Source of the DNA: Kalaharituber pfeilii
Taxonomy: Eukaryota; Ascomycota; Pezizomycetes; Pezizales; Pezizaceae
Reading direction: 5' to 3'
Assembly (NCBI GenBank): GCA_015179045.1
Contig: WHUZ01000010.1
Location: 186,001-250,000, forward strand
DNA: 64,000 nucleotides
Positions 1 through 64,000 of this stretch are shown here, piece after piece; position 1 is the stretch's first letter, and each line of letters opens with the position of its first letter. Under the pieces are notes generated by a model. The model saw only the letters and a program-made list of their open reading frames with translations. It was not told the DNA's origin and did no database searches. A program made the position numbers and the translations under genes.

Positions 1-45
1 GCATGCGAGTAATGAAATAAAAAAAAAAAAAAAAAAAAAAAAAAA
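1..45 (+). mobile_element. 3' tail of a LINE-A element
   Basis: The window opens inside a LINE-A terminus: GCATGCGAGTAATGAAATA followed by a poly(A) run to base 45. The same ending occurs on more than a dozen other insertions here. The body lies outside the window, so its length is unknown. Confidence 0.85.
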
Positions 46-838
46 TTGTGGCCTGTGATGATCTCGTTGCGGTGTCGGTTCCGACGTCCAGCGTTGGTGC
101 TTCGGGTTCGATGTCTGGCATCGGTTCTTCGATGTCCCTTAGTCAGTGCTTGCTGTCGCACATTCTGATGTTGGATAGCGTTACCCCTTTTATTCTTCCG
201 GATGTTTCGGGGTCTTCTTGGACCAGTGTCCTGTCTGTCTCACTGACTGGGTGTGTTGGAATGTAAGTGGGTACCACCGGGGTAATTGTTTTTGGTCCTG
301 CTGGTTTTGGTTCGCTCTCCTTCCTCGCCTGTAATGCTGTGTAGGTGTGTTGGCTGCCTCCCAAGGAGGTGTCCCTGAGATCATACTCCATCCTTTTGCT
401 CCCTGTGGCGACGGTCGGGGTTCCCTGCATCGGTGGGGCTGGTTGACGGGGTGCTTGCTTGTTTCGGTGTGTCATAGACGTGTCGCAGTTGATGCATGAT
501 GTAGTTGGTCCTGACCAACGTTGTCCCTGACAGGTAGAGGATTTTTTGATTCGTTTGTGCGATTCTCTCCTCTATTCTCGCTGTTCTGCTGTCTAGCATC
601 TTTGCCGGCCCGGTTATGATGGAGTGTAAGAATCTCTACAGTTGTGTCTGGATCACTGCCTTGACCTTGCTTATAGTCTCCTCTCGATCGTCCCACTAGT
701 CGTTTTGGTCCCTCCATTTCCAATATTCGGCTATCATCTTACGTGTCCAGTTCTTGGTGTCAGGGACTCAGGGTCCACCTCCTTTTCCCAGCGTTCGAGG
801 CCAAACCTCGGGCTAAGACCCAGAGAGAGAGGGTGAAA
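46..838 (-). pseudogene. LINE-A-type ORF1 remnant
   Basis: Minus-strand fragments in at least three frames (143-475, 381-599, 472-723) resemble the middle of LINE-A ORF1 at 23688-25106. Both share a block with M-E/D-Y, then G-S-Q-H, then a lysine-rich stretch. The 5' side of the element lies to the right. No frame stays open, there are no RT motifs and no visible 3' tail, so this is an internal piece. The LINE-B copy to the right and the LINE-A tail to the left cut it off. Family assignment rests on the one conserved block and is moderate. Confidence 0.55.
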
Positions 839-845
839 GGGGGAG

Positions 846-2013
846 GGACTGGAGAGACTTTAGCTTGAGTTATGCTACAGACAAAAATGATGGGTTTGAG
901 TCAGTAGCTGGAAAGATTGCAAGCACTCTCGAGGTCAATGAGGAGGAGAGAGTGTCCTGGGGGCGAGATGTACACCTACCACAGACAGGCATTGAGGTCA
1001 TTGACCTCAAGCTGTGCAAGGAAGACGCCCCAGCCAAATGGGAAAAGGCCATCAATGAGGCTAAGGGTGACTCGGTGGCTATTTTTACAGACGGCAGCCG
1101 CAGTGAGGAAGGCGGTGTTGGTGGCGGATGGTGCTGGAGGCAGGTGGTAGCAGGTGAGTCAGAAGGGTCCCGGTGGGTAGGCACAAAGGCAACTGTGTGG
1201 GACTGTGAGGTCTCAGGAATGAGGGGTGCCCTTGAAGCAGTTGATGGCAGTGAAAAAGTGCTACTACTCGCAGACTCTCAGGCAGCTATCAGTGCAGTCC
1301 AGAAAGCAGGAAAAACTGGCAAGGCAAGAACCGCAGACCTAGGGCGGGTGATAGAGCTGATTGCGGAGAGGCGGCGGAGGCTAAGGAAGGCGGATGCAGT
1401 GAAGCTGGCATGGGTCAAGGCCCACGTGGAGATAGAAGGCAATGAGAAGGCGGATGAGTTGGCCAAAGAGGGGGCCAAGGGCATGAGGTATGATGGGCAG
1501 GCCACTGAGGGTGGGCTGCGTCAAGACTTAGTTCGAAAAAGAAAAGAGGAGAGGGAGCGTGCAGGCTTTGGGAAGGGCAAATTCGTAAAGTGGGGCAGGA
1601 GAGCACTCACAAATTACACTTGGCTGCGGACTAGAAAAGGCGGAGCTATGTGGAGGAGGATGGTCAGTGGCGAGGAGGTACAATGCACATGTGGTGAGGC
1701 ATGGAGTGCTGAGCATGTGGTGTTCAGATGCACAGAACTGGAGCGGCCCCAGAGGAAGAACAAAAATGGGGCACATGTCACCTGGCAGTCCTGGGAGGAC
1801 CTAGAGGAGAAAGGATGGAAGCAAGAAGGCGTGGAAGGTGACCCGGTCGAGTACTGGTTTGCCTGCCTCGATCTGGGGTAGCCGGGGACCGGGGGACGGA
1901 GGGCACTGGGTGCTCAAGGGTGTATGTAGATTCCGTAGTTAGTTGTCTCAAACCTGGCCCGGGTATATGGGTCCCTGCCATAGGCTGGTAGCCTGTATGC
2001 GGGGTTACGTGAA

Positions 2014-2042
<29 letters not shown>
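846..2042 (+). mobile_element. 5'-truncated LINE-B element (RNase H part)
   Basis: The open frame 865-1881 gives about 338 residues of the C-terminal part of a LINE ORF2. An RNase H domain fills roughly residues 65-210: T-D-G-S with the first Asp, an E in the C-E-V-S-G-M block, A-D-S-Q with the third acidic residue, and K-A-H-V-E-I-E-G-N-E-K-A-D with the His and final Asp. A zinc-knuckle-like C-T-C-G ... H-V-V-F-R-C follows near residues 275-290. The 3' UTR ends in the LINE-B hairpin tail (GCGGGGTTACGTGAAT) and a 29-bp poly(A) run. The start codon at 865 is only the first Met in a truncated copy. A close copy sits at 9543-10795 on the other strand. The body abuts duplication copy 1 at 2043. 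Confidence 0.85.
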
Positions 2043-2044
<2 letters not shown>

Positions 2045-2541
2045 TCCGTTTTGGTATAGAACATGTCTCAGGACGTGGTGTACATCGTGTTGTGGCGAAT
2101 TACAGTAGGTCCAGACTAATTCACAGTTACAATAAAACCACTTTCTTTGATGCAATGCAGAGAAGGAACTGATGTCATTGAAAAGAACGTCTTCAACTGA
2201 ATACAACATTAAAGTCCAAAATTATCCCCGCCAGGATTTCTGTTGCCGCCTTCAAAAGCCAAAAGCTTTAGACCAAATCATTGCTCCCAATGCTTCCATC
2301 TTTTTTTTATATATAGATTTTTTTTTTTTACCTTTTTTTTTTTTCGTACTTGTGCCGTCCAAGCAAAAAGGAGAATAGACTTTCCGATCAATCCTGAAAC
2401 GAAGTCAACGAATGCCGCTGGTAATCCTATTGGTAGACAAGGTCTTCCTTCAATCTAGATTCCACTAATGCGGGTGTCTCTCGCTGTGATGATAAGGAAG
2501 TTAGTGCTTGTGAACTTTGACTGTACGAGGACAAGGTTGGC

Positions 2542-3846
2542 CTACGGTGAGTCATAAACGTAAGAGAAGTAGTAATTGCCGGGTTCTCTGTCTTGGTAGA
2601 TAACAATATTGTATGGTTCACAGCTATAAGCTGCAAGTTTGCTGTCTTTGAAAACGTTTTGAAAGCTGACCACCAGATGTGGACTGCGATCCCACTTCGA
2701 ATTTTTGTCTCGAGAGGTACCATAAACACTACCGTCGTTATGTAAGTAGTAAACTGTAATCGTGTCTGGGCCTGCAACTATCGCTAGCGGAGAATTGAAG
2801 CGCACACTAGGGAGATATGGAATAATTTCTCCCGATGATGGCGGTTCGTTCGGGTCTACCATTGTAACTGGTTATTAGCAACCACCGTAGTTGTACCCCA
2901 CACCATGTTTACTACATACCTTTGAGCTGACGAAATACAAGGACATTCGCGTGGTTATCCACTGCATTATAAACAATATAACGCTTTCCATCATACCCAC
3001 ATGCCGCCATATTGGTATCAGATTTGAGGTCCGAAAATTGAATGTATGCAACGCCTCTGACATCTTGCTCAACTGTTGAACCCCTGCGTACACGTAACTT
3101 GGAATTCAGCACATGAGCAGCAAAATGTTATAACGACAACCAGGGAGTGCGATGTCATACCCTGGGATCTGGTAGACTACTCGAGTCTTGTAAAAATCCG
3201 TTGAAGTAAGTGCAAGCTTTGAGTCGGCGGTCGGGATACCAATTGTACGATAACATTTGCAGCTGACTTCCAGCAATTGAGATGCCGTCTTATCGACATC
3301 CCCTGTCCCCGACTTCAGTTCTGCAATAGTGTAAACAAGTTGCTGTGAGTTTGATTATGGTTAGCATTTCCACCTCTACTCAAGAGCTATAAAAACATTG
3401 GGAAATGGCTCTAGGAAAAGATGGCACCATCTCCCCAGAATTATGTAAGCTGAGCGATTGAGACGGCGAGCAGAAATTTAGTTGTAATGTACATTATGCT
3501 GGGATACATGTAGTGAGAGATGAAAAATACGAAAAAAAAAAGAAGAAAGTAACAATGTCGAACATACCTCAAGCGGGACCGGCCTGATCGTAGGTGGACA
3601 AAAACCTATACTTCCGACAGTAGCTGTGATGGGGGTAGGTCCCTCTGGCAGCTCGGGGATATAATGGAATTTTGTAATGTGTTTCTTGTCGGCAAGAGGT
3701 GATCTGTAAATTGTACGGTCGGAACCTTGCCAAAAGATAACGAGATTTGTATTTGAGTTTCCAGATTCCTGTGCCCCTGGGATAGTGGAATCAATCGCTG
3801 CCACGTATGAACCTGGGAGAGGCGTTATTGTTTCTACGTCGGCCAT
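2542..3846 (-). CDS. Six-bladed beta-propeller lectin-like protein, copy 1 (fucose-lectin type)
   Basis: I read four exons: 3846-3568, 3342-3161, 3083-2920 and 2867-2542. All introns are GT-AG (225, 77 and 52 bp) and the phases are consistent, giving 316 residues and a stop. The ATG at 3846 begins M-A-D-V-E. The repeated blade-like blocks (N-L-V-I-F-W-Q-G-S-D-R, T-I-T-V-Y-Y-L-H-N-D-G-S and Y-N-I-V-I-Y-Q) resemble fungal fucose-specific lectins of the Aleuria type, whose usual length is about 310-320 residues. No signal peptide is visible, as in cytosolic or fruit-body lectins of that family. A carbohydrate-binding role is inferred from family likeness; individual sugar-contacting residues could not be assigned. 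An intact paralogue lies at 34969-36272, and the two differ far more in exons than in intron 1. Confidence 0.7.
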
Positions 3847-4993
3847 GGCTTTCGGCAAGAGTTTTATAAGGAGATTAATGCCTAAAATAATGAATTGAGG
3901 AAGAAAGCTCGAGAAGAGTTGATTTGGAACAACGCAGGATGCTGAGTAGATGGATGTGGACTTGTTGGGGCAGTTGGGATTACTTTTATATTCTCTGAGG
4001 CCTCTTCTACACCTCGCTCGCTGTTTGTTATACAACCTCAGCTTGTTGCGGGCTGCTACACTGACGAATTCCTCCCTTGCTTCGAAACGCCAGTTTTCAA
4101 AACGTAACTGATTGCACACATATTCGTAAGTTCACATGCTCTATGGTCCTTGCTTTTTTCTTTTTTTTCTTTTTTTTTTCTTTTTTTTTTGCTGCTTCAG
4201 CTGCTCTTTCCAAATGACCTGGACTCAGCTGAGTACTGCAGCTTTTTTGCGCTTGTTGCAGCTCATGATACTCAGCTGCACATTACGGTGTCCAATGCAA
4301 ACTGAAAGTCAAACTTTACAAACCATTTCGCAATCGCTTCAGCTACATTCATATTTGACGTGAGTTAGATTGCAGATCCCGCTCAATCTTGTCTCGGCAG
4401 CCTAACTATTCCCAGAAATGTTTTTGTGTAAGGAGAGATATACGTCAACTACTTTCCCATACTTAGATGGGATGAATGTGGTATTCGCATCCCGTAGAAA
4501 TATATTGGAACGATTGGCTTATAATTCACCTCATTTAATAGTACCTAAAGCATTGAAATTCGGACATGAAGGATTGGGCTTAGGGGCGTATTCCTATCAA
4601 ATCCTCCCTAAATAGAGGCATAGCAAATTCGGTTCTTGTGGAGATGAGGAATATTCAGGTCCGCTCGCAAACGGACCTCTCCATCCATGAGCAGGCTGAG
4701 TTCGTGAGAGAACCAGTCCAGTTGCGAATAAATCTTTTTCTGATCACAGGCAAAAGGTTTTCTACTATAGTGGATTTTTTACATAGTGTTATGCCTTTGA
4801 TTCTCTTCTGTCATCTACACATCGATTCTCAAAGAAAAACACATATTATAAGCTTGCATGCAGGTCATAGGCTCATGGTGCCAATAGCCTAAGTTAATAC
4901 TATCACTTTCTGTTTCACCACGCATATCGATGTTTCCCGAACATATCCGCATTGTGTAGTATCACATAGTCTTGTGTCCCGGCCCAAAAAAAA
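3847..4993. other. Upstream region of lectin gene 1, no gene recognised
   Basis: This stretch is also present at 36273-37390. It contains a T-rich run (4146-4190, absent from copy 2, which reads straight through) and an inverted repeat AGGTCCG ... CGGACCT near 4659-4680. Two short open stretches (4418-4615 and 4638-4892) are preserved in both copies, but they lack recognisable motifs and may be chance. The lectin promoter should lie just upstream of 3846. Confidence 0.4.
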
Positions 4994-4999
4994 TAGGAA

Positions 5000-6420
5000 T
5001 TTTTTTTTTTTTTTTTTTTTATATCAATACTTCCGTGCCGCCCTATGGGCTATGGCGAGGGTCTTTATTTAAGTAAAGGAAAACTAAAATGTAGCTACAT
5101 GAAACCCACGACTCTCACTGGTATTATGGGTGGATGATCCAAGCCGATGCAGGGGGGCGTCCTTTGCCTATTTCCGTCCTCTGTCTGACTCGTACTGGCA
5201 GCCTCTCAACCATCTTCCTCCTAGTCTCACCCTGTCTACTTCCGTTGTGTCCTCCAGGTATACAACTACCGAACTTGTCTTTTTCCCTTCCTCCCTCAAT
5301 GTCGTCTTGTTTCTCAGCCATCTGATCCCCGTAATCTTTCCTATATCTTTATTGTCTGCTTCCATCCATCTTCGGACATTCCCGAGGTCCTTCCTCAGGG
5401 CTATCCCATGTACTACGATGCCTTCTTTGGGAGTGGTGGTACCGAGGTTGGATGGGTGTGTCGGGGGTCTGGCTTTTGTGGTTTGAGGGGTTTTGGGTTT
5501 CGGCGGGGCGGGCGTGGGGCAGGGGTGGGTCTGGGGGCCGATGGGGTCGCTGCTGTGGTGCTGGCAGGGGTGCTGTCGGCGGCTGGGTTCCCAACCGGTG
5601 GTGCAGTGGCTATTTTCCTAGCCTCCGCGTCGTCAAGTCTGCGTTTAAGGGCGTACGGCGTTTGCGCTGAGGCCGCTTTGCCTTTCCGCTTTCTTGTCTC
5701 AGTCTTGACCGCAGGGGCAGGGGCAGAGTGGGTTGTGGGCTCGGGGAGGGCTCCTCCGAATGCACGATGTCAATTGTGCTGAAGCCGAGGACTTCAGAGG
5801 TGCTCTCCATCGGTTGTATGTCTATGCACGTGATGGGGCTAAGCCCCAGTGGCTGCAATGGCAGTGGTGGTGGTGGGGGTGTGGCGGGCGGGTGTGGATC
5901 TGTCTGTATACTCAACCTGCCCCATTCATTGTCTTCGAAGCGTATGCTTAGGATCGAACCCTCCGTTAGGTACTGGCCATAGTCCGAGTAGTACCTCCAA
6001 AGCGATGCGGCGATTTTGCCCAGATCGAATTTATGGTCTTGTAACTCCTCGTCTAAGACTTCCCAGTCCGGGAGCGGGGGAAAGGCGGCGGAGGCCCTCT
6101 CCGTGTCTTCTTGCTTCTGGGCATTTTCTTATTAGGTGGTGGCGCCGGTTAAGGTCTTTTCTATTGGCTCTTGGCGCGGAGTTGAGGGTGGATGTGTTGG
6201 AAACAGCGGTAGTGAGCTGAACGATTCCTCGAAATTTACCCCTCGGGGGAAATTTGTGGTGTCGGGTATTTGGGATCAAAAATTAGATCAAAAGACTCAG
6301 CTCGCTGAGAGCTTTCGATCTATGTGGTTTTCGCTGGGGAGGACGTTGTGGTTGTGGGGTCGCTTCCAAACGCTCGTCCTGGGTGGTAGTTGTCCTGGGT
6401 CGTGTGGGCGTGGGCATGGG

Positions 6421-6450
<30 letters not shown>
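5000..6450 (-). mobile_element. ORF1-only (HAL1-like) element with LINE-A tail, absent from copy 2
   Basis: The minus-strand element ends in a LINE-A tail (poly(T) 5000-5021, then ATATCAATACTTCCGTGCCG). The reading frame ends at 5168 with Y-E-S-D-R-G-R-K and stop, close upstream of the tail. Upstream blocks include L-G-L-S-P-I-T and L-G-F-S-T-I, shared with the copies at 27677-28808 and 30465-34091. There are no RT or endonuclease motifs. The frame is broken several times (5168-5365, 5349-5594, 5610-5915). Duplication copy 2 at 37381-37400 reads straight through, showing the empty site. The direct repeat TAGGAA flanks the insert (4994-4999 and 6451-6456); the 29-bp T-run at its 5' end (minus strand) may be an expanded part of the target. 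Confidence 0.8.
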
Positions 6451-6451
<1 letters not shown>

Positions 6452-6907
6452 AGGAAATATCGCCTAAATAGTAAATATCACTTGAGGTAGAACCTCTTCG
6501 GGTAGGCACATTCTGCCTGCGGCTCTCGGACCGCATTCAGGCCATAAACTTTAGCGCCATAACAGCAAGACAAAGTCTACGTAGTTCGATTGTTGGAATG
6601 TCGTACAGGACTGTCTCAATGATTATCAGCTATTGCATAGCTGCTGCAGTAACACACTCGTCAGGACCATACTAGTACAATTACCTTTTACAGTTGGGAT
6701 ATTTCGGGAATGTCTGCAAGGTTGCTGAATTATGGCAAATAGAGTCTCTGGACTGTATATGCATGAAGAATTTTCATCATGCCCTCAAGATCATTAGAGA
6801 CTTCACACCCACAGTCACCGATACTAAGCCACCACCGCCGTCGAAATGCCCTGCGGTATAGGTACTGTGTAACGGCAAAACAACACTGCTTGCGACCAAA
6901 ATAACAT

Positions 6908-6977
6908 ATTCTTTTTTTTTTTTTTTTTTTTTTTTTATATCATTGATCGCTTGCCGCCTTATAGGCTATGGCGATTT
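6908..6977 (-). mobile_element. LINE-A tail-only insertion (70 bp), shared by both duplication copies
   Basis: Poly(T) is followed by the minus-strand LINE-A hairpin (GCCGCCTTATAGGCTATGGC) and nothing else. The 10-bp duplication AAATAACATA flanks it (6898-6907 and 6978-6987). The same insertion at 37854-37926 shows that it predates the segmental duplication. Confidence 0.85.
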
Positions 6978-7246
6978 AAATAACATAATTGACGAATACC
7001 ACCGCAATCATGGAAAACGTGCTACGGTAACGATACCCCTTCACTTGCTGGGTGTATGTAGTATTCACGGGTTAACTTACACTCATTCTGCATGCCTCGC
7101 CTCTCCCGTCTCATGCATCCGTGAAACCTGCAGCACGTACAGCACCCGCGACATTGAGTGGTCTGCACGATACCAGACAGTCCACACAGAAAATCCCAAG
7201 ACATCCCACCTAATGTGCCTACCCGGAGAAATTCTGAACTGGAGGA

Positions 7247-7287
7247 CTTCCTTTTTTTTTTTTTTTCCTTTTCTTATATCACAACAC
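7247..7287 (-). mobile_element. Relic of a LINE-B tail insertion
   Basis: A T-run, CTTTTCTTATATCACAAC and ACCCCG remain here. Copy 2 (38196-38266) keeps the rest of the tail plus a flanking duplication, so copy 1 lost about 37 bp between short GGA repeats. Confidence 0.6.
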
Positions 7288-7372
7288 CCCGGAGGACTAA
7301 ACAGGCAGTCATGGAGCCGATCACCCCGTTATGGAGGTATCAGCTACCATGGTGACAATGTCTTGCTTCAGC

Positions 7373-7567
7373 TTATAACTTGACGACGCTTAGGAAGCTC
7401 AAGCGCTGAGCAACCAAGCCATCGCTGCCAAGTGTTAAGAACTTTAGCGCATTGGAAGTGAAAAACTTTACACCTGCTGGCTTCATGTGGTTATAAGACC
7501 TGTATCTATAGATCAAACCAATTGTGCCCACAGTTATCAAACTCGCTGTGTCCTTCACAGTCGCCAT
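7373..7567 (-). CDS. Small conserved open frame, unknown (copy 1)
   Basis: The frame encodes 64 residues beginning M-A-T-V-K-D and ending S-V-V-K-L. Duplication copy 2 (38466-38660) encodes an identical product. A hydrophobic stretch near residues 9-20 (S-L-I-T-V-G-T-I-G-L-I-Y) could be a weak membrane segment. I do not recognise a family. Noncoding DNA around it is also nearly identical, so conservation alone does not prove that it is a gene; it could be an exon of something longer or chance. Confidence 0.25.
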   Translation of the reverse strand: MATVKDTASLITVGTIGLIYRYRSYNHMKPAGVKFFTSNALKFLTLGSDGLVAQRLSFLSVVKL

Positions 7568-8199
7568 GAAGTAGTTATGTGTTAAATTATGTATATGCTA
7601 TAGGTTTCTTTTTATTTTTTCACCTCAACTGAGCGAAGAGGCGGAAAAAAAAGAAACAAAACGCTAAAGTTGTGATTCGTGAGCGGGCCGCTTCATGCAC
7701 GGGGGAACCGTTCCAGGACTGAACTCGCGAGTGGACCAAAACACATCGGCTTTGACTCCTTCCGACCTACAGTGAAACCTGTCACATTGGATAACGCCAG
7801 GACCAGCGTGTTTTCCAATAAGGCAGGCGATCCGCTTAGACAGGTTGGAGCGGAGGTCAATTCTTGTGCTATATACATGCATGCGCAATCAGAACTATAG
7901 CAGAAACGTACATGTATAACTTGCAGGAGCAAGTTAAGAGGTAAAACATGCCCAAAGTCAAGTGCTTTTCCAAGCGCTGAAGTGAAAGTGCGGCTTGTTC
8001 GTCCTCTGGAACTGGAGTCTGGGACTGGGTTGAACGAGGTGGTTGATTCCAGACAATGCATTGCCTGCGTCAAGGACTGGCCCATGCGCCTTGGAGCCAT
8101 ATTGGTCTTGACCAGCTGAGTCTTCAGCTATAAGTTCGGCCGATAAGTGTGAATTAAGCGATCCAACATCACTTCTTGCATGTCCTAAATTATCTCTTG

Positions 8200-8276
8200 A
8201 GCTGGGTCCACAGATTCGGTGGCCTGAATATTGATACTCTCCAGCTGGATCCACAAATTCGGTGGCCTGAATCTTG
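8200..8276. repeat. Two-unit minisatellite (about 48 bp per unit)
   Basis: Two units contain AATTCGGTGGCCTGAAT or a close variant and differ at a few bases. Copy 2 of the duplication has three units at 39316-39441, so unit number changed after the duplication. Confidence 0.7.
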
Positions 8277-8594
8277 ATAGTACTGGAGACTTCAGTTCTG
8301 ACACTACCGTAAAGCCTCGCGAATAAGACCCTACTCGTTAGTAAGACTATGCTCGTGAATAAGTCCCTGGTTCGCAGCTACAGAAGAACCCCTCATAGTG
8401 GATATTTTCGAGGATGGACCTTCTAGCCAATAACGCCTCATATCCAGTGAGAGAGGTTTATGGAGCGAGAGTCTATCTTCATACCAAATAGTGTCAAAAC
8501 ATGAATGGAGATGACTCAACAATATAGAGTCTTAATAGCTGACTCAAGATTCAGTCCGGCCTGAGATTCAGCGCTTGGTGTTCCCAACTGGGCC

Positions 8595-9000
8595 CGCCAT
8601 GATGTCGGTCTGGGCCGGTCCAGGCCGTCCAGGCCGGTCAGGCCATTCAGGCCAGGCCACGCCATTCATGCCAGTGCAGATCAAAGAGTGAAATAGCATG
8701 GCTATGTACATGAGACAATAATAGGTGGTGAAATAGACATATGCGGTAGCTGAAGGAATAATGGGTAGGGAAAGAAATACACGTGAAAAGAATGAGAGGT
8801 GGTGAAAAAACACACGTTTCACGAGATATGAGACTTCAATCTGAAAGAACAATAGGTGGTGAAATGAATAGAAGGGTATGTGACCGCGTGGAGATTTGTC
8901 GAGGTTTAAAAACTTAAAAAGTTATACCTAAATGGTCTGGACCTGTCTCGACCGGTCTGGGCCGCCTGGACCAGTCTGGACTAGCCTGGCCTGAATAGCG
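8595..9000. repeat. Paired GGCC-rich imperfect repeats
   Basis: A cluster of CCAGGCCGTCCAGGCC-like units (8595-8660) and a second cluster of GGTCTGGAC / CCGGTCTGGGCC units (8933-9000) flank about 270 bp of AT-richer DNA. Copy 2 has one extra 10-bp unit in the first cluster. This may be the ends of an old element; no target duplication was found. Confidence 0.45.
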
Positions 9001-9078
9001 TCAACCAATCAGTAACTGAAATTAGGCCTTTAATCATCAGGAACAGCCTACATCCGCGGAATTAACTACAACGAACTA

Positions 9079-9302
9079 GCAGCTGAAGTACTGCCTTGGA
9101 AAGATGTCTGTATTTACAGACCATGTAATATAATTAATGATTGACCGAATTGAGTAATTTTCATTGTGGTACAGCCAGCACGAGGTCATGTTGCAACTTT
9201 GTTTATACATGTAAAGTTGTCGTGATAACCTTTGATTAGGTGCTGTATGTGCAAAACTGAGAAAGTGGAATCGCGCAGATATTGACTGTTGTTTTTGTTT
9301 TT
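9079..9302. other. Unique spacer, no gene recognised
   Basis: AT-rich single-copy DNA between the end of the duplication and the LINE stack. No convincing coding frame or repeat was seen. Confidence 0.4.
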
Positions 9303-9540
9303 TTCAATATCAGTGATAACGTGCCGCCCTAGGGGCAATGGTGATTTAATTACATAGGAGATAAGTTATGGAAAAGAGAAGGAAGTAAAAGGAAAAATAA
9401 AAGGAAAAGTCTGAGAGAAAAAAGGGTGAGACTACTCCCGTCCCCGATGTCCGTGAATGTCCGTCACTTTTCCATCCATTCAATCAGTGCTACCAGTCAA
9501 TCTCCGGCTTCTGTCCCCTTGTCGCCTTCAGGAGGGTTCG

Positions 9541-9542
<2 letters not shown>

Positions 9543-9589
<47 letters not shown>

Positions 9590-10795
9590 CACGTAACCCC
9601 GCAAACAGGCTACCAGCCTATGGCAGGGACCCATATACCCCGGCCAGGTTTGGAACAAGTAACTACGGAATCTACATACACACCTTGAGCACCCAGTGCC
9701 CTCCGTCCCCGGCTACCCCAGATCGAGGCAGGCAAACCAGTACTCGACCGGGTCGCCCACCACGCCTGCTTGCTTCCACCCTTTCTCCTCTAGGTCCTCC
9801 CAGGACTGCCAGGTGACATGCGCCCCATCTTTGTCCTTCCTCTGGGGCCGCTCCAGTTCGGTGAATCTGAACACCACATGCTCAGCACTCCATGCCTCAC
9901 CACATGTGCATTGTACCTCCTCGCCGCTGACAATCCTCCCCCACATAGCTCCGCCTTTTCCAGTCCGCAGCCATGTGTAATTTGTGTGCTCTCCTGCCCC
10001 ACTTTACGAATTTGCCCTTCCCAAAGCCTGCACGCTCCCTCTCCTCTTTTCTTTTTCGAACTAAGTCTTGACGCAGCCTGCCCTCAGTGGCCTGCCCATG
10101 ATACCTCATGCACTTGGCCCCCTCTTTGGCCAACTCAACTGCGTTCTCATTGCCCTCTATCCCCACGTGGGCCTTGACCCATGCCAGCTTCACTGCATCC
10201 GCCTCCCTTAGCCTCCGCCACCTCTCTGCAATCAGCTCTATCACCCGCGCTAGGTCTGCGGCCCTTGCCTTGCCAGTTTTTCCTGCTTTCTGGACTGCAC
10301 TGATAGCTGCCTGAGAGTCTGCAAGTAGTAGCACTTTTGCACTGCCATCAACTGCTTCAAGGGCACCCCTCATTCTGAGACCTCGCCGTCCCACACAGTT
10401 GCTTCCTCGCCATAGCCTTACAGGCGGCATGCGAGTAATGATAAAAAAAACAAAAAAAACACAGTTGCTTTTGTGCCTACCCACCGGGACCCTTCTGACT
10501 CACCTGCTACCACCTGCCTCCAGCACCATCCGCCACCAACACCGGCTTCCTCACTGCGGCTGCCATCTGTGAAAATAGCCACCGAGTCACCCTTAGCCTC
10601 ATTGATGGCCTTTTCCCATTTGGCTGGGGCGTCTTCCTTGCACAGCTTGAGGTCAATGACCTCAATGTCTGCCTGCAGTAGGTGTACATCTCGTCCCCAG
10701 GACACTCTCTCCTCCTCATCGACCTCGAGAGTGCTGGCAATCCTTCCGGCTACTGACTCGAACCCATCATTTTTGTCTGTAGCATAACCCAGCGT
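9543..10795 (-). mobile_element. 5'-truncated LINE-B inserted in LINE-A
   Basis: A long poly(T) (9544-9584) precedes the LINE-B tail AATTCACGTAACCCCGC, then the complement of the same RNase H module as at 846-2042. RNase H motifs (T-D-G-S, A-D-S-Q, K-A-H-V-G-I-E-G-N) are recognisable but split by a 55-bp tail-only insertion and a frameshift near 9990. The 5' break is at the same element position as in the copy at 846, near the TTATGCTACAG sequence. Confidence 0.8.
10405..10459 (+). mobile_element. LINE-A tail-only insertion (55 bp)
   Basis: CCTCGCCATAGCC and the hairpin are followed by an A-rich tract containing one C. It sits in the RNase H frame of the LINE-B copy, flanked by the 11-bp duplication CACAGTTGCTT (10394-10404 and 10460-10470). 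Confidence 0.9.
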
Positions 10796-11040
10796 CGCGT
10801 CCTCCGGGCCACTTCTTCTTCCATACTCTGCATCGGTCTAGCACGTGGGCCGTTGTCTCCTCTTCTCCGCACCATCTGCATTCTGGGCCATCTGCCTTTC
10901 CTAGGCTGTATTTCCATTGTCGGAGGCCCTTGCCGCCGAGGAGCCCTGCTAGCATTGATGTCCTGTGACCTAGTCTTTGGAGTGATCTGTAGCTCAGACC
11001 CAGTCTGTTCCTTCTTGCGCTCTCCAGATTCTAGCTTGTT

Positions 11041-11112
11041 TTTCTTTTTTTATATATATCATAATCGCATGCCGCCCTAGGGGCTATGGCGTTGAAATTG
11101 AGAGCAGGAAGA
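11041..11112 (-). mobile_element. LINE-A tail-only insertion (72 bp)
   Basis: T-rich run, ATATATATCATAATCGCATG and the hairpin, with about 25 bases upstream of the hairpin. It is flanked by the 15-bp duplication AGATTCTAGCTTGTT (11026-11040 and 11113-11127) inside the LINE-A copy. Confidence 0.9.
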
Positions 11113-11629
11113 AGATTCTAGCTTGTTGTCTCATGCCTGCTTCAGTGATCGTCTCTTCTTGGTATTGCAGGGAGACACCGATTTTGGCTGCTTTGTCAGC
11201 CCTCCTCGTTGCCTTAGATTCCCTGGTGACCTTCTATCCACATTACTACCACGTCTTTGTCTCCCCTCGCTTCTCTTCTTTCCCACGCTTCCTTGACCAT
11301 TTGAGTTGCTCCTTCGTGTGTGGGTTTGCCATCCGCTAACCTTTGGAGTCTGTTCATCGCAGTTTCCGAGTCGGTAATTATGAGGATTTCTCCGTCCGGT
11401 TCCTCCAACGCTTGTCCTATGGATATCAGCTCCGCGTCGTTGACGGTCGCTTTTTCTCCTAGGTAAGTGGAGGTCCTGGACCCCAGTCTGTATAAGCCGA
11501 CGCCTGTGTTACCTTCGATCTGGCTGCCGTCTGTGTATATGCTCATCCATCCTTCGTTCTCCGCCTCGGTGATGATTTGCTTCCACTCCTCCTTCTCGGC
11601 GCTGGCTGGTAACGAGGGTAGGATTGCTA

Positions 11630-11828
11630 TTTTTTTTGTAATATCATTACTCGCGTACCACCCTGTTGGCTATGGCGAGGTGTTAGGTACATAAGATAAA
11701 ATTAAGGAAAAGGAAAAGGAAGAAATTCCGGGCTTCTTCCGGCGTGTCTGTAGCTGGTCAGTTCTTGCGGTATGCGGTGCGGTATGGCCTCAGTCACGTG
11801 ATCGAGTACGTGGCCTGAGGTGGTTATC
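11630..11828 (-). mobile_element. Internally deleted LINE-A: 3' tail joined to 5' box
   Basis: The tail (poly(T), TAATATCATTACTCGCGTAC) and about 60 bp of 3' UTR are followed within 100 bp by the CACGTG-containing box known from the LINE-A 5' region. No coding sequence lies between them. The box context resumes at 13494-13510 after a LINE-B insertion. It is about 0.2 kb in total, a SINE-like head-plus-tail structure. Confidence 0.6.
11795..11820 (-). promoter_or_regulatory. LINE-A 5' inverted-repeat box (CACGTG)
   Basis: CCTCAGTCACGTGATCGAG and TACGTGGCCTGAGG form an inverted repeat around the E-box-like CACGTG. Variants of the same box recur at 20236, 27067, 43282 and 46645. A promoter role is inference. 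Confidence 0.45.
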
Positions 11829-13234
11829 TTTTTTTTTTTAATATCACATAACCCCGCTTACAGTACGAAGCCATGGCAGGGTTTCCAGGCAAGCCCTTAT
11901 AGCCCGGAGACAGGCTAAAAGAAAACTTCTAAGTAGATGACCTCGCCCGCTGATTATTAAAACCTTATTCCGGAAAAGAACCTCTCCAACTCATCCCACT
12001 CCTCCCCATCCTCTGCTGTCCATTTCGAGTTCTTTTCCATGTCTCCCCATTCTTTAAAGCCTTCTGGACGGTACCTCTGCTGACAGCACCAGAAAGCTCG
12101 ATGCTCCCCAGTCTGTACCTCCCCGCAACCACACCTCTCTGACTCCACCTAGCCAACCTAGAATCAGCCCAAACATTCCTAGAAGGAGAACGCCAGAGGG
12201 TAGAAGCCAGGGCCCTACGGTTCCACGATGAGATAATCCAAAACAGGGATAATGAGTGCAGGTACCTACGGGGGTCTCTCTCACACAACAACCCCCTACC
12301 ACTAGCCATCCTACCAGCACTACCTGCGGACGCAGACAAGCTCGAGTTCGAGAATGCCATAGCCAATGCCGAGGACGAGGGGTGGAAATCCGTCTACACT
12401 GACGGGAGCAGGATAGATTACAAGACAGGCCTAGGCACCTACACAAAAGACACCTCTACTTCCACATACCTAGGGGAACAGACTACTGTCAATGATGCAG
12501 AACTCATTGCCATGAGCGAAGCATTACGCAATCAAGCTGGGGAACTCCTGATCATAACCGACTCTAAGGTATCGATATCCAAGCTCCTAAAGATCGCCCA
12601 GGGAGAGCCCACCCACAAAGGACCGGCAAAACTGGTTAGAGACGCCTGGAAAGCGAGAACAGACCGAGGTGACTGGGACGTTGCAGTGATGTGGGTCAAG
12701 TCCCATATAGGAGTCAAAGGGAACACCGAGGCAGACACAGCTGCGAAAATAGGCACATGCCTCCCCTACCAAGATGAAACCATAACAGAAGATGGGATAC
12801 GACAAACCTCGAGACATCAGCGCGCCACAGAGAGAAACCGGCTAGGGCTCAGCTACCGTCCCTTGACAAGACTTGGAAGTCGACACATAGCCACACTAGC
12901 AGGAATACTGGGCGGCAAGTTACTACGGAAATGGCAGTACGAAATCGGGAAAGCAGACAGCCCAGAATGTCGACGGTGTGGGGGGGAGGAGGAGACTACT
13001 GAACATGTGCTCACTAGGTGCAGGACATGGAAACGAAAGTGGCCAGGAGGCATGCAAGACTTGGTCACTCCTCCAAAGAGCAAGGACACAGACCCACTAA
13101 GAGACATCTTGGAGTGGGCAGGGGCATAGGAGACACACAGGATCTTTTCTTATTCCTTTTCTTCTACCTTCATATGTATCTAATTTCATGTAACTAATCT
13201 CGCCATAGCCCCCAGGGCGGCACGCGAGTAATGA

Positions 13235-13276
<42 letters not shown>

Positions 13277-13493
13277 ACTCCACCACTCCTATCCTTTTCA
13301 ACCATGCCTTGCACCTCCCCCTCTCCAGGCGCATGGCTGTGAAATTGGACACCGCCACCCTATTCCACTCCATCACTTTTCCTTCCCCATACCCCTTCAC
13401 CTCCCTCTTCTCTTTCCTCCACGCCTTGATCCTCTGGCGCACCCGACTCCCGGTGGCCGGCCACCTCTTTTCCCTTCTGCCTCGTCCCCTTCA
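11829..13493 (-). mobile_element. LINE-B subfamily copy split by a LINE-A insertion
   Basis: The minus-strand copy runs 11829-12149 and 13285-13493. The tail reads TTAATATCACATAACCCCGC. The coding end (11957-12148) contains C-G-C-G-E ... H-R-A-F-W-C-C and ends G-I-R-F-stop; the part beyond the insert (13285-13442) carries the basic K-R-E-V-K block that precedes this knuckle in LINE-B. The flanking 10-bp repeat is GGTGGTTATC at 11819-11828 and GGTGGTTGTC at 13494-13503. It is diverged from the copies at 846 and 9543, so it is a separate subfamily. Confidence 0.75.
12150..13272 (+). mobile_element. LINE-A, 5'-truncated, C-terminal ORF2 frame intact
   Basis: The frame is open from 12152 to the stop at 13129 (325 residues). 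It holds the linker after RT (V-E-A-R-A-L-R-F), RNase H (Y-T-D-G-S-R; V-N-D-A-E-L; T-D-S-K-V-S; W-V-K-S-H-I-G-V-K-G-N-T-E-A-D) and the C-R-R-C-G-G-E-E-E-T-T-E-H knuckle, ending W-A-G-A-stop. The 3' UTR closes with the LINE-A hairpin and about 34 As. The 12-bp duplication TCTGACTCCACC (12138-12149 and 13273-13284) places the insertion inside the LINE-B copy. The intact frame suggests a young insertion. Confidence 0.9.
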
Positions 13494-13503
13494 GGTGGTT
13501 GTC

Positions 13504-14131
13504 GAGGTGTGGACCGTGTTGTTGATGAGGGAGCTGGCCACTGAGCTGGCTGCAGAGAGGATGCCAAAGGGCTGATAGTTCAAAAAAGTTGTCATGAAAG
13601 TGGAAGGAGAATGTAGTGTACTCTGCTGTAGCAGGACATGTGAGTTAGATTTCGGCAGTCTCCCACCTCTACATAGATAATCAGCACAAGAACACAGAAT
13701 ACGGAACATAGAACACAGTTAACAACAGACAGCATAGTGAACTGAACTCCTCACAGGCTCAAACTGGTGATGCTATTAGTATTTGCGCGAGAGGTCTGCC
13801 TGAACCGGCCCACCCATTAGAAGCTCCGCCGGGGCCGCCCAGGCGGTTTACAGCCAGCAGACGATTCCCTATCGGTACATTGTAACAAGACATGCGGCTC
13901 CAATATTTCCTTTCTGGTGACTGGAAAATGGAACTGGTGAAACTAACACACAAAGACTTGTGTCCACGAGAATATGCTTCTGTTGAGGACGCGGGGGGGC
14001 GAGATCACAACGTTGCTGAATTGAATAACTACTGAGCATACATGGTCTTTATACTAGACCCCGTTAACAAAGCACAAATCCTTCGCATACGATAACCTGT
14101 AACCGTCCTACAATCCCAATATCCTTTCTTG
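13504..14131. other. Mostly unique DNA, no gene recognised
   Basis: No frame with recognisable motifs on either strand. The first few bases continue the LINE-A 5' box context. Confidence 0.4.
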
Positions 14132-14242
14132 CCTTTGTTAAGCCTGTCTCCGGGCTTCGAGGGCTTGCCCAGGGACCCTGCCATGGCTTGGCGCTGCAAG
14201 CGGGGTTACCTGATTAAAAAAAAAAAAAATTAAAAAAAAAAG
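14132..14242 (+). mobile_element. LINE-B short 3' fragment
   Basis: About 110 bp ending in GCGGGGTTACCTGATT and an A-rich tract. The 8-bp repeat CTTTCTTG occurs on both sides and may be the target duplication. Confidence 0.65.
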
Positions 14243-14464
14243 TTCTTTCTTGAATGTTAACATCTAGATATGGGCGGAACATTATGTATCCGCATCGAAA
14301 CCGCATTGCCTGGTCATCCCTGGAATGTGTGCGTTGTCAGAACTACTTCTCGTTTGTGAAAGCACACCTCCGAAATGCATGTAGGAACCACCAATCAACT
14401 TGGTGCAGGACACGCTCGATGTTGCGACGTTGTTTTTTACCTTTTCTGTGATGTTATACTCTGT

Positions 14465-14553
14465 TTATTCGTTGTTATGTATTTAAATCCTCTCCATAGC
14501 CTACAAGGCGGCATGCGAGTAATGACATAAAAAAAAAAAAAAAAAAAAAAAAA
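14465..14553 (+). mobile_element. LINE-A short 3' fragment
   Basis: Part of the 3' UTR, then TCTCCATAGCCTACAAGGCG with the T-A form of the hairpin's closing pair, then about 26 As. The left end is uncertain and no flanking duplication was found. Confidence 0.7.
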
Positions 14554-14662
14554 ATTAACTTACATTATGAAGTCCCTGTTCTTTGGAGCATACTTGAGGC
14601 TGTATTGTTCTTGGCGATGTGCGACGGTAAATTGAATATCCTGCAGCACATGTAGAGGCAAT

Positions 14663-15670
14663 ATGGGACTCTTCGGATTGTACACGTTTCTGATTATTCT
14701 ATTAGTAGTTCTCCCTCCTTATCAGAAATATCTGCTCCAAAATTCAATTGTCAATATCCACACCTGGCACCAAGAGAACCACGCTGCGACCCCCATTCAC
14801 TGGGTCCTACCCAAGAAAGCGCAGGTTCCCCTCCCCTCCCTGGCTATTTCTCTGACCAGCATTGAAGCCTCTCCCACTACTAATATCCACCTCTTCGCTT
14901 CCTACAAATGGGTCACGGAAGGTGACATCTACAACGTCATTCTCGATTCCGGTAACAATATTATTTTCTCTGCAACCTGCAGCTGGCTCGAAATCCCCGC
15001 AAACCACCCGGTTCTCCGTACTGGCACTTATACCATGACGGAACCGCTTACCTTAGCAAGTAGTCCCAGACGCATTCTAATCCAGTTTTCCGAGCCGTTT
15101 ATCAAAAAGGCGAAAGTGGCCCTGTTTTTGAATGGAATGGATTTTGACAAGAGATATAATCCGAGGGTGAATATACATGCGGTTGATGAAACCGCAAACG
15201 GGTTCACACTTATTCTAGAAGCATGGTGGGACACGATTGTGCAGAGTTTGGGGGTAACATGGGTTGCATATCCAGAGGGGACCCCGGGTGTCACCAGTGG
15301 AGTCGTCTGCACAGGTTCATTGAGACCTTGGATGGCACCACAACACTATAACGCATGGTACCAGTCATTTGTCGGGGAGGTAAGTCACTAGGCCGTATTG
15401 TCCTTGTCCTCATGACTGGTTCTCTATAATCCACATGGAAAATAAAGTATTTTCCAATCGTATTAGGTGGCTTTTTTGAGAACCCCTAGAATCTTCCTCG
15501 GTATAAGCTCCCTTGATTTCCTTGCTGGAGCAAACCTCAGGGTTGTGGCAGAGGTTGTCAACGGCCCAGAGACCAATCAGTACGGTTTCCTGTGGCGTGC
15601 AAATAGTTGGCTCGATAGTGTTATGTATTCAACGTGCATGGGTTATCTGGCTTTTGATCCTGAGCTTTGA
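14663..15670 (+). CDS. H-type lectin domain protein
   Basis: Two exons, 14663-15379 and 15467-15670, join across an 87-bp GTAAGT...TTAG intron in phase 0, giving 306 residues. The N-terminus (residues 4-18) is strongly hydrophobic and could be a signal peptide or membrane anchor. Three H-type-lectin-like repeats follow. The clearest is at about residues 155-205 (V-A-L-F-L-N-G-M-D-F-D ... G-V-T-W-V-A-Y). Another spans exon 2 (I-F-L-G-I-S-S-L-D-F ... M-G-Y-L-A-F). A weaker one lies near residues 58-110. H-type lectins bind GalNAc or related sugars and often occur as tandem repeats in fungal and invertebrate proteins; the sugar here is unknown. The gene is free of transposon insertions but is flanked by them on both sides. 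Confidence 0.75.
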
Positions 15671-16371
15671 GAGAGCTTGAATGGAGGAATGGCAATATGG
15701 GTAATGTTGAGCTTGCTGAAGGTGGGCAAGGCTTAACAGCAATCGTGGAAACACGTTTGGTTTTATCTAGCATTAGTTTAATGTATTGGAAGTCATCTTT
15801 TTGTGTTTAATCGTCGACAGAGGGGTTAGCATTATAAGGATAGTCGGAAGACCATTATATATGCCCTACGACTCATGTCTCTGAATCCTCGTAGCGAGCC
15901 AGCTGTCAGCCCTGCTGCACCAGCCCACAAGGTGCCGTTGCAGCGATTCTACGGGGCATCTAAGCCATAGTCTGGTTCGAGACTGCTGGGCATCAACCTC
16001 TAGTCCACACCACCATGGCATGCCCTTCCAATTGACATCTAACCGTTTATCCTACAAGAGAACATTTGCACAAAGCAACTCAAACCTGCTGGCAACAAAG
16101 TGTATTTTAATTCCGAGTCATTCAGGGAGAATGGTTTGGTTCTTTGACATCATTCTCGTGGCGGCAGTCCGGTGGCAGCGGCTGTCTCGGGGTGGTCTTG
16201 GTATCCCCACTTCTTCTTTAGCTTGTAGCTCTCCCCAACCCCCAACCTCAGCTTCACCAGGGGTGCCACCCGCAGTGCAAGCAGCAGTGATGCCGATATC
16301 AACGCCAGCCTACAGTTCTCCGAGCAGCCACTCGCCGCCTCAGCAGTCACCCGTGCTGCCTCAATTCCTGA
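15671..16371. other. Downstream region of the H-type lectin gene, no gene recognised
   Basis: Probable 3' UTR and spacer. A proline/serine-coding stretch from about 16190 up to the LINE-A insertion could be part of an interrupted host frame, but its continuation at 19237 was not recognisable. Confidence 0.35.
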
Positions 16372-19227
16372 TCCAACAAATAGACAGAAGCACAATCACA
16401 TGGACACGGACAATCAGTGGACAAATGAGAACGGCGCTCCTCGACCCAGTGTTCGCAAAACCCGGGGAATGGAAGACCACAAGAACAACGTGGATAGCTG
16501 GCTCGGACCACGCAATGATCGCTGGAAAACTAAATACCAGGGAGAGGACGGCAGTCAAGACCATCAAAGTGACAGACTGGGACAAATGGGAAGCCTTTGT
16601 CGACAAATACGGAAACAAAAGGATAGCCGAGGGTGTCGACGGCTACCACCTACTATGCGAACTAAGCCAAAAGTTCACCAAAGAGGCACGAATCACCGGA
16701 CGCACGAAACGATGGTTTGACAAAGAGGTAAAAGAGGCAAGACGGATGACCAGAGCGATCCTACAGAGCAACGCCAGCAGCGCCGACAAGACGAGGGCCA
16801 GGAGACTGCTGAGAGACATAATAAGAGACAAACAGAAGCAATACTGGGAAGACTTCCTCGAGGAAGGTAGGATCACCTCACCCTGGGACATTTTCAGGCT
16901 AGCTAGAGACCCCTTCCGACAGAGAGACTTGATGGGGATACCCGGTACAGATGAGGAAATAGCCGAAGCCCTGATCGAACGCAACTTCATATCACAGGGA
17001 CGGGACAGCCCGGAGATCACAACAAGACCGACAGGACTCACAATACACAGGGAACAGGCCAGGCGGGAAATCGACAGGGCTCCCACCAAGACCAAGTCAA
17101 GGTCCGCTCCTGGACCGGACGGGATACAATACGGACTACTGAACCTCTTGAAAGGCACAACACTATCGGCAGCTGTCAGGGAGAAAATAGTGGACTACAT
17201 AAATGGCGACTACAACTTCGCAAGAGGCTCTGAGGTTGTCATGATACTGAAGAAAGGGAGACCCAGAGACCAAATAGCCAGCTGGAGACCTATAACACTC
17301 CTCAACACGGTAGCCAAACTGGGACAAAAAGTGATCGCTAGCGCACTCTAAAGAAAAGACGACTTGTTCAGGGACTCCCAGCTCGGAGGCAGACACCACC
17401 GAGGTGCCGAGGACCTGCAAAGACAGGTACTCAAAGAGGTAGACAAAAGACTGGCAAGGAATGAATGGGTCGCACTGGTAGGAGACGACATCAAGTCAGC
17501 CTTCAACTTCCTACAACGAGACAAAGTAGTAGCCCAGATAAGAAGGACCGATAACAACCTCGCATGTTGTCTGGAGGCGTTTCTCATGCCGAACCATTTC
17601 AATATGGTCTGGGATGGAAACGGAGAACTACGGGTACGATGACGGATGGCACACCGCAGGGATCGCCACTCTCACCAGTCCTGTTCCTAATAGGAGTGGC
17701 CTTGGTAGTTAAGGAAACAGACTAGCGGAACTTTACTAGGACATATGTAGACGACTTTTATAGCGTTATATTGCACAAGTCACTCACAAAGTTACGGCGC
17801 GCGATCAAGAACCACCGGGATAACCCCACCACGGTAGCAGCAGCACACGGTTTCCAGGTCGACCCGGAAAAGATTGAAACACTCATCGTCGGCGTGAAAG
17901 GTCCGGAATACAGAATGACTGGGCTGACAATAGACTGGGAAATGAAGTTCAACAAACACCATAAAAAGCGCCTGCACCTTGGGAAAGCCGCCTGGCAAGT
18001 AGCATCTTTTTTTTTTTTTTTTTTTTTTTTTTCATGTGACCCCGCATGTAGCTGTTCGCCATGGCAGGGCAGGCAAGTAGCATCAAGGTTAACCCTTCAC
18101 AGCCCAAACAAGAAACGGCAACTATACACAAACACTGCCCGCACCATAGCGACATGGGGCTGTTGGGCATGGCAGGAGTACGCAAAAGGCGCCCCGGCAT
18201 CCAACAAAATCAGAGAACTGGAGGCATGGCAATACACGGTTGCGCAGAGAATCACCGGCTCCCCATGGGGCACGAGAAGGGACATAGTCGAGGGACTCGC
18301 CAACTTGGAATCGGTTCAGACTTTCACGGAGGCGGAGCGCAGGAGAGTCGAGGCACGCACCCTAAGATTCAACAACGAACCCTTGCGAAAGGTGGAACCT
18401 GAAACCACATACCTCCGAGGGTCACTGCACTATAGACCACCTCTCCCGCTGTCCACCCTACCAGCCCTCCCAGGGGATGCAGACTCGGCGGACTTCGAGA
18501 AAGCCATAGCGGACGCGGAAGACGAGGGATGGACCGCACACTACACCGATGGAAGCAGAATAAATGACATCACTGGAGCGGGAGCCTTTAGTGGAGGGCG
18601 CCCACCGATCTCTATATACCTAGGGGTGCAAACGACAGTTAATGACGCAGAATTAATAGCAATGGGCGAAGCGCTCGCAGAACAAGACGGGGAAATTCTG
18701 ATCCTCACCGACTCCAAGATCGCAATCTCCAAGCTACAAAAGATCGCCCAGGGTGAACCCACTCACGACGGCGCAGCACAATTAGCAAGGGACGCATGGG
18801 AAGCCAGAAACAATAGGGGCGACTGTATCTTGGGGGCCAAGTCCCTGAGAAAATGGCAGTTCGGTATAGGAAAAGCGGACAGCCCGGAGTGCCGGTGGTG
18901 CGGCGAGGAGGAGGAAACCACCGCACACATCCTGGACAGATGCAGAACATGGAAACGAAGATGGCCTGGAGGAAGGGTGGACCTGGTAAGGCCACCCAAG
19001 AGTAAAGACAAGGACATCCTGATGGAACTGCTGGACTGGACGGAATGATAGGCGGGTAAGGTTGGAAGTTCATGGCAGGGACGACGACGGACGAGAATTT
19101 CTCTACCTTTCATGTTTTTCTTTCCTCTCACTCCTACAGGGGATGGTCTAAGTACGAGGGGTCTTTATGTAACTAAACATTGCCATAGCCCTTAGGGCGG
19201 CACGCGATCAATGATATTAAAAAAAAA
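16372..19227 (+). mobile_element. LINE-A, 5'-truncated, with RT and RNase H (degenerate)
   Basis: The copy begins inside the endonuclease domain (T-I-T-W-T-R; W-I-A-G-S-D-H-A-M-I), then RT (S-A-P-G-P-D-G-I-Q-Y; W-R-P-I-T-L-L-N; V-G-D-D-I-K-S-A-F-N; Y-V-D-D-F) and RNase H (Y-T-D-G-S-R; L-T-D-S-K). Defects include a stop in place of Gln at 17349-17351, frameshifts near 17640-17770, a 65-bp tail-only insertion at 18007, and a deletion near 18834 that removes the last RNase H motif. It ends with the hairpin and As near 19227. The 9-bp repeat AATTCCTGA (16363-16371 and 19228-19236) flanks it. Confidence 0.85.
18007..18071 (-). mobile_element. LINE-B tail-only insertion (65 bp)
   Basis: Poly(T), TTCATGTGACCCCGCATGTA and the hairpin, starting (minus strand) at CTGCCCTGCCATGG. 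The 13-bp duplication GGCAAGTAGCATC (17994-18006 and 18072-18084) interrupts the RT/RNase H linker of the surrounding LINE-A. Confidence 0.92.
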
Positions 19228-19357
19228 AATTCCTGAATCAATTCCTGGTGGATGCTACGGTGCCTAAGCTACCGAATTTCAAAGGACCGGGCCACACATA
19301 TCAGCCCGAGATAGCGCCAACTGCTCGCGGCGAATGGCCAATTGCTCACTCACAGAC

Positions 19358-19413
19358 TTTTTTGTTTTTCTTTAATATCTTTACTCGCACACCGCCCTAT
19401 GGGTTATGGCGAG
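19358..19413 (-). mobile_element. LINE-A tail-only insertion (56 bp)
   Basis: T-rich run, TTTAATATCTTTACTCGCAC and the hairpin, starting (minus strand) at CTCGCCATAACCC. Flanked by ACTCACAGAC (19348-19357 and 19414-19423). Confidence 0.88.
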
Positions 19414-19739
19414 ACTCACAGACATACTTGCGATGCGTACTAACCCCACCCAATCTCCAGGCCTATTTCCAGCCTCCCAATATCCAGGAATCGCAGTCTC
19501 GGTTCTCGTGGGTGGGACACATTGCTGTATACTCCCTCAAGAGAGGATATGCCGATGTCTGAGTGGAATCAACTTTTTTAATATTGGCAGATTTAATCCA
19601 GAAGCTGCGGCTTCATTTGTTTGCAGATATCTCAATTCCCACCAACCTATGTAACCAGCACATGAAAGGCCCTGCTACCAGGTTCTCTTCCCAGCATTAG
19701 AGATCTGGCGGGCATGATCAATCACACCATGATGCTCTC

Positions 19740-20263
19740 CTGCTCCAACTCGGTCGTCTCGTGCAAACCGGTCGGTGATGTGACTGGCACTCGTGCCTCT
19801 CCCTAGTCGCGCTCCTTGTCTGTCCCTTGGATGTCTCCTTGTCCTTCTTCCTACCCCTTTCGGCAGGCATTGTGTTGGGAGCTGATGTGGTGTGAGGCTA
19901 ATGGCTATGGCTAGTCATGTGAGTGATTGTGGCGGGTGGGTGCAGTCGAGTGTCCGTGTGGCGGTGTCACTGGGTGGCGGTAAGGCGGTGGTGAGTGGCG
20001 ATGGGGGTGTGGTATGTGGGGTGGGTGTAGTCGTTGGTTAGATGGCGGTGTGCCGTGATCCTGCTCGTGTGCTGTAGAGTATGTGGGAGGGCGTCAGGGT
20101 CTGGACCGTCTGCTGTCGATTGTGAGCTGGTGGTCGTCCCCCGAGTTCGAACGCTGCCCTCGAGGCCGTCGGGCCGAGGGGGTTCTCCTGGTGTTGTCCG
20201 CTTCCTTGTGGCACGTCTGGTTGTCGAGAAAAGGCCTCGGTCACGTGATGTGAGTCGTGGCCC
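19740..20263 (-). mobile_element. LINE-A 5' region fragment
   Basis: G/T-rich plus-strand sequence without a lasting frame, ending in a block at 20094-20262 that recurs at 43150-43318 and, more diverged, at 46550-46680. It includes the CACGTG box. It is best read as the 5' UTR of a truncated minus-strand LINE-A. Confidence 0.5.
20236..20262 (-). promoter_or_regulatory. LINE-A 5' inverted-repeat box
   Basis: CCTCGGTCACGTGATG followed by AGTCGTGGCCC; the second arm is cut by the adjacent LINE-B tail. Confidence 0.4.
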
Positions 20264-20302
20264 TTTTTTTTTTTTTTTTTTAATTTCACGTGACCCCGCT
20301 TG
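20264..20302 (-). mobile_element. Hyper-truncated LINE-B tail (21 nt plus poly(T))
   Basis: Eighteen Ts are followed only by AATTTCACGTGACCCCGCTTG, the last 21 nt of LINE-B without the left arm of its hairpin. It sits against the poly(T) of the next LINE-A, so no target duplication can be defined. Confidence 0.6.
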
Positions 20303-20439
20303 TTTTTTTTTTTTTTTTTTTTTTTTTCTTTCATTAATCGCATGCCGCCCTAAGGGCTATGGCGATGTTTAGATACAGGTTGAAGAGATTAATAGAGAAA
20401 TGTGAAAGGAAAATGGAACTGTCAAATCCCAAACCCCGC

Positions 20440-23400
20440 TTATGCCTTCTCCGCCCAGTCTAGTAGCTCCGCCAGGTTAAAGTCTTTGTCCGGCTGTAGA
20501 AGTCCCTTCGCTCCACCTTGAATCCTTCTCCGCCACGGTGGGCAGTCGTTGGAGATGTGCGTCAGGTTTTCCAACGCTCCTCCGCACCATCTGCATTCCG
20601 GTGAGTCGGCTTTGTCGATGTGGAACCTCCATTCCTTGAGGCCCTTGTTGCCCAGGATTCCCGCTAGGGTGGCTAGTCTTTCTCGGTTGTCGAGTCTTTG
20701 GAGTGGCCGGTATGTTAGACCTAGGCGATTGCGTTCTTCTGCTCTTAGGCTTTTGGCTTCTTGTCTTAACCCCGGTTCCGTGACCGTATCGTCTTCGTAC
20801 TGGATGGCGGTGCTTATCTTTGCTGCCTTGTCCGCCTTGGTGTTTCCTTGTATTCCTATATGGCTTTTGATCCACATGACTGCCGTGTCTAGATCCCCTC
20901 TTTGGGTCCTTTCTTCCCATGCGCGCCTGACTGCCATGGATGGGCCGTCCACGTTCGGGTCTCCGTTGGCTATCTTTTGCATTCTGGAGATGGCTGTGCG
21001 GGAGTCGGTTAGGATCATAAGCTCCCCTTCCGTATCCAGGGCCTTGGCGATGGCTAGCATCTCACCGTCGTTGACCGTGCAGACTCTGCCGAGATAGATG
21101 AATTCCTCGTTCCCTCGGAAGTGTGTGCCCGCTCCGGTGACGTTGTTTATTCGGCTCCCATCCGTGTAAACCCCCTGCCATCCTTCCTCTTCCTCTGCCT
21201 GGATGATCTCTTCCCACCTCTCCCGGCTCGTGTCGCTGGGTTGTATCGGAAAGGTGTGTATGGGGATGGGGGTTCGGTGTGAGAGATCCCCTCTCAGGTA
21301 GATGGTGTCCGGGGATGGGTCCAGTAACGGTTCGTGGGGGAATCTCAATGTGCGTGCCTCCACCCTGTCTCGTTCTCCTTGTGCGAAGGTCTGGATCGAC
21401 TCTAGGTTAGTCAGGCCCTCTACTATGGCCCTCCGGGTTCCCCATGGAGCGCCTATGATGTCCCTGGCGATTGCGTATTGCCACTTCTCCAGTTGCCTGA
21501 ACTTCTTCTCTTCCGGGGCGCCTTTGGCGAAGGACTGCCAAGCCCAGCACCCGTAAGTGGCGATGTTTCTGGCTATGCTGGTGTATAGTTGGTGTCTTTG
21601 GCTCGGGGGAACTCTGGAGAGTTTCTTTGCTACCCCCCATGCCGCCTTGCCTAGGTTTATCCTTTTCCGGAAGTGTTCGTTGAACTTCAGCTCCCAGTCG
21701 ACTGTCAAGCCCACCAGTCTGTAGCTCGGTCCTTGGGTGCCTATGATTAGGGTCTCGGCCTTCCGTGGATCCAGCTCGAAGCCCTTCTTGCGTGCTGCCT
21801 GTGTCAGGGTCCGGCGGTGTGTTTCTATATCTTTCCTGAGGTGTTTCATGGAGCGGTTGGATATCACGCTGTGAAAGTCGTCGACGTAAGAGCGTGTGAA
21901 CTGGCTATTCTCCGCTGCCTCGGCGACGGGAGCGACGGCTACCAGGAATAATACCGGGGAAAGGGGGGAGCCCTGGGGGCCCCGTCCGTCATCGTCCCGG
22001 TGCCTCGTATCTTCCTGTCCCATGCGATTGAGAATGGTGTCGGTTGAAGGAACCCTTGGACGAAGCTGGCTATGTTCGGGTTCGCTCGTTCCAGTCTCGA
22101 AACCACTCTGTCCCGTCTGATGTGGTTGAAAGCGGCCTTTATGTCGTCCCCTACCAGGGCTGTCCACTCCCCTTTTTTTAGGCGTTTGTCTGCCTCTTTC
22201 AGGGTCTGTCTTTGGAGATCTTCGCTGCCTCTGAAGGGTCGGCTGCCCAGCTGTGAGTCCCTGAACAGGCTGTCCATTCTCTGAATTGCGTTGGCCATGA
22301 CTTTCTGTCCTAGTTTGGCCGCCGTGTGGAGAGTGATGGGTCGCCAGCTCCCCGGCTGATCTCGGGGTTTCCCTTTTTTGAGTATCATGACCATGTTAAA
22401 CCCTTTGGCGAACCCGTGGTTCCCGTTCAGGTAATCGACGATCTCTTCTCTGAGGGCTTTCCACAGTGTGGTCTTCCGCAGCAGTTTTAGAACGCCATAT
22501 TGAATGCCGTCCAGTCCTGGAGCTGAGTGTGATTTGGCCGAGGCTAGAGCCTTGTCTAACTCCATCCTCGCGAGGTCCTTGTCTATCGTGGTGCCTTCTG
22601 GTCTTCGGGGGGCCTCTTCCTCCGGGGGATCCGTGATCAGGTTGTGTCTGATTAGCGCCTCGGCGATCTGTGGGTCCGAGCCCTCGATGCCCATGAGGGG
22701 GCGGCTTCGAAAGGGGTCTCGTGCTATGCGGAAAATGTCCCACGGGGATTCTATTCGATCTCCCTCGAGAAATCTCTCCCAGTATGTCTTCTTCTTTTCT
22801 CGGATAATGTTGCGGAGGAGTCTGCGTGCCCGGGTGCGCTCAGCGGTGGTGTTCCCGGGGTTTCGTAGGATGTATTTCGTCATCTTCCGAGCCTCCTTAA
22901 CCTCCTTGTCGAACCACCTCTTGGATCTGTCCATGATGTGTGCGTCCTTGGTGAATTCCTGACCAAGTCTGGTGATCGTCTCGTATGCGCTGCCGAGGTC
23001 GATGTCGTCTTCTCCATGTTCTGTGACGTACTGTTCCCATCTCTCCCAGTCGGTTACCTTGATCTTCCGGATTGGGCCTCGGTCCCGAGTGATGAGGTGT
23101 CCGATGATCATGGCGTGGTCGGATCCGGCGATCCACGAGATCTCCTGGGTTTTCCATTCCCGGTCCCTTGCGAATACTAGGTCCAGGAGTGCTGATCTCT
23201 GAGTGCCTTGGATGTGTCTGGTCCAGGTGACCGTCCCTTTTTTTATCTGTTGGCTTAGCCCGTGCGCTTCCATGTGGCCCTGGATACTAGCTCCTCGGGT
23301 GTCTTGTCTGTCGGACCAATCCCGGTGGTGGCTATTGAAGTCCCCTATTACCAGGTCTGCCGAGCCTAAGTTGTCGAGTTCGAGGTCCACGTTGGTGTCT

Positions 23401-23695
23401 TTGTTCCAGTAGACCCCGGTGATTTTCCTGTCTTTGTATGTTATCGAAACTAGTTTGTCGTTCCCTTCCACCCGTATGTCTGCGGCTATGTCTTTCCTGG
23501 CGTATGCTGCCAGTCCCCCGTTTTCGAGGGCGTGTGAATGGTGGTGAATGCCGGGTGGAATGTGGTCCCTCCTCCTGGTGCTGTCCAACCTTCTCCTATA
23601 AAAACGAAATCTGCCCTTCTGAAAGCCCCTTCCTGTAGCGCGATGTCCGTCCCCACGATCCCCCGTCCTACGTTCTGGTATAGGACTCTAATCAT
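20440..23695 (-). pseudogene. LINE-A ORF2: endonuclease, reverse transcriptase, RNase H
   Basis: The ATG at 23695 overlaps the end of ORF1 by 8 nt (ATGATTAG). The APE endonuclease starts I-R-V-L-Y-Q-N-V-G-R-G and continues through D-L-V-I-G-D-F-N-S-H-H and W-I-A-G-S-D-H-A-M-I. RT follows with S-A-P-G-L-D-G-I-Q-Y, W-R-P-I-T-L, V-G-D-D-I-K-A-A-F-N, the Q-G-S-P-L-S-P block and the catalytic Y-V-D-D-F near 21890. RNase H has Y-T-D-G-S-R, V-N-D-G-E-M, T-D-S-R-T-A and K-S-H-I-G-I-Q-G-N-T-K-A-D. The end carries C-R-W-C-G ... H-I-S-N-D-C. Frame breaks near 23500-23590 and 21940-22170 split it into three frames. It would normally nick the target and copy LINE-A RNA. Confidence 0.85.
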
Positions 23696-26661
23696 TGCGG
23701 AGGATCTTCGGCTCTGGTGCCCTGCGGGGACGGTTGGGGAGCTGGCAGTCGGGTAGGTGTCCTCCTTTCTGACGGCATCCGTGACATGTCTGTCTGAACG
23801 GGCGTCCGTTCAGGTTCACCGGTTCTTCGATCTCCTTTCTCCTCGGGGAGCCTCGGACCCATTCCGGCAAAGATTTCTGTTTGGGTACCCATTCGATAAC
23901 CTGGCCCACCACGAAGTGGTTGCAGTACCCTTCGGAGTCGGTATAGCGGTACCTCCTGGCTTTGTCTGACTTTTCTTTTCCCAGGTCGGCCCTAAGGAGG
24001 CAGGTTATTTTTTCCCCTCGGAACTGTAGTCCCTTTCTAAGTATTTGCACCACGTTGTCCGATACGAAGATCGAGAAGGCTGGCTTGCCTTCCCGTGCCG
24101 GGATGATGTGGTGGGGTACCCTTCGGACGTTTCGGTAGGAGAGTTCTCCCGGGTTCTCAATGCGTAGGTCCCTGCCGACTTTGCCCTGGTTCTCGTGCAT
24201 CCCGATGTCGAAGGTGACCAGTTCGACCAAGCGGCTGTCCCAGTCCGTTCTCGCTCCGGGGTTGACCCTCTTGACCGCCTTCTCCAAGTGAGATAGGTCT
24301 CTGGGGCCTTGTCTGAACTCTGTGTCGACCATCAGGAGAATCCTTTCCTCCGGGAACGATTGGTCAATGATGACCCTTCTTACTAGGTAGGGGGCGTCCT
24401 TTCCGAGGTGTGCGTTGATCCTGTCCTTGGTTTTCCCCATCTCCGAATTGCCTTCCCGGGGATGAGTCCAACCGTGCTGTTTCCAGTTGTCCTCGTTGTG
24501 GATCCTGGCCTGCCACAGTCTTTCCTTGGGGATGAGATCGGACTCTCGGAGGTTATGGGTCGCCTGGGGTTCGGTCGCTTGGGGTTTCTTCCCTCCTTGG
24601 GAGCCGTGTTCTGGTTGGGCTTCTACTGCCTTCTTCTTCTCTGGGCCTTCGGCGCTTGACCCTTCTCTGGGGCTGTGTGAGGGGCCCTCGTCTGTCTCGT
24701 GTTCCATTCTCTCTTTCTGGGTGGCTGCCGCCTGTGCGTAGGTTCTGTTCGAGCGTCTTCGGGGGCCCGTTGGGGGTTTCTTTTCCTTCTTTTCCCGTTT
24801 TTTTTCCGGGGGGGCGGTGGACTGTGTGCTGGCCTGTTCCTTTGTCTCCTTGTCCGGTGTGACCGTTTCCTTCTGGGTGGCTGGAGCTTGTGCTTGTGGT
24901 CTTTTCGGTAGGGTGACCTTGTGGGAGGGGTGGGGCGTGGTCGAGTGAGACCCTTCTGAGTCTTTCTTCATCTTTTCCATCTTGGCTTGGAATGCGTGCT
25001 GGCTCCCGCTCATCCCTTCGTCCTGAAGCGTGTAGTCCATCGGGTCTTTGGGTGGTGTCTCTGTGTCGGCTTTGGGCGTGACTGCCGCTGTGCCTGACTT
25101 TTCCATGGCGGGGAGGGCGGGGGAGGCCTGCCGGTGGGCGGGTTGCTTCTCGGGAGGGCTGGGGCTGTGCCTGCTTTTCCTCCCCTCTCCATCTCGGCTG
25201 TCTGTGCGTACTTGCTACTGCTTGTGCCTTGTTTCTCGTAGTCCCAGTCCATGCTGGGGGATGGGGGCCTGGGTGGTGTCTTCGGGTCTTGGGCTTGGTG
25301 TGCGTGGTGGCTGTCGCATGAGCTGCTGTTGTCGTAAACGATTCCCTTCATCTTGTCTGGTTTTCCCCCCGACGAGGGAGAGGGGCCTGTTGGGGATTCC
25401 TCCTCCTGTTCCGGGGGGGTCCCTTGTGCCGCTTCCCTTCTTTCGCTGGGTAGGAGGGCAGGATCTTCTTCGTGTTGTGGACGTCGTTGGGTGAGACTGG
25501 GATAAAAAGGAACCTGTGTTCCAGTCTGGTGAGGATGTTGATGACGTGGTCCATGGATTCGTTGACCATGTTTTCCCAGACGGTCTGGCGTTTCTCTCTC
25601 CTGTATCGTTCTTCAACGACCGCGTTTCGAACTATCCCGGAGATTTCCTGTCTCGTGACTGTGTGCGCCACTTGGGTTCCTTTGTCAAGGTCTTCATGTG
25701 TCGACTTCAATGATTTCTCTAGTGCCTCGATTCTCCCGATTATCATGTTTTCGGATGTGACGATCCTCTCCCCAAGGGTCTCAAGTCTCTCGAGTATCTT
25801 GTTGTCGGGTGGCCCGGAGGGCTGACTGTCTGCGATCTCGTCCTGTCTGTTGTACCATTCCCTTCCCCGGACTCGGACCTCTTCTGGGACTGGGGTGTAC
25901 CCGTGTTCCGAGGATGCTGTCGGAGCTGGGATAACTGATCCTCCTGCGCTCTCGCTCGGGGTGTCCCCGTAGGGGGTTGTGTCTGGGATGACTGAGTGAT
26001 CCGCGGGTACTGTCATAGGGACTGGGACGACTGTGCTTTCGGAGCTCTCGCTCGAGGTGTCCCCGTAGGGTGGTGTGCCTGGGATGACTAAGTCGTGGAG
26101 AGGGAGAAGGATATGTTGGCCTCCTACCGTGATTGTGTCCTCAATTTGGTCCTCTGGGGGTCTGGGGTCCATAGCTTCGCTCTCCTCGATGAATCGAATG
26201 ATCTCCTGTGTGGAGACTCTCCCATGTTGGATGTCTTCAATGCTGATGACCCGGATTGATGTGTTCAGGTCTCTGTCCGCTGCTAGTCTTCCTCTTGCGG
26301 CGGCTATCTTTGTCGCCTTTTCCAGCCTCTGACCGGCTTGTGGGTCCGTCTCCGCTGCGTGTTTGAATATGTCCTGGTATCTGTGGAGGGTCCACTGGCT
26401 GTCTTCCTGTATGAAGGTCAGGTCTGCGTTAGATTTCCAGTCTCGAATGTAGTGAAAGTCTAGTCCATTGACTTTGGTTTTCCCGGTGCGTTTCCGGGTT
26501 TCTGGTCTTGCCGTGGATTGGGTGCGGTTGCGGAGGCGAGTGCTTGTGCGGGTGGGGTGGCGGCCCCTGTCGGTGGCTGCTGCCTTTGTCATGTCGTGAC
26601 CTAACTGTGTGCGTGGCTGGGTGGTTGTGTGGTCGCCGTTGCCTATTGGTCGTGGTCTCAA
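23688..26661 (-). pseudogene. LINE-A ORF1 (gag-like, CCHC knuckle)
   Basis: The N-terminal part (26661-25348) is in one frame; the remainder shifts frames between 25616 and 25010 before continuing as 25106-23688. A charged coiled-coil-like stretch lies near 25800-25600 (L-E-R-L-E-T-L, I-G-R-I-E-A-L-E-K-S-L). The C-terminus has one zinc knuckle, C-H-G-C-R-Q-K-G-G-H-L-P-D-C, then a basic tail. This type of protein binds the LINE RNA. The middle region is rich in Pro, Lys and Thr. At least two frameshifts prevent a full product from this copy. Confidence 0.75.
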
Positions 26662-27066
26662 TTGTGATATGTGATCTGAGGAATGGGATGTGGTGTGTCA
26701 GAATGTGAGGGCTGTTCTCTATTCGTTCGGGGGTGGGTCTGTTCTTGTTAGTCCGATCCCTTCCAGGTAGTCTGGATCGTGCGAGTCTCTTTGGGCCACG
26801 TCGGGTGTGTTATTCGAGGTGTGGGTTGTCGTCGAGGGGGTTTCGGGGGCCCCCGCCGTCGAGGGTTTCCGCGACTGCGCTGAAGTTGGAAGGTAGGTGT
26901 GTGCTGTGTAAGTCCGGCTCTTTTGAGTGTTCTGACGAATATTCGAGGGGAAAGTGTCTATTCCGTAGATTCTCGCGTGTTTCCTGGGGTTCCCGTGCCC
27001 GTCGGGCCGGGGGGCGTCGTTCGCCGTTGTCTGCTAGTCGATGCGATGTCTGGCGGTGGAGATACG

Positions 27067-27100
27067 GCCTCGGTCACGTGACGTTAGACGTGGCCCGAGG
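27067..27100 (-). promoter_or_regulatory. LINE-A 5' inverted-repeat box (CACGTG)
   Basis: GCCTCGGTCACGTGACG and CGTGGCCCGAGG form a nearly perfect inverted repeat at the presumed 5' end of the near full-length LINE-A. Recurrence at every preserved LINE-A head suggests a promoter or RNA 5' structure. Confidence 0.5.
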
Positions 27101-27116
27101 AGGTTGTAGAGGTGTG

Positions 27117-27159
27117 AATTTGACCCCGCTTGTAGCTGTTCGCCATGGCAGGGCAGAGT
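27117..27159 (-). mobile_element. LINE-B tail insertion without poly(A), 28-bp flanking repeat
   Basis: AATTTGACCCCGCTTGTAGC through GGCAGGGCAGAGT, the LINE-B hairpin only, with no T-run. Direct repeats of 28 bp (27089-27116 and 27160-27187, two mismatches) flank it. Both features differ from the other tail-only insertions, which have T-runs and 9-15 bp repeats. Confidence 0.7.
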
Positions 27160-27229
27160 CGTGGCCCGCGAAGGTTGTAGAGGTGTGTGTGAGGGTGATT
27201 GGCAAGATATGGGGGTTGGCCCTAAGCTC

Positions 27230-27565
27230 CGTAGTTGTATACTTGGAGGAAGAAATAGGCAAGGACACGGTGCGACTCGGGGGGAAATGGCTCAAGGCGA
27301 GTCAGTATGAGTCTGAAAGAGGACGGAGATGAAAGATTCAGGCTGCTGACCGCTCTCCCCGCAACACCTCCTCAAGACCGCGGGCCTGCCCTGCCCTGGC
27401 GAACAGCTACAAGCGGGGTCACGTGAAATAAAAAAAAAAAAAAAAAAAAAAGACCGCGGGCCTCATGTACTTAAGACAGTTTTTGTTTTGATTTTGTCTT
27501 AAACCCTCGCCATAGCCCATAGGGCGGCATGCGAGTAATGAAATAAAATAAAAAAAAAAAAAAAA
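27230..27565 (+). mobile_element. ORF1-only element, 3' part
   Basis: A short plus-strand frame ends Y-E-S-E-R-G-R-R and stop at about 27332, then 3' UTR and the LINE-A tail with poly(A). It has the same C-terminal block (V-V-V-Y-L-E ... V-R-L-G-G-K-W-L) as the other ORF1-only copies. A 62-bp LINE-B tail interrupts the UTR. The target appears to be a GAGCTC site still uninterrupted near 43374. Confidence 0.7.
27388..27449 (+). mobile_element. LINE-B tail-only insertion (62 bp)
   Basis: Starts GCCCTGCCCTGGCG at the hairpin foot and ends with about 22 As. Flanked by the 14-bp duplication AAGACCGCGGGCCT (27374-27387 and 27450-27463). Confidence 0.92.
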
Positions 27566-29435
27566 GAGCTCTGAGGAAGCTTGGTGGGTGCCTGTTCCCG
27601 CTCGTATACTAATAGGTCATCCAAAAAAGGTGCCCCCCAGGCCTGTGGTTTGGGATCGTGGAGCTTCGGCTGCTGATTTTTTTTTTTTTTTTTTTATTTC
27701 ATTACTCGCGTGCCGCCCTATGGGCTATGGCGAGGTATATATTAGAAGAAAGGAAAAAAAAGAGTAACTATGCCTAACTAAAAGTAGTGCCCGCGGTACT
27801 TATACATGTTGCGGGTGTCCATACAGAAGGGTCTCCCTTCACTTCCGCCCTCTGTCCGATTCGTATGTGCTGACCCTCAGCCATTTCCCGCCCAGTCTCA
27901 CCTTCTCCACGCTGGATTCTCCCTCAAGGTACACCACGATTGAACTTGACTTCTTCCCCTCCTCCACCAACAGCGTCTTCTTTCTCAACCACCTTATTCC
28001 AACCGTTTTTCCCAGATCCGGATTCCCATCTTCCAGCCATCGTCGCACCTTCCCCAGGTCTTTTCTGAGGGCAATTCCGTGGACAACGACGCCTTGTTTC
28101 GAGGTGGTGGCGTCGGGACTCGATGTTGGAACGGGTTGCTTGGCAGTCTTTCCGGTGGGTTTTTTGGTCTTCTTCGGTGGGGTTGTCTTCTCGGGTGTCT
28201 TGGGGGCCTCGGAGGTCTTGGGAGGCTCGGGGTCGGGGTTTTGGGTTTTGGTGAGGGGGTTTTGGCCGACGGTGGGACCGTGTCCCTTGTGTTGTGGTCG
28301 TCGATAGATGGTGGTGTGGTGGGGGTGGCTCCCAAGGGAGCCCCCTGTTTGTCGATCGCAGGAGAGGAGGCGATTTTTTTGGCTTCTTTCCCGTTCAGCT
28401 GTCTCTTTATCTGGTGCGGTGTTGTCTGCGACGGCTGTTTGCCTTTCCTCTTCTTCGTTGACGGGGTGTTCGGTGTTTCCGGCGTCGGCTCTGGGACCGG
28501 CTCTGTCTCGATTGACGTGATAGGGCTGAACCCCAATGTCTGTGGTGGGGGTGGCGACGGTTCCGCCTGGATGCTCGTGACGGGGCTAAAACCCAGTTTC
28601 GGTGTCCGTGGTTCTCCGTGCGGAGGGAATGGGGTGGAAGGACCTCCGCTTGTATAACGGATCTTCTGGTATTTGTTGTCCAAAAATTCCACGGCGAGGG
28701 TGCACCCTTCTATCGGGGTGATGTCTTCTCCCCAGGAACGCATGAATCTGACAGCCATGATTATTCCCATGTCTAATTCCACCTCTTCCAGCTTGTCAAG
28801 TATGGTGTCTTCGGCTGCTGAGGCACCTACGTAGCAGGCCGGTCTCTTGTTTCATTCTTCCCAGGGCCATCTTTGCCTCCCAGGCTCTTGCTTGTCTCGC
28901 CTTAGCTACTGTTATTCCCAGCATGAACTGTTCTTTGTGACTACTGTCGTCCTGCTCTGTCGTTTGGGGGCAGGTCTGGTGTCAGTGGTCTTGTCTCTGG
29001 GACCTCTGAATTGCCCCCCCCAAGGAGGGGTAGCGGGGTGTACCCTTCGCTATCCCTGAAACCCCCGGGGGGCGTTGCGCTGACCTGCCTGACCGTTTCC
29101 CCTGATGCCCCACTGCTTGTATCGTCCTCATCGTCTTTCTCTTCATCCGCCTGGGTGGTTGTGACGGCATGTTCCTAGCTGTCCTCCTGGGCGGCTGTGA
29201 AACCGTGTTCCTGTGTCATCATCGTATGTGTTCAAAACCGCCCAGCCTGGCCCTCTGGTGACTATGGAATCCTCCATCTGTTGGTCCGGAGGTCTTGAGT
29301 CATGAGCAACTCCTTTTTCGATGTCATCGGAATCGATGATGTCAATTATCTCTTACATCGAGACCCTGCCCATTTCGATATGTTCCAGCGTGACTCTCTT
29401 GGTCTCTTTGGGCTCAAAGTGTCCCCCCAAAGCTA
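27566..29435 (-). pseudogene. LINE ORF1 remnant hosting an ORF1-only insertion
   Basis: The two outer pieces (27566-27676 and 28809-29435) match 43375-43450 and 44090-44720 closely, so both are copies of one ORF1 region. It contains degenerate frames with no knuckle left. The right end is cut by the TIR element at 29436. Confidence 0.6.
27677..28808 (-). mobile_element. ORF1-only (HAL1-like) element, 1.13 kb
   Basis: LINE-A tail at the left (poly(T), TTTCATTACTCGCGTGCCG). The minus-strand frame covers about 28806-27839 with one frameshift near 28000. The N-terminal part has G-F-S-P-V-T-S-I and G-F-S-P-I-T-S-I repeats, then K-K-R-K-G-K, a Pro/Lys/Thr-rich linker, and a C-terminal gag-like block (R-W-L-R-K-K-T-L-L; S-I-V-V-Y-L-E; Y-E-S-D-R-G-R-K). 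There is no endonuclease or RT. The 13-bp duplication CTTCGGCTGCTGA (27664-27676 and 28809-28821) defines the insertion exactly. The 5' end is inside the frame, so this copy is truncated. Confidence 0.85.
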
Positions 29436-30281
29436 CTGTGGTTCACCACTTTCCCGGACACCCCACTTTCCCGGACACATTTACCACCAAAACTGCGCAA
29501 CTTTCGCACTCAATATCTCAACAACCACAACAGCATTTGTGAATGCACTTTGTGTAGCTATTAGACAAAGTGTAATTCTCGCTATCTAGCACTTTTTCTT
29601 CATCAAAATTTGTGGGTGCAAAGGGATTATGGCTTGTCGCATTTACGTTGGAAGGCTTGGCATTTATTTGTATGGGATCTCCATACAAAATGTTTATCAG
29701 ACTCGAATGTAGTTCTACTCTTCAACGCTAATTACAATAGCTATGATAGTATATGTCAAGAATCACCTGAAGAGGTATAGTAAGGTGCTGCATTTAGTTC
29801 ACTTTCATTTGTTGAATTGTAGAGTTTGTGTACAACTATCTACTTTTGGGCGTTGTTCTCATACAAATGGTTTCTATGGGAAATATGAATATTGTGAATA
29901 ATTTCACAACCATTACAGGTATTACCTAACTACATTGTTCATAGTTTCCGACTGAGTGATGCTATTGAATGTGAGTGTCTGCGTTTTTTTTATGAATTGA
30001 TTGCAGGTGTAGCATGCAGAATTCGGGGGTGGTGACATTTGTATGGGGATCCCATACAAATAAATGCCAAGCCTTCCAACAAAAATGCGACAAGCCATAA
30101 TCCCTTTGCAACCACAATTTTTGATGAAGAAAAGTATTAGATAGTAAGAATTACACTTTGTCTAATAGCTACACAAAGTGCATTCACAAATGCTGTTGTG
30201 GTTGTTGAGATATTGAGTGCGAAAGTTGCGCAATTTTGGTGGTAAATGTGTCCGGGAAAGTGGGGTGTCCGTGAACCACAG
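29436..30281. mobile_element. 846-bp non-autonomous DNA transposon with long TIRs, TA ends
   Basis: The left arm (29436-29691) and right arm (30037-30281) are inverted copies of about 250 bp, starting CTGTGGTTCAC and ending GTGAACCACAG, flanked by TA on both sides. Both arms include CCCACTTTCCCGGACAC and, at the inner ends, a TTTGTATGGGATC palindrome. The left arm has about 14 extra bp. The 350-bp core has no frame with motifs. The TA flank suggests a Tc1/mariner-type MITE or foldback element. Confidence 0.75.
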
Positions 30282-30455
30282 TATATTGGTATAGGCTGGG
30301 TATATATTTTTCGCTGTAATACCACTTGTATTGAATTCAACTTATCACACCTGAATTAAATTCAATAAAAACAGTAGGACACTTAAATGTAACATTTAAC
30401 CTTATTCAAAGTTGTGAGGAGGAGTGGTGGAGTTGTTCACGGAGTTTGCGTTCTC
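30282..30455. other. Unique spacer between TIR element and LINE nest
   Basis: AT-rich DNA with no gene seen. It does not match the expected continuation of the ORF1 remnant left of the TIR element. Confidence 0.4.
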
Positions 30456-30467
30456 ATAGAAATTCGA

Positions 30468-31560
30468 TAGAGACCTTTGTGAGATCCGAGGCGGAAAGGG
30501 TAGAAGCAAGAACGCCCCGGTTCGAAGCGGAGGAGATACGGAGGAGGGACCCGGAATGCATGTACCTGAGGGGGGACCTGAAGCACATCACGGAAATGCC
30601 GTTAGCAATCCTGCCGACCTTGCCCAAAGACGCGGAGAAGGAAGAATGAGAGAGACATATAGACGACACAGTGGAAGAAGGATGGACCCCAGCATATACA
30701 GATGGCAGCCTGATCGGGGAGAAGGCGGGGGCAGGCATACTATTCGGAGGAGAGCCGGAATCATATTATCTTGGGTCCCAGGCCACTGTCAATGATGCAG
30801 AAGTATACGCGATCAGCGAGGCAGCAGACCGGGCAGAAGGAGAGCTACTCATCATCATAGACTCCAAAATGGCGATCTCCAGGATGTCAGTGATAGCGAG
30901 GGGACTCCCTACACCAGACGGAGCGACGAGGCAGCTCCGGGAAGCATGGAAAAGGAGGCTGAAGAGAGGAGACCTAGACATGGCAGTAATGTGGGTGAAG
31001 AGTCATGTAGGCATACTGGGTAACGAAGCAGCAGATGAGGCAGCGAGAATAGGGCCAGCATTAGAGCGGGCAACAGACGTGGTGACAGAAGCAGGGATGA
31101 GACAGGAGGCAAAGCGGGAGAGAGCACGAGAGAAAAACCGGCTGGGCCTGACATACCGGCCCTGGATAGACTTAGTGCTCAGGTGACACGACTAGCGGGG
31201 TTGCTGGGGGCGAAAGGCTTACGCGCCTGGAGACACCACATAGGGGAGGCGACAGACCCGGAGTGCAGGTGGTGCGGAGAGGCGGAGGAGACCACTGGAC
31301 ATTCGCTGAACGATTACAGAGCGTGGCAGAAGAGATGGCCAGGTGGCATGGCAGCAATTCGAAAACCACCAAAACGGGGGGAAGGGGAGGATGATCCGCT
31401 ACAGGGGCTGATGGAGATGTTGGGAGAGGACGGAACGGGGGACTAGGTTTTCTTTCCGTTCTGTTTAGTGAACATTACTAGTATGACCTATGTATTTAAC
31501 ATAATACCTCGCCATGGCCTTACAGGCGGCAAGCGAGTATTGGTATAAAAAAAAAAAAAA
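30468..31560 (+). mobile_element. LINE-A, 5'-truncated, inserted at the edge of an ORF1-only element
   Basis: Contains the post-RT linker (V-E-A-R-T-P-R-F), RNase H (Y-T-D-G-S-L; V-N-D-A-E-V; I-D-S-K-M-A; K-S-H-V-G-I-L-G-N-E-A-A-D) and C-R-W-C-G-E-A-E-E-T-T-G-H. A TGA replaces the expected Trp codon near 30648 and there is a small frame shift near 31186. The tail hairpin is the T-A variant (GGCCTTACAGGC). The 12-bp duplication ATAGAAATTCGA (30456-30467 and 31561-31572) overlaps the target of the surrounding element. Confidence 0.85.
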
Positions 31561-32482
31561 ATAGAAATTCGAGATCCACGAGAGATCTCCGGAAGATCCA
31601 CTCCCAGACTGGCTGGCTGCCCCCCCCCCCCCCCCACCCACAACCCCCTCATCCGACACAATGGGGCTCAGCCCCATCACCACCATCGTTGACACGCCTC
31701 CGGTGCAACCCACCACGGAAGAGCTGGGATTCAGCACCATCATCACCTGCTCGGAAGAGCCACCTGTGGAGCAGATTCCCGGAACCACACCGGTGCCCGC
31801 CCCGGGCCCCGCAAACACCTCCGTCACTCGAACCACAGAGGTCACGGCCAAGATGAGGAAGCGAAAAGGTAAAGTGGCGTCAGCCCAAGGGCCGTATGCC
31901 CTCAAGCGAAGACTTGACGACACGGAAGTACAGAAAATAGCCACCGCACCATAGGTTAGGACCTCAGCTGCCGACAGCATCCCTGTCAGTACCACAATGG
32001 TGACCCCCTCAGCCCCCACGCCCACCTCCATGCCCACGCCGAAACCCAAAACCTCTCAAACCACAAGAGCCAGATTCCTGACATACCCATCCACTTCCAG
32101 TGCTACCACTCCCAAATACGGCATCGTTGTACATGGAATAGCCCTGAGGAAGGACCTCGGGAATGTCTGGAGATGGATGGAAGCAGACAACAAGGACATA
32201 AAAAGGATTACGGGGATCAGACGGGACCTCTCCGGGCAGGCCAGTCTGGCCTGCCCGCATGCAGGGGTATCGACAGGGGAATGTAGACTACTTAGCCTGC
32301 CCGGTTGCAGAGGTTCTACTAACCGAAAAATAAGTATCCGGACAGGGAATAAATGCATACCATGCGCTATGCAGTAGTTGGCATAAACTAGCATATTTTC
32401 GTATGCTTGGCTGTGGATGTTTATGAGACCAGTCCAAATTTCGTGGATAGTGTCCAATTTTATTATGTCAGAAGTATCCGGA

Positions 32483-32542
32483 TAGTTGGATCGCCATAGC
32501 CCATAGGGCGGCACGCGATTAATGATATTAAAAAAAAAAAAA
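32483..32542 (+). mobile_element. LINE-A tail-only insertion (60 bp)
   Basis: TAGTTGGATCGCCATAGCCC and the rest of the hairpin plus As, flanked by AAGTATCCGGA (32472-32482 and 32543-32553), inside the left arm of the Mutator-like element. The copy at 62849 lacks it, giving an empty site near 63103. Confidence 0.92.
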
Positions 32543-32739
32543 AAGTATCCGGACTGCTGGCATAATGAATTTGGGACTTGCAACACCAACAGTCCTATAC
32601 CTACATATCAGGACAAGGAAAATAGATATAAGTCCTCTACTAGGAATATAAAAATGGCACTGCAGGTAACCTTGATAAGCACAGGTTCAGGCATTATAAT
32701 CAAAACTTACTATTCTGATAGGTCCTAAGATTTCGAGAC

Positions 32740-33070
32740 TGCTCTTCAGGGCTTTTCTAGAAGCTTTTCCAAGGCTATTCCAAGAGCTGTTCCAGGGGCT
32801 GTTCCAGAGGCCATTGAAATACTGTTTGAGAGGCTGTTAGAGCTCAAACGGCCTCCGAAACGGCCTCCGAAGTAGCCTCCGGAACAACCTCTGGAACGAC
32901 CTCCGGAACAGCCCCAGAACAGCCTCTGAACAGCCTCTGGGACACCCTCTTAAACAGCTGCTCGAACAGCTGCTCGTAGCATGTCAACAGCTACTCAAAC
33001 AGCCTCCGAAACAGCCTCCGCAAAAGCTTCCAGAAAAGCCCCCGGAACAGGCTACAGAAGAGCACTGCAA
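32740..33070. repeat. Degenerate 12-bp tandem repeat in the transposon core
   Basis: Units such as GCCTCCGAAACG and GCCTCCGGAACA repeat with many variants. A matching array lies at 63340-63550. Confidence 0.7.
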
Positions 33071-33500
33071 TAGCAGTGAAAACAAATACCTTCATTGTTG
33101 TAGATATTATTTTTATTGATAAAAGCAATATTGGGCTATTTGGTATGCGAATATTTCAATGTAGGCCCCAATAGCTACTCTTTTCTGGGGGCACCTATGA
33201 GAATATTAGTATCTTACTAAGTATGATACTTGAGTTTTTACCTGACCTTTTTTGCCTGCCGTCCTTATATATACTACCTTGTTCTTGTGTTCATTCTGCT
33301 GCTGTATAATAGGCCCAAATTCATTATGTCAGCTGTCCAGATACTTCTAACATAATAAAATTTGGACAATCTATCACGAATTGGACTAGTCTCATAGATA
33401 TCCATAGCCAAGCATACTAACATATGCTTGTTTAGACCAAATGCTGCTTATCGCATAATATGCATTTATCCCCTGTCCGGATACTGATTTTTTCGGCTAG

Positions 33501-33646
33501 CACAGGGGACGGCACAGGTCTTCAGATTGCATACTAGACTCAAGGTGTATGTATGCTGTCTATAGAGCCAATACATATACATACCTCGCCTCTCACGCAT
33601 ATGTATAAGCCTGGCATGCGATTTGAAGACCTGTGCCGTCCCCCTG
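33501..33646. mobile_element. CACTA-like MITE (146 bp) nested in the Mutator-like arm
   Basis: The ends read CACAGGGGACGGCACAGG and CCTGTGCCGTCCCCCTG and continue inverted for about 30 bp. TAG flanks both sides (33498-33500 and 33647-33649). The opposite arm of the host transposon lacks it, which defines the empty site. A 3-bp duplication and a CAC start fit the CACTA (CMC) group, but no coding sequence exists to prove it. Confidence 0.7.
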
Positions 33647-34105
33647 TAGATACCTCTGCAACCGGGCAGACTAGTCTACAGTCCCCTGTCGATACCCCTG
33701 CATCCGGGCAGGCCAGTCTGGCCTGCCCGGAGAGGTCCCGGGGATCAGATGGCTAATCAAGAAGACGACATTGCGGGAGGAGGGTAAGAAGACAAGTTCG
33801 GTAATCGTGTATCTGGAGGACACAGTGCAAGTAGACCAGGTGAGACTAGGCGGAAAATGGCTGAGAGCTTGCAAGTACGAGTGGGACAGAGGACGAAGAT
33901 AGGCAAAGGATGTCCCTCGTATCGGCTCAGACTACTCAATGCTCCATCCACAAAACTAGTGAGAGTCGTGGGTTCTACATGTTATCTAGTTTATTGTGGT
34001 TTTTCCTTTTCCATTATTTTTATGTAACTAAACCTCGCCATAGCCCAAAGGGCGGCATGCGAGTAATGATATATATAAAAAAAAAAAAAAATTCTCATAG
34101 AAATT

Positions 34106-34455
34106 GTATGTAATAATTGTATCGGAAAACTACCGACAATAGCAATTTGATGTATGAACTAGGCATTATACAACATTTACCCAATTAAAGCCTTAAATAT
34201 TACAAGGCCTATTGAGGATACAGTCTAGCTACAATTCTATGGCATTTATAGTGAGCGTTGAAGGGAAGTAGTGCATTTGTATGAGAATTGCATGTAAATG
34301 GATGCCAGTACATCAATGAAAATGTCATTGTACCATTAATGTCTTTTCGGAGCAAGTAGAGGTATTAAAGATGAAGAATTACCCTTATTTATTCCCCTGA
34401 AAAGTGCATACAAAATTCTTTTCTAGTGGTTGAGGTAAATGTTGCTGCGCATGGT
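34106..34455. other. Unique AT-rich spacer, no gene recognised
   Basis: No frame or repeat identified. It adjoins the left edge of duplication copy 2. Confidence 0.4.
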
Positions 34456-34968
34456 CCGTTTTGGTATAAAACATGTCTCAGGACGTGGTGTACGTCGTGT
34501 TGTGGCGAATTACAGTAGGTCCAGACTAATTCACAGGTACAATAAAACCACTTTCTTTGATGCAATGCAGAGAAGGAACTGATGTCATTGAAAAGAACTT
34601 CTTCAACTGAATACAACATTAAAGTCCAAAATTATCCCCGCCAGGATTTCTGTTGCCGCCTTCAAAAGCCAAAAGCTTTAGACCAAACCATTGCTCCCAA
34701 TGCTTCCATCTTTTTTTTTATATAAATTTTTTTTTTTTACTTTTTTTTTTTTACTTTTTTTTTTTTTTTTTCCGTACTTGTGCCGCCCAAGCAAAAAGGA
34801 TAATAGACTTTCCGATCAACCCTGAAACGAAGTCAACGAATGCCGCTGGTAATCCTATTAGTAGACAAGGTCTTCCTTCAATCTAGATTCTACTAATGCG
34901 GGTGTCTCTCGCTGTGATGATAAGGAAGTTAGTGCTTGTGAACTTAACTGTAGGAGGACAAGGTTGGC

Positions 34969-36272
34969 CTACGGTGAGTCATAAACGTAAGAGAAGTAAT
35001 TGCCGAATTCTCTGTTTTGGTAGATAACAACGTTGTATTGTTTACCCCTGTAAGCTGCAAGTTTGCTCTCTTTGAGAACGTTTTGAAAGCCGACCACCTG
35101 ATGCGGCCTGTGATCCCACTTCGAATCGACTCGAGAGGTACCCCAAACACTACCGTCGTTATGTAAGTAGTAAACTGTAATCGTGTTGTGCCCTGGGCCT
35201 GCAACTATCGCTACCGGAGAATTGAAGCGCACACTAGGGAGAAATGGAATAATTTCTCCCGATGATGGCGGTTCGTTCGGGTCTACCATTGTAACTGGTT
35301 AATAGAAACCACCGTGGTTGTACCCCACACCATGTTTACTACATACCTTTGAGCTGGCGAAATACAAGCACATTCATGTTGTTATCCACTGCATTATAAA
35401 CAATATAACGCTTTCCTTCATATACACATGCCGCCATATTGGTATCAGACTTGAGGTCCGAAAATTGAATGTATGCAACGCCTCTGACATCTTGCTCAAC
35501 TGTTGAACCCCTGCGTACACGTAACTTGGAATTCAGCACATGAGCAGCAAAATGTTATAACGACAACCCGGGAGTGCGATATCATACCCTGGGATCTGGT
35601 AGACTACTCGAGTCTTGTAGAAATCCTGTGAAGTAAGTGCAAGCTTTGAGTCGGCGGTCGGGATACCAATTGTATGATAACATTTGCAGCTGACTTCCAG
35701 CAATTGAGATGCCATCTTATCGACATCCCCTGTCCCCGACTTCAGTTCTGCAATAGTGTAAACAAGTTGCTGTGAGTTTGATTATGGTTAGCATTTCCAC
35801 CTCTACTCAAGAGCTATGAAAACATTGGGAAATGGCTCTAGGAAAAGATGGCACCATCTCCCCAGAATTATGTAAGCTGAGCGATTGAGACGGCGAGCAG
35901 AAATTTAGTTGTAATGTACATTATGCTGGGATACATGTAGTGAGAGATGAAAAATACGAAAAAAAAAGAAGAAAGTAACAATGTCGAACATACCTCAATC
36001 GGGGCCGGCCAGAACTTAGGTGGACAAAAATCTATACTTCCGAGAGTAGCTGTGATGGGGGTAGGTCCCTCTGGCAGCTCGGGGATATAATGGAATTTTT
36101 TAATGTCTTTCTTGTCGGCAAGAGGTGATCTGTAAATTGTACGGTCGGGACCTTGCCAAAAGATAACGAGATCTGTATCTGAGTTTCCAGATTCCTGCTC
36201 CTCTGGGATATTGGGATCAATCGCTGCGACGTATGAACCTGGGAGAGGCGTTATTTTTTCTACGTCGGCCAT
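34969..36272 (-). CDS. Six-bladed beta-propeller lectin-like protein, copy 2
   Basis: Four exons: 36272-35994, 35769-35588, 35510-35347 and 35294-34969, with the same exon lengths as copy 1 (279, 182, 164 and 326 nt) and 316 residues. Exon 4 differs from copy 1 by two compensating indels that keep the frame. Amino-acid changes are concentrated in exons 1 and 4 (for example N to D twice in exon 1, Y to W in the D-G-S-V block, S-C-E-P to R-G-K-Q). All splice sites are preserved, so both genes look functional. Role as for copy 1: carbohydrate binding inferred from family likeness, not shown. Confidence 0.7.
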
Positions 36273-37853
36273 GGCTTTCGGCAAGAGTTTTAGAAGGAGA
36301 TTAAGGCCTAAAATAATGAATTGAGGAAGAAAGCTCGAGGAGAGTTGATTTGGAACAACGCAGGATGCTGAGTAGATGGATGTGGACTTGTTCGGGGCAG
36401 TTGGGATTACTTTTATATTCTCTGAGGCCTCTTCTACACCTCGCTCGCTGTTAGTTATACAATCTCAGCCTGTTGCGGGCTGCTACACTGACGAATTCTT
36501 CCCTTGCTTCGAAACGCCAGTTTCCAAAACGTAACTGATTGCACACATATTCGTAAGTTCACATGCTCTATGGTCCTTGCTTTTTTCTTTTTGCTGCTTC
36601 AGCTGCTCTTTCCAAATGACTTGGACTCAGCTGAGTACTGCAGCTTTTTTGCGCTTGTTGCAGTTCATGATACTCAGCTGCACATTACGGTGTCCAATGC
36701 AAACTGAAAGTCAAACTTTACAAATCATTTCGCAATCGCTTCAGCTACGTTCATATTTGACGTGAGTTAGATTGCAGATCCCGCTCAATCTTGTCTCGGC
36801 AGCCTAATTATTCCCAGAAATGTTTTTGTGTAAGGAGGGATATACGTCAACTACTTTCCCATACTTAGATGGGATGAATGTGGTATTCGGATCCTGTAGA
36901 AATATATTGGAACGATTGGCTTATAATTCACCTCATTTAATATTACCTAAAGCATTGAAATTCGGACATGAAGGATTGGGCTTAGGGGCGTATTCCTATC
37001 AAATCCTCCCTAAATAGAGGCATAGCAAATTCGGTTCATGTGGGGATGAGGAATATTCAGGTCCGCTCGCAAACGGACCTCTCCATCCATGAGCAGGATG
37101 AGTTCGTGAGAGAACCAGTCCAGTTGCGAATAAATCTTTTTCTGATCACAGGCAAAAGGTTTTCTACTATAGTGGATTTTTTACATAGTGTTATGCCTTT
37201 GATTCTCTTCTGTCATCTACACATCGATTCTCAAAGAAAAACACATATTATAAGCTTGCATGCAGGTCATAGGCTCATGGTGCCAATAGCCTAAGTTAAT
37301 ACTATCACTTTCTGTTTCACCACGCATATCGATGTTTCCCGAACATATCCGCATTGTGTAGTATCACATAGTCTTGTGTCCCGGCCCAAAAAAAATAGGA
37401 AATATCGCCTAAATAGTAAATATCACTTGAGGTAGAACCTCTTCGGGCAGGCACATTCTGCCTGCGGCTCTCGGACCGCATTCAGGCCATAAACTTTGGC
37501 GCCATAACAGCAAGACAAAGTCTACGTAGTTCGGTTGTTGGAATGTCGTACAGGACTGTCTCAATGATTATCTGCTATTGCATAGCTGCTGCAGTAACAC
37601 ACTCGTCAGGACCATACTAGTACAATTACCTTTTACAGTTGGGATATTTCGGGAATGCCTGCAAGGTTGCTGAATTATGGCAAATAGAGTCTCTGGACTG
37701 TATGCATGAAGAATTTTCATCATGCCCTCAAGATCATTAGAGACTTCACACCCACAGTCACTGATACTAAGCCACCACCGCCGTCGACAAATGCCCTGCG
37801 GTATAGGTACTGTGTAACGGGAAAACAACACTGCTTGCGACCAAAATAACATA

Positions 37854-37926
37854 TTTTTTTTTTATTTTTTTATTTTTTTTTTTTTATATCATTGATCGCT
37901 TGCCGCCTTATAGGCTATGGCGATTT
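37854..37926 (-). mobile_element. LINE-A tail-only insertion, copy 2 of the one at 6908
   Basis: Same insertion and same AAATAACATA flanks (37844-37853 and 37927-37936). The T-run carries a few As. Confidence 0.85.
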
Positions 37927-38195
37927 AAATAACATAATTGACGAATACCACCGCAATCATGGAAAACGTGCTACGGTAACGATACCCCTTCACTTGCTCG
38001 GTGTATGTAGTATTCACGGGTTAACTTACATTCATTCTGCATGCCTCGCCTCTCCCGTCTCATGCATCCGTGAAACCTGCAGCACGTACAGCACCCGCGA
38101 CATTGAGTGGTCTGCACGATGCCAGACAGTCCACACAGAAAATCCCAAGACATCCCACCTAATGTGCCTACCCGGAGAAATTCTGAACTGGAGGA

Positions 38196-38266
38196 CTTCC
38201 TTTTTTTTTTTTTCCTTTTCTTATATCACAACACCCCGCTTATCGCTACTCACTGTGGCAGGACGC
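38196..38266 (-). mobile_element. LINE-B tail-only insertion (71 bp)
   Basis: T-rich run, TTATATCACAACACCCCGC, hairpin and GTGGCAGGACGC. Flanked by ACTGGAGGA (38187-38195 and 38267-38275). Copy 1 retains only a relic. Confidence 0.8.
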
Positions 38267-38465
38267 ACTGGAGGAGGACTAAACAGGCAGTCATGGAGCC
38301 GATCACCCCGTTATGGAGGTAGTCACATGCATCTGCGTATGGTCTGCGTTAGTAATTGGCTCAGAGCACGTGTGACTGTTGAACGCAGAGTGCCTGAGCC
38401 AAGACATGGTTGTATTGTACTGGAGGTGAAATTCAGCTACCATGATGACAATGTCTTGCTTCAGC

Positions 38466-38660
38466 TTATAACTTGACGACGCTTAGGAAGCTCAAGCGCT
38501 GAGCAACCAAGCCATCGCTGCCAAGTGTTAAGAACTTTAGCGCATTGGAAGTGAAAAACTTTACACCTGCTGGCTTCATGTGGTTATAAGACCTGTATCT
38601 ATAGATCAAACCAATTGTGCCCACAGTTATCAAACTCGCTGTGTCCTTCACAGTCGCCAT
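38466..38660 (-). CDS. Small conserved open frame, unknown (copy 2)
   Basis: 64 residues, product identical to 7373-7567. No family recognised. Confidence 0.25.
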   Translation of the reverse strand: MATVKDTASLITVGTIGLIYRYRSYNHMKPAGVKFFTSNALKFLTLGSDGLVAQRLSFLSVVKL

Positions 38661-39315
38661 GAAGTAGTTATGTGCTAAATTATGTATATGCTATAGGTTT
38701 CTTTTTATTTTTTCACCTCCAACTGAGCGAAGAGGCGGAAAAAAAAGAAACAAAACGCTAAAGTTGTGATTCGTGAGCGGGCCGCTTCATGCACGGGGGA
38801 ACCGTTCCAGGACTGAACTCGCGAGTGGACCAGAACACATCGGCTTTGACTCCTTCCGACCTACAGTGAAACCAGTCACATTGGATAACGCCAGGACCAG
38901 CGTGTTTTCCAATAAGGCAGGCGATCCGCTTAGACAGGTTGGAGCGGAGGTCAATTCTTGTGCTATATACATGCATGCGCAATCAGAACTATAGCAGATA
39001 CGTACATGTATAACTTACAGGAGCAAGTTAAGAGGTAAAACATGCCTATTTCAGAGGGCATTTTAAGCCTAACAAGGTCAAGTGCTTTTCCAAGCGTTGA
39101 AGTGAAAGTGCGGCTTGTTCGTCCTCTGAAACTGGAGTCTGGGACTGGGTTGAACGAGGTGGTTGATTCCAGACAATGCATCGCCTGCCTCAAGGACTGG
39201 CCCATGCGCCTCGGAGCCATATTGGTCTTGACCAGCTGAGTCTTCAGCTATAAGCTCGGCCGATAAGTGTGAATTAAGCGATCCAACATCACTTCTTGCA
39301 TGTCCTAAATTATCT

Positions 39316-39441
39316 CTTGAGCTGGGTCCACAAATTCGGTGGCTTGAATATTGTTACTCTTCAGCGGGGTTCAGAAATTCGGTGGCATGAATATTGATAC
39401 TCTCCAGCTGGATCCACAAATTCGGTGGCCTGAATCTTGAT
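39316..39441. repeat. Three-unit minisatellite
   Basis: Three units of about 48 bp around AATTCGGTGGC, against two units in copy 1. Confidence 0.7.
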
Positions 39442-39483
39442 AGTACCGGAGACCTCAGTTCTGAGACTACCGTAAAGCCTCGC

Positions 39484-40033
39484 CACCCCCGTCGCCACCT
39501 AAGACAAGAGGAAAGCTTCCGACACAGGAAGAAGCATTCCGGCGACACCGCGCCCGAAAGGGCCGCGACACCACCACCAAGTCCACACCAACCACTCCCG
39601 ACGCCATCACCAAGGGAGAAGCAGGCGTCGTAATACACGGCATCCCATTAAGGAAGGATTTGGGGAAGGTTAAGAAGTGGTTGGGAGCAGCGAACCGGGA
39701 GCTAGGGAAGGTTATGGGGATTCGCTGGCTCAGGAAGAAGAGCTTGTTGGAGGAGGGAAAACAGACAAGCTCGGTGGTACTTTACTTGGAGAAGGAGGTG
39801 GCGATCGAGAAGGTGAGACTGAGCGGACGATGGCACAAGTGTGCCCGGTATGAGTCGGAGAGGGGACGGAAGTAGGAGATTATACTGGGCGCCACCCGCA
39901 ACACGGAGGGATCCGCGGGCAATACATGTAGTTAGGTAGTTAGGATTGGTGTTTTTATATTTTCTTTAACTAAGACCCTCGCCATAGCCCGTTGGGCGGC
40001 ACGCGAGTATTGATATTAAAAAAAAAAAAAAAA
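39484..40033 (+). mobile_element. ORF1-only element, 550 bp, frame intact
   Basis: The plus-strand frame is open from the insertion point to the stop at 39875 (130 codons). It has K-T-R-G-K-L, V-V-I-H-G-I-P-L-R-K-D-L-G-K, G-I-R-W-L-R-K-K-S-L-L-E-E-G, S-S-V-V-L-Y-L-E and ends Y-E-S-E-R-G-R-K. The order of blocks suggests an RRM-like or gag-like fold as in LINE ORF1 proteins, without the zinc knuckle. The LINE-A 3' UTR and hairpin (loop GTT) follow at once. The duplication GTAAAGCCTCGC (39472-39483 and 40034-40045) is exact, and copy 1 near 8313 shows the empty site. Confidence 0.9.
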
Positions 40034-40466
40034 GTAAAGCCTCGCGAATAAGACCTACTCTTTAGTAAGACTATGCTCGTGAATAAGTCCCTGGTTCGCA
40101 GCTACAGAAGAACCCCTCATAGTGGATATTTTCGAGGATGGACCTTCTAGCCAATAACGCCTCATATCCAGTGAGAGAGGTTTATTGAGCGAGAGTCTAT
40201 CTTCATACCAATAGTGTCAAAACATGAATGGAGATGACTCAGCAATATAGAGTCTTAATAGCTGACTTAAGATTCAGTCCGGCTTGAGATTCAGCGCTCG
40301 GTGTTCCCAACTGAGCCCGCCATGATGTCGGTCTGGGCCGGTCCAGGCCGTCCAGGCCGTCCAGGCCGGTCAGGCCATTCAGGCCAGGCCACGCCATTCA
40401 TGCCAGTGCAGAACAAAGAGTGAAATAGCATGGCTATGTACATGAGACAATAATAGGTGGTGAAAT

Positions 40467-40524
40467 GCCCTGCCATGGCGAACAGCTACAAGCGGGGTCA
40501 CGTGAAATAAAAAAAAAAAAAAAA
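40467..40524 (+). mobile_element. LINE-B tail-only insertion (58 bp) with empty site in copy 1
   Basis: GCCCTGCCATGGCG to TCACGTGAAAT and As. Flanked by the 12-bp duplication AGGTGGTGAAAT (40455-40466 and 40525-40536). Copy 1 near 8724-8735 carries a single AGGTGGTGAAAT, so the event postdates the segmental duplication. Confidence 0.95.
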
Positions 40525-40878
40525 AGGTGGTGAAATAAACATATGCGGTATCTGAAAGAATAATGGGCAGGGAAAGAAATACACGTGAACAGAATGAGAG
40601 GTGGTGAAAAAACACACGTTTCACGAGATATGAGACTTCAATCTGAAAGAACCATAGGTGGTGAAATGAATAGACGGGTATGTGACCGCGTGGAGATTTG
40701 TCGAGGTTTAAAAAATTAAAAAGTTATACCTAAATGGTCTGGACCTGTCTCGACCGGTCTGGGCCGCCTGGAGCAGTCTGGACTAGCCTGGCCTGAATAG
40801 CATCAACCAATCAGTAACTGAAATTAGGCCTTTGATCATCAAGAACAGCCTACATCCGCGGAATAAAATACAACCAAC

Positions 40879-42221
40879 ATCACCACTTGGGGAAGCTGGG
40901 CATGGACGGACTATGCGAAAGGCACCCCCAGGAAGACCAAAATCGACCAACTAACAAGATGGCAATACACAGTAGCCAGGGAGATCAGAGGAGCCCCGTG
41001 GGGGACAAGACGGGATGTGGTGGAAGGGCTCGCAAACCTGGAAAGCATGGAGACGTTTGTCAACAGTGAGTCTGAAAGAGTGGAGGAAAGGACACTACGC
41101 TTTTACGACGAACCTCTGAGAGACCCCCAAACAGACACCAACTATCTGAGAGGCTCCCTATGCCACCGGCACCCTACCGCTACACATGTTACCTGCCCAC
41201 CCGAGAGATACCTCAAGGGAGGAGTAGGAAAGAATCATCGCCAAAGAAGAAGATGAAGGATGGATAAGTGTCTACACTGATGGAAGCAGAATAGATGGGA
41301 CCACTGGAGCCGGAGCTTATCACAACCAGGCAAGTACATCACTCTACCTGGGCGCCTGGTCCACGGTCAACGACGTGGAGCTGGTCGCCATGAGCGAAGC
41401 GATGAATCAGGACGGAGAGGTACTAATCATCACGGACTCAAAAATCGCTATATCCAAACTGAGGAAGATCACGGATGGGGACCCAACCCATGAGAGACCC
41501 GCGCAAATTGTGAGAGAACGGTGGGAAAAAAGAGTGAAACGAGGCGAACTAGACAGAGCTATCATGTGGGTCAAATCGCACGTGGGCATCCAAGGCAACA
41601 CCCAAGCCGACAGGGCGGCCAAAGTCAGCACTGCCCTACAGTACCAAGACGAGACAGTTTCAGAGGCCGGAATGTGCCAGTTCGTGAGGGCTCAAAGAGC
41701 CGAAGAAAGAAACAGACTACAACTGATGTATCGGCCCCTCCAGCGGCTAGCCACCAGAAAGGTGGTCGCCACCCTAGTGGGCATCATAGGCAACAAGGGG
41801 CTACGACAGTAGAGGCACCAAATTGGAAAGGCGGACTCACCGGAGTGCAGGTAGTGTGGCAAAGCCCTCGAGAACGTTACCCACATCCTCAACGATTGCG
41901 AGACATGGAAGAAAAGATGGCCGGGAGGGGATGCAGACCTGAAAGCACCCCCCAAACAAGAGAAGGATGAGGAAAGAGACAAATTGATGGAACTACTGGA
42001 ATGGGCAGGACGGGACTGATTTCAGACATTTCCCTATTTAATTTCTTATCCATTCGAAGAACGGGCAGGACGGGATTGATCTCAGACATTTTCTTTTTAA
42101 TTTATATCCATCCTAACTCAAACATTTCCTTATATGTTTTCTACTTACCCCTCTCTAATATGTAACTAAAGTTGCCATAGCCCACAGGGCGGCATGCGAC
42201 TAATGATATAAAAAAAAAAAA
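40879..42221 (+). mobile_element. LINE-A, 5'-truncated, with two stop codons
   Basis: Starts in the region after RT (G-M-D-G-L-C-type frame-shifted start, then V-V-E-G-L-A-N-L-E-S), then RNase H (Y-T-D-G-S-R near 41275; T-D-S-K-I-A; K-S-H-V-G-I-Q-G-N) and a damaged knuckle. TAG replaces the expected Trp codons near 41811 and 41853. The 3' UTR contains a 60-bp tandem duplication (around 42000-42115) and the tail ends at 42221. Confidence 0.8.
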
Positions 42222-43095
42222 TCTGTGATATTACTCGCTTATCAGTTCCTGTCACACTGCTAGTAGGCTTCGTCTTGAGGTGTCTCTTGCCCTTAGGATG
42301 TTACATTTGGAGTACACCACTCCAGATTGCACAAGAGCTTATTCATTTGCAGTGCGGACCATTTTGAGGGTGTGCAATTGAGGTGCAGGAGTAGGTAGTA
42401 AAAGCTTCAGGATATCCTGCAAAGCCTGGCAATTTTGAAACTGCTGGATGAGCTGCGCCGCTTTACAGGCTTGAAAGTAAGCAAAGCGCTCTGCTTCTTC
42501 GCTAGAAAGATTGACATGATATTGCTCTGTTCAAATAATTTTGTTCACATAACCCCCGCATACAAGCTCCAAGCCTATGGCAGGGACCTAAAAAAAAACA
42601 CTAGAATATATGAAGTTGATAATCCAGATGGCGCCATTTGGCCATGGGTCAATAATCCAGCCGTTTGCAATGATCACAATCTGGCAGCTTGAGACATTGA
42701 CACGCTGTAGGTTCGGTTGATGTAGTTAATAGCCATCTAGGATGAATCAAAATGATTGGAATTGGGGTCTGCAATTCAAACAATGGTCCAAGCTTGTTGT
42801 GACATGGAAACGTGTATTGGTACAGTAAGTAATACTACTCGTTACCAGCATTTGTTGCTGTAATAGCACGCGTTGGTTGAAAGGCTGCGGCTACATTGCT
42901 ATTTACCCAGCTGTTTTCCCTACAAAGTCCTCTCAACAGAGAAGATACCCTGTTGCCACACCAGGTCACTGACCTCTCGCACGGACTATGCCCAACCTCC
43001 ATTTTGCATCACTAAATGCTGGTAACAAGTACCAACATTTGATCTACCTGCCCCACAATGTTGGTACCTGTGTCACAGTGTCATGGCGTAAAGTT
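42222..43095. other. Unique DNA with a LINE-B tail relic, no gene recognised
   Basis: Mostly single-copy. At 42546-42590 the sequence TTCACATAACCCCCGCATAC and CCTATGGCAGGGACC is a LINE-B hairpin on the minus strand without poly(T). Confidence 0.5.
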
Positions 43096-43118
43096 TATCG
43101 ACTGATGAGGTCCGGGAA

Positions 43119-43380
43119 CGGCAGGCAGAATCTGCCTGTCCGGAGAGGTTCCGGACCGTCTGCTGTCGATCGTGAGCTGGTGGTGGTCCCCCGAGTTCGA
43201 ACGCTGCCTTCGAGGCCGTCGGGGCCGAGGGGGTTCTCCTGGTGTTGTCCGCTTCCTTGTGGCACGTCTGGTTGTCGAGAAAAGTCCCCGGTCAGGTGAA
43301 GTGAGTCGTGGCCCGAGGAGGTTGTAGAGGTATGTGTGAGGGTGATTGGCAAGATATGGGGTTGGGCCTGAGCTCTGAGT
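43119..43380 (-). mobile_element. LINE-A 5' region with CACGTG-type box
   Basis: Matches 20094-20262 and extends into a segment also present at 27180-27224. The box is diverged (GGTCAGGTGAAG, then GTGGCCCGAGG). Confidence 0.5.
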
Positions 43381-43439
43381 GGGTGCCTGTTCTTGCTTGT
43401 ATACTAATATGTTATCCAAAAAAGGTGCGCCCCCCAGAC

Positions 43440-45209
43440 CTGTGGTTTGGGATCTGGGTGCGAAGTCTAGCCCGTATGGTTGATATGCCGGTGTGATCTC
43501 CCTTAATTTGGGCCCGTCAGTTGGCAAACCCCTGGTACAGCTTGTCAATGGCCCCGCTCATGCCCTCTTCCAGGTGTTCTACTCTCCCCGCTATGGCCTC
43601 TACTGCCACGTTGAATCTGGCAACCCATGCATTCTCCATCCCGTCCCATAGTTTCTCCATTTTTTTTTTTTCTTTTTTTTTTTTATTTCATTACTCGCAT
43701 GCCGCCTGACAGGCTATGGCGAGGGTTTTATAAACTAAAGCTACCTAAAACAAGGAAAATAACTTAGATACAGGTGTGCCCCGAGGTGAATCTCCGTGGT
43801 TCGGGGAGAGAGAGATGTCCGAGCCTGCCTAGTTTCTCCAATTGTTCCTCCTGTCTTTTGACTATGCTCTCGACCCATGCATTCTCCATCCGGTCCTACG
43901 GTTCTTTTATCTGTTCCTTGACCTGTGTCTCCTGTCCTTTGGCTGTTTTTCCCCTAGCATCCTCGTCTTATCCACCAGTTGCCCTCCTGGCCCAGTACTT
44001 TTCTATCATATCCCTAATCCAAGCCGGAAGATCTAAATCTACTTCCTCCTCCCACTTATCTAAGCCAAACCTTTTCTCCAATCCTCGTGGGGCTTCGGCT
44101 GCTGATGCACCTACGTAGCAGGGGGTCTCTTGTCTCATTCTTCCCAGGGCCATCTTTGCCTCCCAGGCTCTTGCTTTGTTCGCCGCAGCTACTGTTATTT
44201 CCAGCATGAACTGTTCTTTGTGACCACTGCCGCCCTGCTCTGGCGTTTGGGTGCGGTCTGGTGTCAGTGGTCTTGTCTCTGGGACCTCTGAATTGCTCCC
44301 CCCAAGAAGGGGTAGCGGGGTGTACCCTTCGCTATCCCTGAACTCCCCGGGGGCGTTGCATTGACCTGTCTGACCGTTTCCACTGATGAGTCACTGCCTG
44401 TATCGTCCTCATTGTCTTCCTCTTCATCCGCCTAGGTAGTTGTGACGGCACGTTCCTAGCTGTCCTCCTGGGTGGCTGTGAAAGCGTGTTCCTGGCTGTC
44501 ATCATCGTATGTGTTCATAACCGCCCAGCCTGGCCCTGTGGCGACTATGGTATCCTCCATCTGTTGGTCCGGAGGTCTTGAGTCATGAGCAACTCCTTTT
44601 TCGATGTCATCGGAATCGATGATGTCAATTATCTCTTACATCGAGACCCTTCCCATTTCGATATCTTCCAGCGTGACTCTCTTGGTCTCCTTGGGCTCAA
44701 AGTGTCCCCCCAGGGCTACACCCTCCGCCACCGCCCTGCCCATGGCTTCCTCCATTTGGTCTCCGTCCTCCCCCCTCGTTGAGTGCTTGAGGATGTCATG
44801 AAAGCGGTGCAAGGTCCATTGTTGATCCTTTATGATGATGGTCATATCTCCATGTGCTTTCTAGTCCTTGACCGCATGGAACTGGATCCCGTTTACCGTC
44901 GCTGTTCTCCTGGCCTCTCTGGCCCTTGTCGTGCTCCTTGTAATCCTGCTCCCTCTCCCGCGCGCTCTGCCTCTCTCCCTGTCTGTTGATGTTCTTCTCC
45001 CTCTTCCCATTGCTGTCGATCTTGTGCGCCGGTGAGTCGGTGTGCCGTGTGACAAGGTTGGGTGGCTGTGTCCGGGTCGTCGGCTCGGCCCAATGTCTGG
45101 GGTGGTTGGGGGCGTGTGGCGTGTGCTGGGGTACGTGAGGCCGGCTGATGGGCCGGCAACTGTATGTCGTTGGCTGCGTCCTATTTGTCTGATCCTCAGG
45201 GCTGTTCAT
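43440..45209 (-). pseudogene. LINE ORF1 remnant
   Basis: Minus-strand fragments (43968-44207, 44636-44845, 44796-45209) include W-T-L-H-R-F-H-D-I-L-K-H and I-E-M-G-R-V-S, matching W-T-L-H-R-Y-Q-D-I-F-K-H and I-Q-H-G-R-V-S in the ORF1 at 25348-26661. The frame is broken many times and split by a 170-bp LINE-A insertion. Confidence 0.65.
43660..43829 (-). mobile_element. LINE-A short 3' fragment (170 bp)
   Basis: T-runs, TTTCATTACTCGCATGCCGC, hairpin in the T-A form with loop GTC, and about 110 bp of 3' UTR. Flanked by TAGTTTCTCCA (43649-43659 and 43830-43840). Confidence 0.85.
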
Positions 45210-45210
45210 C

Positions 45211-46700
45211 TTTTTTTTTTTTATTTTTTTTTATATCATTAATCGCGTGCCGCCCTATAGGCTATGGCGATGTTAGTTACATGTAAGGAGAAAACTTAGA
45301 ATATCAAAATAAGGACATATCAGAAAATGACTGAGAAATCCCTCCCATCTCTACTCTCGACTTGCCCATTCCAATAACTCCACCAAGGTGTCTCCCGCGT
45401 TGTTGCCGTCTTCGTCGGTGCTTTCTGGTCTGCACAGTCCGTCCTCGCCCCTTGGGCATCTCCGTTTCCATGCTCTACATTGTGTCAGAACGTGTTGGGT
45501 TGTTTCGTCTGCCTCTCCGCACCACCGGCATTCCGGGCTGTCGGCGTTGCCAAGCTTGTATCTCCAGTGTCAGAGCCCTTTGCCCCCAAGGATGCCGGCT
45601 AGGGTGGCGACCCTGGTGCCCAGTCTTTGTAGGGGCTTGTAGGATATGTTCAGTCTGTTTCTTTCGGTGGCTCTCCTAGCTCTGGCTCCTTGTCTCATTC
45701 CGTCCTCTGTGACAGTCTCGTGCTGGTATGGTAGCTGTGTGCCTATCTTGGCTGCCAGGTCTGCCTCGGTATTCCCGTGTATTCTTTTGTGGCCTTTGAC
45801 CTATAAAACTGCCACGTCGAGGTCGCCTCTTTCCGCTCTCCGGTCCCATGCTTCTCTTACTCGCTGTGAGGCCCCTTTGTAGGTTGGGTCCCCTTCTGCG
45901 ATTCGCTGTAACCTCTATATGGCGGTCTTGGAGTCCGTGATGATCAGTATCTCGGTGGCCTGGCTCCTGAGGGCCTCTTCCATGGCGATGAGCTCCGCGT
46001 CATTTACCGTACTGAGTGCTCCGAGGCACGTTGAGAATTGGCTGGACTGTGAGAACGAGCCTGCCCCGGTGGAGCCATCCATGCGGCTCCCGTCCGTGTA
46101 GACGCTGCTCCAGCCCTGGTCTTCTGCTCCCGTAATGGCGGCTTCCCATTCCTCCGTCGGTGTGTCGGCGGGTAATGTGGGGAGCCGTGCCAGGGGGAGT
46201 GGCTTCCCGTGGTGTAGTGATCCCCTGAGGTAGGTGGTGTCCGGCTCCTCTTTCCTGAGGGGTTCTCGTGCAAACCGCAATGTGCGTGCCTCCACCCGGG
46301 TGCATTCTCCGTCTATGATCATCTTCTTGTGCTGGATAGTCCTATGGATCAGTCTAATCCCGTTGGTCCACGCTGGTCATGTGTTCTGAGGAGGTGTGGG
46401 AGAACGTTTAGGTCAGTTGGGTGTGCTGTTGAGGTGAATTGGGGTGAACTGGGTGAGGTGGGCGTCGTAAGTCGGGTGAAGGGAGAGTCGTGGGGAAGTG
46501 CTGGAATTTGTCTGAAAAGGCTGTTTTTCCATCCGTCCGTCACTGTCTGTGCCGTCCCCCGAGTTCGACTGTCGCCCCCGGGGCCGAGGGGATTCTGCTG
46601 GTGCTTTCTGCTCCTTGATATCACGTCTGGATGTCGAGATAAGCGCTCGGTCACGTCATCGTAGTCGTGGCCCGAGGAGGTTGTGGAGGTGTATGTATAA
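45211..46700 (-). mobile_element. LINE-A with internal deletion (3' half joined to 5' region)
   Basis: Tail at the left (T-runs, ATATCATTAATCGCGTGCCG). C-terminal ORF2 follows: knuckle near 45510-45560, RNase H with Y-T-D-G-S-R, V-N-D-A-E-L and T-D-S-K-T-A (45915-46322). From about 46330 the sequence passes into 5'-UTR-type DNA with the CACGTC-variant box (46645-46680). The endonuclease, RT and ORF1 are missing. Several stops break the C-terminal part. Confidence 0.7.
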
Positions 46701-49165
46701 GCATTGTAAGATAGACAGATCGTATCCACTACTGCCTTGCAATGGACCGGAGCGGTGAGAACTAGTGCAGCAAATGTACGGCCAAATGCGAATGCAAGTA
46801 CGAGTGCGAAAGCGTGGGTGCGAAAAGAAGAGAAGAGAAGAGAAGAGGTTATTGATTGTACGTGCTACAGTACAGAAAGTCTATGGTATCGCCTCACGTG
46901 CTGCACTTATCTCCACGTGCCAAGCTTACTTTACCCAATCCGTCGTCGTCACCACAGCACGCTTCCCTAATGAATATAGAAACGAGACTGCAAATAAGTA
47001 TTCCGGAAATTGTCGCGTTGGACGTGGAGATTTTCCGTTCTTTGAATATGCTCTGTTTTTTTTTTTTTTTGCAAAGACTTACCAGATACCTATACCGAAT
47101 ACTTACCCAATTCATGCATAAATTTGGGGGCACACGGTAGTCTCAATCCTGATGCGAGCTTACTAAGCAGAAAATAGTTCTGGTTCACGAGACTTGGCAT
47201 TTAGTGTCACAACTGGGATCTTGGCAGTACATCACATCATGCCAAGACCAGCTAGTATGCAGGCAAAATCTCTAAATGAGAATTCGTGATATTAAAAACC
47301 TCCGAAGTCGAACTCACAGATCCAACTCCACTAACTCTTCACTATCCCCCTTCTTTTTTTTTGGGGGGGGTATGTATAACGGATCTGGTAAACGCAGAGA
47401 GTTACCGTCCGCTGGGTCAAAAAAACACTTGATAAGCGATGCTTGCTAGTCCTCTGCGTAGCTTATATAACACTCATTTACTAAGCCAGTAGAATATGTA
47501 TTTGGACAGGGGTACTAATGCACATTATGCGCGATGCCCGAATACATATTTTACTAGCTAGTATGCGACTGCGATGCCGCCGCTGCCCCTCGGCTGTCAT
47601 ATATCGCCTACGTCGCAATATACGCATAGCTCCCTCGACCGCCCACCGTAGGCTACGGTTACGGTGAACCCGCAACAGTATGATATTTTAGTTTCTCAAC
47701 TTCTACACTCCTCACTGCTGCCAATCTCACTTTTCCCGTCAACAAAACGCAACGTAACAAAAATTCAACCAATAAAACAAGGAAACTGTAAAATACAAGC
47801 GGGCATAAGGAATCTCCTCAATCGAACCTGAAAACTCCTCTTTTCATCACTCTGTAGTAGACTCGCAATTCTCTCACCATGTTACCCCCTCTTTCCCACT
47901 TCTCATTCCCACCTCCCGCTTCCCGCTTCCCGCATTTCATGCATCCTTATTACGCAACTCCCCCACCCCAAACAAACCCAACCTTAAAATCTTGGCACCC
48001 TCCCCCCCCCCACCACCTATCTCGCATCATCCTCAAACAGGGAATTCCAGACTTCACTTATTCAATATCCCCACATACATACATCACATCCACATATGGC
48101 ATCGTATCTCAGCTATCAAAATAGGATCAAAATGAACTTTCTCCAACACAATACAACGATACTTTGGGGAAGTAGATACTACCTATATCAGCATCTGGGC
48201 ACGAGACTAACCAACTATATTATATATAATAAATATATTCATACTATATATTAAGTACATTACATTATAAAATAGAAGTTTAACCACCATCAACGGTACA
48301 AGATATTCAAAAACCTGAAAATGAAAGAAACCTCCCCCCACTTCTAAAAAAATACTAGACTTTTCTCTATAAAAGAAAAAAAAAAAAAAAAAATCGTATA
48401 TAAGAACCAAACAAAAACAAAGACCAAATACAATACAAAAAAAACTCAAACGTTTCCCCCCCCCCCCAAAACCAATTAAAACAAATCCCAACCCAACTCG
48501 AACAAAAAAAAAAGAAAAAAAAAGGAAAAAATCTAAATTCCGACGTTTATGCAAAAGAGAAAACCCATTCCATACCAATCCTATTCCATCCGATGCCATG
48601 CGGTCCCAGTTCCCCATGCCATATGTATACCCAGAAACATATATATAACCCCCATCATCTCGTTACATATTCCGACATCGCACGAAGCAAACAAAGAAAC
48701 CAAAAAGAAAGAAATAGAAATAGAAATAGAAATAGAAATCGAAATAGAAATTAAAATAAACCCCATGCCATCCCATCCCAGTTCCCCATGCCCCATATAT
48801 ATATAACCCCCATCAATTCATTACATATCCTAACCGCTCATTCATGAAACAAGTAAACAAAAACGCAAGAAATACAAATATAAATAGAAATAGAAATATA
48901 ACTAAATCCCAATAACCCTTAACATTAACTTTTTGTCGCTTTTGTATTTTGGAAAAAGAAAAAAAGAAAAAGAAGAACAAACAAGTAAGAATGCAGACGT
49001 TAATCAACAACAGCAGCAACAACAGCACCGGAAAAAAGTCTAATGCAAAACCAAAACCATCGTCAAGGGTATAAAATAAGATATATATAGAAACTGAAAA
49101 CACAAAAGTCGAGAAAATCAAAAGACGGGAAAACACGAAAGACGAAAAGAGAATCCTAAATCCCC
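46701..49165. other. Unique AT-rich intergenic region
   Basis: No convincing gene. It contains an AGAAG microsatellite (46826-46849), a T-run at 47050, a pyrimidine-rich stretch around 47880-48010, GAAATA repeats (48712-48755), and an imperfect tandem duplication of about 150 bp (blocks near 48595-48700 and 48770-48870, each with ATATATATAACCCCCATCA). The right part is probably the 3' UTR and downstream region of the FUSC gene. Confidence 0.5.
48595..48870. repeat. Imperfect tandem duplication with GAAATA microsatellite
   Basis: Two related blocks share CAGTTCCCCATGCC, the ATATATATAACCCCCATCA motif and A-rich tails; GAAATA repeats sit between them. Confidence 0.65.
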
Positions 49166-49181
49166 CCCCCCCCCACCACAT

Positions 49182-52100
49182 CTACCTCCTCTCCTCCCTC
49201 CCCTCCGCCGCCGGCATCCCCTTCTCCAAATCCGCCTCTTTGCCCCTGAACACGCTCCCCGCCCTGCTCGGCCCCGCCGTCGACCCGTCCCACCCCGCGC
49301 GCGACGGACACCTGCTCGCGACCGCGGTCGCCACCCGCGACGCCGACACGCTCGCCACCAGCTCCGGCAGCACCTCCTTCGTCCGCGAGCTCACGTGGCT
49401 CTGCGCAATCAGCGCGTCCACCTCCTCGCGCAGCAGGTCCATCTCGCGCACCAGCGTCGCCAGGCGCCCCACGTCCGCGTAGTTCGCCGTCGACTCTGGC
49501 GACGGCACCCTCTGCTGCTGCTGCGCCTCGTCGGACTCGTCGTCGTCGCGGTGCTTCTCCGGCCGGAACGCGCGCATGTACTCCGCCAGCACGACCGACG
49601 AGTGCGACCGGTGCCGCGGCATGTACAGCCGCGCCGACAGCGTGTGCGACAGCACCAGCAGGTCGTTGCACAGCGACCCCAGCAGCTGCTCGCGCCCCCA
49701 CGCCTCGATCAGGCCCCGTGCGCCCGGGCCCAGCAGCACCGGCGTCCGCGGCCCCGCCGGGTCCGGGCTCCCGACGATCAGCAGCACAATGTCGGACAGC
49801 CTGTCCAGGATGCTCTGGAACCGCTCCACGGGGAACCGCCCCGCCAGCGAAATCTCGTACCGCGTCGCCGGCATTAGGCTTCCCGCGAAGCGCACCCGCC
49901 GCTGCGTCTTGCGCACCACGTCCGCGTACCGCCCCTCGCTCACGATGCTCGAGCTGGGCACGCTCGTGAGCCCCAGCGCGTACGCGCCCCCGTCGGCCTC
50001 CGGGTCCCCGGCGAGCTCGATCGCGAACAGCAGGTGGTGCAGCCAGTCCATGCTGTGGGAGATCGCCCTGCCGAGCTGCGCGCGCGCGTGGAACGGAAAC
50101 ACGCCCATGTGGATGATCATCGCGACCGCAAGCCCCACCGGCAGCGTCAGCAGCCTCCGCGCCAGTGTCGCCGTGGTATTGTGGTCCGCTGAGCTCTGAG
50201 AGACGCCGATGATGATGTTGAACGCCAGCGCCGCCACCGTGCCTGCCTTTACGCATGTTGCGTTGTTCACTAACCCCCCCACCACGAAGCCCAGCACGAA
50301 CGCAATCAGCACATTCGCCCAAACATGTCCCTGGCTCACTTGCATCGTCACAAACGCACAAACACCCCCTCCAACCGCGCCGCACACCTTCATCCCTGCT
50401 GTGCGGAAGGTCATCCCACGTGTCGTCTCCATCGCCACCATCGCGGAGATGAGCGCCCATTGCACCCGCAGACTCTCGTACCAGATATAGTTCCTGCCGA
50501 CGAATGCAGGAGCCGAGAGGATGCCCATCACCATGGAGAACTTCACCGCGTACTTCAAGTGCCGGGAGTGCTTCACCCGCGCAAGCGCACGGGACAGAGT
50601 CAGCGCGAGCCGTGTGCACCATGTCTGCTGCGGGCGGAGATGAACCAGGGGTGTTGTCGCCGTGTCGTCGGTGTCCGGGTCCTCCTGCACCACCGCAAAC
50701 TCATCACCGGATACCAAATCGGGGGTGTCCGGACCTGGATGCGGCGACTCTGGATCTGCTGGCCCGCTCCTGCTGCTACTCCTGATTTTTTCGGCATCCT
50801 CAATCTTACTCTTCCTTGCAGCCCTCCGAAACTTCATCGGCAGAAACAGCCGCAGCCGGCCCGTCGACGACACCGCATTACCGGCCTCCGCAGCCCCCTT
50901 CACCGCCTCCAACAGCGCTCCCAGAATTTCGTGCAACAGATCCACAAACGCCGCCTCCTCTACGCCATCCGCGAGGATGTCCGCATCGGTGCGTCTCGCC
51001 CGCTCTCCGGAAAGTGCGGCCTCCACCGCTGCCATGTTTGCCGCGAACGCGGCAATTTCCACCATCGGGCTGTCGCTGGTGCCGGTCTTGCTCGTGTACG
51101 CAGTCTCAATCCGGTCCGCAACCATATCCATGACTCTGACGGCCTCCAAGAATGCAAAGCTGATGGCCCTACGCTTATTCATGTCAGTGGGACAGGCGGG
51201 GGTCGGAGGGGGGGCTTCCTTTCGCTCCTCCAACGACGCTTGCGAGCCCATGAGATGTACATCCGTCTCCTGATGCAGCCGCCCCGGTCTTGCCCTCACC
51301 GTACAATTGTAAACCCTAACCAACTCGAGCAACTTCTCCAGCCATGCCCGCAGCGGCTTCAGCTCCACACCGTCCACCCTTGCCAACGAGATCTCATAAT
51401 CGGCCTCTGTGAACGCCGTCCCAAGCGCTCCGACTTCCTTTGCCAATCCCGATACATCCACCTCTCCAAACCCCCTGCTCCAAATGCTTTTCTCCACGTC
51501 CAGAATCGCCTGTCTTGCCTCCGACAACGCGCCCTTGACTCCGGCGCGCAGCACTCGTGAGTGGTCCTCCGGCCACAGAAGCAGGGAAACCACCATTGCC
51601 ACCGCCGCGCCGAAAAAGATCACGGGGAAATAATTTCTGAATACTGGCACGGGAGAGGCGAGACCGCGGATGAGGGCGAACATGTTGACGATCATGAAGA
51701 ACACGGTAGAGAGGTACAGACGGGGGTGTTTGGACCGGGTGTGGCCGCACAGGCAGGCTGCGAGAAGCATTGCAACGAACAGGACCACGCGGCGGGAGGT
51801 GGGGATGAGGGGGGCGAGTTCGTCGGCAGAGGGGGTAGGTTGAGCTAGATTCGCGAGGACGAGAGCGAGGTTGGCGTATGCGAGCCCCAAGAGGGCTCCT
51901 AGCAAGGAGATGATAGTGAAAACGATTTGTCCGCCCACCGATCTGATGGGAAATAAGTATATCGCCTACCGGGAGATGAATTTCTTGTCAGCATAAAGAA
52001 CAAACCCTTCCGCAGAAAAGAATTGTGCTGAATATTAATTTGCACTCACCGTCGTACCCAACAAAAACGGGTTCGTTCCGTGCCACTGCACGAGCGGCTT

Positions 52101-52277
52101 CGTAATTGTCAGCGCCAACGCCGCCGCCAGCGTTACCGCGCACTTTACTATCCTCTTCACCGTCCCGGGGTTCTCGCGGACGAAATTTCTCGAGCGAGCA
52201 GGGAGCTGCCGAATAGCAGTAAGGAGCCGCGTATGTAGCGGCGGAGGAATCCTGGAGGAGAGCGATGTGAGATCCAT
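49182..52277 (-). CDS. FUSC / brefeldin-A-sensitivity-type membrane protein
   Basis: Exon 1 is 52277-52050 and exon 2 51965-49182, separated by an 84-bp GTGAGT...GTAG intron in phase 0, for 1003 residues. The junction gives F-L-L-G-T-T then A-I-Y-L-F-P-I-R-S-V-G-G-Q. Hydrophobic helices lie near residues 43-59, 89-117, 135-151, 159-177 and 188-206; a charged central region with D/E-rich and Pro-rich stretches follows; a second helix cluster lies at about 550-700 (L-R-V-Q-W-A-L-I-S-A-M-V-A; P-V-G-L-A-V-A-M-I-I-H). The two-block plan and length match the fungal FUSC/ArAE_2 (DUF2421) proteins related to BRE4, thought to act as exporters; the substrate is unknown. GC content is far above the flanks and codons end mainly in G or C. 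A second acceptor (CATCAG) would shift the frame, so I chose GTAG. Confidence 0.85.
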
Positions 52278-54398
52278 TTTCTCTGTCCGGTTTGTGCTAT
52301 GCTGTATTTGTGGGACGAAAAATATATATCGTGGAACTTCAACTGCACTGTATGCAACCTGAGTAGAGTTAAAAGGTCAGTCTTGTCTGTTCTCCCTGTA
52401 CGTCAATCATCCGGGAACCTACGAACTATTATAAATATTAAACAATAAAAATAAAAAAATTAAAAATTAAAAAAATTCAGCTAACGACCGCAACCTCCGC
52501 TGACGAAAACAAAAACTGCGTACTGATGATGACCGATCTCATGGTGGTAACGTAATATATCTCCGTTTTTTTCCCTCCGGCAAAAGAGATTGCGGGTCGT
52601 TGGGTATATATAAGGGTCCATGCGAAAGAGAGTGGTTGGGCTGGCATGCGCACACACAGACACAAAGATTGATGGTTTGTAGGGATGTCTTAGTTCCCCA
52701 GGGGCAGGCACGGATAGACACGTTCCTGTGGCCCACTAGCGTCATTGGAAATCGAATCTGAGATGGATGGAGCAAGGGGGGCGCATGCACAGCCCGGATG
52801 TGGGAGGTGGACGAAACCTTAGGTAACTTAACTTTGACGACCTGCCCCCCCTCCGCCCCCCTCCCCCCCCCTGTGAGTGGCAAGGGTTTCTGCGCACAGA
52901 TCTGACAGGCAAAAGACATGCAGAGGGTGGATTACTCTCAACTCCTTGCGCCGGATGGAGACGTACGCTCACGGAATTGAAAGGGACAGGTCCGGGATTG
53001 TGTTGAGGAAAATAAGATTTTGAAACGAGATGACACTGATGCCCTTCACCCGGTAGTTTGACAAGATCTTTTTTTTGAAGATCCTCTTCCCCAAGCCGTC
53101 TCTTTGCACGCTCCGATTGGTTGCTCGAGATGAGGATCTTGCATTCAGCGAATCGTTACAAAGCAAAATCTACTTGTCAAACGTAGATTATTCCGCAGGA
53201 GAAATCAAATCAAATCAAATCAAATCCCCCCCAAAAAATCAAATCTCACAAACCCCTCTTCGGCCCCTCCCCCGTACGCGCCCCATCCCCCAAGGCAACG
53301 TCAGCACGCAGATCAATTTCACTCTATTTTCTTTTTTTTTTTTTCCCCTCCCTTCTCATTTTAATCTCGACTCCCCCGGAACCCATTCCGAAGCTGGGGT
53401 TGATTGAATTGAACACTTTCCGCTTCCAGTCGCCCATCGCATAGAACCAAAAAATAGAAACTGGTCGGGAAAAAAAAAAAGCCTTCGCCGCCGCCATCAA
53501 CGCTATCAAAAGCACAGTATTCGCCACGGGTTCCTGCATCATGCAACTACAACTTTAGGCACATTCCGAATCGTTCGCGAGCGCCTGCTCCGCGGCTAAT
53601 AATGCTGGGTAAGTTTACTGTATCGATCGGGATTGCGAGGTTGGAATAACCTTTTTTTTTTTTTTTTTGGGGGGGTGTGTGTGTGTGTGTGGGTTTTTAT
53701 TTTTTTCATGTGACTGCGCAGTTTCGGGATCACGACCGCTGGAACAAAAAAAAAAAAAGATTGTAAGACATGGGAGAGGGGGAAAAAAAAAACAATACAA
53801 CCGAAACGCAATGTCTCATTGCAAACAAAAAGTGACATGGGTGGAACGTTGATAGGCGCACTTGGTCCCGGTTCCCCATTCCTGGGGTGAAACCCTGCAC
53901 CGTTCAGTAAAGTATTGTCCATCATCAGAACGGTGCCTGTTCATTCTGGCATACTTAAGCATAGGCGATTTCTCCGCGTAGAAAGACGCTTGCGGACCGA
54001 ATTAGAGAGCGCTCTCCTAAAATAGGTAAGACCTTGCCATGCGCGCACAGACGCTCGAGGCTATCCTGCACGCGAGAGCAAGCGGCAACTACAACCCCAG
54101 TAATAATCCACGAATTAGAGCACGCCCATCAAAAGCTTACATACACGTCGGTCCGTGCCCTTCTCTGCGCGTTCTGACTGCACATGTAGGTATTCGTGGC
54201 TGGCTACTACCGTGATTTTCTGAATTCGAGAACCGAGAAAGGCCAGATCTGATCAAAAAACAGCATACAGTAGGCCTTAAAGTTGTCGGTGTTCTATCCG
54301 ACACAGGTGCTGCACCCAGGCGAGGGGCAAATCCAATATAGAACTTCAAGCACATTTCCTATTGCTATGTACGTCGTGAGACACTGTGTGTTGTAAAT
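52278..54398. other. Upstream region of the FUSC gene, no second gene recognised
   Basis: It includes A-runs near 52440-52480, a CAAAT repeat (about 53203-53227), a T-run followed by G-run and TG repeats (53651-53693), and C-rich patches. Short open stretches lack motifs. The FUSC promoter should lie just right of 52277. Confidence 0.45.
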
Positions 54399-54412
54399 CC
54401 ATATGGAGTTTC

Positions 54413-54475
54413 TTTTTTTTGTTTTTGTTTTTTTTGTCACATGACCCCCGCATGCGGCTCTTCGCCATGGCAGGA
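54413..54475 (-). mobile_element. LINE-B tail-only insertion (63 bp)
   Basis: T-rich run, GTCACATGACCCCCGCATGC and hairpin; start (minus strand) TCCTGCCATGG. Flanked by the 14-bp duplication CCATATGGAGTTTC (54399-54412 and 54476-54489). Confidence 0.92.
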
Positions 54476-54559
54476 CCATATGGAGTTTCAGACGTCAACA
54501 AACATACAAAGATGGAATTCGGAAGATACCGAAAGGTGGCATTTCCTTGGCAACTGCTG

Positions 54560-55030
54560 AGGTCGCACAACGCACGCAACTCGCCAAACTCACGCAACTC
54601 ATAGAACTCAACTTCGACCTCGCACAAGTCACAGAACTCGCAGAACTCGCAGACCTCGCAGACCTCACAGAACTTGCGCCACTCCCTAAGCTCGTTGACC
54701 TCGCAGACCTCGCAGAACTCGCAGACCTCGCAGAACTCGCAGACCTCGCAGAACTCGCAGACCTCGCAGAACTTGCAGACCTCACAGAACTTGCAGACCT
54801 CGCAGAACTTGCAGACCTCACAGAACTTGCACAACTTGCAGAACTCTTTTTTTTTTATTTTTATATCAGTAATCGCGTACCGCCCTTGGGCTACTTGCAG
54901 AACTTACGCAATCTCACAGAACTCGCACAACTTGCAGAACTCGCAGACCTCGTACAACTCGCACAACTCGCAATCTCGCGTACTCGCACGCTTCGCACAA
55001 GTCGCACAACCCGTACTCTCACACTCTCAC
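54560..55030. repeat. 9/18-bp minisatellite (CTCGCAGAA / CTCGCAGAC)
   Basis: Tandem units alternate CTCGCAGAA and CTCGCAGAC with drift toward CTTGCAGAA and CTCACAGAA. Because the unit is a multiple of three, both strands stay open: plus encodes Leu-Ala-Glu-Leu-Ala-Asp repeats (54547-54860), minus encodes Cys-Glu-Val-Cys-type repeats (54834 leftward). Whether either is translated cannot be told. A 47-bp LINE-A tail interrupts the array. Confidence 0.85.
54846..54892 (-). mobile_element. LINE-A tail-only insertion (47 bp) in the minisatellite
   Basis: T-rich run, ATATCAGTAATCGCGTACCG and CCCTTGGGCT; the 5' end lies inside the left hairpin arm. Flanked by ACTTGCAGAACT (54834-54845 and 54893-54904), though the repeat array makes the exact edges less certain. 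Confidence 0.8.
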
Positions 55031-55031
55031 A

Positions 55032-55645
55032 ATTTTTTTTCTTTATTTTTTTTGTTTCACGCAACCCCGCTGGCGCTGTTCACTATGGCAGGGTCCCTGG
55101 GTCTAGACCCTCGATGCCGGAGGCAAGCATATCTACCTGCTTTTCCAGCGCCTGCGCTATACACGAAAATTCCGTTCCCTCCCCGCCGCACATCCCGCGG
55201 CAATAAAAATATCGTCGCTCTTCCGCTACCTTCTCTACAACCGACAGCTCACCCCCGCCCCGCCTGTTACCCGAATGGAATCCTGAATATCTTGACTAAG
55301 GAGACCTGCCTCCTTCCCCCTCTCATGCCTTCAGTGAGTGGAACAATTGTTCCACGACGTCCACCACCTCCCCATTTTCCTCTTGTTGAATAGCTTTCCT
55401 GCCCCCTTCGTGGTCCACTCAATGGATCATGTCTCCCACTTTACTCTGCCCCCCCCCCCCCCCCCTTGCGTCTTCTCCTTGGACCTCCTCAATCTTGACC
55501 ACTTCAGACCGTCCCCTCCATGACACCTCATCCGCGCCGTCCGGCATGACGAAGCTCGCTCTGCTCTGCATCCGGCCTGGAATCGACCCAAAGCCATCTT
55601 TCTTCTCCACCGCCCACCCCGTGTCCCAATCCTTCCAATGTGTCC
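55032..55645 (-). mobile_element. LINE-B-type copy, 614 bp
   Basis: T-rich run, GTTTCACGCAACCCCGC tail, then about 550 bp with a weak minus-strand frame (55419-55610) and a C-run. Flanked by CACACTCTCACA (55020-55031 and 55646-55657). Confidence 0.75.
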
Positions 55646-55696
55646 CACACTCTCACACAACTCCACTTTCGCATACTCGCACGCCTCGCACTCCCG

Positions 55697-55735
55697 GCAC
55701 TTAGGGTTCAGGGTTGGGGTTGGGGTTGGGGTAGT
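55697..55735 (+). repeat. Interstitial telomere-like repeat
   Basis: TTAGGG, TTCAGGG and three TTGGGG units in a row. Confidence 0.6.
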
Positions 55736-55779
55736 AGCGATCACCAGCCAATTGCCAATTTGGCACCTTTGCAAACCAG

Positions 55780-55838
55780 GCAGTACTTATTATATCATCA
55801 TTCTTGGTATATCGGAAACGAACCACACAACAGGCAGA
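55780..55838. repeat. 58-bp module, first copy
   Basis: GGCAGTACTTATTATATCAT through ACCACACAACAGGCA, identical over about 55 bp to the insert at 57337-57394. Its flanks here show no long direct repeat. Confidence 0.6.
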
Positions 55839-56019
55839 AGTGATAAGGGTAACCATCTTGGTACCAGAGAGCTCAGAGGGCACGCACTGCCAACAACATC
55901 AGCACCGCATGCATCATAAGCACCACAAGCACATCTCACTCTTCCTTCATTCCTCGCAAATTCCTCTTCTTCTTTCTCGCCCTCGCACCTTCGTACTGCA
56001 CCGCACCTTTGCACCGCAT

Positions 56020-56316
56020 CTCCAACGACTGCCCACCGTGGCGGAGAAGGATTCAAGGTGGAGCGAAGGGACTTCTACAGCCGGACAAAAGACTTTAACC
56101 TGGCGGAGCTACTAGACTGGGCGGAGAAGGCATAAGCGGGGTTTGGGATTTGACAGTTCCATTTTTCTGTTGGGTTTTGGATTTTGACAGTTGGGATTTG
56201 ACAGTTCCATTTTCCTTTCACATTTCTCTATTAATCTCTTCAATCTGTATCTAAACATCGCCATAGCCCTTAGGGCGGCATGCGATTAATGAAAGAAAAA
56301 AAAAAAAAAAAAAAAA
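56020..56316 (+). mobile_element. LINE-A short copy (297 bp), nearly identical to the near full-length element
   Basis: The last codons of ORF2 (L-L-D-W-A-E-K-A-stop), 3' UTR and tail match the complement of 20303-20580 with one extra A in the coding part and a 40-bp duplication in the UTR. Flanked by TTTGCACCGCAT (56008-56019 and 56317-56328). Confidence 0.9.
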
Positions 56317-56328
56317 TTTGCACCGCAT

Positions 56329-56555
56329 TGCACCTTTTGTGCCATACTCTCGCACTAATCGCCCTCATCTTTGCTCGATACGATACTTAGCATCCGCATC
56401 CAGCAGCAGAAAGGACTGTTCATCAGTAATCGATCACTGGACTCAGCAACTTCGTTTATCTATCCAAGCACTTGAAAAAGCAATAGCAACCATGGCTGAG
56501 AGCGCAAGTCCGTTTCGAGCCAGCTATGCAGCCGACCATCCAGAGGAGCGGAGGA
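56329..56555. other. Unique spacer, no gene recognised
   Basis: A short open stretch with no known motif. Confidence 0.35.
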
Positions 56556-57188
56556 CCTACAGAGGCAGACACTAAAGAGACCAGAACTTGGATGGACAGG
56601 GGGAATGGGTAGCCCTAGCAGAGGACAACATCAAATCGGCATTGAACTGTGTGAGGCGCGAGAAGGTAGTTGCGCACATCGAAAAAGTTGACCGGAACCT
56701 AGCAGCCTTCTACGAAGGCTTTCTACAACAATAACCGACAGAACACCACAGGGATCGCTATTATCCCCGGTGCTATTCTTGATAGGCGTAATGCCTGTAG
56801 TCGACGCCTCGTGCCGGAGAAACTTCACCAGGACATACGTCGACGACTTCTACAGCGTCATATCCAACAGGAACATCACATAAGGACCACCAAGGGGAGC
56901 TAGAGGAGAAGCGCGACAAGAGGGCTTCGAAATGGACTCGGGAGAGAGGGAGACGATTATCTTCGGACTCAAAGGGCCGGACTACAGAATGGCAGGCTTA
57001 CACCTAGACTGGGAACTGAAATTCACAACCCACTTCCGGAAAACTCATTGTAATGGCTAAGGCTCTAAAAGACGGAGATGAGGATATACTCCTGCTAACA
57101 GATTCCAAGGTGGCCATCCAGTACCTTAAAGCAATATCCAAAGGTCGACCGACGCCAGGAGGAGCAGCACACATAGCCAGGGGAGCCT

Positions 57189-57253
57189 TTCATATTATTT
57201 TACAGTAATTTATTTCATGTGACCCCGCTTGCAGCTGTTCGCCATGGCAGGAC
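57189..57253 (-). mobile_element. LINE-B tail-only insertion (65 bp)
   Basis: A degraded T-rich run, TTTCATGTGACCCCGCTTGC and hairpin, start GTCCTGCCATGG on the minus strand. Flanked by AGCCAGGGGAGCCT and AGCCAGGAGAGCCT (57175-57188 and 57254-57267, one mismatch). Confidence 0.85.
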
Positions 57254-57336
57254 AGCCAGGAGAGCCTGGGAAGGCAGGGTACGACGGGGGGACTAAACGT
57301 GGCAGTCATTTGGGTCAAAGGGCGCAAGGGCCTGGC

Positions 57337-57394
57337 AGTACTTATTATATCATCATTCTTGGTATATCGGAAACGAACCACACAACAGGCAAAA
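57337..57394. mobile_element. 58-bp insert with 34-bp direct repeats
   Basis: The insert AGTACTTATTATATCATCAT through CAACAGGCAAAA splits the RNase H frame of a LINE-A. A perfect 34-bp host repeat flanks it (57303-57336 and 57395-57428), beginning CAGTCATTTGGGTCAAAGGG. It has no terminal inverted repeat and no A- or T-tail. The same module occurs at 55780-55838. Confidence 0.75.
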
Positions 57395-57837
57395 CAGTCA
57401 TTTGGGTCAAAGGGCGCAAGGGCCTGGCGGGGAACGAAAAAGCAGACAGGGTGGCAAAGATAGGCACCCTGACACCATACCAGACCGAGATGATCACAGA
57501 GGCCGGACTGCGCATGCAGGGCAAGGCACGATGAGCGGAGGAGAGAGACAGACTAGGGGTAAGTTACATATCCCTAAAACGCCTAGGAGCTTAACGGCAC
57601 AGCTGGCAGGACTAATGGGGGCAAAGGCCCAAGCGAAGAGCCCAGAGTGCCGATGGTGCCAGGGAAGGGAGGAAACAACAACACACATCTGGGAAGAGTG
57701 CCGGGTATGGGGACGCTTGTTTGTGGAAATGCTAGAATGGGCGGGAAGGGACTAATTCAAACAACGGGGACATGTTGGTAGCAGGATGGGTTCATGGCAT
57801 TTCACTTCATTTCAATTCCTTTTTTTGCCTACGCTTC

Positions 57838-57869
<32 letters not shown>

Positions 57870-57902
57870 ATAACCCGCTTGTAGCACTTGGCCATGGCAG
57901 GG
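57838..57902 (-). mobile_element. LINE-B tail-only insertion (65 bp)
   Basis: Poly(T), TTAAATCACATAACCCGCTT and hairpin, start AACCCTGCCATGG on the minus strand. Flanked by the 15-bp duplication TTTTGCCTACGCTTC (57823-57837 and 57903-57917). Confidence 0.92.
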
Positions 57903-58029
57903 TTTTGCCTACGCTTCATCATAGGGGGGGTGGGGGTATTTCATTAGTCTCTTATGTACCTAATCTCACCACAGCCCGTTGGGTGGCCTGTAAATAATGA
58001 TCTTAAAAAAAAAAAAGGCAACTCAACCT

Positions 58030-59652
58030 ACTGTTACTCACACTCCCGCAACCTATTTCTTCCCGCTTCCACGATGGAATTCTGTTACGTCGGGCACGAC
58101 CTCCACAACATCCTAATGAAAGAGAAGTAATTTCGGAAGAGCATGTATTTGATGTTATTCAAGAAGTTCATTGCAGACTCGCTCATCCAGGAAAGAACAA
58201 GACATATCATGAAGTTAAAGACCGCTATTATGGTATTAATAAAGATGAGGTATGAACCATTAGTAATTTTCTAAATATAAAGCTTTAATTAATACTATAA
58301 TAGGTTATATGGATGGTCCGGCGTTGTAAAATATGCACTTTGAATAGACCATCTTCTACACGCCCTCCATTACAGCCGATTGTTGTCAATCAAACCTTTG
58401 AGCGGGTTCAAATAGACCTAATTGACATGTCAAATATACCAGACGGCGAATATAAATGGATCTTACATATGAAAGACCACTATAGCAAGTACCCTATTAT
58501 TCGAGCATTAAAGACAAAGCAAGCAGAAGGGGTAGCTAGAGAATTGCTTGTCTGGATTCAATACTTAGGACCACCTACTATTATCCAATGTGATAATGGT
58601 AATGAGTTTAGGGGCCTGTACGACAGGTAAGTACTTTTATAGATTTATAAAGTTGAGTATAAGAATATTACTAAAATTTAATTTATTAGTTACTCCAACA
58701 ATATAGTATTAAATTAATTAATGGAGCTCCTCGTGCTCCACAAACCCAAGGCCTTGTAGAACAAGGTAATTCTGTGGTTCAACGAAAACTACAAGCCTTA
58801 ATGCAAGAGCGAGGAACACAAGCATGGTCTACACTATTGACAGATATTACTATGACTATGGCAATCAATGCCCAATGTCATGAAGTACTTCGACGTTCTC
58901 CTTACGAAGTTGTATTTAATCGACGTATAGGTCAACTACCAGCCTCACGAGAATCTAGAGACAATACGAATACCCAATTCTCTTCAAATGACCCTCATGA
59001 TGAGTCTAGTAGTAGTTCTGAAGATGAACTCAATCTACCATCTCCAGCAACACTATTACATGAGTCATTTGAAGATTCTCAATTTCGACAGGAGCAGCGT
59101 GTGATTGATAATATGCTACAAAAGCAACATAGCCAAATGATGCAGGCAGTTCAGCAGCAAACAGAGCAAAATCGGGCTCATATGGCTACTCGCTATAACA
59201 ATCGTGTATCTGCTGACACCTTTGATATTGGAGAGCTAGTTACAGTCAAAATTCATCAACTGGACCGAACCCCAATTAATAATCGACGTCCTTTTGGTCT
59301 TGTGATCCATAAGATTTATGGAGATCGATATAAACTTCAAACTCGCTATGGTATTATAAATCGCTACTATTCAGCGAAATACCTTGCTAAAGTCTCACCT
59401 GAACTTCAAGTATTAGAATCTTTTCCAGCTAACACGGCACTGCCATCTATTTCCTTACGTGAAGCAGCTCGCCAGGAGCTAGGTTCAGATTTTAATATAG
59501 TACCTTTAGGAAAATGTTCATGTACAGGGTTATGTGATACTCAGCGATGTGGATGTGTTCGCAAGAATAGAGTATGTTCTATTTATTGTCATGGTGAGCA
59601 GTCTCAGAGTCAGTGCCTTAATAATCAGATTTCATCATCAACTAATAATTAG
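58030..59652 (+). pseudogene. Ginger/KRBA2-like integrase with C-terminal CXC-type Cys cluster
   Basis: Exon A (about 58030-58250) joins exon B (58305-58626) across a 54-bp GTATGA...ATAG intron in phase 0. The HHCC zinc domain is spread over both (H-C-R-L-A-H ... C-K-I-C). The DDE core shows D-L-I-D-M, C-D-N-G-N-E-F and, in exon C (about 58690-59652), G-L-V-E-Q-G-N. The C-terminus carries C-S-C-T-G-L-C ... C-G-C-V ... C-S-I-Y-C-H, a CXC-like cluster known from KRBA2-type integrases. Intron 2 (GTAAGT at 58628) ends exon B in phase 2 while exon C is open in phase 0, so this copy has a frameshift or uses splicing I could not find. The 5' end is cut near 58017 by LINE-A. AT-rich codons differ from the FUSC gene. 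Confidence 0.65.
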
Positions 59653-60820
59653 AATTTTGGTATAACTTAATCTTGTATTGAAGTTTATATTCTTGATGGA
59701 GCTGGGCAGTTTTTTTTTTTTTGGTTCCTTTAATATATTTTTTCTCATGCATTTCCTAATCTCAGTGTGTTCTATTTACTCTTATTATCTCTTCTTATTT
59801 TGCCATGATGTATTATCTAGAACTGTTAGAGAGGGAGATTAATTGCTGGAGGAGGGTTTTAGATGCTTTAATTTTTTGTTGTGTGAACTCATTTTAATTA
59901 TTGTCATTTACGGTAATTTATTGTCGCGCTTAGGAGCGAGAACATTGTCGCGCATAAATACTTAATTTTGCCGCGCGTGAATTCTAAGCATGCATGCGAA
60001 ATGAATGGCCGGGGCCAGTAGTGAATCAGCCATTTATTCAGTGGCCCGGGCCAGTAATGAATAAACTTTCGAAATGAGTGGCCCGGAACAGGGTACTTGG
60101 CACTTGCAGGGCTCTTATTATCTACTGTTTCTGGTAATACAACCACCACACTTTTCATTCTTGGCATCAACGCAATCCCTGTTACTGCCACAATATAATG
60201 CCAGAATGGCGGAGGATTCCGGAAATCTCTACCTATGAAGATAACACTCCAAAATTTCGCTTAGAGTAAGAAGAATACTAGAAGCATATTTAGTAATTTT
60301 CTCCTAGTGTTTCGGTTAACAATAATTAAGTTATGATTACAAATTGGTATTCTTAACTATAGCAGTCTAGAAGCGTAGTGAATTATTAATTAAACTGTCT
60401 GTATTATCTTCTAGTATGTGGTAAGAAGTAGCAACTTGCTACTCATATTAGCAACTTATCACCGACAGCAACTTTCAAGTGGCAACTTGTAGGTGTGTCA
60501 GTGGCAATAGGGCTGTGCTAGCACACAGTAACTGACTTATCAATTAACGCTGGTAGCAGAATGTTTCTCTATACTCAATCACTGGTAGTACGTAGAGGTA
60601 CCTAGTGGTACTTGTACTAAACCAGTGTTCGTCGGTGGGCTGGCCCATTCGCGAATCAGCCAGCCCACCGACGAATTGGCCGATTCGCGAATGGGCCTGG
60701 CCGGTTCGCGAACCGCAATGTTCGTCGGTAGGCCAGAACATATTTAACCTCCGAATATAATAAGGTCATGGAGTACCTACTTGCCAAGGAACTGGGATTC
60801 TGGTTTGGGGCACTGGAAAT
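59653..60820. other. AT-rich DNA downstream of the integrase, no gene recognised
   Basis: TTGTCGCGC-like motifs (59920-59990) and GGCCCGG/CCAGTA repeats (60008-60080) may belong to the end of the integrase-bearing transposon, but terminal repeats were not identified. Confidence 0.4.
60629..60674. repeat. Inverted repeat, 16-bp arms
   Basis: TCGTCGGTGGGCTGGC and GCCAGCCCACCGACGA enclose a 14-bp loop containing ATTCGCGAAT. Related TTCGCGAA motifs continue to 60735. Confidence 0.8.
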
Positions 60821-60834
60821 AAGTGCTCAGTGAT

Positions 60835-61351
60835 CTTCCTCTGGGGCCGCTCCAGTTCTGTGCATCTGAACACCACATGCTCAGCACTCCATGCCTCACC
60901 ACATGTGCATTGTACCTCCTCGCCACTGACCATCCTCCTCCACATAGCTCCGCCTTTTCCAGTCCGCAGCCAAGTGTAATTTGTGAGTGCTCTCCTGCCC
61001 ACTTTATGAATTTGCCCTTCTCAAACCCTGCACGCTCCCTCTCCTCTTTTCTTTTTCGAACTAACTCTTGACGCAGCCCACCCTCAGTGGCCTGCCCATC
61101 ATACCTCAGGCACATGTCACCTGGCAGTCCTGGGAGGACCTAGAGGAGAAAGGATGGAAGCAAGAAGGCGTGGAAGGCGACCCGGTCGAGTACTGGTTTG
61201 CCTGCCTCGATCTGGGGTAGCCGGGGACTGGGGGACGGAGGGCACTGGGTGTTCAAGGGTGTATGTAGATTCCATAGTTAGTTGTCTCAAACCTGGCCCG
61301 GGTATATGGGTCCCTGCCATAGGCTGGTAGCCTGGATGCGGGGTTACGTGA

Positions 61352-61380
<29 letters not shown>
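60835..61380 (+). mobile_element. Twin-primed LINE-B (5' part inverted)
   Basis: The 3' part (61111-61380, plus) matches 1769-2042 of the first LINE-B copy. The left part (60835-61110) matches 1484-1757 but on the minus strand. The whole is flanked by AAGTGCTCAGTGAT (60821-60834 and 61381-61394). About 10 bp of the element are missing at the inversion junction. This is the classic product of twin priming. Confidence 0.92.
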
Positions 61381-61384
<4 letters not shown>

Positions 61385-61394
61385 GCTCAGTGAT

Positions 61395-62848
61395 AGGACT
61401 CAAGTGTTATTGAGGCGGTAGTTGTGGTAACTACCATTTTCGGTACTATACTAATCTAGCGCTGTCGCAAACCTAGAGAGGACCTTGGCATTTCACGTGC
61501 CCTGGTAAAGGAAGGCCAGAGGAGAGGGTACTAGAAGGTTTGGCGAGTTGAAGAACTGGGAGACTACCAAAAGGGGAAGGGGGTACTTGAGAATTACGGG
61601 TATAACAAGAGGGCGAGGAGGAGGCCTTCTCTGCAGCATACAACAATCATCGTTACAAGGTTGAAGAAAGTCAGATCCATAGACCTCGTTCTATTCCAGT
61701 GATTTACTCCTTCTTCCCTCTAGTCCACTTTCCTCCTCTACAGCGCCTTGGTATGAGACTACTACCATGGGGCCTCCACACCCACTTATGGGAACCTTCC
61801 GACACTTCGAGTCTGGAGATTTCATTCAGCACTTCTTCTCAATAAACCTTCTTTATAGGAACCTTTCCATATGAAGACTACATAGGAAGCGAGAAGTCGA
61901 TTCCTTTCATATAGCTAATTTTTCGATACTTTCTCATAGCTTCAGCTAATCCTTTTCCTTTTAATCTGATGTTTTCCGCTACTAGAAAGATGAAGCAGTT
62001 GTTCTCCACATGGCTATTCCTCTATACTTTCTCATAGCCAACTTATTCTCTAGATCCAGGATTTTTAGGTCCCAACGTAATGAAACAGTTTTACAGAGTT
62101 TGTCTTGAGAGCTAGTAGGCCTTCTTCCTCCCTTCTCTCTAATGGTATGTTAGCTTAATGGATCTTGATTTCTGTCTAGAGATTCTAATCACTTGAAAGG
62201 TATCTTCATTAATGTTCTTAAGAATATACCACTAATAAGATTACAGACCTCTATTCTGAGCCTATTACAACTCTCCATTCTAAGCCTATTACAGGCCTAC
62301 GTTCTGAGCCTATCCCCCTACATTCTGAGCCTATTATAGGCCTACGCTCTAAGTCTATCCCCCTACGTTCTGAGCCTATTACAGACCCTCCGTTCTGAGC
62401 CTACTATTTAAGCTCAAATAGCCAATGTCATTGAGCAAATTTGAGTAAGTTTTTGCTCTGCAATGATATTCTATACAATGGCTAATAATTATCTAACTTT
62501 TAGATGCTTTCTATCTCATGCTAGCAAAAAGACTCTGACATGTAAGTACATCATCACTGCAGTGAAAGATTCCAACTAATTCTACTGCACAGGATATATA
62601 AGAGTACAGTTCTCTGCTTCACACTAGAATCCATCGCCTTCCCATTGGCCCATTTATATCCCCATCGCCTTCTCCCAACTGTCTATCAGTACAACTATTG
62701 TACTGCAACTTCTACAGTCATACATGAATGAGGGGCTAGATTCACATCGTTCCAACAAAGTACACCCCCAGCATGTATAAAACTTAAAGATGTTACGGAT
62801 TCACTGCAGCCGTAGAGCGGGCGGTCGGTGGATGCGCGCACAATATGC
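61395..62848. other. Unique DNA, no gene recognised
   Basis: No coding frame with motifs. It contains the minisatellite at 62249-62405. Confidence 0.4.
62249..62405. repeat. Degenerate minisatellite (TTCTGAGCCTATTACA-type)
   Basis: At least seven units share TTCTGAGCCTAT, with CCCCCTA or TACAGGCCTACG linkers of varying length. Confidence 0.8.
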
Positions 62849-64000
62849 CGGGGCCTCTCGGGGCAGGCCAGTCTGGCCTGCCCGGATGCAGGGGTATCGA
62901 CAGGGGACTGTAGACTAGCCTGCTCGGTTGCAGAGGTATCTACTAGCCGAAAAAAAAAGTATCCAGACAGGGGATAAATGCATATCATGCGCTATAGTAG
63001 TTGGCATAAACTAGCATATTTTCGTATGCTTGGCTGTGCATGTTTCATGAGACCAGTCCAAATTTCGTGGAAGTGTCCAATTTTATTATGTCAGAAGTAT
63101 CCGGACAGCTGACATAATGAATTTGGGACTTGTAACACCAACAGTCCTATACCTATGTATCAGGACAAGGAAAATAGATATAAGTCCTCTATTAGGAATA
63201 TAAAAATGGCACTGCAGGCAACCATGATAAGTACAGGTTCAGGCATTATAATGATCAGAAATTACTATTCTGATAGATCCTAAGATTTCGCGACTGCTCT
63301 TCAGGGCTTTTCTAGAAGCTTTTCCAAGACCATTCCAAGAGCTGTTCCAGAGGCTGTTCGAGCTCAAACAGCCTTCGAAAAAGTCTCCGAAACAGCCTTC
63401 GAAACAACCTCCGAAACGGCCTCCGAAACGCCTCCGAAACGGCCTCCGAAACGGCCTCCGAAGTAGCCTCCGGAACAACCTCCGGAACGACCTCCGGAAC
63501 AGCCTCAGAACAGCCTCCGCAAAAGCTTCCGGAAAAGCCTCTGGAACAGGCTACAGAAGAGCACTGCAATAGCAGTGAAAACAAGCAGTAGTGACCTACC
63601 TCCAGTGGCAGTACTCTCATCTGCACTTTATCACAACTTCAAGATTTGTAGCTGATGCATGTGAAGCTCTCAAAACTGCATTCTCAATGATGTCAGTGTA
63701 TGTTGATTTCAGTATCTTTATTATTGTAGATATTGTTTTATTGATAAAAGCTTGCTTGGGCTATTTGGTATACGAATACCTCAATGTAGGACACAATGGC
63801 TGCTCTTTTCTGGGGAGTTATTTCAGCACCTATGAGAATATTGTTATGTTACTAAGAATGATACTTGAGTTTTTACCTGGACCTTTTTTGCCTACCGTCC
63901 TTGTATATACTACCTTGTTCTTCTGTTATGTGTTTATTCTGCAGCTGTATGATAGGCCCAAATTCGTTATGTCAGCTGTCCGGAATCTGACATAATAAAA
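62849..64000. mobile_element. Mutator-like element, second copy, runs off the window
   Basis: Left terminus CGGGGCCTCTCGGGGCAGG with the same palindrome GGCAGGCCAG-T-CTGGCCTGCC, the same left arm, and the 12-bp core array (63340-63550). The core carries about 120 bp (around 63585-63710) not seen in the copy at 32222. The right arm begins near 63955 and is cut by the window end. Confidence 0.85.

Follow-up and report, generated by a model that had tools for sequence, protein, structure and literature searches.

Tail-only retroposons with near-fixed 5' ends in Kalaharituber pfeilii and their possible origin from hairpin-protected LINE RNA stubs

The window analysed here (C2:186001-250000) is a stretch of 64,000 nucleotides from Kalaharituber pfeilii, and the genome searched with it comprises 78,031,657 bases in 360 contigs. 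An H-type lectin ORF of 242 aa lies at 14663-15391 on the forward strand; over its full length it is 100% identical to a segment of a Kalaharituber pfeilii protein of 306 aa, and it has four relatives of 58-66% identity in the species. On the reverse strand, a 918-aa ORF at 49182-51938 gave matches to FUSC/ALMT-type transporters. Two regions, 2766-9016 and 35193-40818, form a segmental duplication with 94-99% identity, and a dense array of 9-bp tandem repeats at 54553-54980 bears a LINE-A tail insert. Long copies and short tails of the LINE-A and LINE-B elements are distributed over the window (Table 1). Nine of the 13 protein matches to a LINE ORF come from Kalaharituber pfeilii itself, at 40-66% identity.

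The insert at 40467 is flanked by the target duplication AGGTGGTGAAAT at 40455-40466 and 40525-40536, and its empty paralog lies at 8725-8734. Empty paralogs within the window were also found for the inserts at 10405 and 32483. The first-pass annotation had listed 13 tail-only inserts, and each of the 13 has a tail together with an A-tract and repeated flanking sequence, the repeat being weak at 38196 (8 bp), at 57189 (7 exact bp) and at 54846, where it lies inside the tandem array and is not diagnostic. One more copy beyond the 13 is the split alpha insert (20260-20302 and 27120-27154); what had looked like a chimera at 20302 is in fact a LINE-A inserted into this alpha copy. By eye, the sequence surrounding the split insert resembles the LINE's own 5' start. 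The insert at 18007 has one additional T ahead of its first G. The inserts at 6908 and 37858 represent a single insertion within the segmental duplication, which shares this tail insert between its two arms and also contains the pair 38196/7246, with a partial deletion in one copy. The 40467 insert is younger than this duplication. A genome search with reversed tail patterns gave 0 matches, which, together with the target duplications, the occurrence on both strands and the empty paralogs, rules out an artefact.

Table 1. Tails and inserts of LINE-A and LINE-B in the window.
Feature	Position	Strand	Remarks
LINE-B alpha tail-only insert, focus of this study	40467..40524	+	42-nt hairpin body and A-tract
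LINE-B alpha tail-only insert within an ORF with RNase H match	18007..18071	-	duplication GATGCTACTTGCC
LINE-B alpha tail-only insert	27388..27451	+	duplication GACCGCGGGCCT
Split LINE-B alpha tail-only insert, 5' part	27120..27154	-	
Split LINE-B alpha tail-only insert, 3' part	20260..20302	-	LINE-A between the parts, duplication CAAGCGGGGTCA
Long LINE-A nested in the split alpha insert	20303..27120	-	endonuclease-like, reverse transcriptase and RNase H matches
Diverged LINE-B tail-only insert	38195..38266	-	paralog at 7246 missing part of the insert
LINE-B tail-only insert, variant GAAGAGCCGCATG	54413..54475	-	same variant in 79-nt copy L027
LINE-B tail-only insert	57189..57253	-	
LINE-B gamma tail-only insert	57838..57902	-	
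LINE-A tail-only insert	6909..6977	-	duplicated with its flanks at about 37858-37926
LINE-A tail-only insert	10405..10458	+	empty paralog 1189-1192 (minus strand)
LINE-A tail insert	11041..11112	-	19 extra bases ahead of hairpin
LINE-A tail-only insert	19358..19413	-	duplication adjoins hairpin
LINE-A tail-only insert	32483..32543	+	7 extra bases; empty paralog 63101-63105
LINE-A tail insert, start inside hairpin	54846..54893	-	repeated flank in tandem array
Tail of long LINE-B1 copy of the parent type, beginning with T	1973..2040	+	RNase H match in ORF 865-1881
Tail of long LINE-B1 copy	61311..61381	+	477 bases upstream to duplication

Tails in the window were located by nhmmer. The window and loci L001-L098 together (361,067 bases) yielded 222 distinct tails, 183 of them testable for a duplication. 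A tail was taken as duplication-bounded at a duplication score of at least 10, and permuted flanks served as the control. Lineage shares within L001-L038 are biased, as these loci were picked via the alpha tail itself, L009-L038 without use of upstream sequence. The fixed LINE-B 5' end near the hairpin foot, proposed from the window, holds among the duplication-bounded tails outside it. A duplication was found for 54 of the 74 testable Ba tails, and in 36 of these 54 the end lies no more than 4 bases from the body start. The corresponding values are 10 of 16 and 5 of 10 for Bg, 1 of 9 and 0 of 1 for B1 (another B1 tail, at score 9, ends within 4 bases), and 35 of 84 and 13 of 35 for LINE-A, two of the latter being copies of one insertion. 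The permuted-flank control gave 1 match in total and none at the body start. Among 30 loci picked by the 3' half alone, 13 have their end no more than 2 bases from the start, 1 has it at -38, 8 have it further out, one of these being doubtful, and the remaining 8 gave an ambiguous or unresolved end. The 5' ends of LINE-A in the window are looser, with +19 bases at 11041, +7 at 32483, a start inside the hairpin at 54846 and a variation of 0-3 bases in the others. The tail-only copies have a median duplication of 13 bp (58 copies) and a median A-run of 20 in LINE-B and 21 in LINE-A.

Genome pattern searches, which detect tails of any length, found the alpha hairpin at 3117 places with up to 3 mismatches, the LINE-B 3' pattern at 3176 and the LINE-A 3' pattern at 3793. 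The parental mark, defined as GGG plus a purine just upstream of the tail, is absent from 982 of 1333 and from 319 of 893 LINE-B tails. Ordinary 5' truncation at random would leave variable ends along the element, and the long LINE-A copies are indeed spread broadly, from 50 to 849. However, a 5-base window contains 13 of 35 LINE-A ends, two of which stem from a single insertion, and likewise 6 of 17 ends of the TTA lineage of LINE-B, with p values of 6e-21 and 3e-10, respectively, against a uniform 900-base null, and the parental GGG is missing from the genome tails counted above. Chance truncation is refuted by these end counts unless the tails were misassigned, and we consider it extremely improbable. 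The tail-only copies instead show one narrow start position; they are short non-autonomous retroposons with target duplication and A-tail, features that they share with SINEs. The tail-only inserts are a real, abundant and structure-defined class.

A second fixed size of about 79 nt was also observed. Seven copies with duplications end at -37 to -39, all seven begin at AAGCC, and exact 79-nt heads occur 164 times genome-wide. The window had suggested a gap in copy lengths below 110 bp; since the 79-nt class exists, this gap is filled in part, and with five further LINE-A copies having only 50-106 nt upstream it is not real genome-wide.

In single-sequence folds (z -0.7 to -2.95), copies begin at the base pair predicted to close a 7-bp stem, which is G.U in alpha and A-U in gamma. 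Similarly, the first base of the 79-nt form belongs to the pair that closes a predicted 7-bp hairpin, AAGCCUG/CGGGCUU. The foot pair of LINE-A covaries (CG 42, AU 26, GC 1 and unpaired 3 in 72 sequences), and 97.1% of the cells in its terminal stem-loop are paired. The LINE-B stem is 95.6% paired, with no compensatory changes and with shuffles equally good. By eye, GCCATRGC is common to LINE-A and LINE-B tails. A conserved terminal 3' stem-loop, as in the tails of stringent-type LINEs, is present. The known SINE partners of stringent-type LINEs bear a head ahead of the LINE tail, whereas the Kalaharituber element is the tail hairpin alone. As in the ZfL2 and UnaL2 pairs, to the extent covered by the source text available, the 3' stem-loop is conserved and common to long and short elements (PMC4176376).

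Tandem units of 21 bases corresponding to the 5' half of the alpha hairpin were observed at L004 near 696 (minus strand), G000:C298:71402-71495 and C298:23220-23250, and perhaps result from template jumping. In addition, L047, L049 and L071 (near 2284) are composites of a partial hairpin unit, a second full tail and a third partial tail. Template-jump dimers as the main route were rejected, being rare, with 5 matches at 2 places.

The junctions of 45 LINE-B tail-only copies comprise 23 direct joins, 14 with extra bases and 8 overlapping the duplication. Where the boundary is clear, all 32 Ba copies begin with G, all 4 Bg copies with A and the single B1 copy with T, and the 79-nt, gamma and B1 relatives have these same first bases. 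L040 (Ba, TTA lineage) is an exception: it starts with G, and the long copy closest to it, L059, has A. L046 also starts with G against an A in the nearest long copy, and its duplication overlaps. In the 14 copies with extras, the base beside the start is T in 11 and C in 3 and never the parental G, the chance of finding no G being about 0.02. Microhomology was counted under one definition for tail-only and long copies. It occurs in 10 of 45 LINE-B tail-only copies, or 10 of 31 when copies with extras are left aside, a value not different from 25% (p 0.41), and in 5 of the 7 usable long copies (p 0.016 against 10/45, p 0.09 against 10/31). A long copy was usable when its parent had at least 94% identity, which held for 7 of 34; among the 27 left out, one had a wrongly assigned duplication. 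The above-chance 5' microhomology that marks 5'-truncated LINEs was not found in the LINE-B tail-only copies.

In the consulted portion of a study of human L1, microhomology is at chance level in full-length inserts and occurs in nearly 80% of the truncated ones (PMC2912911). Full-length inserts of L1 and Nimb-2_DR in DT40 cells are described, in the source text available, as mostly direct joins. As far as the texts available go, the Kalaharituber tails resemble 5'-truncated human L1 copies in their target duplications, A-tract and intact 3' end, but they differ in a near-fixed, structure-defined 5' end and in near-chance microhomology like that of full-length inserts (PMC2912911, PMC4245944).

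In LINE-A tail-only junctions, the foot is preceded by 0-3 bases. Where such bases exist (9 rows), they match common upstream bases of long copies (AAC, ACC, AAT) in 6 rows, and two of the other rows represent one insertion. Parent-like bases of this kind would be expected from abortive priming, in which the enzyme holds the template through the hairpin and releases it after the last base pairs, the cDNA of a long RNA ending at or just past the foot. Such release would make a separate RNA unnecessary and would account for both the foot position and the recurrence across lineages. However, it should sometimes copy the next parental base, and in LINE-B the parental G stands beside the start in 0 of 45 copies while 14 have other bases there. 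In addition, microhomology is near chance in these copies compared with the long ones (10/45 against 5/7, small numbers), and the tail-only share is strongly lineage-dependent. A plain structural stop would be expected at the 3' strand of the hairpin and not at its 5' foot, because an enzyme moving 3' to 5' would meet the 3' strand first. Abortive priming is a serious rival that we nevertheless regard as rather doubtful. For LINE-B, the junctions fit run-off from the end of an RNA better than release in mid-template. For LINE-A, variable stub ends and enzyme release fit equally; the sharp template-end signature is a LINE-B result, as the LINE-A bases before the foot are mostly parent-like.

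The short form was seen in alpha, gamma, LINE-A and B1 tails (one copy in B1, at score 9), and each of these tail types also has relatives that are long or of 79 nt. In a nearest-relative test, the tail-only copies of LINE-A fall among the long ones (0.25 against 0.31, p 0.66; 13 against 26 copies), and three have a long copy sharing an identical 36-mer. One SINE source for everything is therefore unsupported in LINE-A, where the tail-only copies do not cluster apart. The nearest-neighbour test for LINE-B leans to clustering of the tail-only copies (p 0.055). In the first 100 gamma places, haplotypes CCAAG/CCACG occur 30 times without and 29 times with the parental GGG, and haplotype TTGGCGCTGC/T occurs 15 times with it and 3 times in 18 without. 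The ACAA lineage lacks it in 29 of 33 cases and has it in 4 (first 100 alpha/beta places). These counts indicate that short forms arise in several lineages, at unequal rates. Among alpha/TCA tails with a duplication, 35 are tail-only, 7 are of 79 nt and 2 are doubtful assignments as 'long'; in the sample this lineage has no clear LINE-length relative, only 79-nt ones.

The alpha/TCA counts and the LINE-B clustering, together with the rarity of LINE-like TT before the 79-nt heads (16 against 164 heads, with slightly different patterns), would be consistent with an independent micro-SINE, a gene or many copies of which produce their own 41-nt (and 79-nt) RNA for mobilisation by LINE proteins. 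This is at odds with the recurrence of the short form in LINE-A, gamma and B1 tails that have long relatives, and variants of the tail-only alpha copies are also found in 79-nt copies. Furthermore, the tails yielded neither a Pol III box nor an RNA-gene head. No Pol III box in the alpha, gamma, LINE-A or 79-nt bodies beats shuffles at 5% (closest 31/500). SINE boxes A and B are described, in the part of the source available, as 11 nt each and 30-40 bp apart (PMC9599045), a spacing impossible in a 41-nt body. Rfam gave no match at gathering score within the window and two sub-threshold matches in 6 of 7 loci with 79-nt copies, none of them at the tails; no tRNA, 7SL or 5S head was found in the window or in six loci with 79-nt copies. 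In comparison with SINEs as characterised in that part of the source, the element is likewise short, non-autonomous and A-tailed with a LINE-like tail, but it measures about 41 nt, occurs in several lineages and has no recognisable A/B boxes or RNA-gene head (PMC9599045). A micro-SINE with its own transcript is therefore unlikely.

We propose, with a probability of roughly 0.45, that the tail-only copies are target-primed insertions from short polyadenylated 3' stubs of LINE-A, LINE-B or 79-nt RNAs, which start at or near the hairpin foot. The near-fixed start, the target duplications, the empty sites and the presence in several tail lineages are established, as are, for LINE-B, the lineage-specific first base, the absence of the parental next base and the near-chance microhomology. 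The reverse transcriptase of the element would bind the terminal hairpin, and 5'-to-3' decay or cleavage of the longer RNA would halt at the bound hairpin, leaving a stub with poly(A). The enzyme would then prime at the A-tract, copy to the physical 5' end of the stub and often add one or more bases before the end is joined. Run-off at the end of a short RNA would account for where LINE-B copies start, for their extra bases and for microhomology close to chance. The 79-nt class may arise in the same way at the next hairpin upstream, or may be a separate small element. The first-pass annotation had left a choice between an enzyme stop at the hairpin and a short RNA, processed or independently transcribed; the LINE-B junctions lean to the short RNA, an independently transcribed SINE is not favoured, and the LINE-A junctions do not decide.

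Several observations argue against the stub reading. LINE-A copies do include the parental next base, and one uniform process would not predict tail-only shares that are unequal among lineages. The alpha/TCA sample lacks a clear LINE-length relative, LINE-B tail-only copies lean to clustering, and LINE-B pairing is conserved without compensatory changes. L040 and L046 start with G though the nearest long copy has A, and only 7 of 34 long rows are usable for microhomology.

More specifically, and still tentatively, we suggest that the mobilised unit of the class may be a nuclease-protected stub: 5'-to-3' decay would be kept off the final ~41 nt by the docking hairpin, and the stub left in this way would be inserted repeatedly with no head or promoter. 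Flavivirus sfRNA is a nuclease-resistant viral 3' RNA, a decay product whose fixed 5' end is set by structure; it has a complex resistant fold and no retrotransposition, whereas the Kalaharituber RNA would present a simple hairpin, perhaps protein-bound. An enzyme shield is suggested by zebrafish LINEs, the protein of which binds and needs the 3' stem-loop, according to the available part of the report (PMC4176376). For R2, whose insertions are truncated when the template RNA is unstable, the authors suggest in the available text that insertion may be limited by degradation of the template starting at its 5' end, and that 5'-3' exonucleases would be blocked by a stable structure at that end (PMC11331408); there the 5' module was designed, here a natural 3' hairpin would be the barrier, and the parallel is an analogy of ours. 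In human cells without XRN1, L1 reporter RNA is stabilised, yet retrotransposition drops, as given in the portion available (PMC11014359), which links decay and retrotransposition, though not as the stub model needs.

Tail-only retroposons were not described among the matches listed in a search, with limited wording, of the available open-access literature on small or truncated LINE/SINE products and truffle genomes. Within the non-autonomous retroposons mobilised by LINEs, we place the class as a variant; it would count as a new kind if the stub mechanism proved right. The class would set a natural lower bound on the cargo of a LINE enzyme, roughly a 30-nt hairpin plus poly(A), and it offers many natural junctions to separate template end from enzyme release, an open question in 5' truncation. 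If the stub model is true, the inserts are fossils of intermediates in RNA decay, and no gene is needed for 'SINEs' lacking a promoter to arise. If the protected-stub reading is true, the class would be a minimal element that retains the recognition signal only.
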